Positions 1 to 64,000 of a stretch of 64,000 nt of DNA are shown here, piece after piece (positions within the stretch are counted from its first letter, which is position 1; each line of letters opens with the position of its first letter). This DNA comes from Aquila chrysaetos chrysaetos (lineage: Eukaryota > Chordata > Aves > Accipitriformes > Accipitridae): positions 62,001 to 126,000 of the forward strand of contig NW_024470388.1 in assembly GCF_900496995.4 (NCBI RefSeq). Reading direction: 5' to 3'. The notes under the pieces were generated by a model, which had not been told where the DNA came from, ran no database searches, and worked only from the letters and a program-made list of their open reading frames with translations. The translations under genes and the position numbers were made by a program.

Positions 1-2729
1 AGAAACAAGCAAGGGAAAAGAGGTAAAAGACAGGCAAGGGGAAAAAAGGGAAAAGAGAGAGTTCATGGAAAAGAGGAAAACAAGGGAAAAGAGAAAGGTG
101 AGGGAAAACCAGGGAAAAGAGACAGGCAAGGGAAAAAGAGAGAGTTGAGGGGAAAGAGAGAAAAGCGGTTTAGAGAGAGAGGCGATGGAAAAGAGACAAA
201 GTGTAAGAGAGACAGGCGAGGGGAAAAGAGGAAAAAGAGAGAGTTAGTGGAAAAGAGGGAAACCAGGAAAAAGAGGCAGGTGAGGGAAAAGAGGGAAGAG
301 AGAGAAAAGGGAGAGTTGAGGGGAAAAGAGGGAGGCGAGTGTAAGTGGGAAAAATTAGACACCAAGGGAAGAGACGTTACAGAGACAGGCGAGGGCAAAG
401 AGGGAAACCAGGGAAAAGAGACAGGCGAGGGGAAAAGAGGGAAAAGAGAGAGGCGAGGGAAAAGAGGGAAAAGAGGGAGGCGAGTGAAAGTGGGAAAATT
501 GGACACCAAGGGACAAGAGGTGAAAGAGAAAGGCGAGGGCAAAGAGGGAAACCAGGGAAAAGAGAGAGGAGAGGGAAAATAGGGAAAAGAGAGAGTTGAT
601 GGAAAAGAGGGAGAAGAGGTAACAGAGGCAGGACAGGGAAAGAGGGGAAAGGGAGAGTTCATGGAAAAGAGGGAAACCAGGGGAAAGAGAGAGGAGAGGG
701 AAAAGTGACAGGCGAGGGAAAAGAGGGAAAAGAGAGAGTTAGTGGAAAAGAGGGAAACCAGGGAAAAGAGGCAGGTGAGGGAAAAGGGAGAGTTGAGGGA
801 AAAGAAGGAGGCGAGTGAAAGTGGGAAAATTAGACACTGAGGGAAGAGAGGTAAAAGAGACAGGCAAGGGGAAAATAGGTAAAAGAAACAAGCGAGGGAA
901 AAAGAGGGAAAAGAGGGAGTTCATGGAAAAGAGGGAAGCCAGTGAAAAGAGACAAAGCGAGGGGAAAAGAGGGAAAAGAGACAGGGGAGGAAAAAAGACA
1001 GTTCGTGGAAAAGAGGGAAACCAGGAAAAAGACAGAGGAGAGAGAAAAGAGGGAAAAGAGAGAGTTGAGGAAAAAGAGGGAAACCAGGAAAGAGGCAGGT
1101 GAGGAAATAAATAGAGGGAAAAGAGAGCATTGAGGGAAAAGAGGGAAACCAGGGGAAAGAGGCAGGTGAGGTACAAGAGGGGAAAAGAGGGAAAAGTGGG
1201 AGGCGAGTGTAAGTGGGAAAAATTAGACACCAAGGGAAGAGACGTTAAAGAGACAGGCGAGGGCAAAGAGGGAAACCAGGGAAAAGAGACAGGCGAGGGG
1301 AAAAGATGGAAAAGAGACAGTTGATGGAAAAAACGGGGAAAGAGACAGGCAAGGGCAGAAACGAAAAGCAGGGAAAAGAGAGAGTCGAGGGGAAAGAAGG
1401 GAAAGAGAGAGTTCATGGAAAAGAGGGAAGCCATGGAAAAGAGACAGGCGAGGGGGAAAGAGCTAAAAGAGAGAGTTAATGCAGAAGAGGGAAAGCAGGG
1501 AAAAGAGGGGAGGTGAAAAGAGCTAAAAGAGTCAAGCGAGGAAATGAAGGGAAAGAGACAGGCAAGGGCAAAGGGGGAAACCAGGGAAAAGAGACAGGCA
1601 AGGGGAAAAGAGCTAAAAGAGAGAGTTAATGCAGAAGAGGAAAAGACGGTAAAAGAGACAGTCGAGGGAAAGCAGGGAAAAGAGACAGGCGAGGAGAAAA
1701 GAAGGGAAAGAGAGAGTTCATGGAAAAGAAGGAAACTAGGGAAAAGAGACAGGCGAAGGGGAAAGAGGCAAGAGAGTCAAGCAATGGAAAAGAGGGAAAA
1801 GAGACAGGCGAGGGCAAAGAGGAAAACCAGGGGAAAGAGACCGCTGAGGGGAAAGAAGGGGAAGAGAGAGTTCATGGAAAAGAGGGAAGTGAGGGAAAAG
1901 AGACAGGCGAGGGGAAAAGAGATAAAAGAGAGACTTAATGCAGAAGGGGGAAGCCAGGAAAAAAGAGATATTTGAGGGGAAAGAAGGGGAAGAGAGAGTT
2001 CGTGGAAAAAAGAAAACCAGGGAAAAGAGAGAGTCGAGGGAAAAGAAGGGGAAGAGAGAGTTCATGGGAAAGAGGGAAACCAGGGAAAAGAGACAGGCAA
2101 GGGGGAAAGAGGTAAGAGAGTCAAGCGATGGAAAAGAGGGAAAAGAGACAGGCGAGGGTAAAGAGGAAAACCAGGAAAAAGAGACCGCTGAGGGGAAAGA
2201 AGGGGAAGAGAGAGTTCATGGAAAAGAGGGAAGCCAGTGAAAAGAGAGAGGTGAAGGAAATAGAGCTTAAAAAAGAGAGTTAATGCCCAAGAGGGAAACC
2301 AGGGAAAAGAGACAGGCCTGGGGGAAAGAAGGGATAAAGAGAGTTCGTGGAAAAAAGAAAACCAGGGAAAAGACACAGTCGAGGGAAAAGAAGGGGAAGA
2401 GAGACTTCATGGGAAAGAGGGAAGCCAGGGAAAAGAGTCACGCAAGGGGAAAAGAAGAGAAAGAGAGAGTTCATTGAAAAGAGGGTAACGGGGGGGGGGG
2501 GGGGGCCAAGAACTAAAAGAGAGAGTTAATGCAGAAGAGGGAAACCAGGGAAAAGAGGTGGGCAAAGGAAAAGAAGGGGAAGAGAGAGTTCATGGAAAAG
2601 ATGGAAACCAGGGAAAAGAGACAGTCAAGGGAAAAGAAGTAAAAGAGACAAGCGACAGAAAAGAGGGAAAAGAGACAGGCGAGGGGGAAAGAGCTAAAAG
2701 AGAGAGTTACGCAGAAGAGGGAAACCAGG
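1..2729 (+). repeat. Polypurine (G/A) minisatellite array
   Basis: About 2.7 kb of almost pure A/G on the plus strand. It is built from reshuffled short modules such as GGGAAAAGAGACAGGCGAGG, GAGAGTTCATGGAAAAGAGG and GGGAAACCAGGGAAAAGAG. Longer blocks recur: the module around 340-400 is nearly repeated at about 1200-1270. A run of 16 G lies at 2490-2505. Every open frame here is low-complexity (Lys/Glu/Arg/Gly one way, Ser/Phe/Leu/Pro the other) and is rejected as coding. The array stops exactly where the retroviral LTR begins. Confidence 0.9.
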
Positions 2730-3202
2730 TGTGGCAGTACATCCCGCCCCCCATCCTGCCAGCAGGAAACGAAACTTCTCCAGGCAGGGAGAAGGGGAAG
2801 GAAACCCTGGAGGCCGCAGGTTGAAATTTGAACTGGCCAATCGAGACGCGCCAGGTACACCGAGGTGACCCTCCTGGCCGATAGAATTAAATGACCACAG
2901 GTCAGATTCGACAGGGGTATAAACGGGGTCCCGCCGAGGACACGTCGGCAGTCGGGGACTCCCCCTCGGGTCGGGCCGGGGCACCGCCCGAGGTAACTCC
3001 TCGAGGGAGAGAGTGATACGCGCGTTTTGAGTCATCACTTTAAATCTTGGGGATTCTTAAGTCGGCCGTGTAGTATTAATTCTCTTTACATCATTGAGCC
3101 TGTGGTTTTATAAAATGTTACCGGACTTCTAACTAACTTTTGCTGAAGAATAAATCCGAGCTTTAACACCTGTTGGATTTGGTTAGTCGTGCATCCGTAA
3201 CA
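2730..3202 (+). mobile_element. 5' LTR of the first endogenous retrovirus
   Basis: Starts TGTGGCAG and ends GTAACA, giving TG...CA termini over 473 bp. A TATA-like element (GGGTATAAACGG) lies near 2915 and a polyadenylation signal (AATAAA) near 3149. These fit U3, R and U5 in that order. The LTR begins directly at the edge of the polypurine array, so the 5' target duplication cannot be tested without the missing 3' LTR. Confidence 0.75.
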
Positions 3203-3210
3203 TTTTCAAT

Positions 3211-3228
3211 TGGCGTAGTCGGTAGGAT
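3211..3228 (+). other. Primer-binding site, tRNA-Ser-like
   Basis: The 18 bases TGGCGTAGTCGGTAGGAT lie eight bases after the LTR end. They are complementary, with one G:U-type mismatch, to the 3' end of vertebrate tRNA-Ser (ending in CGACTACGCCA). Serine tRNA is an uncommon retroviral primer. Confidence 0.7.
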
Positions 3229-3844
3229 GGTGTTAATGGAGGAATTATTACGGAGGCACGGCTGCAGTCCTTCTCCCCCAGGTCTGGACTGGGCGAAGGA
3301 GAAGTGGTCCGACCCGGCAGCGGTCGTGGAGAGAGTAGAACTGTGCCGCGGAAGTAGTCCGCAGGACAGCAAAGGCAGCGTGTGGGCCCTCCTGGACGCC
3401 TGCTTGATTCAAGCACAGAAGAGTGATTCTGCTAAAAGGCAAGGGGAAATAGATTATCTGAAGGTGGAATTGGAGGAAAGGGACATGCGGCCCCTTATTG
3501 AAACAGAAGGGCACGCGGGTCCGCACGGTGGGAGCCCCTGGAGCGCTGTTTGCACGGCCCCTCGGTCGGGACCCGAACTCGGCGAGTTGCAAGCTAAGTT
3601 TTCGTGCAAGCCGGGCAAAACCGAAACTGAGTATTTGTGGAGAGTTTCTCTAACGGGGGAGGATCGGATACTGTTGAGTGATGATGAAGCAAGAAATTAC
3701 TGGGGACCGGGAGTATTTCTGAATGATGGACCACCGGGGAATCGGTCAATAACGTCCCGAGTAGCTTACTGGGCTGGGGGTGTGGACCCCAAGGAGAGAG
3801 GAGAATCTGTGTTACTATCCGGGCAAAGGGACTGTCGGAGTTAA
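3227..3844 (+). pseudogene. Retroviral gag remnant
   Basis: An open frame of about 206 codons from the ATG at 3227, 16 bases downstream of the primer-site start. It has the look of an avian endogenous retroviral Gag N-terminal region: an early Leu/Arg/His segment, then a Trp- and Gly-rich part containing GPGVF and YWAGGVDP. It ends at a TAA at 3842-3844, and the following 300 bases have no long frame in continuity, so it is a truncated Gag. No late-domain or zinc-knuckle motif is visible. Family-level recognition is from general knowledge of bird retroviral Gag proteins, not from a search. Confidence 0.6.
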
Positions 3845-4183
3845 CGGAGGGCAGCAGGAAGGTCCGCCCAGCCGGTTGTAAACCCCGCCCCGAGCGGTCT
3901 CGAACTCGCTGTCGGTCGGGTCGGAACTGCGATCCCGGAAGGGACGCTCTCTGGCGGAAGGCACCGGCACTGGGGGCAGCCCGAGCCGTGCTGCACGGGC
4001 AGTCCGCCGGCGGCGTCCGGGAGTGAGATTGCTGGAGGGGAAAGCTGGAGACCAAAGGGAAGCGCCAGCAACCCTGCCCCCTCGGGAAGAGGAACGGGAC
4101 CCTTTCGCGGCACTGCGAGAGGAACTGGAAGGGCTAAAAAACTAGGAGCTGCGGTTTGGGGTTCAGGCCGCCCAATCTGCATA

Positions 4184-4347
4184 GTGAATACCTGCCAATG
4201 GTCTGCTGATAAAGAGCCTTATATACACATTCCTGTGGGCCCAAAACAGATAAGTTTGGAATTCTTAATCGATACAGGAGCCCAAATTAGTGTTTTAAAT
4301 GATCTACAAGCTAGTGAGCTGGGAATTAGGCCATCAAGAAAGGCTAT
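4184..4347 (+). pseudogene. Retroviral aspartic protease fragment
   Basis: The reading frame contains the LIDTGAQIS signature of retroviral aspartic proteases (catalytic Asp-Thr/Ser-Gly) at about 4267-4293, preceded by an IPVGPKQ strand. The frame runs without a stop into the LTR at 4348, so the last 39 residues of the 93-codon open frame are LTR-derived and not protease. The second half of the protease fold is absent. It lies about 340 bases after the gag stop, with no visible nucleocapsid between them. Confidence 0.7.
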
Positions 4348-4927
4348 TGTATTGGGTCTGGCTGAGATGGAGTTAATTCTCCCCATAGCAGCCCTCATAG
4401 AGCTGTGCTCTGCATCAGTAGCTAGAAAGGTGTCGATAACACACCAGTGTTTTGGCTACTGCTGAGCAGCGCTGGCACAGCACCAAGGCTGTCTCCCCAA
4501 CATTTTTGCCCCCCTCAATGGCAGGCTGGGGCTGGGCAAGATCTTGGGAGGGGACATAACCAGGACAGCTGACCTAAACTAACCAAACAGATATTCCATA
4601 CCATATGACGTCAGCTCAGATTAAAAAAAAGCTAAGTAAAGGGAGACGGAAGGGGGGCATTTTTGTCTTCCGGAGCAACCACTGTGTGTACCGAAGCCCT
4701 GCTTCCCAGGAAGTGGCTAGACATCGCCTGCCGATGGGAAGTAGAGAATAATATCATTTGTTTTTCTTTGCTTTCGCGCGCGACCTTTGCTTTCACTTTA
4801 TTAAACTGTCCTTATCTTGACCCACGAGCCTTTTGTTATATTTTCTCCCCCCTGTCCAGCTGAGAAGGGGGAGTGATAGAGCGGCTTTGGTGGGCACCTG
4901 GCACCCAGCCAGGGTCAACCCACCACA
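4348..4927 (+). mobile_element. Solo LTR of an abundant avian ERV family, copy 1
   Basis: A full LTR of 580 bp starting TGTATTGGGTCTGGC and ending AACCCACCACA. It shows a PPT-like AGACGGAAGGGGGG stretch internally and a polyadenylation-type ATTAAA near 4800. A second, truncated copy starts at 14874 and matches for about 400 bp. No short direct repeat flanks this copy: the left flank is protease sequence and the right flank is CCCTAA-rich. One side was therefore probably rearranged after insertion. Confidence 0.75.
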
Positions 4928-7900
4928 CCCCTAACCCTACCCCTAACACCTAACCATACGGTTCCCCGGAGCTAGGGTTCTGCTGGGGCTAGGGTTCCCC
5001 CGGCGCTAGGGTCACAGCACATTAGGGGTCCCCAACGCTAGGGTTAGGGGTGTTTAGGGCTGTGGTTAGGGGTCCTCAGGATTAGGGTTAGGGCAGGCTA
5101 GGGTTCCCCGAGGTTAGAGTTTGGGTGGGCTAGGGTTCCCTGGGGCTAGGCGACCTTGGGGCTAGGGTTAGGGCAGGCTAGGGTTCCCCGAGGTTAGAGT
5201 TTGGGTGGGCTAGGGTTCCCTGGGGCTAGGCGACCTTGGGGCTAGGGTTAGGGCGGGCTAGAGTTCCTCAGCATTAGGGTTAGGGCAGGCTAGTTTTCCC
5301 AGGGGCTAGGTTTAGGGCCAGCTAGTGCTCCCTGGAGCTAGGATTCCTTGGGGTTAGAGTGGGCTAGGGTTCCCCGGGCCTAGGTGTTCTCAGGGTTAGA
5401 TTTAGGGCAGGCTAGGTTTCCCCGGGGCTAGGGGTCCTACGGGCTGGGGTTAGGGCGGGCTAGGTTTCCCCGGGGCTAGGGGTCTTTGGCATTAGGGTTA
5501 GGGTGGGCTAGGGTTCTCCAGGCCTAGGGGTCCTTGGGGCAAGGTTTAGGGTGGCCTAGGTTCCCTGGTGCTAGGGTCTTCAGGGTTTGGGTTAGGATGG
5601 GCTAGGCTTCCCCAGAGCTAGGGGTCCCCGGGGTGAGGGTTAGGGCGGGCTAGGTTTCCCTGGAGCTAGAGGTCCCTGTGGTTAGGGTTAGGGCAGGCTA
5701 CGGTTCCCCGTGCCTTGACGTCCTCGGGGTTAAGGATAGGGCGGGCTAGGGTTCCCCAGGGCTAGGGTTCCTCGGGCTTAGGTATAGGGCGGGCTAGGGG
5801 TCCTCGGGGTTAGGGTGGGCTAGGGTTCCCCGGGGCTGGGTTTAGGGCAGGCTAGGGTTCCCTGGCTGGGGCTCAGGGTCCTCGGGGTTAGTGTTAGGGC
5901 AGGCTAGAGTTTCCCGGGCCTAGGTGTCATTGGGGCTGGGGTTATGGCAGGCTAGGGTTCCTCAGCGTTAGGGTTAGGGCGGGCTAGGTTTCCCCAGGGC
6001 TAGGTTTATGGTGGGCTAGTGTTCCCTGGAGCTAGGATTCCTTGGGTTTGGGGTTAGGGCAGGCTTGCGTTCCCCAGGGCTAGGGGTCCTCGGGGCTAGT
6101 GTTAGGGTGGGCTAGGGTTCCCCGGGCCTAGGCATCCTCGGGGCTAGGGTTTGGGTGGGTTAGGGTTCCTCGGCATTAGGGTTAGGACTGGCCAGGTTTC
6201 CCCAGGGCTAAGTGTCCCCAGGGCTAGTGCCAGGGAAGGCTATGTTTCCCTGCAGCTAGGGATCCTCGGTGTTAGGGTTAGTGCAGGATAGGGTTCCCTG
6301 GGGCTAGGGGTGTTCGGGGTTAGGTTTAAGGCGGGCTAGGTTTCCCCGGGGCTAGGGGTCCTCAGGGTTAGCGCTAGGGTTCCCTGGGGCTAGGGGTCCT
6401 CGGGGCTAGGGTTAGGGTGGGGCTATGGTTCCCTAGGCCTCGACGTCCTTAGGGTTAAGGCTAGGGTTCCTCAGGGCTAGGTTTAGGGTAGGCTGGGGTT
6501 CCCTGGTTCTAGGGGTCCTCGTGGTAAGGGTTAGGGCAGGCTAGGTTTCCCCGGGGCTAGGGGTCCTTGGGGCTAGGGATCTTTGGCGTTAGGGTTTGGG
6601 CAGGTTAGGGGTCCTTCAGGCTAGATTTAGGGCAGGCTAGTTTTCCCCGGTGCTAGGGTCAAGGCAGGCTGGGGTTCCCTGGGCCTAGGTTTCCTCGGGG
6701 CTAGGGTTAGGGTGGGCTACGGTTCTCCGGGCTACAGTTCCCCGGGGCTCAGGTTCCCCGGGGCTAGGGGTCCTTGACATTAGGGTTATGGTGGGCTAGA
6801 GTTCCCTGGGGCTAGGCGTCCTTGGTGTTAGGGTTAGGGTGGGCTAGGGTTCCCCAGGGCTAAGGGCCCTTGGGGCTAGGGGTCCCCGGGGCTAGGGTTA
6901 AGGCAGGTTAGGGTTCCCCAGGTCTAGGGTTAGGGCAGGCTATGGTTCCCTGGGCCTCGTCGTCCTCGGGGTTAAGGTTAGGGCAGGCTAGGGGTCTCCA
7001 GGGCTAGGCATCCTCAGGGTCAGGTTTAGGGCAGGCTAGATTTCCCCGGGGCTAGGGGTCCTCAGGGTTAGCTTTAGGGTAGGCTAGGGTTCCCTGGGGC
7101 TAGGGGTCCTCGGGGCTAGGGTTTGGGCGGGCTAGGTTTCCCCAGGGCTAAGTTTAGGGCAGGCTAGGGTTCCTCCATGTTACGGTTAGGGCTGGCTAGG
7201 ATTCCCTGGGGGCTAGTGGTCTTCAGGGCAGGGTTTCCCGAGCCTAGGGTTCCTTGGGGCTATGTTTAGGGTGGGCTATGTTTCACTGGGTCTAGGGGTC
7301 CTCTGGGCTAGGGGTCCTCAGGGTTAGGGTGGGCTAGGTTTCCTTGGGCCTAGGGGTCCTCGGGGCTAGGGTTCTCCAGGGCTAGGGGTCCTCAGCGTTA
7401 GGTTTAGGGTGGGCTAGTATTCCCCAAGGCTAACGGTCCTCCAGGCTAGGATTAGGGAAGGCTAGGTTTTCCCGGGGCTAGCAGTCTTTGGGGTTATGTT
7501 TCCCCCGGCCTAGAGATCCTTGGGGCTAGGGTTAGGGCAGTCTAGGGATCCACGGGGCCAGGGGTCCTCTGGCTATGGTTCAGATGGGCTACGTTTCCCT
7601 GGGGCTACCGGTCTTCGGGGTTAGGTTTCCCCAGGCTTAGGTTTCCTCGGGGCTAGTGTTATGGCAGGCTAGGGTTCCCTGGGGCTAGGCGTCCTTGGCG
7701 TTAGGGGTTATGGCGGGCTAGGGTTCCCTGGGGCTAGGCGTCCTTGGTGTTAGGGTTAGGGTGGGCTAGGGTTCCCTGGGGCTAGCTGTCTTCGGGGCTA
7801 GGTTTCCCCGGGCCTAGGGTTCCTTGGGGCTAGGGTTATGGTGGGCTATATTTCGCTGGGGCTAGGGGTCCTCGTGGTAAGGGTTAGGTCGGGCTAGTTT

Positions 7901-9170
7901 TCCCTGGGCCTAGGGTTAGGGCAGGCCAGCGTTCCCCGGGGCTAGGGGTCCTCGGGGCTAGGGATCTTTGGTGTTAGGGTTTGGGCAGGCTAGGGGTCCC
8001 TTCGGGCTAGGTTTAGGATGGGCTAGTTTTCCCCGGTGCTAGGGTCAAGGCGGGCTAGGGTTCCCTGGGGCTAGGCTTCCTCAGGGTTAGGGTTAGGGTG
8101 GGCTATGGTTCCCCAGGCCTCAACGTCCTTGGGGTTAATTTTAGGGCGGGTTAGGGGTCCCCGGGGCTAGGGTTAAGGCAGGCTAGGTTTCCCCAGGTCT
8201 AGGGTTAGGGCGGGCTAAGGTTTCCTGGGCCTAGGGTTCCTCGGCATTAGGATGAGGGCGGGCTTGGATTCCCAAGGGCTAAGGGTCATTGGGGTTAGGG
8301 TTAGGGGCGGGCTAGGTTTCCCCACAGCTACATTTAGGGCAGGCTAGTGTTCCCTGGAGCTAGGATTCCTCGGCCTTAGGATGAGGGTGGGCTAGGGTTC
8401 CCCGCGCCTAGGGGTTCTCAGGGTTAGGGTTAGGGCGGGCTAGTATTCCATGGAGCTAGGATTCCTTGGGTTTAGGGTTAGTGTAGGCTAGGGTTCCCTG
8501 GGGCTAGGGGTTCTCTGGTTTAGGGATAGGGCAGGCTATGTTTTGCTTGGGCTAGGGGGCCTATGAGCTAGGATTAGGGCAGGCTAGGGTTCCCCGGGCC
8601 TGGGGTCCTCGGGGCTAGGATTAGGGCGGGCTAGCGGTCTTCGGTGTTAGGGTTAGCGTGGGCTAAGGTTCCCCGGACCTCGAAATCCTTGTGGTTAAGA
8701 TTAGTGTGGTCTAGGGTTCCCCAGGGCTAGGGTTCCTCGGCCTTAGGATGAGGGCAGGCTAGGTTTCCCCAGGGCTTGATTTAGGGCAGGCTAGTGTTCC
8801 CTGGTGCTAGAGGTCCTCAGTGTTACAGTTAGGGCTGGCTATGCTTACTCGGGGTTAGGGTTAGGGTGGGCTAGGGTTCTCTGGACCTAGGTGTTGTCAG
8901 GGCTAGGGTTAGGGCGGGCTAGGTTTCCCCAGGTCTAGGGGTCTTCGGCATTAGGGTTAGGGTGGGCTAGGGTTCCCCGGGCTAGGTTTAGCACGGGCTA
9001 GGTTTCTCCATGGCTAGGGGTTCTCCAGGCTAGGGTTAGGGCGGGCTATGGTTTCCCACGCCTTGAAGTCCTCAGGTAAGGGTTAGGGCGGGCTAGGGGT
9101 CAGCGGGTTAGGAGTCATATTGGTTGTGGTTAGGGCAGGCTAGGCTTAGGGGTCCATAATGAGTGTGTAG
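4928..9170 (+). repeat. Degenerate telomere-like TAGGG minisatellite
   Basis: About 4.2 kb of variants of a 40-50 bp unit. Typical modules are GGGCTAGGGTTCCCCGGGGC, TAGGGGTCCTCGGGG and TTAGGGTTAGGGCGGGCTAGG. GTTAGGG dimers occur in many units. The first 40 bases (4926-4965) carry the opposite strand (CCCTAACCCTACCCCTAA). The array keeps strong strand asymmetry to its end, and no coding frame over 60 codons exists in it. It looks like a subtelomeric or interstitial satellite derived from telomere repeat, not a true chromosome end. Confidence 0.85.
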
Positions 9171-9176
9171 GGTGGG

Positions 9177-9406
9177 TGTAGCAGTGCTACATATCAAGGT
9201 GCTGCGATTAGATCACTGGTCGGCCCGGACCAGGGAAGAGACAGATAACACACATGGTGTGAGTGCCAACTCCGTCTTTTATTGCGCAGTTAATTCCTTT
9301 TATACTAACAACGGTAGGTGGGATTACTGATATGTCATAGGGAGGCGACGACTAGCCTTCTACCTTTCCGTGACATCGCGAGATCTTCCGAACGCTGTAC
9401 CCTACA
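9177..9406 (-). mobile_element. 3' LTR of the minus-strand provirus
   Basis: 230 bp. On the minus strand it starts TGTAGGGTACAGCG immediately after the polypurine tract and ends near GCACTGCTACA. It is near-identical to 14499-14730. The flank at 9171-9176 (GGTGGG) is the target duplication, abutting the end of the telomere-like array. Confidence 0.85.
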
Positions 9407-10463
9407 TTTCCCCCTCCTCATGTCCAACTAGCTCCTATTGGTTACATACACTATTCACACATTATTCATGCACTGTCCACGCGTCCAGTTGCACTTAATG
9501 ATCGGTTGTATCAACACTGTACACGCGCATAAACATAAGACATAATTGGCTAGACTAACTAAAACATACAAGACTTGTTTCAGTCTAATTGGTCAAGATA
9601 AACTGCCGAATCGAGGTTGGTTGTGCCAAGTTCTCTTTATCGTGGAATATGCACCTGTGTTTTTCTAATTGGTATCTTTCTTATTTTTGTCTTCTTGTTT
9701 ATTCTGTTCAAGGCCTTCTAAAGGCGTCTGGAATGCTCTTGTGACCGTTAGCTAAATATGTTCCCACAACAATTCCCCCTCCCTTTTTCTATTAGAAGAG
9801 CATTAACAGATTTAGTCACCACCATCCGCGAACTCAGCCCAGCAATCGGTAGGTGCCAGCTTTACGTGGGCGTCCCCACAGAGGCAACGATGGCCTTGCC
9901 GTACACCAGCCCGATGCTCTTCGGAAAATCCTGGCATTTGTACATTTGCAGAGGAACAGATTTTAGCACGCGTGGTCAGTGGGTGCCAAAATTCGCCTCA
10001 GTTGAAACATAGGGAGCCTATGGCACATGCGGTCGCTGGCCAGGCGTGCCGCACAAGTCATAGCCATCCTGTCTATTGGTTCACGGGCTTAGTGATGTGG
10101 TTGCAGTGCACAGAGAATCTTGACCTGTTATGTTGGCTAAGGTGACCTACAAGATCTATGAACACAATTAATTAAACACAGTAAAAGCAACATTATACCT
10201 AATAAAACACACAAGAATAAAAGAAACCCCGATTTTTAACAAAGATACAAACCAACTCCTAAGTCCCCATCCCGCAGCTAAATGCTCCAAGCCGAAATGA
10301 CAGTTTTCTTAATTGCTATAAAGGTCTTGCAGCTGCTTCTTGCTTCTGCAGTTCTGTTATCTTGTTTATTAATTGCTCCAGCGTCAGAAATTCGTAGCAG
10401 ATACCCAAGACGTCACAAGCCAGGAAAGGATAACAGCAATCTGTAAAGAAAAACACTCAAACA
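9407..10463 (-). mobile_element. Provirus 3' region: env anchor remnant and second LTR-like start
   Basis: After pol, the minus strand contains a Leu/Ile-rich stretch around 10235-10140 that would span a membrane and ends in basic residues, fitting the anchor of a transmembrane envelope protein. No long env frame survives. At about 9770 a polypurine tract (AAAAAGGGAGGGGGAA) is followed by TGTTGTGGGAACAT, which looks like another PPT/LTR junction. This hints at a second LTR fragment embedded between 9407 and 9770. Confidence 0.4.
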
Positions 10464-11111
10464 CTACGAGGTTAGGGCAGGACGAACCATACGACTAGGG
10501 ACCCATTTCAGTAGCCCTTCAGGCGTCTGTACACAGGCGTACCCCCGCCCGAGGCAACGCAGCTCAAACGGTCCGTCCCATTGGCGTGTCTGGGGATCAC
10601 GCACAGGGACCAACGGGTAGGGGCCTTTCTCTTCCGTAGTCGTAAAATGTCGTTGCGCCGCCGTCTGGTCCAGGTCCCCCCGAATTGTCTGATTTAATGA
10701 AGTTAACGCAGTTAACAGGAGACGCTGTGTACGGAGAACAGGTGAGTTATCCCGTAACCAGGAGGGCTCCGCCTGGTCCCCCTCCCTAAGCCGATCTAGC
10801 AGGGTCTTTAAGGTTCAATGTGCTCGTTCTACAATGGCCTGGCAGGTGCTGTTATAAGGAATGCCATGTACAAGGTCAATACCCCAGGTTGCACAAAATC
10901 GCTTCACCTTTTCCGCAGTATAAGCTGCACCATTATCCGTCTTGATCTGTTGTGGAATCCCCAGTTGGGCTATGCAAGCACGCCAGTGTTGTACAACCGC
11001 CAAGCTATTCTGCTTCCTGTGCGCTGTAGCGAGAATATATTTACTATAGGTGTCTACGGTAACATGCAAATACTGTAGTGGCTTAAAGGGAGCGTACTCC
11101 GGTCCACTCAT
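10464..11111 (-). pseudogene. Retroviral integrase remnant (pol 3' end)
   Basis: The minus-strand frame encodes part of the integrase catalytic core: a first-Asp strand (VTVDTYSKYI), the second Asp in IKTDNGAAYTA, then PYNSTCQAIVERAH with the catalytic Glu. This is the D,D(35)E arrangement. An in-frame TGA follows the AH residues near 10813. After it the frame continues through a helix (LLDRLREGD) to a C-terminal DNA-binding-type region with QWDGPFELRC and KWVPSRMVRP, ending at TAG (10466-10464). The N-terminal zinc domain and all of reverse transcriptase are missing. Confidence 0.8.
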
Positions 11112-11234
11112 GTTGACTGCGGGCTACTTATGCTAACTCTAAATAATCAGGCTCAAAGAAATGTTCCCCCATTTTCTATGAAATCTCCCACAATTTCCCC
11201 TTTTCTTTTTCTTTTTTTTTTTTTTTTTTTTTTT

Positions 11235-11569
11235 GCAAGATTCCCTTTGTTTCACAAAAGAATCCAACTTATATATGTTTCAACAAAGATCCAGAAAGTA
11301 CTAACGGCTCACAGCCAATACTACTAGCACAGGAGGGCATATCTGGCCCAGCTGGGATGTTTGCCAGTCCCCAGAACAGTTAAAGATAAAAACATTCCAT
11401 ACACATACTCGTGACTGTCTTCAGCCACATCTTCCCAGGCCTACACAAGGCCATCCTCCAACCTGACCTTGTGAAACTAGTTCTTCAAAGGCTTGGCAAA
11501 CATGCAGCACAACAAATTCTAACGGTCACTCTTGAAAACAAATGCCAGGTGTTCCGAGCTGCTCCCACA
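11235..11569 (-). mobile_element. LTR U3-R segment, copy 1 (lacks U5)
   Basis: 335 bp nearly identical to 15316-15651. On the minus strand it starts TGTGGGAGCAGCTCGG after a polypurine tract and ends ...GAATCTTGC before the A tail. The AATAAA present in the other copy is AACAAA here. Confidence 0.75.
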
Positions 11570-11926
11570 TCTCCCCCTTTTTTGTTTAGGAACATCAGAT
11601 TCATGAGGAGGCAGCGAGGACTCTAGCTTCGAACTGACGCAATCCTCGTACTGCTCCTCAGGTGATTCTGATTGCTGCAAACACACAAATGATTAATAAT
11701 TCTCCAATAGCAATATAAATTCAGATACACAAATTTAAACCTTCAAATCATATTTTTGGATTTAAGCATTCAACAATATTAGACAATTCTTTGAAAAACA
11801 CCTTATTCTGCTAATTCATATATACACTTTCACTCCCTTGTAAAGGAGTTACACAGAGCCCTTGTTTTTGAAATTCCCAATTGCAATGTAATTTCATTCT
11901 ATTTTATAATGCATTTTTGTCTATGT

Positions 11927-12430
11927 GATGGGTTGATCCTGGCTGAACACCAGTCACCTACCATAGCTATCCTATCACTCTCTCCTCTCACAGCTGGACA
12001 GGGGAATGGGAAATGAGGTTTTTGCTGTTAGTTCATCACACATTATCTCTGTCACTTCATCCTCCTCAGTGGCAGCACTCATCGCACTCTTCCCCTGTTC
12101 CAGCGTGGGATCTCTCCCACGGGAGACAGTCCTCCACGAAGATCTTCAGCATGTGTCCCCTCCACGGCGTGCAGTCCTTCAGGAGCACACTGCTCCAGCG
12201 TGGACCTCCATAGACCGCAGGGGAACGACCCGTCTCACCACGGTCTTCCCCACGGGCTGCAGGGGAATCTCTGCTCTGGCGCCTGGAGCATCTCCTCCCC
12301 CTCCTTCTGCACTGACCTTGGTGTCTGCAGGGTTATTTCTCTTAGATGTTCTCACTCTTCAGCTGCCATGTCTGTGTGTTCCGCAAACCGCATCTCTCTT
12401 CCCCCCTCTCCAGCCGTTTGTTTCATTAAT
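11927..12430 (-). mobile_element. ERVL-type repeat fragment with CCACGGGCTGCAG modules
   Basis: The plus strand starts TGATGGGTTGATCCTGGCTG and contains repeated CTCCAGCGTGG and CCACGGG-CTGCAGGG modules (12100-12260), then GGAGCATCTCCTCCCCC and GACCTTGGTGTCTGCAGGG. I recognise this as a common avian LTR-retrotransposon-associated sequence. Its presence inside the env-bearing insertion makes a third level of nesting. Open frames across it (12006-12476 plus) are not considered genes. Confidence 0.55.
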
Positions 12431-12529
12431 TTTTTTTTTTCCTGTCTCTTCCTCTCTCTCTTTTTTTTTTTTTTAAATTATTTTTATGCAAGCCAAGTTA
12501 CATGAAATGCTTTTGCATCATACGTTCAA

Positions 12530-13028
12530 CTATTTTATGATACGTGGTACAATCATTACAACTGCTAATATTACAATTAAAATAACTAAGTTATGTATAA
12601 GCAAATCTTTCAACCATCCCGTAATTCTCAAACTTGTCAGCCATCCAGTTAAACCTGTGTCAGTTATCGTGAGCCTTTTACTGTGAATCATATTGATATC
12701 GGGTGTTAGTAACGCAAGTCGTCCAAGGCTACATGGCCTCCCGTTAAGTTTCAATGGAATTCCTCTCCCACGCTTTATTTCCACAAATTAAAAATATCCC
12801 CGCAGGTAAAGCAGCTGGAATAGAAAAAAAGAGTGTGATATTCTGGAATAGATTATAGTTACACCAAGCTGTAGCATTTCTATATACAGGCAAAATAGCA
12901 TTTACATTCTGACCCTTTCGAGTGGTGTTATAGGTGTAATTAAACATCACACAGGCATTCATGATGACTGATCCTAAGAACTCTAACTCTTGAGGTTCTT
13001 GCATTTCTTGAGGCAGGTGTGCATACAA
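12530..13028 (-). pseudogene. Retroviral env remnant
   Basis: Two overlapping minus-strand frames (13028-12744 and 12784-12530). The first is a surface-subunit-like segment with several N-glycosylation sequons (NYT, NTT, NAT, NIT) and spaced Cys, ending in an ICGNKAW motif. The second continues with a GRPCSLGRL-type segment and then jumps to a hydrophobic stretch (VILIVILAVVMIV) followed by basic residues, like a membrane anchor. A frameshift separates them, and most of the transmembrane ectodomain is missing. The pattern fits alpha/beta-type avian envelope proteins, by general recognition only. It is non-functional. Confidence 0.6.
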
Positions 13029-13474
13029 CAGGAAAAGTAAACATGGTATCTCCTTGCTGTAGAGCTTTTCCTCGACAGCGTTGCATCAAACTATGTGTAT
13101 TTTTTCCCAAATCATTAAGTGAATCGTCACGGATTAGACAGAGGCATAGAGTTAGAGGGGTTAGTAGGAAAAGGAGATACAGGTAGTGTAGTAAAGTTAG
13201 GTTCTGTTTTAAGTTCGGCAAACCCTGGAGAGGGAGTACCAGGCGATTGGGGTGGGGGGGTGGGGGACGGCGGCGGCACGGCAGCGGTCCCGGCCGCGCA
13301 GAGGCCGTGGGAGGCAGCGGCGGGACGGCCGTGGCAGGCAGCGGTGGAGGTAATGAGGGATATAAATGCGGCTCTTTTTCAGAGTCCACCCTGCCTGATA
13401 CAAAAGAATTATTATCGGAATCAGAATCCTGCTCATTAGCGGCCTGCTTACAGACTGCCTCCTCAAAAGCAGTA

Positions 13475-14459
13475 TCAGGCTGTACCCGCCTGCAAAACTC
13501 GTTGCAAGGCCGCCACTATCGGACGCGCTTCCCGGTGTTGCTCTCTCTCCAGTGCCTGGCGTATCATGTTACCTAGGGACGAACCCGCTGGCAAATGAGA
13601 GACAAGCGCTGCGCTCTGTGGGTTAGCTTGAGCCTTAGCACATTCAACCACAATCGCTTCTTTAGCCGCCTCCGGAAGGTTTGCCGCCTGCACAGCAAGC
13701 TGAAGCCGATCTAAAAAGGCAGTAAACCTCTCGGCAATCCCCTGCGGAACTTTCACGCAAGGGGGGTCCGCTCTATCCATGGCCGCGACACGCCCAAGTG
13801 CGGCCAAGGCAGTTGTTGCAACTGACCGTAAAGTCACGCCCCGCGTATGCCCTGTGCCTGTGCCTGAGTCGTTGCAAACCGTCCCTCCCCACGAGCTGCC
13901 GAACCACCCCGCCGCAACTCCTCTCGTGGATACTGGGGGGGGGCGCATCAGGTCCCCGCTGGTGCCGCCTCTGCAGGAAAAACCTCCGTCTCCGCCGCAC
14001 CCTCCGTGCCCATGTCCGCGATCAAAGACGGCCCACTCTGCGAGCCCCGCTCCACGGCCGCCCGCTCCGTCTGAGTCCGACCCGCTGTCCCCGAGGGCGC
14101 TGTCCCCGCTGTCCCCGAGGGCGCTGTCCCCCGCTGCTCCCGAGGCGACGCTGCACCCGCAGACCGCAGCAGCTCGCGCCGCCAGCAGCACGCCTCAGCC
14201 TCCCGTCCCCGCCGCGACCACCTGCTCCACCTTCCCCCAACTCTGCGATCGTTCAGCAGCTCCGCGCTCGGATCGGAGCAAGGACTCCCGAACTCTCTCC
14301 CCAATTTGGGGGGCTCAAAACTTATCTAGGAGACTCAATGTCCCCCCGGCGCAGCATCCATTGGATGCATTCGCCCATGGGGCCCCTCCTAATCGAACCG
14401 CGGGCACCCACCTCATCAGCTAACACCTTTAATACCTTAATCGCTTGCGCAAGCTCCAT
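13475..14459 (-). pseudogene. Retroviral gag remnant (matrix start and capsid end)
   Basis: The minus-strand ATG at 14459-14457 opens a 45-codon frame starting MELAQAIKVLKVLADEVG, like a matrix N-terminus, stopped by TAA. Further on (about 13770-13480) a frame carries a capsid major-homology-region-like segment (VPQGIAERFTAFLDRL) followed by a helical capsid C-terminal region ending near 13475. Between them is low-complexity Gly/Ala/Asp/Ser sequence. Only 18 bases separate the primer site from the gag ATG, much shorter than an intact leader. The frame is interrupted by a stop and by frame changes, so it cannot make a full Gag. Confidence 0.65.
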
Positions 14460-14477
14460 CGTCCGCCTGTGCGGCCG

Positions 14478-14495
14478 ATCACGTCGGGGTCACCA
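14478..14495 (-). other. Primer-binding site, tRNA-Trp
   Basis: The minus strand reads TGGTGACCCCGACGTGAT, the 18-base complement of the 3' end of tRNA-Trp used by avian alpharetroviruses. It lies three bases inside the 5' LTR end. Confidence 0.9.
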
Positions 14496-14498
14496 CTA

Positions 14499-14730
14499 TG
14501 TAAGCGTTGCCTACATATCAAGGTGCCGCGATTAGATCACTGGTCGGCCCGGACCAGGGAAGAGACAGATAACACACATGGTGTGAGTGCCAACTCCGTC
14601 CTTTATTGCGCAGTTAATTCCTTTTATACTAACAACGGTAGGTGGGATTACTGATATGTCATAGGGAGGCGACGACTAGCCTTCTACCTTTCCGTGACAT
14701 CGCGAGATCTTCCAAACGGTGTTCCCTACA
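14499..14730 (-). mobile_element. 5' LTR of the minus-strand provirus
   Basis: 232 bp. Read on the minus strand it runs from TGTAGGGAACACC to GCAACGCTTACA. TATA (GTATAAAAGG) and AATAAA lie unusually close together, about 25 bp apart. It matches the LTR at 9177-9406 over its whole length with only a handful of differences, most at the two ends, suggesting a fairly young insertion. Confidence 0.85.
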
Positions 14731-14736
14731 GGTGGG

Positions 14737-14873
14737 TATCTATTATATGTATAAATAAACATATAAAGAGTCTAGTGCAGAAATAGAAAATGGCTTCATC
14801 CACATCAGTAATTTTTTTTATTTGTTTATTGATTTTATTTTAAATTGAAATAGTTACTCTGATGGATTGTGCC
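14737..14873. other. Short AT-rich spacer
   Basis: 137 bp of AT-rich sequence between the provirus target duplication and the next LTR. I see no gene in it. Confidence 0.5.
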
Positions 14874-15281
14874 TGTATTGGGTCTGGCTGAGATGGAGTT
14901 AATTCTCCCCATAGCAGCCCTCATAGTGCTGTGCTCTGCATTGGTAGCTACAAAGGTGTCAATAACACACCAGTGTTTTGGCTACTGCTGAGCAGCGCTG
15001 GCACAGCACCAAGGCTGTCTCTCCAACATTTTTGCCCCCCTCAATGGCAGGCTGGGGCTGGGCAAGATCTTGGGAGGGGACATAACCAGGGACAGCTGAC
15101 CTAAACTAACCAAACAGATATTCCATACCATATGACGTCAGCTCAGATTTAAAAGCTAAGTAAAGGGAGACGGAAGGGGGGCATTTTCTCTTCTGGATCA
15201 ACCACTATGCGTACTGAAGCCCTGCTTTCCAGGAAGTGGCTCGACATCACCTGCTGATGGGAAGTAGAGAATAACATAATT
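14874..15281 (+). mobile_element. Truncated LTR, copy 2 of the 4348-4927 family
   Basis: Starts TGTATTGGGTCTGGC and follows the 4348-4927 copy closely for about 400 bp to GAATAACATAATT. It then stops abruptly where another LTR begins at 15282. The last 170 bp of the family (AT-rich R-U5 part) are absent. Confidence 0.75.
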
Positions 15282-15651
15282 TGCGGCGACTGAATCAAGC
15301 ACTCAAGCTCTCTGTGCAAGATTCCCTTTATTTCACTAAAAGATCAAACTTATATATGTTTCAACAAAGGTCTAGAAAGAACTAACAGCAACAAGCCAAT
15401 ACTACCAAACACAGGAGGGCATATCTGGCCCAGCTGGGATGTTTGCCAGTCCCCAGAACAGTTAAAGATAAAAACATTCCATACACATACTCGTGACTGT
15501 CTTCAGCCACATCTTCCCAGGCCTACACAAGGCCATCCTCCAACCTGACCTTGTGAAACTAGTTCTTCAAAGGCTTGGCAAACATGCAGCACAACAAATT
15601 CTAATGGTCACTCTTGAAAACAAATGCCAGGTGTTCCGAGCTGCTCCCACA
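15282..15651 (-). mobile_element. Solo LTR, minus strand (family of 11235-11569)
   Basis: 370 bp with TG...CA termini on the minus strand (TGTGGGAGC to GTCGCCGCA). AATAAA lies at 15332-15327. It includes about 35 bp of U5 that the copy at 11235-11569 lacks. No target duplication is visible: the left side is the truncated LTR and the right side the GGAGGCAA array. Confidence 0.7.
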
Positions 15652-16965
15652 GGAGGAGGCAAAAGGAGGCAAGAGGAAGCAAAAGAGAAGGAGGCAACGG
15701 TATGCCATAAGGTGCATGAAGAGGAAACAGGATAAAACAGGTAATGGAGGAGGAGGAGGAGGTGGAGGAGGATGGAGGAATCGGTGGATGCAATAGGAGA
15801 AATAGGAAACAACATGATGAGGGAGGAGGCGACTGGAGGCAACAGCAGGCAACAGGAGGCAAAAGGATAAGGCGTCTTCCTCCTTCTCGGGGCTCCACTG
15901 GCCTTTTAGTGCCTCCTCCTCCACCTGCTTTAGTGTTCTGAGCTTGCCTCCTGCTGCCTCCAATTTCCTCCTCCTTCTCCTCTTCTTCCTGTTTTGGCTT
16001 CCTTTTGCCTCATCATCCTCTTGCCTCCTCTTACCTCCTCTTGCCTCTTCCTCCTCCTCCTGTTTCCTCTCTTTGCCTCCTGCTGCCAAATCTGGCTCAT
16101 GTGGCCTCCTCTTGCCTACTTCCCCGTTTGTTCCTCCTCCTCCCCCTCCTCTCTTTCTTCCTCTTGCCTCCTCTTGCTTCTTGTTGCCTCCTCTTACCTC
16201 CTCCTCCACCTCCTGCTCTTGGTTCCTCCTGCCTCCCGTTCCCTCCTCCACCTCATCCTGCTCTTGCCTCCTCCTCCTCTTCCTCCTAATATTGACTCCA
16301 CTTGCATCTTGTTGCCTCCTGTTGCATCCTCCTCCTCCTGTCTCCGTGTCCTCTTGCCTCCTGCTGCCTTTCCTTGCCTGCTGTTCCCTCATTCTCCTGG
16401 GACCTCCTGTTGCCTCCTGGAGGAGAAGGAAACAGGAGGAGGAGGAGGCCGAGGACAAGACAAGTAGCAACAGGAGGCAAGAGGAGAAAAGAGGAAGAGG
16501 GGAAGGAGGAGGACACACCAAGGGTCAAGAGAAGGCAGCCAAAGGAGGAGGAAGAGGAGGAGGAAGCAAGAGGAGACAAGAGGAGGATGAGGAAGTGGAG
16601 GCAACAGGAGGCAGCAGAAGGCAACAGTTGAGGAGAGGAGGCCTACGAGATGGAGAAAAGGACAGAGGCAAGAGGAAGCAAGAGGGGCTTAGGAGGAAGA
16701 GGTACCAGGAGACAAAGGTCGGCAAGAGGAGGAGGAGTAGGCAACAGGAGGAGGAGGCAACAGAAAGAGAAAAAGGAGGAGACCACAGGATGCCAGATGA
16801 GGTAACAGGAGGCAAGTAGAGGAGGAGGAGGAGGAGGCAATAGGAGGCCACAGGAGAAGGAAAAAAGAGGAGGCAAGAGGAGGACACCAGAGACGAAGGA
16901 GGAGGCAACAAAAAGAGAAAAAGGAGGAGACAATAGGATGAAACAGGAGGCAACTGGAGGCAACA
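15652..16965. repeat. GGAGGCAA minisatellite in inverted blocks
   Basis: Three blocks of the same motif family alternate in strand. 15652-15880 is purine-rich (GGAGGCAAGAGGAGGCAA), about 15900-16425 is pyrimidine-rich (CTTGCCTCCTCTTGCCTCC) and 16426-16965 is purine-rich again. The long frames in it (Glu/Gly/Arg or Leu/Pro/Ser/Cys) are low-complexity and not coding. Confidence 0.85.
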
Positions 16966-17548
16966 CTAACAGAGAGGAGTTGTGTGGAATAATACTGGAG
17001 GTGACTGAAATTAAACCTATATTAAAGGTACGGCATTGTTCACACATTAAGGAAAGATATAACATCGAAGAAGCTTTCAGGGTGGAATGCAACTGGTATG
17101 CAAGGAATCCATTCCATAGTGGTTCCCTAGACAACATTACCTGCAAACTGGCACAGAGTGTGGAACAGGGTGAGGACTCCGCAGCCAGGCTCTGTGAATC
17201 ACTGCAGAAATGGGAACTTCATGGTACTATGGTACTGATAAACTGCATATTTGACCCCCTGGGCCAACAGTCTGTCATGTTTCAACAGAATGCTGTCCTT
17301 TGTGCGAACTTTGCTCATTATAATATCATTATAATACCAAAACACACCTCCATCCCAAAGACTACTGGCCTCTGAGGTGCGACCACCCCCTCACTGAGCC
17401 TGCGCTCTGAATTTTTGTTAATCTATACCTTTAAAAGTGAAGCGAGAGAATTTTATACCAAACATAATAAAGGTATGTATGACAAAAGTCACTCAAGCTC
17501 CACCTTGAAGTAAAAACTGTATAAAAATGGCCTAAGGAAGGGGGAATG
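16966..17548 (+). mobile_element. Internal 3' remnant of an ERV
   Basis: Non-repetitive sequence leading into a polypurine tract (GGAAGGGGGAA, 17538-17548) and an LTR. It holds a 145-codon open frame (16938-17375) whose first 20 or so codons come from the GGAGGCAA array; the rest has no motif I recognise. Its position directly upstream of a PPT and 3' LTR suggests the end of an env or accessory region. No 5' half of this element is present. Confidence 0.45.
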
Positions 17549-18000
17549 TTAGGGAAGGCAACATCGAAGACAAGTCAGGGAAGATACCATCGCAGACTAC
17601 CTCTGACTCCTGGGATCAGTCGACAGGCTGAGCCTCCCTTCCCCCCCATAGGGACACCTTTGGGTGAGATACGGATTACTTAGTAATCTCTCTATATATA
17701 TAGAATCACTTTTCTTTTTTATTTCATGCACTGCATTTAACGTTTGCATGTGCTTGTGCAGACAGTGTATTTATCACTGGCGATCCATAAGAACCTGTAA
17801 ATCTGTTGCTTTAATAAACTGCACTATTTGTTAAGCTAGCCGTAAAAGTTTCTCATTGGGTGCCACCAACTCTAAGTCTGGCCATGTGAGTCCATGGAGC
17901 GTGACTAAGCTGAAAGCGCAGTGCGCTATTAGTGAATCCGTAATCGTGAGAGTTCAATAAGTTGAACGCAACCGGACTAATAGTGCCAAATTGGATATCA
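17549..18000 (+). mobile_element. 3' LTR of an ERV
   Basis: Starts TGTTAGGGAAGG immediately after the polypurine tract. A TATA-like TATATATATAG lies near 17690 and AATAAA near 17814, followed by about 180 bp of U5-like sequence. The right end is uncertain within about 20 bp. It is an orphan 3' LTR. Confidence 0.55.
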
Positions 18001-19930
18001 GTCAGCATCTAAACCTAGCTGCCCCCAGCCCCTCTGATATCTGAGGATAAGCTGGAACGCAAGGGGGGTTATTTTCTGCCAAATTACTCTTTTACATGAC
18101 ACCAGGTCTCCCCCAGGCCCGTCCACGCTGGGAGACAACCTGCCCCTGCAATTTTCAATTGCAAACCTGGTCCCGGCCTTGGCCCTGCTCCCCGGCTGCC
18201 CCACCCCATCTCTCCCCCACTTCTCCTCAGGCCGCTCGGCCTCTGCCCCCTCCGGCCCCACCCCAGGTTGGCAGTAACTGACAGGCCAACACCGGCTATG
18301 CTGATTGGCTCAGCTGTGGCCAATGGCACAGCTGTTGCCGGGCGGGCAGGGGCAGCCCCGGCCTCTCCTCACAGAGCTGCCCTGCACCAGCTGCGCCCCC
18401 CTCAGTGCAGCTGCGCCTCAGCCAGCCGGGACACTGGGCCTGTGGAGAGACGGCCTTCCAGAGGGGCCATTTCACCTGGAGCTGTTCTCTCAGCAGTGCA
18501 AGGTGTGTGCACAGGTCTGCCCTGCCTCGGTCTGGTCTGCTCGTGGGGTCTGCGCCCCCTCAGGGAGGGAGGGAAGGGGAGGGAACGTGAGAGGACAGGA
18601 CGGGACGGGAGGGGAGCTGCTCTGCGTTCGCTCTGGATCGGCAAGGCTTTCCCAAAATGCGGGTCGGTCTGTGCTCCAGCCACAGGCCCGGGCAGGAGGA
18701 GCTGCGTGACAGGAGCTGCTGGCCTCAGCCAGGCCGGCACCCAGCAGGAGACAGGGCTCTGGCCCCGGTCATACTGCCCATGCTGAGCCCAGCACCCAGG
18801 GCCTTCCTCAGGCCTCACCTTCCCCCTGGGGCTGAGGAGGAGAGACACCCTGTCCTGGCGTGGCCCAGGGCATCCTCCTGCGGCCAGAAGGAAGGACAGA
18901 GCCCCTGTCACTCTCCCCACAGGGGGCTGACCTTCCCTTCTGTCCCTGGGGCTCCCCAGTGCTGGCCAGGCCCTGCGGGGCTTCGGGGCCAAGCAAATGC
19001 TGGGGCACCGAGGGCTCCCGGGGCAGCTTTGGGCATCTCTGAAGCTGAGGCGTGGCTGCCCCCTTGCTTCTGCAGATGCAGTTATCTGCTACCCGCTTTA
19101 TGATCAAAACTGTTTCTTCGTCATGGCACGTGGACTGGACGGATGCCATCTCCCTGTCAGTCTGGGAGGACTTCAGGGAAACAAGGAAGTTGCAGCGTGC
19201 ACCCAGGTAGGAGGACAGCGGAAAGGAGCCCTGACAAGGTTTTTCTGCTGTTTCAGATCTGAGCTCAGGCGTTGGTGTGCGTCCCAGCACCAAAGTCTGC
19301 TTTTTTTTCCTCCAAGCTGCACAGCTCTTTGCCAGCAAGAGCGAGTTGGGCTGAGCTGGTCTTTGGGATAACTTGGCTCCTTCCATTTGTAATTGCATGC
19401 CTGCACTTTTCCTTTTTTCCACCAGTGTCTTCCTGTCACTCCCCTTCCCCCCCAGGTTCCATTCTTTTTCAAAGGTAATTGTGATTTGAGTTTCTAGACA
19501 GATCATGGAGCAGGTAGACACAGGATGTAAGTACAGGCTGGTGTAGACCTTCAGAGCTGCTTGACCTTTAAAGGCTAGATAGATATGGGCTATGGGTAGA
19601 GTTTCTGTTTGCTAATTATTACTCCTTTTGGGGCCCTGTGACAGTGACAGTAAGTTTGTCTCCCTGCAGACCTGCTGCAGTTAAAACTACCCCTGAAAGA
19701 GTTTTGATGATGGCTGCTGTTCCATGTGTTTTCATTTTGGGTACCCGTTTCATAGAGCTAGAATTATTCCTTTGCAGGTAGGTGACAGGGATCTTCTTGC
19801 ACTGGTCTTTTTTTTCTGGAGCGCATCCTGATATCCTTTGTCATCCAGAGCTTTCCCCTCTGTTGCCAAGAAGAGTGATGGTCGTGATGTGGACCAAATC
19901 CTTTGAGTAACGATTTCTTCAAGTCTGATT
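18001..19930. other. GC-rich unidentified region with one exon-like segment
   Basis: About 1.9 kb of CpG-containing, G/C-rich sequence. The minus strand at about 18255-18200 carries a copy of the GGGCAGAGGC-GAGCGGCCT element that recurs at 20650 and 62600. Overlapping long frames exist on both strands, as expected from GC content, and none shows a recognisable domain. 19076-19206 is bounded by CTTCTGCAG and GTAGGA and is open in more than one frame, so it could be an exon, but I do not recognise the protein. Confidence 0.4.
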
Positions 19931-21726
19931 ATGAAGGTGCAAAGCCTCATTTTGAGAGTCCCAAGCCTTCTTTATAGGGTCCAAAAGGCACATTTTCACT
20001 TCAGGCCCAAACCCTCATTTTTTAGCTTCCCAAGCCTGCTTTTTGGGGACCAAATCCTCCTTTTCATGGACCATAGGCTCATTTTTAGTATTTGGTCTGC
20101 AATTTTGAGGGCCCGAAGCCTCCTTTTGCGCATCCGAAGACCCCTTTTTAGGGTGCAAAGCCTTAGTTTTGGGTACCAAAGCATCCAACTGAGGGCCCCA
20201 AACCTAATTTCAGGGTTCAAAGCCTCATTTTCATTTCTAAAGCACCATTTTTAGGGCCCAAAGCCCCATTCTTAAGGCCCTGACCTTCCTTCCGAGAGTC
20301 CAAACCCCCCTTTCACAGCTCTAAGCCTCAACTGTAGTGCCCAAAGCCCTATATTTGGCACCAAAGCTTCATTTCTGGGGGCCATAGAGGAGCCAATAGG
20401 TTCACCTTGTTGTCAGGGTCCAAAGCGTATTTGTAGCATCTCCCCCATTCTTTGCGGTGACAAAGCCTGCTTTTGAGGGCTGAAATCCTCATTTGGAGGG
20501 TCCAAACCTGTCTTTCATTACCCATAGCCTTTTTTTAGTGAGCCGCAGTTTCATTTTTAGGATCTTGTGGTGGTGTTTGTGTCACTGCTGATAGGGCAGG
20601 CCCAGGAACGTGGCTTGTGCAGATGCTTGTGATGTCACTTGTGGCCCAGTTCCTCTGCCGGAGAGGGCAGAGGCTGAGCGGCCTCAGGAGAAACAGGTGA
20701 GAGGCGGACCGGGGGCAGCTGGGGCAAGGGAGGGAGCAGGGCCAGGACCAGGACCAGGGGTGCTACATGCACAGGAGCAGCTATCTCATTTTTATAGAGC
20801 AGCATCATTTTTAGGATCCAGCCAGTTGCTTTGAGGCTCCAAGCTGCATCCTGCGTTTTCCAAGCCCTCATTTTTATGCTCCAAACCCCTCTTTTAGGGC
20901 CCAAAGCCTCAGTTTTAGAGTCCAAAACTTCGATTCTGGGGTCGAAAACCTCCTTTTTATGGTCCAAACCCTCGCTTTTGGGGCCCGGGGGCTCATTTTC
21001 AGGGTTTTAATCGCTCTTTTGGGGTAACATGCCTCATTTTTAGGTTTCAAACCTTCCTTTTTAGGACTGAGAGCCACTTTCTAGAGGTCACAGCTTCGTT
21101 TATAAGGCCCAAGTACACTTTTTTCTGTCCCAAAGCCTCCTTTTGAGTGGCCGAATACTCCTTTTAGCGTCCCAACCCTTATTTTTGTCAACAAATGCTC
21201 ATTTTGATGGTCCAAAGCTTTTATTTAGAAACTCCAGAGCCTCATTTCAGGGTCCACAACCTTCTTTCTAAACTCAAATTTTGAGGCTCCGAACCTCATT
21301 TTTAGGGCCCAATGCCTCATGTTCAAGGTCCAAAGGATCGTTTTTTACCATCCAGCCCTTCATTTTTAGGGTCCTGAAGCCTCATTGCAAGGGCCCACAT
21401 ACCCATTTTTAAGGTCCAAACCCTCCTTTTACAGCACAAACCCCACTTGTAGAGCCCCAAGCCTCATTTTTAGGGCCCAGACCCTCACATGTAGATTCCA
21501 AAGCCTCATTTTGAGGGTCTAATAACTCATTTTTTTGCTTCCAGAGGCCCATTTGGAGGGTCTGAAGGTGCATTTTTAGGATCCAAGTCCTCATTTGTAG
21601 GGTTGAAATTTTCAGGGCACAGAGCTTCCTTTTTCAGGTCTGAAGAGTATTTTTTAGGAACCAAACCTTAATTTTGAGGCCCTAAGCCTCACAAAAGTGA
21701 TCAAACCTGCAACTTTAGGGTACAAC
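19931..21726. repeat. CCTCATTTTTAGGGTCCAAA minisatellite, array 1
   Basis: Degenerate tandem units of about 25-30 bp in which CCAAAGCCTCATTTTTAGGG alternates with variants (AAACCCTCCTTTT, GGGCCCAAAGCC). An unrelated GC-rich insert sits at 20575-20790. The array continues to 21726, where LTR-like sequence begins. A second array of the same family lies at 62730-64000. No gene is seen. Confidence 0.85.
20610..20790 (+). other. Recurrent exon-like GC-rich element, copy 2
   Basis: Shares about 170 bp with 62545-62725, and a shorter core with the minus strand at about 18255-18150. The core encodes a short Glu/Ala/Arg-rich frame (PERAEAERPQEKQ) ending at a consensus splice donor (CAG|GTGAG). The other copies read EGAEAEQPEEKQ and EGAEAERPEEK. 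Frame preservation in three copies suggests an exon of a dispersed gene family, possibly the MROH-like family seen at 25.5 kb. The protein is not identified. Confidence 0.4.
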
Positions 21727-23879
21727 TGTGGTAGAAAAAGACTTAACTGCAAGGTTCAAGCAAACGACTTGAACTTCTGTTGTGGTTTAACCCCAGCCAG
21801 CAACTAAGCACCACGCAGCCGCTCACTCACTTCCCCCCCACCCAGTGGGATGGGGGAGAAAATCGGGAAAAAGAAGCAAACCCCACGGGTTGAGATAAGA
21901 ACGCTTTAATAGAACAGAAAAGAAGAAACTAATAATGATAATGATAACACTAATAAAGTGACAACAGCAATAATAAAAGGATTGGAATGTACAAATGATG
22001 CGCAGTGCAATTGCTCACCACCCGCCGACCGACACCCTGCTAGTCACTGCACGGCGATTCCCTGCCCCCACTTCCCAGTTCCTATACTAGATGGGACGTC
22101 CCATGGTATGGAATACCCTGTTGGCCAGTTTGGGTCAGGTGCCCTGGCTGTGTCCTGTGCCAACTTCTTGTGCCCCTCCAGCTTTCTCGCTGGCTGGGCA
22201 TGAGAAGCTGAAAAATCCTTGACTTTAGTCTAAACGCTACTTAGCAACAACTGCAAACATCAGTGTTATCAACATTCTTCTCATACTGAACTCAAAACAT
22301 AGCCCTGTACCTGCTACTAGGAAGACAGTTAACTCTATCCCAGCTGAAACCAGGACAACTTCACTCACAGACTTAACTGCAAGGTTCAAGCAGATGATTT
22401 ATTTGAACTTCACTTACAGACTTAACACACCACTATTGCAGGTTTTACAGATACAATGGAGGAATGCACTATTGCAATTTTTAAGGCAAGAGTAGTACAC
22501 TATTACAACCACAACCGATTCACAGACAACCATAAGCACACACGTGTTTACAAACTTAAAGCATAAACAATATTCACTTACCCCTCCAGGTAAGGGCTCT
22601 CAATCCCAGGGAAGTTACCTTGACCGGCGTCCCGATCAAGGGGGGAAGGGTTTCCTTCACAAGCCAACTGTATAGTTGGAGAAGTGACTCCCCATTTCCA
22701 ACCTGAATCTTAGAGTTTTTATCCCCTGACTTGTGGAATGGTGTGTATGACTATGTCTGAGTGGATTATGATATATGCCTAAATGGATTATGTATATCTG
22801 AGTGGAGTTTCCCCTTATCTTTCCTTTGTTGGTCTGTGATTGTTTGAATACACAAGGTTGTAATTTGAAACTGAAGCTGAAACCCTCCAGGTTTTGGGTT
22901 TTTTTTTTTAACCTTGCTTCCTCAGCAACTGAATAGTGGTTGGACTGAGACTCAGGGCATACTATTTGTTGAGGGATTTCAAGGCTCAGTTCAGGTTTTG
23001 GTTCTTTGAATGGCACAGCCACTGCCCTGTTTAGTTTAGGGTTTATCAGACAACCCAGGGCTAAGCTGTCTACACAGCTCCCTGTGAGTCATCTCTGCAG
23101 AGAGACAGGGCCTCAAGGCAACCCAAGGCTGGGTCACTTTTGTAACCCCCCCCCATGAGTCGCCTGTGTGCACTAGACATGGTGAAACTCATTTGTGAAC
23201 TATGAGCCGGACAATCCACACACCCCCTTGCTTTCTGGACTCCTTCTCAAAGAGGAGCCTAGGGGTGGCTAGATCCACTCCTAGTCTCAGACTTGGTCAA
23301 CGGTTTATGTTTAAAAGGATGAGGTGTAGGGACTGTGGAAAAGAGAGAAGGAAAAGAGGGAGAGAGAGAAAGAGAGAAAAAAAGAAAGAAAGAGAGAAGA
23401 AAAGGGTTTCACCAGTCCTGGGTCCAACGTTGGTCCAGCCAGCGTAGAGATCCAGTTCCGGAGGGCGTGCGCTGAGAACTCGTTCTCCCTTCTTTTATAG
23501 CGTGTTTTAGTTGATGGTCTTGACATGTGCAGTTCCCGTTCCCGGGGTTCTCTGGAATCGGTCAGTGAGCTTTGGGGGGGGTGGTTCATCGCAGAGTTGC
23601 CTCTTTTTCCCTGCTGGCACAACCGCTTAAGATAGAAGCACAGTCCCATCCTCCGTGGGGCCTCCTCCTCCAGGCGCATATGCTGTGCTCCTTCTCCTGG
23701 TCACTTAAGATAAGGAATTGCGGCTTTGGAGAAGCGTGGTCCCACCCTCCATGGGGCCCTCTCCTCCAGCCACATTGTCCTGTTCACAAAACTCCAGCGT
23801 TTTTACAGAGGCCGTTTTCTCCACCAAAGTTCTTTAATGAATGTTTGAGACATTGACTATAATTTGTCAGACCATCACA
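21727..23879 (-). mobile_element. Putative large LTR, interrupted by another LTR
   Basis: On the minus strand it would start TGTGATGGTCTGAC (23879) and end CTTTTTCTACCACA (21727), so it has TG...CA ends. The segment CTTAACTGCAAGGTTCAAGC occurs on both sides of the inserted LTR (near 21742 and 22374). A GA-rich simple repeat lies at 23338-23404. No matching target duplication is seen at the outer ends, so the limits are tentative. No gene is seen apart from short random frames. Confidence 0.35.
21778..22357 (-). mobile_element. Solo LTR, avian ERV family, copy 1
   Basis: The plus strand begins TGTTGTGGTTTAACCCCAGC and ends AACCAGGACA; on the minus strand this is the familiar TGTCCTGGTTT...CAACA LTR of birds. 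It is flanked by a 5-bp duplication ACTTC (21773-21777 and 22358-22362). It is about 95% alike, by eye, to 63059-63634. Confidence 0.85.
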
Positions 23880-25900
23880 GAAGCACCCCAAGAGCACCCA
23901 GGTGCCCAGGGCTGAGCCAGCCACGTGCCCCTCCAGGGGATGCCCTGCCCCTCTCTGCCTTTGTGACTCCCCACTGCACTGCCTGTGAGCAGCACGGCTG
24001 TGGCCCCCAGCCTGCAGTGTCCAGCAGGACAGCGATGGGACAGGGCAGGAGTGCAGAGCTGGCAAGGAGCCCCTGAGCACAGCCCACATCTTCCCTGGCA
24101 GCCCCGGGAGGCTGAGGCGTTTCGCCGAAGCTTCCCCCTTGCCCATCCCTTCCCTCCATCCCGCAGGATGGCGCAGAGACCCCCAGCCGCCCCAGGGTGG
24201 CCTGGGAGGAGGACGGGGCTCCCCAGGAGAGCAGTTCTCCACCAGACCCGACGATGCATGGTCCAGCCGCTGCTGACTGGTGAGTGAGGTGCCCTGATGC
24301 TCTGGGCAGGGCTGGGGCCAGCGAGCGCACCCTGCTCGATGTCAGATTCACGTTTCCCTGGCATGCTGGCAGGCAGGTCCCATGGGTGGTGGGGCATGAC
24401 TGCCTGAATGACTCGGGCAGCTGAGAGCTGGCCCAGCACAGCCTCTCCCAAGGAGGGAGAGAGCAGAGGGGACCCAGCTCCTGCTCCGGGGCACGGGCAG
24501 ATAGAGGCAGCTGGGCTGGCAGCAGGCAGTGATGCTGTGGGATGGGGACCTTTCCTGCCTATCTGCAAGCCAGTTCCTCAGCCCGGTGCACTGGAAGCCT
24601 TTCCCACCACACTGTGCTCCAGCATCACAGCCTGTCTGCCCTGCACTCTCCAGCCCTGACACGCATGGGAAGACTGCGCCAGGGGACCGGGCACGGGGCT
24701 GGATGGAGGGCAGAGCTCCTTCCTCTCTCTCTCCTGCCGCCAGACTCAGAGATCTCTACAGCCCTCCCTACTCTCCTCCTTTATTAGGTATCAGCTGGTT
24801 ACCCATGTACGAAGAAGAACAGGAAATCGTGGACGTCATCCAGGCCTTGGTCAGCAGCCCAGAAAAGGTAACCACGGCCATTTCGAACACGGCTGTGCTG
24901 GAGTCGGCTGACAGGGGCTTGACGTGCGGAAACAGACTCCACAATCGGTGAGATTGTAAAGTAGGTATGTTCATTCAGCGCTGGGCAGCACGGGGGGGTA
25001 GTCCCACCAAAGTCGTGCGCGCCCGACTCGCAGTTTGCTTCAAATTTATAGTCAAGTGTTACATATACATGGAGTTTCGCAATACGCCTATACATAGGCA
25101 TGAGCTATCCCCGCTTCATATTAAAATTAGTTCCAAAAGTCACAAGGCCGGTCTTGGCTGGTTTTTGGGGTCCACTGCTGCTTCTTATCAGGGACTTCTC
25201 CTGCCCCAGCCAGCCTCAACAATGCAAACATTAAGCACCACTTCTCATCCCCTTGGGCCGTGTCTACCTCTACTGAAATTCTTTAACTTCATTATAAGCT
25301 AGATAATTATTAAACAGTTCTATCTACATCCATTTATCTATATATCTACTAAGGTTCCTTTGGCTCCCATTTCAGGCTATGCTGCCAGGCTGCTGGAGGT
25401 GTGCTGGCTGGGCAGAGCTGCTTCTCCCAGGCCTCCCACACAGCACTGCACCCCCAGTGCTCCAGTCCCGGCTGTGTGTCCCCAAACTCTCACGCTCCCT
25501 GTTTGTCTCTGTCCCCCGGCTGCCAGGAGGAGGGACAGAAGATGAAGTTCCTGAAGTCCATTTGCAACTTGTGCACAAGCATCAGGTACTATACCTTGTC
25601 ACAGTGCCTGGATGTCTTCTGCCACAGATAGGAGCTGGCAGAGAATATCAAGGTGAGGGGACACCCGGCGGCTCTGGGAAAGGGGACAAGGCCCCCTGGC
25701 ACCAGCACCCTCTGAGGACAGCCCTTGGGCAGGGCTTGGGTCTGGTGGCACTGGGTGCTGGCAGCTGCCAGGTCCCATCCTGGTTGTGCTCTGCAGGTGC
25801 TGCTGGAAGAGGAGCCCAGGGGAGGTGTCCAGGGGTCTTGAAGGTCCCCAGTGAATCCACACATCCTGGGGGGAACCCAGGCATCCGGGTGTCTCGAAGG
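23880..25900 (+). pseudogene. MROH-family (maestro heat-like repeat) pseudogene fragment
   Basis: Exon-like blocks with good splice signals are spread over this GC-rich stretch. 25527-25652 (126 bp, TGCCAG|...|GTGAGG) encodes EEGQKMKFLKSICNLCTSIR, continues to CLDVFCHR, and has an in-frame TAG before ELAENIK. 25797 onward (CTGCAG|) encodes VLLEEEPRG, the next exon's start. This SICNLC...FCHR...ENIK-VLLEEEP series matches what I know of the MROH7-like proteins that are highly expanded in birds. 24788-24867 (TTTATTAG|...|GTAACC) encodes ISWLPMYEEEQEIVDVIQAL and may be an upstream exon. The stop codon and the lack of neighbouring exons argue for a pseudogene or an orphan fragment. Its cellular role is unknown to me. 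Confidence 0.55.
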
Positions 25901-27130
25901 TCCCAAGTGAAACCAGAGATCAAGAGAGAGATCTAGGCATCCTGAAGGATCCTATAACACCACTTTCTGGCCCATTCCAGGGCCAAGCCTGCAGGCCTTG
26001 GGCAGGGGATGGTGAACCTGAGGCTACTTCAGGGCTCTCTCTCGCAGCTGCCAAGGAAAAGACAAACATGCACACAAGCTGCTGACACTGCAGATGCTCC
26101 CCACCCATGGTAACATCTCCAGGGGCTCTTTCCACAAAATACATTGACATTTTAATGCTAAAACACCCAATCTGGAAATGCCAATGTTGATTTGGTGCTG
26201 TCCCTTTGGAGCCAGAGAGTCTGACTTTTTTTCTTCTTTTTTTTCAGAAATAATTGCTGTTGGGGGGGGTCCATGTCTACTTATGTCAGAGAGGAGATTT
26301 TGAAGGACAAGGTGGGACAGAGCAACGTTGTCTTTGTCCTCGTCCCCCTGTGCCACCAAAAGGCACATCGGTCTTTCTGATCCAGTAAAAGTCTCCCCAT
26401 TGAACATTGACTCTACAGAAGACAAAATTGACTTCTCAGTCTATCAAGGTCAAAGATATAACCCCCAAAAGTCCCAGATTTAACCCAAAGAATGGGTTTG
26501 CCACCTTTTGGCCACCTCTGGTCCCCACAGCCAGGCTGGAAAGACCAAATAGATGATATGGGACATTTTTGTGGTTTCTCCCAGGCAGTGGAAAGAACTG
26601 AAGGCTGACTGTCTTGAGTATATCATACAATTGCTGGTCTTGCTTTAGTCTAAAACAGTCAATATTTGGGGGATTTTTTTCTTTACATACTAGTGGCCAC
26701 AGCAGGTGGAACCAATAATTCCAGAAACACCATTTGAGTATGACCCACAAAATGTCAAGTTTCACATCCTGGTGCACATGGTAAGGACTTCCTTTTTTTC
26801 CAGAAAAACCCCAATTTCCCCCCTTCGTGGGCCAAGGAAATTTTCCATTTAGTCATTGAAATGTTGCACTGAATCATTTTCAAAAATCTTTTTGGTTTTC
26901 CGTCTGCCTTCCTTACACCTAACCTGATGTCTCTCCTTTTGTAGGAGTTTGTGGGAAAGGCAACTCCCAACCCTTCATCCCTTATGCGGAACAGGGAATT
27001 TGGCCAATTTCAAAGAGCAATCAAGGAGAAAAGGGGAAAAGATGTAAAAAATCCTTCTGCAGAGGAAGAGAAAGCAACGGCGTCACTGAGGGTACCCCCA
27101 AAAGAATAACTTTGTCCTGGCCTGCCTGCC
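25901..27130. other. No gene seen
   Basis: About 1.2 kb of ordinary-composition sequence. I find no coding region, transposon end or tandem repeat that I can support. Confidence 0.4.
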
Positions 27131-27330
27131 TTGAGGGTTGAACCTTCAGTGGTTGAATGTTGGGAGAAGGTTGAACCTTCAGTGGGTGAACCTTGGGAAA
27201 GGGTTGAACCTTCAGGGGTTGAACCTTGGGAGAGGGTTGAGCCTTCCGTGGTCGAACGTTGGGAGAGGGTTGAACCTTCCGTGGTCGAACCTTCAGTGGT
27301 TGAAGGGCACGGAAGGCCACCAAAGCAACT
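27131..27330 (+). repeat. Short minisatellite, unit about 33 bp
   Basis: Five to six units of GGTTGAACCTTCAGTGG / TTGAACCTTGGGAGAG with small variations (GGTCGAACGTTGGGAGAG). The open frames in it are repeat-derived. Confidence 0.8.
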
Positions 27331-27639
27331 AAGAGGATCATTCCCTCCTGTGTCCCAGGACTCATCCCAGGCTGACCACTGTTTTCCTGCACGGGGGGGG
27401 GGGGTAATATCACACCCCAACAGGGAAGGGAGCAGATCCCAGAATGCACATCTTCAACACAGCCAGTCCAATTGCACCACTTTTCTCCACAAAGTGCAGC
27501 CTGTTTCTGTTCCACCCTGTAGCACCACAGCCATATCTGGCTCCAGGCAAGCGGAAGCACGACCACACTCAGCCACACCGCAGCAGTTGGGAACTTCCTC
27601 CACTGAATTAAATGATGGTTTTGATTGTGACGAGGTTTT

Positions 27640-28330
27640 TTTTTGGGGGGGGGGGGGGGTAAGGTTCAAATGGACCAGATGCCCCCAGACACCTGGGTCC
27701 TCTACAGACCCACCCTTGAACATCTTGGTCCTCTATGGATCCCTCCAGATACCAGGTGGGACCCTGAAGGACCAGAAGAGGATCTAGGTGTTGGGGCGGT
27801 GGACTTGTAGAGGACCCTGGTGTTTGGGTGGAATCAGTAGAGAAGCACCCATGGGTGGGGCTGCCTCCCCCCCCCCCCAGGAGCTCTGCTCTCCAGCATT
27901 GGCTCTGGGGGACCCTGGGACACACACGCCCCCAACATCCCACACACACAACAACACCACCTCACACGCACCCCAACAGCCCATCCTGAAACATCAGGTA
28001 GACACAACCAGTGCACCCCAGCTACACCCCAACTGCACTCCAGCTATACCCCTGCACCCCAACTACATCCCACCTGCTCCCATAAATCCCAGCTGCACAC
28101 CTACAGCCCTACTACAGTCCAAAGTATGCCCCAGCTACACTCATACACCCCAACTGCACCCAACTACACCCCGACATGAACAAACACCCCCAAACCTGCA
28201 TAACCATGCACCATCGCGCCACCCTGGCACTCCCAAACCCACCCTCACCCCCTGTGCAGGGGGTGCCACCAGCATCAGGGCCCTCATTAGGGCCCCTCGT
28301 TACAGCACCTCGTTAAGGCCACAGGAACTG
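27640..28330. repeat. Low-complexity flank of CALM
   Basis: Contains a G-run (about 27643-27658), duplicated GGTCCTCTA-CAGACCC phrases (27690-27820) and a run of CCCCAACTGCAC / CCAGCTACACCCC units (28010-28190). No gene is seen. Confidence 0.6.
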
Positions 28331-28342
28331 TAAAACCAGTGG

Positions 28343-28348
28343 TTTATT
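28343..28348 (-). terminator. CALM polyadenylation signal
   Basis: AATAAA on the minus strand (TTTATT on plus), 553 bases downstream of the calmodulin stop codon. It is the first such signal after the gene. Confidence 0.6.
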
Positions 28349-28900
28349 TCACAGCTTTAGCCGCCCATGACAGCGCCCGGACGGGGGGGGGCCTGTAGCC
28401 CCCCCACTTCTCCCCCAAAATCAGGGCCTGGTCCCACCCTCCCCAAGGCCCAAAATTCTCCCCAAATGCCCCAAAACCAGAGCTTGGTGTGCCCCCCCCA
28501 AAAAAAAAAGGGCCCCAAATGCCCCCCAAAATGCCCCAAAACCAGGGCCTGGTCCCAGTTCCCCACACCCAGGGATCCCCAACCCTCCTGAGACCCAAAA
28601 TCCCACTGAAATGCCCCAAAACACTCTCCTGGGGCAAAGGGGGTCCTGCTGTGGAGGAGGACCCTGGATCTGCCCCGGATCCCCCCAAACCCTCTATGGG
28701 GAAATGGCGTCCCCCCCATACCCTCCCCCAAAGCCCCTATGGAGGGTTTGGGGTCCCTCTGTCCTGGTGGGGTTCCCCCTCCCAGCACCCCCATCGGTGC
28801 CCCTGAATGGTGGGTCTGGGGTGCAGGGGGGGCCTGGGGACCTCTTGGAGGCAGGGACAGGTGGTGGCAGCAGGGGGGGTTCCTGGTGGCCTCATACCCC

Positions 28901-30806
<1,906 letters not shown>

Positions 30807-31060
30807 GGCGTTCCTGTGGCGGCGAGAGGCTCCTCCTCCGCAGGACCGCAGATCCCCCTCTGGCCCCGCTCCTTCCGCAGGCCCTACCCCCGTCAGGGCC
30901 CGCCCCCGGCGGAAGGATCCCTCTCGTTCGCTGTGCGCCGCCGCCTCATTGGCTGGGGAGGCGCGGCGGGCTGAAAGCGCCACCCTGATTGGTTGCCGCT
31001 GAACCGCAATGCGCCAAAGCGGCCGCGGGCGGAGAAAGAGCAGGAAAGGCGCGTGGCCCC
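30807..31060 (-). promoter_or_regulatory. CALM CpG-island promoter
   Basis: CpG-dense sequence directly upstream of the CALM ATG. Two CCAAT boxes on the gene strand (ATTGG on plus near 30948 and 30989) are spaced about 40 bp apart, with GC boxes and GCGGCCGCGGGCGG near 31020. This is typical of a TATA-less housekeeping promoter. Confidence 0.6.
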
Positions 31061-31380
31061 AGAGTCACGTGAAACGGAGAGCTCCGCCCCCCGCTCCTAG
31101 CCCCGTCCACTCTGCTGTGGGTGCCGTGGGGAGGTCGCCATGGCAACGAGCAGCTTACACCACCCCCCCCCCCCGCCAATGGTCACTCCCGCCGCCATGG
31201 CAAGAGCCAGCGGGTCACCGTCTCAAGAGCGGCGTTGCAACGGCCCCCAGGCTGCAACGGCAACGGGCAGCTGGTTGCTATGGAAACAACCCCCACCTAC
31301 AGCCACGGGTCGCTATAGCAACAGTGGGGGCTGCTCCCCCCCCCCGACGCCTGGGTCCCCGCCCAGCTTACAATAATTAC

Positions 31381-31386
31381 TTTATT
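31381..31386 (-). terminator. PPP5C polyadenylation signal
   Basis: AATAAA on the minus strand (TTTATT on plus), 409 bases downstream of the PPP5C stop. The intervening 3' UTR holds extreme homopolymers, including about 28 C at 31605-31632. Confidence 0.6.
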
Positions 31387-31794
31387 TTAACATCATTAAT
31401 TACAGACGGTAAAATCGCCCGGTGGGGGGGGGGGGCACGTCCTGGGAGGGGCCACGGGGGGGGGGGGGCAAATCCTGAGCAACCCCCCCCCATCTCCATT
31501 CGCCTATTGCTTGTTGGGGGAGGGGCAACAAGGGGCAGCCCCCCCCGGGGGGGGGGGGCAATGCCAGCAGAGGGACAGCCCCCCTGCCCCCAGCCCCTAC
31601 CCGACCCCCCCCCCCCCCCCCCCCCCCCCCCAGGGTGCGGTCCCAGCTCCTGCCCAAACTGGGCAAACTAGGAGCACTGGAAGGAGGGGAATAAATACAA
31701 TCTTCCAATATATTAAAACCCCCCTGGGGGGTGCTGGGGTGGGGGGGGAGGCACCCGGGGAGGGGGGGGGGCACCCCGGGGGGGGGGGGGGGGG

Positions 31795-33364
31795 TCACAT
31801 CATGCCCAGCTGCAGCAGGGTGTTGGCGTACATCATGGGCTTGACATTGGGGTGAGGCTGTGGGAGAAAGGGGGGGGGTGAGGGGGCAAATCAGCTCCTT
31901 CCACCCCCCCCCCCCCAAAAAAAATCCCAGCCCTAGGGCACCCATGGGTGCTACCACCTGTAATTACCCCCCCCAACAGCCCCCCAGCCCCTGAGCCCCC
32001 CCCAAATAGCCCCTATAAACCACCCCATAAGCCCCAGAGCCACCCCTACAGCCCCCCAAATAGCCCCTATGAACCCTCCCATAAACCCCTGAGCTCCCCA
32101 CTAGCCCCCATGAAGCCCCCCCAATCACCCCAGGCTGGGGAAGGGGCTGACAAAGGGCTTGAGGGGGGATCTGGGGAACTATTGGGGGGGGGCTGAGGGA
32201 GGGTTTTGGGGAGTCCCACAGTTTGGGGGGGGAGGAGGTTGCGGGGGGGGGGCTCGGGTTTGAGGAGGGTCACTGGGAGGTTCAGGGAATATATGGAGGT
32301 TTCAGGGGGGCTCCAGCGTGGGTTTTAGGGGTCCCCAAGGATAGTTTGGGGCTCCCAGGGTTGAGGGGGGTCCCTGGGGTGGGTTTTGGAGGGTCCAAGA
32401 TTTAGGGGGGGGCAGGATGTCACCAAAGAGGGTTTGCGGGGCACAGATTTGGGGGTATCCCTAGGGAGGATTTCAGTGGTCTTTGGGGACAGCTTTCAGG
32501 GATCGCAGGTTCAGGGGGTCCCCAGGTTTTTGAGGGGGTCCCAGATTCAACAGGTCCCCAGGCAGGGGGTAGGGGGGTCCCTAGACTCAGGGGGAGTGGG
32601 GGGGAGTGTCCCCCCCGAGACTCACCACTGCTGTGAACTGGTGGAAGTCAGGGCGCAGGTCGCTGCCTCGCAGGTGAATGTAGGAGCCCTTATTGCCCAT
32701 CTGGTCGCTGGCAGGGGGGACAGGGATGCTTGGGGACACGAAAGCATGGCCCCCCCATGGGGACACCGAGGCTTGGGGACCCCCAGGGACAGGGACACTT
32801 GGGGACATGGAGGTACAGCTCCGTACACAGACAGCAAAGCTCAGGGACAACCAAGGCTCAGGGACCCTTGGGGACACTGAGGTAGAGCCCCGTGCAGGGG
32901 CACTGAGGCTCAGGGACGCTTGGGGACACTGAGGCATGGTGCAGAGACACCAAGGCAACATCCCACACAGGGATGCCGAGACATGGTGACACCCCAGTGA
33001 TGGGAACAGGAGATGCTTTGGGACACCGAGGCACAGGGGACACCCGGGGACCCAGCTGAGGGGACACCGAGTCTCAGGGGACACCGAGGGTGCACATAAG
33101 CTGGGGAGCAGGCACAAGGGGGCCACTCCTCCCCAGCGGCAGTGGCACCCCCCCCCCCCCCCCCCCGGGTGCCGGTGGCACTCACCAATAGTTGGGGGCG
33201 GAGAAGACGGTGACGCATTTGCCATCGTGGGCCACCTCGTAGCCCTCAGGCTTCACCTCGTGGCTGCGGATGATGTAGTCGAGGCGGTTGCGCTCCAGGA
33301 AGCTCTTGGTGACGTCGGGCCCGAACTGGCAGCTGACTCCACGTTTGCTGATGGAGCGGCCATT
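31795..33364 (-). CDS. PPP5C: PPP5C, last three exons (C-terminal part of phosphatase 5)
   Basis: Serine/threonine protein phosphatase 5 C-terminus. Exons on the minus strand are 33364-33186 ([18 protein letters not shown] through VFSAPNY), 32707-32626 ([19 protein letters not shown]) and 31857-31795 ([20 protein letters not shown], stop TGA 31797-31795). Splice sites are all canonical and no frameshift is present. IIRSHE supplies a catalytic His region and SAPNYC is a PPP-family signature. The first exon here begins exactly where the plus-strand PPP5C piece (47952-53314) ends (DPQP|NGR), so the two are parts of one gene in opposite orientations. Order and strand relative to CALM match human 19q13. 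Confidence 0.92.
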
Positions 33365-34411
33365 CTGCGGGAATGCAGCGAGACGAGGACGAGGAACGAG
33401 GACAGAGGCCGAGGCGAGACGAGCGAGGACGAGGGACGAAGGACGCGGCCCCCCCCTCAATGGCGGCTCCGCTCCGATCCCGCGTCTCCACTCGAGCGCG
33501 CCGTCCTCGCGTCTCACTTCCAGGTCACGACGGCGCCGCCGCTCCACTTCCGGGTCACCACACCGCGGCGGACAGGGAGCGACCAAGACGCATGCGCGGA
33601 GGATGAGGGGGCGGGGCGGGGCGAAAGTGGGCGGAGCAGAGCAAAAGGGCGGAAATAAAAAGGGGGCGTGGCGGAAAAGAGGGGGCGGGGACGCGATGGC
33701 ACGGCCGGCAGGAGTGGATGCGGGGGGGAGGGAGGGGAGCATGGAAACAGTCATGGGGGGGGCTTGGGACGGGAGGGAGGGACGGGAGGGACGGTAAGGG
33801 ACGGGACGGGACGGGACGGGTCGGGGGGAGTGTCTGGAAAACAGCCATGGGGATGGGTGGGGTCTCCAGGTGGATTTGGGGAGGGATTTGGGGGGAGGGG
33901 GACCCACATGTGAGTGGCAGGTGCCGGGGCCTGGGTCCCCCAACCCGGCCAGGGTGGGGGGGTGTGCAGGGGGGTGGGGGGGCGGTCCCGGGGCAGGGGG
34001 TAGGGCTGGGGGGGCTGCCCGGTTTGCCCCACGCACAATCGGAAGGGGCGGGGCGAAGCTGGATGGGAGCGGGGTCTGGCCGGGTGCCGAAGGGGGCGGG
34101 CCCTACCGGGGGGGCGGGCCTTCTGGCCGGCTGCCGAGGGAGGCGGAGCATAGGAATGGGGGGGCGGGCCTGGGACTACGACTCAGTGGGGCGGGGCCAG
34201 GGAGGTAGGGCGGGGCCAAGGGGCGCGGGCTGGGGGGCTTGGCCGCGGGTTAGGGGCGGGGCCAATCTGGGGGGCGGGGCTGGGGCGGAGGCTTTGGCCG
34301 GCGGCCCGGGGGGGGGCGTGGCGGCGGGGGGGCGAGGTGGGGAAGGGGGCGTGCCCGGGGAGGGGGCTCGGCGCGGTGTGTGCGGGCGCGCAGAGGGTGG
34401 CGGCGGCGGCC
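33365..34411. promoter_or_regulatory. Junction region: PPP5C intron edge, CpG promoter-like block, HIF3A upstream
   Basis: One kilobase holds the break between inward-cut PPP5C and the start of HIF3A. 33370-33680 is a CpG-rich, promoter-like block. It has a duplicated composite CACTTCCRGGTCAC at 33515-33528 and 33545-33558 (ETS site joined to a TGACC half-site on minus) and an NRF1-like GCATGCGC at 33590-33597. 33720-34410 is G-rich with many GGGGCGGGGC boxes and GCGTG cores leading to the HIF3A first exon. No splice donor for the missing PPP5C neighbour exon is found. Frames through it are not credible genes. Confidence 0.5.
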
Positions 34412-46125
<11,714 letters not shown>

Positions 46126-47951
46126 GGGGGGGGGGCTGCATGTGGAAGGGCCCCCCCCCCCCCCCCAAACCATCAGCGGGTCCAAACCACTGACTCCCCC
46201 CCGCCTTGATGGGGACCCCAAAACAGCCCCTCTCCCAAAAAAAACCAAGGAAGAGGGGGGGGGCCCAAAACACCACCCCCCCTGATACCCAATGGGGGAC
46301 ACCAAAAAAGCCAGCCCCCCCAACCAGGGGGGCCCCAACCCCATGTGTCTGGTGGGGGGGGATGACACCAAAAGCCATGACCCCTCCCACAGACCCTGGG
46401 GTGCCCCCAGTCCTCCCCACTCCCCCCATTTATCCCCCCTTAACCCCCCAAGCCCCCCACCCCTGGGGGCTCTGAGTGACCCCCTGGCATGGGGGGAACC
46501 CCCAATCTGTTCCCTCAACCCATGGGGACCCCCCCCACCCTGCCCCTTGGGGCCCCACCTGGGCACCCCCTCCCCAGCTCTGGGGACCTCTCAAGAGGCC
46601 CGCCCCCAAAATCCTCCCCCATAGGGGACCCACCCAGCCCCCACTTTTGGGGTCCCCCCAATCCTCCCATGGGGCCTCCCACAGTCCCCCCTTCTACCTT
46701 GGCCTGGCCCCCCCGGGGGGGCTCGGGGGGGGGCCCATCCCCCCACTCGGTGCTGGGCTGAAAATGCCCCTTCAGGGGGGCCTCACGGACCCCCTCCCCA
46801 AATCCAGGACCACCGGGGCAGTGCCCCCCCCCAGAGGACCCCCCTTTTATACTGGTCCGTCCTGCGCAGCCCCAGGGCTCCGGAGAGGGACGCTCTCATG
46901 TGAGGTCTTCATGCAAAAGCCTTAGGGGTGAGCTGCCCTCGTGTGAGAGGTCCACGTGAGCAAAACTCATGCGAGAGCCGCCCTTGTGCAAGAGCCCTCC
47001 CCCCAACCACCCTCGCTCTGCTCTCGTGCCTGAGCCTGGGCAGTGGGGGGGGAGCTTGCATGAGGGGCCCAGCCCTTGCACGATGGCCCTCGCACGAGGG
47101 GGGGGTCAGACGCCGCTGCCCAGAGCTGCTGGGACCCACATGCACACACCCAGCCCCCCCCCCCCCATGCGAGGCCGAGTGTGCCCCTCCCCGCTGCCCC
47201 CCAAAATGTCGCTTTGGGGGGGCCCTATACTGCTCCCCCTGCCGCTGTTCCCCCCCCGTGCGCTTGCACACACTTGTGCAAAGGGGGCATGCGGGGGGGG
47301 GGGGGCTTACGCATTGACACACGCATACGCCCCCCCCCATGGGGGTGTCACACGGGGACATGCCCAGTGTCACCCACCCCCACACAGCCCCTCCCCCCCA
47401 CCGTGCTGACCCCCTCCCTCCCTCCCCCATAAACCTGCTCTGAACCCAGTGAGGGCTCCGCCTCTGCCTGGGGGGGACACGGTGGGGGACACAGGGGGGT
47501 GATGGGGACATGGGGGGATGATGGGGACATGGGGGGGGACATGGAGGGTTTGGTGGGGACATGGGGGGGACATGGAGGGCAATGGAGACATTGGAGGGAC
47601 ATGACAGGGTGATGGGGACATGAGGGGGACAAGGCAGGGTGATGGCGACATGGAGGGATGTGGGGACAAGAGAGGGACACAGCAGGGCGATGGGGACAGA
47701 GGGGGGCTGTAGGGACCCCCGGGGCTGCGGGGACTTGGAGGACACGGGGAGGCCGCGGGCTGCACTGTGACCGCTCTGGTACCCCTTCACCCCTCTCTAT
47801 GGTCCCGCCCGGCTCCGCCCTCCCCCCCCCGCGCGGCGCGCGCCCGTTTACGACACTGCCCCCTCTCGTCCCGCCGTCTTTGCGACGGCGGTACTTGGCG
47901 GCGCGGCGGGCCGCGCTCCCAGCGGTTGCCAGGGCGCTTTACGGCCCAGCG
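46126..47951. other. HIF3A-PPP5C intergenic region and PPP5C promoter
   Basis: G/C-rich low-complexity sequence. 46905-47110 contains CTCGTGCGAGAG-type modules and 47480-47700 contains GGGGACATGGGGGG units. From about 47800 it becomes CpG-dense (CCCGCGCGGCGCGCGCCCG, GACGGCGGTACTTGGCGGCG), which should be the PPP5C promoter and 5' UTR. No gene is seen. Confidence 0.5.
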
Positions 47952-50900
47952 ATGGCGGAGGGAGAGCGGGCGGAGAGCAGCGGTGGCCCCGGCCCCGGCC
48001 CCGGCCCCGGGCGGCCCCCGAGCCCGGCCGAGCTGGAGCGGGCCGAGGCCCTCAAGACCCGCGCGAACGAGTTCTTCAAAGGTACCGGCGGCGGCGGCGG
48101 GGGGGGGCCTGCCAGATAGGGAGCCATGGGGGGCAACCAGGGGCGGGGGCTGCTAGATAGGGAGCCGTGGGGGGCAATTAGAGGTAGGGGCTGCCAGATA
48201 GGGAGCCGGGAGGAAGGGGGGCAATGAGGGGTGGGGGCTGCCAAATAGGGAACCATGAGGGGCTGCCAGATAGGGAGCCATGGGGGTCAATTAGAGGCAG
48301 AGGCTGCTAAATAGGGAGCTGGGGGGGGGGGCAATGAAGGGCAGGGGCTGCCAGATGGGGAGCTGTGAGGGGGGGCCATAAGGGGCGGGGGGGCTGCCAG
48401 GTAGGGATCTATAGGGGGCTGCCAGACCGGCAGCCGTGTCGGAGGCAGTCAGAGGAGCAGGCTGCTGTATAGCAAGCCGTTGGGGGGGCAATTAAAGAAG
48501 AGAACCGCTGCGAGATTGGGAGCTGTGTAGGAAGCAAGGGTCGGCCCCAGGGGGGGTCAGGGCTTGCCCACAGGGATGGGGGTGCCACCCGTGGGTGGGG
48601 GTCCCATCTAGCTGATGCCCCACCGGTGGCCCAGGGAAGGACTATGAGAACGCGGTGAAGTACTACAGCAGCGCCATCGAGCTGAACCCCACCAACGCCA
48701 TCTACTATGGGAACCGGAGCTTGGCCTACCTGCGCACCGAGTGCTATGGCTACGCCCTGGCCGATGCCACGCGCGCCGTCGAGCTTGACAAGAAGTACAT
48801 CAAAGGCTACTACCGCCGTGCCGCCAGCAACATGGCCCTGGGCAAGTTCAAGGCCGCCCTCCGCGACTATGAGACGGTGAGGCCAGGCACCTCAGGGTGC
48901 CCCTCAGCAATCCTCTGGTGTCAGTGTGTCCCCCTGGAGTTTGGGGCAGGCTTGGGGACCCCCTTGGTGTCAGTGCCCCCCCCCCCCCGAGATCGAGGGA
49001 GGCTTGGGGACCCCCTCATCGCCTCCCTGGTGTCAGCGTGTCCCCCTGGAGTTTGGGGCAGGCTTGGGGACCCCCTTGGTGTCAGCGTGTCCCTACCCTG
49101 AGGTTGGAGGAGGCTTGGGGACCCCCCTTGTCACCTCCCTGGTGTCAGCATGTCCCCCCCCGAGATTGGGGGAGGCTTGGGGACCCCCTCATCGCCTCCC
49201 TGGTTTGTCACGCGTGCCCCCGTGAGTCGGGAAGCTAGCTTGGGATGGGAGACCCCTGGTGTCAGCGTGTCCCCCCCTGATATCGGGGGAGGCTTGGGGA
49301 CCCGCTTGGTGTCAGCATGTACCGTGAGCTCAGGGGAGACTTGGGGACCCCCTTGTCACCTCCCTGGTGTCAGCATGTCACCCCAGAGATTGGGACAGGT
49401 TTGGGGACCCCCTTGTCCCCTCCCCAATGTCAGCATGTCCCTTAGAGTTGGATGGGTGGACCCTTTGGGGATGTCCTCTGTGTCCATCCCCCAATGTCCC
49501 CTATTGCTGGGGGAGGACCTTTGGGACCTCTTGTCCCCTCCCTGGTGTCAGCACATGCTATTAGAGCTTGGAGAGCTATGGGGACCATCTGTCCACCCCC
49601 CACTGCAAGGTCACCTAGAGCTGTGGGGACACTGAGAGGGATCCCCATGTCTCCATACTGGACCATGCCCCAGTGTGAAGAGGATCCTCAGGGTCCCCCC
49701 ATGACCCCCTCAGCATCAGTACATGCTCTGGAACTGAGGGACCCTTGGGGAAAAACACTGTTGTCCCACTAAACTCGTTTGTCAGCCCTGGGTGAGAGCT
49801 GGAGGGGGACCTTTGGGGCCCACTGTCCCCCACCATGTTTAGCATGTGCCCCAGAGCGTGGGATTGGTTGGGGACCCCCTTGTCCCCCCCTTCCCCTTGT
49901 CAGCGCATGCCCGAGCTGTGGGGACATTTGGGGACCCCCTTAGTCCCTCCGAGCATAAGCCCCAGACCTCAATCCAAGGGTCTCTATGTAACTTTGTCCC
50001 CTCTCAGGGACACCCCAGGGCAGTGGGGTGCTGGAGCCTGGGCGTCCCCGTCCTCTGACATGTCGTCGTCGTCCCCCCCCCCCAGGTGGTGAAGGTGAGG
50101 CCCAATGACAAGGACGCCAAGCTGAAGTACCAGGAGGGTCACAAGAGTCGTCAAAGCAGAGAGAAGGCCTTCGAAGCGGGCGATGCCAGCGATGGAGCAC
50201 AGCGCTCTGTTGTCGACTCCCTTGACATTGAGAGCATGAGTGAGCCCCCCTGACCCCCCTTGCTCTTTGTCCCCCCCCCTCAAAATCAAGGCACCCCTTT
50301 CTCCACAGGCAGGGCGGAAGGAGGAGGGGGCCGTGAGGGTCCCCAGTAAACGTTTGGAGTCCCCTCTGGGGTCCGTGGGGGGGTTTGGAGGGGTTGCTGT
50401 GAGGGTATTCGGGGAGACCTTTGAGGGTTATTCCGCAAGGCCTTGGACTTCCCCTTGGGAGGATTCTGGGGGTCTCATGAGGGTCTTGGAGGTCTCCATA
50501 AAGATTTTTGGGGTGGGGGTGAGGGCTGTGAGAGTCTTAGGGGACATGAAGTTCCCCAGCAAAGCCTCAGGTCCCACCAAATGGAGGGTCTGGGGCGGGT
50601 ATTGTGATGGTCCCTAAGCGGATTGGGTCCCTGTAGGGTCCTTGGGACCACTTGAGGCCCCTGGGGAGGTCAGGGTCCCTGTGAGGGTATGGGGGGGTCC
50701 GATGGGGGGTCCCTTGTGAGGATCCCTGACAAAAAAAGTCAGGGTCACCTGGGAGGGTCTGGGACTTGGGGGCCAGCAGAGGCTCGGGTCCCAATAATTG
50801 ACACCTTGAGGAGGATGTGGGGGTCTCCAGGAGGGTCTTAGGGGACCATGGGGGTCCCCATGAGAGTCCCAAGCAGAGACTTAGGTTACCCCAGAAGGTC

Positions 50901-53314
50901 CCTGGAAGGGTCTCAGGATCCCACGAGGGTCTTGGGGCACCCATGAAGATCCCCAGCAGAGGCTTGGGATCACCATGAGGGTCCCTGTGAGGATCCTGCC
51001 ATCCCTGTGATAGTCTTGGGTTCCCCATGAGGGTCTTGGCATCCCAGTCAGGGTCCCCATGAGGGTCTTGGTGTCCCTGTGAGGGTGTCAGGGTCCCCGT
51101 GAGGGTCTTGGGGTCCCCATGAAGGTGCCCAGCAGAGCTTTGGGGACCCCCCATGAGTGCCCCAGCCAAGCTCAGCATCCCAGAAGGCTTTGGGGTTGTT
51201 CATCAGGGGCTGTGAGCTTGCAGGGAAGGGACAGCAGGGGTGTGATGCCCTTTGGGGGACTTGTCCCATTTCCTCTCATGTCAAGGCCCCATTTGGGGGG
51301 GGTTCGTTTTGACAGCCATCGAGGACGGAGTACAGCGGCCCCAAGCTGGATGGCGGCAAGGTGACGTTGGCTTTAATGAAGGAGCTGATTGCAGTTGCGT
51401 TACAAGGAGCAGAAGAAAGAACACTCCACAGAAAAATGTGGCCTACCAGGTACCCAGTTCCCACAAACTCCCACCAGTCCCATGCGGGCTCTGCCCTGTC
51501 CCCTGACATGTCCTTCTTGTCAACCTCTGCTGACCCTTTGTCCTGGCAGATCCTGGTCAGGTGAAGGAGGGCTGGCCAAGCTCCCACGTTAGTAGAAACG
51601 ACGTTGAGGAGGGGGGTGCCCTCGACGGGTGCCGGGCTTGCTGGGGTGTGTGAAGTCCCAAGCGGTGACGTGCCCCTGGCTCATCCCAAACACAGACGGA
51701 GAAGTGACGGTGTGCGGGGACACCAATGGGCAGAAGTTACTAAAGACCTTGCGAAACATCTTCAGCCAAACGGACTGCCATCCGAGTCGAACCCTTATGT
51801 ATCCCCCAGGAGGGAGCGGAGTTGAGCCGCCCCTGCCCCAGGGTCTCACCGGGATCGATCCCACCCCCGTGGTGGGGACAGGTGTGGGGACGGGTAGCAC
51901 GAGGGGACAGGGACCTGGGGAGCTGTTTTCCTGAACCGGCTGCAGATATTCAACGGGGACTTCGTGGACCGTGGGTCCTTCTCGGTCGAGGTCATCCTCA
52001 ACGCTATTCGGCGCTTCAAGCTCCTCTACCCTGAACACTTCCACCTGCTCCGGGTAATGCGGCCACGTGGGGTGACGAGTCCCATCCCCCCCCATCTGGG
52101 TTGTTGGGGCCTGTCCCTCCCCCAGTTTGTTGGGGCCTCGTTCTTGCGCCAGGTCCCCTGTCCCAGGGTGGGGACCAGCTTTCAATGGGGCACACCACAT
52201 CATCTTCCTGGGTGTGGGGGCCGGGTCCCCTCTCCCGAGTGGTAGGGCCAATTGTCCTGTGTCCCCTGTCCCCTCCTGGGTTGCAGGCCCTGTCCTGGGT
52301 CCTGGCACCGTGCCCCAGTTGTGGGGCCACAGTTCTATCTCTGGTCCCGGGGTTGAGCGTGAGGGCCTTTCACGTGTCCTTGGACTTTGTGTCTTGTCCC
52401 CATCCGGGGCATGGGCCTTGTTCCCTGCCCACTCGGGGTGAACCGTGGGGCCTTGTCCCCTGCCTGGTCCCAGGCCTGCCAATGCCACCGCATCCCCGTA
52501 GGGAACACGAGACGGACAACATGAACCAGATCTACGGTTTTCGAGGGGGAGGTGAAGGCCAAGTACACAAGCGCAGTGTTTGCTCTCTTCAGCGAGGGTC
52601 TTTGAGTGGACTGCCGCTGGACCAGTGCATCAACGCAAGTGCTGGTGAGGGGGAACCGTTTGTCATCCCCCCTGTCCCCGGCCCAGCCCCTGGGGATGTC
52701 ACCGTGCGGGGGGGAGGGTTTGCCTGTGAAGCTCCTGTTGATTGGGGGGTCCTGCCATTCCTGTCCCCATGAGTTGGGTGATGATCCCTGTCCCTGCGGG
52801 GTTTTGGGTTGGGGGGTCCCAGGAGTCCGGGTGGTCCCTGTCCTCGTGGGCTTGGGGGGGGCCCCCCACCATCCTGTTCTTTGGGGGCTTGGGGTGTGCT
52901 CCCTGTCACAAATGGGGGTCCATGCCGTACCCCGGGGCCTGGGGGTCCCTTACCTCCCACCCTGGGTTGGTCCCCCACCAGGAGTAGATGGGGGACGGTG
53001 GTCCACTGCCGTCCCCATTGTCCCACGTAACCAATGGGCTTCTGTTTCCCAGATAATGCATGGGGGTCTCTTCAGCGAGGATGGAGTCACCCTGATGACA
53101 TCCGGAAGATCGAGAGGAACCGGCCAGCCCCCCGGCTCAGGGGGAGATGGACCCTGGAGATGCCCCTTACCCCTGCTGTGGAATCCCCAGCCATCTCGAG
53201 GGGACCTGATGTCCCCCCTGGCGGCAGATGAGGGGACCCTGACCCACCTCTCTGGCTTCCTCCAACAGGTCCCATGTGTGACCTGCTCTGGTCCTCCTCA
53301 GACCCGCAGCCCAG
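47952..53314 (+). CDS. PPP5C: PPP5C, 5' exons (TPR domain and most of the phosphatase core), frameshifted and cut by a gap
   Basis: Serine/threonine phosphatase 5: N-terminal TPR repeats that bind HSP90, then a two-metal PPP catalytic domain. Exons: 47952-48081 ([10 protein letters not shown]... to ANEFFK), 48635-48876 (TPRs: [20 protein letters not shown]), 50086-50239 (VVKV...[10 protein letters not shown]), 51316-51449, 51550-51612, 51696-51798, 51946-52053 ([18 protein letters not shown]), about 52502-52633, about 53053-53139, and 53269-53314 (MCDLLW). Exons 1-2 are clean. From 50086 on most exons carry 1-2 base insertions or deletions (GACGGAGTACAG in 51316; GGAACACGAG for the GNHE metal motif at 52502). 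GDTHG reads GDTNG (51725-51727). GDFVDRG is intact. The remaining exons are on the minus strand at 33364-31795. Confidence 0.88.
48100..48500 (+). repeat. GGGGCTGCCAGATAGGGAGC minisatellite, PPP5C intron 1
   Basis: About eight units of 40-60 bp containing GCTGCCAGATAGGGAGCC and GGGGGCAAT. Confidence 0.8.
48895..49450 (+). repeat. GTGTCAGCGTGTCCCCC minisatellite, PPP5C intron 2
   Basis: About nine units of roughly 60 bp (TGGTGTCAGCGTGTCCCCC, then GAGGCTTGGGGACCCCCTTG). Diverged units continue to about 49960. Confidence 0.8.
50640..51160 (+). repeat. CATGAGGGTCTTGGGGTCCC minisatellite, PPP5C intron 3
   Basis: Degenerate 20-30 bp units with GAGGGTCTTGGGGTCCCC and AGCAGAGGCTTGGG. Confidence 0.7.
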
Positions 53315-53416
53315 GTGAGTTGCCCCAGGCGTGGGTCCCCAGCACATCACCCTCTGCCCTGCCGCCTTGGGGATGGCCAACTGGCATTGTCCCCCAGGGG
53401 TCCCGGTGGACAACTG

Positions 53417-53916
53417 NNNNNNNNNNNNNNNNNNNNNNNNNNNNNNNNNNNNNNNNNNNNNNNNNNNNNNNNNNNNNNNNNNNNNNNNNNNNNNNNNNNN
53501 NNNNNNNNNNNNNNNNNNNNNNNNNNNNNNNNNNNNNNNNNNNNNNNNNNNNNNNNNNNNNNNNNNNNNNNNNNNNNNNNNNNNNNNNNNNNNNNNNNNN
53601 NNNNNNNNNNNNNNNNNNNNNNNNNNNNNNNNNNNNNNNNNNNNNNNNNNNNNNNNNNNNNNNNNNNNNNNNNNNNNNNNNNNNNNNNNNNNNNNNNNNN
53701 NNNNNNNNNNNNNNNNNNNNNNNNNNNNNNNNNNNNNNNNNNNNNNNNNNNNNNNNNNNNNNNNNNNNNNNNNNNNNNNNNNNNNNNNNNNNNNNNNNNN
53801 NNNNNNNNNNNNNNNNNNNNNNNNNNNNNNNNNNNNNNNNNNNNNNNNNNNNNNNNNNNNNNNNNNNNNNNNNNNNNNNNNNNNNNNNNNNNNNNNNNNN
53901 NNNNNNNNNNNNNNNN
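53417..53916. other. Assembly gap, exactly 500 N
   Basis: A run of exactly 500 N, so a scaffold gap of assumed size. It begins 102 bases after the last plus-strand PPP5C exon. The right side is AT-rich and shows no continuation of PPP5C. Confidence 0.99.
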
Positions 53917-56589
53917 CCACTTTTTTCCTTTCTGATAATGCATGAATCATAATCAGAAATCTCTCTCCAGTCCATTAACAAACTAAATATTGCACAGAGT
54001 CACAGAAGTACACAGGTGACTATTGTTACATCTGCCTTGATATTAGAGGGATCAGCGTGGTAAAAATACTTGCAGTTAGTAAATATTCATGTTGCATTTA
54101 TTAGCATTTTCATTCCAGTACACACATTATGAAAAAATGTTATTGTGATAGAAAGGCTAGGAAGGTATTCCAACAAGGAAGACTGCTTTGCCGCTATGTT
54201 AATGTCTTACGTTATAGTGCAATAATCCTGTGCTCTACAGAGTCTCAGACTGGTTCACTGGGGGGGTGTATGACTTTAAAGGACTTGCAGTATAGGGTCA
54301 AAAAAGCACAGATGTTGTAGCAAATCCTTGAAATACCGTAAACTCATCATGTCTGGTCTGAGCCTATCCAAAAAAGTATTCGCCGTGGCCAGACCAAAGG
54401 TTCTGTGCTGTGCCTGGCTAATTCAACAGCAGGGCACCCTGATTGGGAGAACCACTAATCCTCAAATGCAGCATTAAAGAAGGTGAGACCAAGGCTACAG
54501 AGATCTTTGCTAAATTGAGCGTAAGAAAAGAATCGTACGTTCCTGAGCCTCAAAAGAATTTCTACAAAATCTTAGCTATTTCTGCAATGACTTCAGGAGA
54601 TAACTTTACAGCAAGTGACTCCTAACAGAATTTTCAGATGCCTTTAGGAATAAGAAAGGACTCTAGTAATCTCACCCTTATATGCTGTCTCTAGAAAGCA
54701 TATCCCTGAGAAACAGAGGAAAAACAGAGTGAAGAGATGGGGAAGTCGACAACATTATTCGCAGTAGCTGCTCTCATTCGATCAGATCAAGACTGGCACA
54801 GTTTTAGCAGAGCTACGGAATAGATGTGAAAGCCTCAGACATTTCTGACTGACAGGTAACACTGTGGGATGCAAATAGTAAGATTGTGTTCAATTTTTTT
54901 TTTTTTTGCAACACAATAAAAAGTGAAGTTAAAAGTATCAAATCCACCAGACAGAAAAGATTTCCATCCTACTCAAGTTATGAGAGGAAAAAAATTCTCT
55001 CAGGAGATTGAAAGAGATGTACGCTATAAAGAAAGACACACATCTATTGTTCCCAAGCCCATCTTTCAAAACTTCTGTCATCACTTTATTTTCTCCCACA
55101 GGTCTTCTCCAATTCAGTAGATGTCACTCCAGTGAAAAACCACAACACAAAGCTGACATTTATTGAATAAGGGCAGGGCCGCATGAACTCTACCATGGCA
55201 CTGCAGACGAATCTAAACACCATCTTTACTCACAAATTTCCATTCAGTTCAGTGAAAGCAGAATTGCTTCTGAGTTCTGGGAATAATAAAGAGAAAATTC
55301 TGCTTTCTGTTGCACCTAAGAACAGGCTTGCAGAAGCGCTGATGGGAAGCCTGCTTAAAAGAAAGGGGCCATGTAGGAGTCCTGGAAAGCAGAATATGCT
55401 TTCTACCATCTAGAAAAGGAGAATCTTTTCTACGACACAAGTAACGCCCACCTTTAGCACTGCTGCTTCTTTAGTGCAGTCGCACTAATTTGCAATTTTT
55501 CTGCACATCAGTGAGCCAGTTCTGTTCAGAGGGAAGACTGGTATCACTACTGAGAGCTCAGGTCAGGGCCTGAGCCCATTTTTCTGTATTCCATCATATG
55601 GAGACAAAAAAAACAAAACCACCCTCAACAAGAAGAGAGAACCTGTCTGAACATACAATCAAAAATATATTCAATGTGTACCCAGATTCATAAGTACTTC
55701 CCTGCAATACCACAAACTCATTACAATCCCCCGCTGAAACATACACCCACAGCTCAACAGGTACCAGGGGTGTTCCAATCCGGGTTGTCACCTCATTAAG
55801 GAAAGGGATGGCATCACATTGTGGGCATCCAGGCCTTAACTCCTCTAAGGTTCAAGAATAGTCACATGTGGGCATTTCATGGCCTGACTCGTACATTCCC
55901 AAGATAGATGTCAAAATGTGGATTTCCTGGAGTTCACTGTTGGTAACAGCCTAGCAGAAGCTAGGAAGGGCCAGCAGAGACATAGCAGAAACATGTGCAA
56001 ATTCCGCATGAAATAATTTGTGTAGCCCTTTGTATACCATTTTATCCCTTTGAATACCATTTCATGAGACCCTTTCTGCAAATCAAAGCAGGTTCTCACG
56101 TTGTCTGTAATGGCATATGTCTCCACCAAGAACTAAACACAAACAGTGTGGGTTTTTGCATTCTGGGACTTATAGTTTTTAAAATGCAAGTCCTGGATTT
56201 TGTTACACTCACGCATCTGGCCAGCCGCTATGGTAATTAGGAAAGAAATCGCTTCTTTTCGTACTGGGAGACAACACTTAGCACTTTCACATTTCATGCA
56301 GCTTTTCTACCAGGAAGAAATGAAAAGGACACGAGTCAACTGGCAAAAACCCACAGGTCCTTGCTTGGTGAAACCTTCCCAGCAACCACCTGCTGCCCTC
56401 TGACTGACAGCTGCTCCCGCACAGGGCTCAGCCCCCTCCCTCCGTGGCTTCTGGGATGCCTCTTACCTCTCTTCTTCTTCACCCCTGCTGTGGCCTGGCA
56501 ATCCCTGAAGCAATCAAAAATGTTTCACTCACAACAGAGGAAAAACAAGTCAAGGAGAACAACAAAAAACCCAAAACACAGGGGAATTA
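53917..56589. other. AT-rich sequence without a recognised gene
   Basis: Ordinary AT-rich bird intergenic-type DNA. Frames are short (at most 81 codons) and lack any motif I recognise. A T-run lies at about 54894-54907. No transposon ends, tandem arrays or splice-bounded coding blocks were found. Confidence 0.45.
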
Positions 56590-56915
56590 AATGTTTTCAC
56601 TGACCAGAGAAGCAGACGGAGAACTGTGTTCCTTCTGGAAAAAAGCCTGCGGACAACTGCCCTACTGTCCCCAATTTCCAGGCACCTTGCCCTGGCACTC
56701 CCGTACCACGTGCCCCCCCCAAGGACAGTGCTGCCTCTGGCTCCTGCCGAGGCTGGCAGTGCAAGGAGACACCACTCAGCCTTCTGCCGTGCAGCCGTGA
56801 GGTGGCCATTTCCCCTACTTGTGCAGATTGCAGCCGCCGCAGCCTGCGGGAGGACGGCACGGCTTGTCTGAGGGGGTTTCGGGCCCACCGGCACCCTCGG
56901 GTGGCAAGAGGCAGG
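56590..56915. other. GC-rich block split by an LTR (left part)
   Basis: GC content rises sharply here and again at 57579-57800, on both sides of an inserted LTR. The two parts were probably contiguous. Short frames on both strands show no domain I can name. It may be a small CpG island. Confidence 0.35.
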
Positions 56916-57578
56916 TGTTATGACAGGATGGGCGTAATAACATATGTCCGTACATTTCATGTGCTTTGTTCAAACTTTTATGGTTTTAATATTTTGTACC
57001 TTCTATGAAAACTGGTTTGCTGCTAGGTCACTGTGCAAGTGAGATTTGATAAATGATCATATATTAACATTGTGGTTGAAAAAATAGATAAAGGGTTACC
57101 AGGGAGATAATTACAAAATCTAGTCAAGAGATTAACTAGTAATTATTCATAAGCTTTGCAGTTCTTTGCTCTTAATGACTAGATGTTCCTGTACACTAGA
57201 TGAGAACAATGGTGAAACTGACCACATGTGATTGAAACTGCATTAAGCTTCAAGATCAAAGAACAAAGACAAGAATAAAGACTTCAAGGACAGCCAGCAA
57301 GAACTTCAAATGGGTTGGTGGCGGCAAAAGCAGCCCTTCGATTCAAATGGATCCTTCATTGCGCGTGATCGGATGTAGGCAGTACTAAGACAATCAGTTG
57401 CAATCATTTTTATGTATATGCAATTAGTTATTCTATATAACCTGTTTGTGCTAAAGGTATGGCATGCACACTAGGTGGAATTATCCCCCGTGTAATCAGC
57501 ACTGCAATAAAAAATGTCTGCTTTCTAAAACACCAAAATCAATCTTAGAGACTTTCTTCGACCAGCTTTTCAGTATCA
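56916..57578 (+). mobile_element. Solo LTR, plus strand
   Basis: 663 bp from TGTTATGACAGG to TTCAGTATCA. TATA-like CTATATAACC lies near 57434 and AATAAA near 57507, followed by R-U5 (GTCTGCTTTCTAAAACACC). Flanks are GGCAGG (56910-56915) and GGCGGG (57579-57584), a 6-bp near-duplication with one mismatch. Related R-U5 sequence occurs inverted at 58355-58425. Confidence 0.65.
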
Positions 57579-58354
57579 GGCGGGCGAGAGCCGGGGGGTG
57601 CCGGCGCTCCCTCGCACGGGGCGGGAAGGCACGCAGAACCTTCCCCGAGGAGTGCCAGCCGGCGGGAGTGACCGTTAGCACGGGCAGGGCAGCGCACCCT
57701 GTCAGCGGCGGGGCTGCTGCTCTGCTCACCTGCGGCCGTGGGCTGCAGCACCGACGACCACTCCAAGCTAGCTGGTGGCCGTGCAAGCCGGCCCAGCAGC
57801 CCTAAGTGACCAGAGAATTAGGAGCATGGTGGCAGAGAGCAGGCGAGGGCTGCGCTCTGAGGCTACCTGGCCAGGCTATCTGGGTGTGGCCACCCTGACA
57901 GAGCTTCTTACCAGGGAAGCTGCTGCCCAGGTGGAAGGCTGCAATGACCACACCTCCACTGCTGAGCCTCCACCGGCCCAAGGTGTGTACTGGTGGAGTC
58001 ACTCAGCAAGTGGAGCAGCTGCAGGAGGGCAGCAGCTGGCAGGCTGTGCTGTATGTGGGAGAAGGAACGAGCAAGAAGAGTATGAGTTGAGACTTTACGA
58101 GAAGAAATATGAGGGCCCCATGGTGCTGACCTCCCGGGAGTGCTCTGGGATGTCACAGGGAGGCTGCCATGCTGGTTCAAAGCACAGACTACTATCCCCT
58201 GCTCCTTTTCCATGCGGGCACCAGGACACGGTAAAGCAAAACTAGGGTAAGATTAAGAAGGACTTGAGAGTCTTGGGGGCATGAGTGAAAGGGACAGGTG
58301 CCAGAGTGATCTTTTGTCTTGCCTGTCAGAGGTAGGGGTGAAAAAGCTGGTCAA

Positions 58355-58800
58355 AAAAACTGTCTAAGACTCAATTTTGGAATTTTAGAAAGCAGGCATT
58401 CTTTATTGCAGTGCTGGATGCACGTGGGATCGTTCCGCCTATTGTGCATACTGTTGCCTATAGCAAACAAAGCTTACATTGTTCTAATCATATTCTTATT
58501 CATGTTATCACTTACAAACTCTCCTCCTTTTGGGCAAGTGCATTGTGGATCAGCCCTTTTTTCCATTTAGCTGGCCTTGGCAGGTTTTAATTAAAAAAAT
58601 CAGCGGGACTCAAGGCTTATCATCAGGGCACAAGACCTCTTGTCTGTTGGTGCCTTGGCGCATACCATTCACAAAGCTCAAGGTTTTCGCTACCTTATTC
58701 GTATATACCAAAGTTTTGAAGTTCTTCAAGCAACCAGAATTTAATCACTACAGCAATACAGTGAAGTTTTACTTCTCATGCCTTTATTCAAAGCATCAAT
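58355..58800 (-). mobile_element. LTR fragment, minus strand, related to 56916-57578
   Basis: On the minus strand it reads CACTGCAATAAAGAATGCC, then GCTTTCTAAAATTCC, matching R-U5 of the LTR at 57500-57560. U3-like AT-rich sequence extends to about 58800 but is too diverged to bound. 57585-58350 between the two copies is GC-rich and then unremarkable; no gene is seen. Confidence 0.5.
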
Positions 58801-59410
58801 AAGATATTCTGGAGTGGGGAGCTGTTGCTTGGTGATGAACGTTTGGGGAGGGGGTTTGGGGTCATCCCTTGTGCCAGCATCCTTTCCAGTGGGCATCACT
58901 GCTGTGTTCATATGCTTTAGGAGTCAAACCGCAGCACAGTCACACAGGACGGTGCCGGCCAGATGAGACCTCTGGAGCTGTGACTGTTCACTCAGCTCCT
59001 GCTTGGATTTTGGCTAACACACAGCTCGGGCTAAGGCCTGATGTATGCTGAGAGCAGGGACCATGAGGTCAGCGCGAGGGCAAGACGTAGGCAGACACAG
59101 TGGCCAGGAAGGGATGAATATCCTTAAGCAGCCACCGTCACCTGCAGCAGTCATCCTTGCACACTGAGTGTCAGGCAGTTTCTTCAGAACCCCCTTGCTC
59201 ATGGCAATGTTATAAACCAAACTTCCATGCTGGGCAGTAGAAAAGCGTCATCTCACCAGAAAAGATTTTGAAGCAGCTCCAACATTAGCCAGACTGCTGA
59301 GGCTTTCGTGCGTCCCAGTGTGATTCAGGGGACGCCCGCACCCTGAGGGAGGAGCAAGGAGGAAGGATGAGCACTCTCACCATCGGTAGGTAACTGTTTT
59401 GCTCACAGGT
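58801..59410. other. No gene seen
   Basis: About 600 bp of ordinary sequence between LTR fragments. I find no coding region or repeat that I can support. Confidence 0.35.
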
Positions 59411-59927
59411 TGTCGTGGGTTTACCCTGGTCAGTGGCTAAGCTATCACAAAGCCGCTTGCTCCCTCCCCCGCCCCAGGGCGTTGGGGCGAAAATCAGAAG
59501 GGTAAAAGGAAAAACTCATGTTTCGGGTAGACAGTTTTACAATTAAAAAAAACAAAAAACAAGAAGAAGAGAGGAAAATAATGTCCATGCAAAACAAGTG
59601 ATGAAAAGGAAAGCACTTGCTTACTCCCAACCGACCGATGCCCAGCCAGTACCCGAGCAAAGGACCTTGCTCCCGGTTTTATTTCTGAGCACAATGGCAT
59701 CGTATGGTGTGGGATATGTCTTGGGTCAGATGTCCCAGCTGAGTCCCCTCCCAGAGCCTTGTGCCCCCAGCCTGCTCTTTGGCGGGGCAGTCAGAGGAAC
59801 AGAAAAGCCCTTGACGCTGTGCAGGCACTGGTCAGCAATAACTAACACATCCCTGGGTTAGCAACACTTTTCTCAGCGCAAATGCAAAACATATCCCATG
59901 CAAGCTACTAGGAAGAAATTGAACGAT
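59411..59927 (-). mobile_element. Diverged solo LTR of the 21778/63059 family
   Basis: Starts TGTCGTGGGTTTACCCTGG and keeps recognisable landmarks of the family in order: GGCGAAAATC, GACAGTTTTACAATTA, CCGACCGATGCCCAGCCAGT and AGCTACTAGGAAGAAATTGA. It is much more diverged than the other two copies. The right end is uncertain. Confidence 0.6.
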
Positions 59928-60029
59928 TAAGCTCATCTTATGTTCACATTTCTGGACTAATTTTCCTCCGTCTTAAAACTCTCTTGGCCTTCACTAGCCT
60001 ATGGCAGCACTTGAGGCTGGTCTAGGTTC

Positions 60030-60310
60030 TGCCAATCCTCCTGGGGCATGATGGTCCTAGCAAGAACTGCCTTCGGACATTCCAGGCCCTGCAGACCTGG
60101 GGAAAAGGCTGGAGCAAAGAAGTACCCTTAGTACAGACGATCCAGTTAGATGATCAGGTCGCAGAGGAGGAGATTAGAGAACACTTAAGCAAACTGGAGA
60201 TGCATAAGCCCCTGATAGGCCCCAATGGGGTGCACCCTCAAGTGCTGAGGCAGCTGGCCGATGGGCTTGCAAGGCCACTCCAAAAGGGAGATGTGCCTGA
60301 GGATTAGAAG
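60030..60310 (+). mobile_element. CR1 LINE fragment (reverse transcriptase region)
   Basis: The plus strand around 60170-60290 encodes a CR1-like start of the reverse transcriptase: IREHLSKLEMHKP, then GPNGVHPQVLRQLADGLARPL. This corresponds to the conserved stretch where CR1 proteins read KS-GPDG-HP-VL-ELAD. The element is truncated at both ends and interrupted (GAT-TAG near 60303). Confidence 0.65.
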
Positions 60311-60319
60311 AAAGCAAAG

Positions 60320-62420
60320 AGCACATGGCCTGAGGAGCAGTGCACTGGATGGAAAACTGGCTGAGCAGCTGGGCCCAGAGGGTGGTGACCAGCAGCACCA
60401 AGCCTAGTTGGAGGCCAGGAGCCAGCGGTGAACTCCAAGGCAAGGGGCGCTGCCAGCAGGTAGAGGGAGATGGTCCTTCCCCTCTGCTCTGGGCTCCCCA
60501 GTGCAAGGCAGACACAGCCATACTGGAGAGAAGTCCCACCCCAGTGCCTGCTCCACTTTCCATTGTGCTCGCAATGTGGGACAGTTGGAGGCCACAGCCA
60601 ACAGAGACAGCAGGACGGAGCTGTGCTGGCACAGAGCAGCAACGGCAGGAGGCAGGGGCTGGCTAAGCAGCTCTGCCTTGGCACCAGCACCCCACTTCCC
60701 ATCCTCGCTGTCACCAGCAGGTCTGCACCCTTGCTGCACGTCGAGGCTCCTCCTCTCCCGGGCTGGGTGGACCAGGCCAACTGCTGCTGCGGCTCCAGGT
60801 GGGTTCTCCCTGTGCCTCGGGGACACATGGCCATGGCCAGGCCGCGCAGCAGGGGCATTTCTCATGGCCGCCAGTCTCTGCTCTGCAGGGGGGCTCTCAC
60901 CGACACCGAGCCAGTGCTGGGCACGGACATGCGGCTGACCTGAGGCCGCAAGAGGAGTGAGAGGCACCTTCTCCTCCTCCAGGAGGAACTGATCATCGCC
61001 AAGTTGCAGTAAGACCCTCAGAGCCCAGCTGCCTTTCACCCGTCCCCAATGGATGCAGGAGGGTTCGGCTGAGCTTAGCAGGGATCTCCCGGGACCTGCC
61101 TAAGGAGAGGTCCTGCTTGGTCAGCATCCTGACCGCTTCGCCTTGCAGGGGGCTCCGGTGCTGTGCCGCGCTCCGCCGAGCCGAACAAAACCGAGCAGGG
61201 ACGAACCGAGAAGAGCAGAGCCAAGCACACCGAAGCCGAACAGAGCCGAAGCCAAAGCAGAGCAGAGCCGAGCTTTGCCGAGCCGTAACGAGCTGAGCCG
61301 AGCGGAGGCGGTCGGGCGCAGCGGCATGGGTGTGCAGGGCGGGCAGCGCTGCCTGCGGGCACGGTGCGGCTCCTCCAGCCGCAGGTGACGGTGGGCAGGG
61401 ACCGGCGCCTCAGCACCGCGCAACGGGCGCTGCAGCTCCTCGTCCCGGGGAGCGCGGGCGCGGAGAGCTCCTGCCCACGGCAGGGGTGGGCGGGCAGATG
61501 GAGAGGGACGTTGTCAGGGGCCGGGGAGCGGCCCGGGGGGCCCTGCGTCTCTGGCAGCGATTGCCCCGGTGGCAAGGACACCGATGCAAAGGGACGGAGC
61601 CGGTTCTCGTGGCTCAGGGCTCTCCAGAGGTGCCGAGGGCCAGCCAGCACTAAGGCCGCGCCAGCCCTTGGCTGCACCCAAGGCAGACTTTGCCTCGGGC
61701 TCAGCGCTGCTGGCCAGCCTGTCCCTGCCGCCGGGCTCCTTAGCCAGCTGCCTCTGCACGAGCCCTGCTCTCAGGACAGTAAGTCCCACGCGTGAGGTGG
61801 TGCCTGGGCTTGCTCTGAGAGTGGAACAGCGCTGGAGCGTTTTCTGGCTGCTGCAGCTCCCATCCGTGCAATGTAGGCGGTGGTTTCCCTTGCGGCTCTC
61901 CACTGGTCTCAGCCCGCAGGCCGTGGCCCCTTGGGCTCCACTTGGGCATCCCTGCCCCACATGCTGGGGATGGAAAGCAGCACAACCCTGCAGCTGCCGT
62001 GGGGGACAAACCCACAGGGGAGAACGGGTGAGCTGGGGTGAGAGTGGGTGCCGTGGGAGAACAGCAGGGCTGGGTGGGCTCTGGGCAGCACATCCCGGGG
62101 CTGTCCCTGGTGGGGGTCTTCCCAGCCGGGCCCCTGGTATGTTTGAGGATGACGGCGCCTGCTTTTCCAGGGAGGAGCTGGCCAGGAGCGTGAGGAAGCG
62201 CAGCTGCCAGGCTTTGCACTCCCTGGGGACCCCTGGGGCTCCCAAGGGGCCAGGATAGGCTGCCCGCATTTTTATCCAGCTTTGTGCTCTGACGTCACAT
62301 TGCACTTCACTGTCAATGGGAGAAGTTTTGTTTCCTGTCCTGCAAAGATAACGCTAGCTTCCCTGTTACGGATGGGCAGGACTCTTTCCTAGAGCTGAAA
62401 GCAGAAACTCCGTGGGTTTT
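60320..62420. other. GC-rich unidentified region, possible gene-family remnants
   Basis: About 2.1 kb with composition like 18-19.3 kb and 23.9-25.9 kb. 61165-61310 holds a GAGCCGAGC / GAACAGAGCCGAAGCC simple minisatellite. An exon-like block begins after CTTTTCCAG near 62170 (EELARSVRKRSCQALHSLG) and has a stop at about 62257. Long overlapping frames on both strands reflect GC content. I do not recognise a protein; a link to the MROH family is only a guess from neighbourhood. Confidence 0.35.
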
Positions 62421-62544
62421 GGCACTCGGATTTTCCTAGCTTGCTCCTGTCAGTGTCCAAGGGGACTATAGATTGCGTGGAGCACCATCGGGACATTACT
62501 CTCAGGGAAAGTCTTCATTCCTGTTTGTGGACAAATACTTTGGC

Positions 62545-62730
62545 ATGCGTGGCTTGTGCGGGTGCTCGTGATGTCATTTGTGCCCCAATTCCTCTGCCAG
62601 AGGGGGCAGAGGCTGAGCAGCCTGAGGAGAAACAGGTGAGAGATGGGGGCAGCCAGGGCAAGGGAGGGAGCAGGGCCAGGGCCAGGGCCAGGGGTGCTGC
62701 AGGCACAGGAGCAGCTATCTCATTTTTAGA
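62545..62730 (+). other. Recurrent exon-like GC-rich element, copy 3
   Basis: Near-copy of 20610-20790 with the same preserved short frame (EGAEAEQPEEKQ) and CAG|GTGAG donor. It is followed, as at 20.8 kb, by CCTCATTTTTAGG minisatellite. Confidence 0.45.
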
Positions 62731-64000
62731 GCGCAGCATCACTTTTAGGATCCAGCCAGTCATTTTAGGGTCCAAGCCGCATCTTGAGGGTCCAAACCCT
62801 CATTTTTAGGCTCCAAACCCCTCTTTTAGGGCCCAAAGCCTCAGTTTTTAGCATCCAAAACTTGGATTCTAGGGTTGAAAGCCTCGCCTTTTGGGGTCCA
62901 AACCCTCGCTTTTGGGGCCCGGGGGCTCATTTTCAGGGTCCAGGGACTCATTTTCAGGGTTTTAATCGCTCTTTTGGGGTAACATGCCTCATTTTTAGGT
63001 TTCAAACCTTCCTTTTTAGGACTGAAAGCCACTTTCTAGAGGTCACAGCTTCGTTTATGTTGTGGTTTAACCCCAGCCAGCAACTAAGCACCACGCAGCC
63101 GCTCACTCACTCCTCCCCACCCAGTGGGATGGGGGAGAAAATCAGGAAAAGAAGCAAAACCCACAGGTTGAGATAAGAACAGTTTAATAGAACAGAAAAG
63201 AAGAAACGGATAATGGTAATGATAACACTAATAAAATGACAACAGCAATAATGAAAGGATTGGAATGTACAAATGATGCGCAGCGCAATTGCTCACCACC
63301 CGCCGACCAGCACCCAGCTAGTCCCCGAGCGGTGATTCCCCACCCCCACTTCCCAGTTCCTATACTGGATGGGACGTCATATGGTATGGAATACCCTGTT
63401 GGTCAGTTTGGGTCAGGTGCCTTGGCTGTGTCCTGTGCCAACTTCTTGTGCCCCTCCAGCTTTCTCACAGGCTGGGCATGAGAAGCTGAAAAATCCTTGA
63501 CATTAGTCTAAACACTACTAGCAGCAACTGAAAACTTCAGTGTTATCAACATTCTTTGCATACTGACCTCAAAACATAGCACTGTACCAGCTACTAGGAA
63601 GACAGTTAACTCTATCCCAGCTGAAACTAGGACAGTTTATAAGGCCCAAGTACACTTTTTTCTGTCCCAAAGCCTCCTTTTGTCTGTCCAAAGCCTCCTT
63701 TTCAGGGACCACAGGCTCAGTTTTAGGATCCAGTCTGCAACTAGGAGAGCCCAAGGCCTCATTCTGAGGGTCCAAATACTCAACTGGAGGGCCCAAAGCC
63801 TCATTTTAGAGGCCAAGCTCCTCGTTTAGGGTATAAAGCGTCACTTGTTTAACGTACAACCCCTCATTTGGAGCCTCCAAAGACCCATTTTTAGGGCGCA
63901 AAGCCTTCGGGTTTGGTACCGAAGCATCCCTTGAAGGCACAAAACCTGATGCAGGGCTCAAAGCCTCAGTTTCATTTCCAAAGCCCCATTCTTAGGGCCC
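62731..64000. repeat. CCTCATTTTTAGGGTCCAAA minisatellite, array 2 (duplicated segment)
   Basis: Same unit family as 19931-21726. Blocks line up in order with the first array (TTTTAATCGCTCTTTTGGGG, AACATGCCTCATTTTTAGG, CACTTTCTAGAGGTCACAGC). The array is split by the LTR at 63059-63634 and runs off the end of the window. Confidence 0.85.
63059..63634 (-). mobile_element. Solo LTR, avian ERV family, copy 2
   Basis: 576 bp, plus strand TGTTGTGGTTTAACCCC to AAACTAGGACA, very similar to 21778-22357. It is flanked by the 6-bp duplication GTTTAT (63053-63058 and 63635-63640). The paralogous sequence at 21098-21103 has a single GTTTAT with matching flanks and no LTR, which is the pre-insertion state. 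Confidence 0.9.

Follow-up and report, generated by a model that had tools for sequence, protein, structure and literature searches.

Opposite-strand pieces of PPP5C around HIF3A in a golden eagle scaffold: a probable assembly misjoin

False duplications in VGP assemblies have been described that contain more erroneous k-mers, the copies being set apart by gaps or linked through sequence filled in wrongly (PMC9516828, available part). Long-read assemblies also contain mis-joins, inversions among them, and an unpolished copy of TLK1 carrying frameshifts has been described (PMC8081667, available part). The golden eagle locus reported here shares with these cases a second gene copy, a larger number of sequence errors, and edges marked by gaps or by joins lacking support (PMC9516828, PMC8081667). 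The same accounts, in the portions available, describe genes cut into groups of exons and called “-like”, read-length palindromic chimeras and, in general terms, mis-joins that include inversions. Unlike the eagle locus, they contain in these portions no gene divided over two strands by an inverted block, and the word inversion is absent from the main text of PMC9516828. A known gene-breaking inversion, as far as its published account was available, resembles the eagle locus in that a breakpoint inside one gene separates groups of exons. That inversion spans 1.3 Mb and was accompanied by RNA-seq for lost splicing, whereas the eagle block covers about 19–20 kb, with a gap and noise at one break.

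PPP5C is listed among the GC-rich hidden genes of birds (PMC5470226), and HIF3A was termed missing in birds in 2014 (PMC4290089), according to the available parts of both papers. In common with this class, eagle PPP5C and HIF3A lie in a stretch (28–52 kb) of about 62–70% GC (PMC5470226, PMC4290089); unlike hidden genes, the two are contained in the assembly, though in damaged form. For PacBio assemblies, GC-rich regions, indel errors and possible chimeric contigs have been discussed (PMC7757076, available part). Concerning the golden eagle itself, inversions have been reported relative to bAquChr1.4, some of them at gaps in that paper's own contact map, and the microchromosomes are stated to be absent from every golden eagle assembly, according to the part of the paper available (PMC13326411). 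The bAquChr1 assembly, which is probably that of our sequence, was produced from PacBio CLR reads (N50 19 kb) with Falcon-unzip, purge_dups, scaff10x, BioNano, SALSA2, arrow and 10X polishing (PMC8499043). No report of a split eagle PPP5C was found in the titles and abstract openings of part of the retrieved literature, and the main text of PMC12954441 contains neither HIF3A nor PPP5C.

Two complementary pieces of PPP5C

The window, the whole stretch of DNA analysed, comprises 64,000 nucleotides of Aquila chrysaetos chrysaetos (contig NW_024470388.1, positions 62,001 to 126,000). Gannet PPP5C (P0001, whose residue numbering is used throughout) was compared with it by tblastn and frameshift-aware alignment. 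Residues 1–391 fall on the plus strand at 47952–53314, and residues 392–498 on the minus strand at 33364–31798, the stop codon extending to 31795. Each of the 13 exons was found once, with no overlap and none missing between the pieces, which are exactly complementary around a single phase-0 intron, intron 10. HIF3A, on the plus strand, sits between them. A preliminary description had claimed just this arrangement, two complementary opposite-strand pieces around HIF3A, without overlap or missing part and with the break within one intron, and the alignments bear it out.

The minus-strand piece (31795–33364) consists of exons 13 to 11 (31857–31798, 32706–32626 and 33364–33188), and showed no frameshift over 106 codons, in agreement with its earlier reading as NGRS to the stop. 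Exons 11 and 12 are identical to those of Buteo (P0030), and exon 13 to that of the gannet. On the plus strand, exons 1 and 2 (47952–48876) are clean, exon 1 having four additional codons in a GP-type repeat relative to the gannet, without frameshift. Exons 3–10 (50086–53314, residues 121–391) resemble raw reads, with 25 frameshifts in 270 codons. The claim that the plus-strand exons at 47952–53314 cover PPP5C from the Met to DPQP holds for their extent, and fails for the readability of exons 3–10. The first 102 bases of intron 10 follow (53315–53416, plus strand), after which the contig ends at a scaffold gap of 500 N (53417–53916), the sole N run in the window. The second break lies in this gap or in the preceding 102 bases, and its earlier placement within 53315–53916 agrees with both the N run and the contig end.

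A joined translation of 333 aa, drawn from the readable exons of both pieces and leaving out exons 4–6, 8 and 9, had PP5 structures as its best match (best E 1.3e-161), in keeping with a TPR domain followed by the PP5 catalytic domain. As assembled, PPP5C is not one in-frame contiguous gene on a single strand. The eagle UniRef record for PPP5C (P0091) is identical to the window over exons 1–3 (95/95, 82/82 and 53/53 residues, respectively), and tracks the garbled later exons, differing where the alignment crosses splice sites. It then splices across the gap to 54183–54317 (45/45 residues).

Exons 10 and 11 were contiguous, by a strict pattern, in 90 of the 120 PPP5C homologues listed; among the other 30 are the eagle record, partial models, and sequences too diverged to fit the pattern, and these counts speak for the intactness of the gene in other species, not in the eagle. 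Eight of 11 named bird records picked were contiguous, the misses being eagle P0091 and two partial models. Buteo, of the same family, has an intact exon 10–11 junction (DPQPQ followed by NGRS). The proposal that flipping the block restores PPP5C fits this junction and the position of the break inside intron 10. PPP5C and HIF3A records are found on identically sized contigs in Patagioenas (pigeon), Dermochelys (leatherback), Crotalus tigris, Hipposideros and Pan paniscus. Since the records share contig size, the two genes are probably neighbours in pigeon, leatherback, rattlesnake, bat and bonobo. The human 19q13 order is presumably CALM-PPP5C-HIF3A.

Position and nature of the breaks

The first break had been placed within 33365–34411. 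The CpG profile supports the left end of this interval; its upper bound was based on an ATG at 34389, for which no annotated support was found, the eagle HIF3A model (P0241) starting at 37460, and the coding evidence allows 33365–37459. CpG o/e reaches 1.47 in 33365–33450 and 1.07 in 33365–33800, against 0.08–0.35 across nine other PPP5C intron stretches (introns 4–6 left out, several stretches being inside noisy sequence). TRF detected a simple array of GACGAG type at 33382–33445. As the sequence upstream of exon 11 is CpG-island-like, unlike PPP5C introns, the first break probably falls close to 33365, on the acceptor of exon 11 or in its vicinity, which makes 33365–33450 the probable first junction. 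The argument is weakened by the fact that exon 11 is itself CpG-rich (o/e about 1 over 33201–33400). The CpG-rich sequence at 33451–34550 is read from the same profile as HIF3A 5′ flank, and 33.4–34.5 kb is probably the CpG-island flank of that gene. The CpG-island-like 33365–33800 may also be a housekeeping-type promoter of some further gene.

Several mechanisms were considered and rejected. Whole-contig flipping during scaffolding is not a sufficient cause, because just one break is at an N gap: the first lies in continuous sequence, next to the clean exon 11. Repeat-mediated inversion was discarded since no inverted repeats were found except short weak matches. None occurred between the junction, the contig end and the right flank in the sequence present (gap interior excluded), the block gave no match to the left flank, and the junction, apart from the part where it overlaps the block, matched the block only weakly and over short lengths. 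A palindromic or fold-back read chimera was dismissed too, no PPP5C exon being duplicated and no inverted self-match occurring in the block. Finally, ten ORFs to the right of the gap contained no Pfam family except one chance-level match, and a divergent gene continuing into exons there was rejected on this search, which was not exhaustive.

The ungapped junction at 33.4 kb and the clean exon 11 would be consistent with a real inversion that disrupts a working PPP5C and is either fixed in eagles or polymorphic among them, and gene-breaking inversions have a real precedent in STARD5 of the greater horseshoe bat (PMC8081667, available part). We consider this reading very improbable nonetheless: no inverted repeats lie at the breaks, gap and noise coincide with one of them, Buteo PPP5C is intact over the junction, and a second HIF3A record exists on another contig of the same species (see below).

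Other features of the window were recorded. A repeat family is common to the flanks at 20003–22357 and 62548–64000, its longest matches being direct and up to 92% identical. Positions 1–9100 hold long imperfect tandem arrays, of GGGAAAAGA type at about 5–2730 and of GGGCTAGGGTTCCCC type at about 4960–9100. Two sites that we take to be ETS-like, CCGGAAGT and CTGGAAGT, are present on the minus strand in 33365–33800, the stretch abutting PPP5C exon 11. Rfam yielded nothing at gathering score.

Damaged exons, CALM and the second HIF3A

Frameshift-aware alignment covered 29 exons of three genes (PPP5C, CALM and HIF3A). From exon 3 to exon 10 of PPP5C, the frameshifts number 4, 6, 3, 4, 2, 4, 2 and 0, and 20 amino-acid differences come in addition. 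Exon 10, free of frameshifts, has two extra codons, and lacks a base just ahead of its donor (CCCAG, although CCC CAG is required by the protein). The tested parts of exons 1–2 and 11–13 had no frameshift in 208 codons (Fisher P = 6e-7), a figure to which exon 1 contributes its last 22 codons only; the whole of exon 1 was also without frameshift in a separate alignment. Outside PPP5C exons 3–10, and with the noisy exons 5 and 10 of HIF3A set aside, the tested exons of the three genes together gave 0 frameshifts in 732 codons. The damaged PPP5C exons are those within the last 3.3 kb ahead of the gap. Because the damage begins abruptly inside a gene with two clean first exons, exons 3–10 look like unpolished long-read sequence, and not like gene decay. 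G/C runs are shortened in 50121–53416, with 7 long runs in 116 versus 154 in 695 for 34412–47951 (P = 1e-5), but not significantly so relative to the adjoining 47952–50120 (11 in 91, P = 0.14).

This abrupt change bears on another possibility, namely that the plus-strand exons 1–10 are a decaying pseudogene, and that the 3′ piece belongs to a gene of its own, with the 33.4-kb CpG island as its promoter. Such a reading would account for the frameshifts in exons 3–10 and for the CpG-island-like sequence adjoining exon 11, but it has to accommodate clean exons 1–2 and ruined exons 3–10 in one gene. Moreover, no eagle-named separate C-terminal PPP5C protein was present among the 120 listed of 888 matches to the 3′ piece, in which clusters and the many nameless rows can hide one, and a separately annotated eagle protein of this kind was rejected on that count. 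We give this possibility very little credence.

The CALM gene lies on the minus strand at 28904–30563. Its exons 2–6 (30563–30534, 30060–29914, 29848–29744, 29670–29536 and 28930–28904) gave 148 codons without frameshift, and those of their splice sites that were read are intact. Calmodulin is a nearly invariant protein. Relative to the canonical sequence, six amino-acid changes were counted over the 148 codons, one of them in a calcium loop, and three of the six are of C>T/G>A type. This CALM may be a diverged copy, a pseudogene or an error.

The 11 HIF3A coding exons occupy 37460–45161 on the plus strand (458 codons tested). The best solved-structure match of this bHLH-PAS protein is HIF-3alpha (441 bits, compared with 366 and 350 for HIF-1alpha and EPAS1). 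Seven frameshifts were found, confined to two exons (39353–39462 and 43480–43611); exon 10 has two, one of which is at the exon edge and may be an artefact. The eagle record P0241 (NCBI, low-quality, contig of 228,822 bases) follows the window sequence, with 72/72 and 36/36 residues identical in two exons and the window's own variants in others. A second eagle HIF3A, P0276, is on another contig, of 937,100 bases, the two records presumably belonging to one assembly; the second locus on another contig of the species concerns HIF3A. The gene is present in birds, with at least 23 bird-named records among the 120 matches listed, and the chicken and Cinclus records are labelled neuronal PAS domain-containing protein 1. 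The HIF3A intron at 41509–42333 (plus strand) seems to exceed in length the read-through of about 110 codons found in P0276; intron length instability has been reported for chicken dot chromosomes, and a longer intron would fit it (PMC12954441, available part).

The window was compared with P0276 over 441 aligned codons, a count that takes in neither introns nor the central, frameshifted part of exon 5, and 17 of these codons differed. Six of the differences fall among 335 codons in the true frame; the other 11 fall among 106 codons of exons 11–12, for which P0276 uses a different frame. Where the two copies disagree in exons 3, 6 and 9, P0276 has the state of the eagle Morphnus (P0242), and its exon 5 stays in frame at the point where that of the window is broken; in exon 10, the window rather than P0276 has the Morphnus state. 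Judged on these sequences, and because P0276 fits Morphnus in exons 3, 6 and 9 and has an intact exon 5, the window HIF3A is the poorer copy overall. Given this second, cleaner eagle HIF3A on another contig, the scaffold is probably redundant or diverged. The scorable differences are of C>T/G>A type in 9 of 16 cases (P = 0.006 versus uniform substitution), and in 5 of 6 in the true frame. This excess looks like real mutation and not like read error; it argues against pure read error and leaves room for a true diverged duplicate.

The best rival to a misjoin follows from these data. It supposes a real, diverged second CALM-PPP5C-HIF3A block in which an inversion broke PPP5C, a functional copy existing elsewhere and contig-end noise being superimposed. 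The HIF3A codon differences with their C>T/G>A excess, as well as the six changes in CALM, point in this direction. Against it, the clean PPP5C exons have no change in 208 codons relative to Buteo and gannet, so that decay is not uniform, though HIF3A may evolve faster; the second break is at a gap, and the damage in exons 3–10 combines frameshifts with amino-acid differences. We hold this duplicate to be unlikely. We are a good deal sceptical also of its more specific form, a golden eagle copy decaying by C>T drift and cut in PPP5C by a real 20-kb inversion, in a dot-chromosome or W-linked gene graveyard.

Misjoin of an error-filled contig end

We think it likely that the opposite-strand PPP5C is an assembly artefact, in which an error-filled contig end carrying HIF3A and exons 1–10 was joined the wrong way round. 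A misjoin accounts for the fact that break, gap and noise occur together, and published parallels exist in the available parts of two reports (PMC9516828, PMC8081667). An assembly inversion had already been put forward as the simplest cause, and this fits a second break at the contig end and raw-read-like exons. The true adjacency would run from 53416 to 33364 via the missing portion of intron 10, and the join at about 33365–34411 would be false, the outcome of a faulty overlap between contigs or of a gap filled with the wrong sequence. The noise may stem from low coverage by long reads together with short-read polishing that failed, perhaps since the reads were drawn to the better copy. The scaffold as a whole is likely a redundant copy. 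The ungapped first break, the clean exon 11 and the C>T/G>A excess in HIF3A are evidence against a misjoin, as is the fact that no intact eagle PPP5C was seen. What is new here is the set of frameshifts in exons 3–10, the CpG content at exon 11, the second HIF3A and the lack of inverted repeats at the breaks.

The fault is already in public databases: the protein sequence of P0091 is scrambled, its model running through frameshifts and over the gap, and an eagle HIF3A entry bears the label low-quality. A survey of birds for lost, inverted or rapidly evolving genes would score a spurious event if it drew on these entries. The locus also illustrates that technical causes can give a GC-rich gene island in a bird the appearance of being inverted, broken and fast-evolving.
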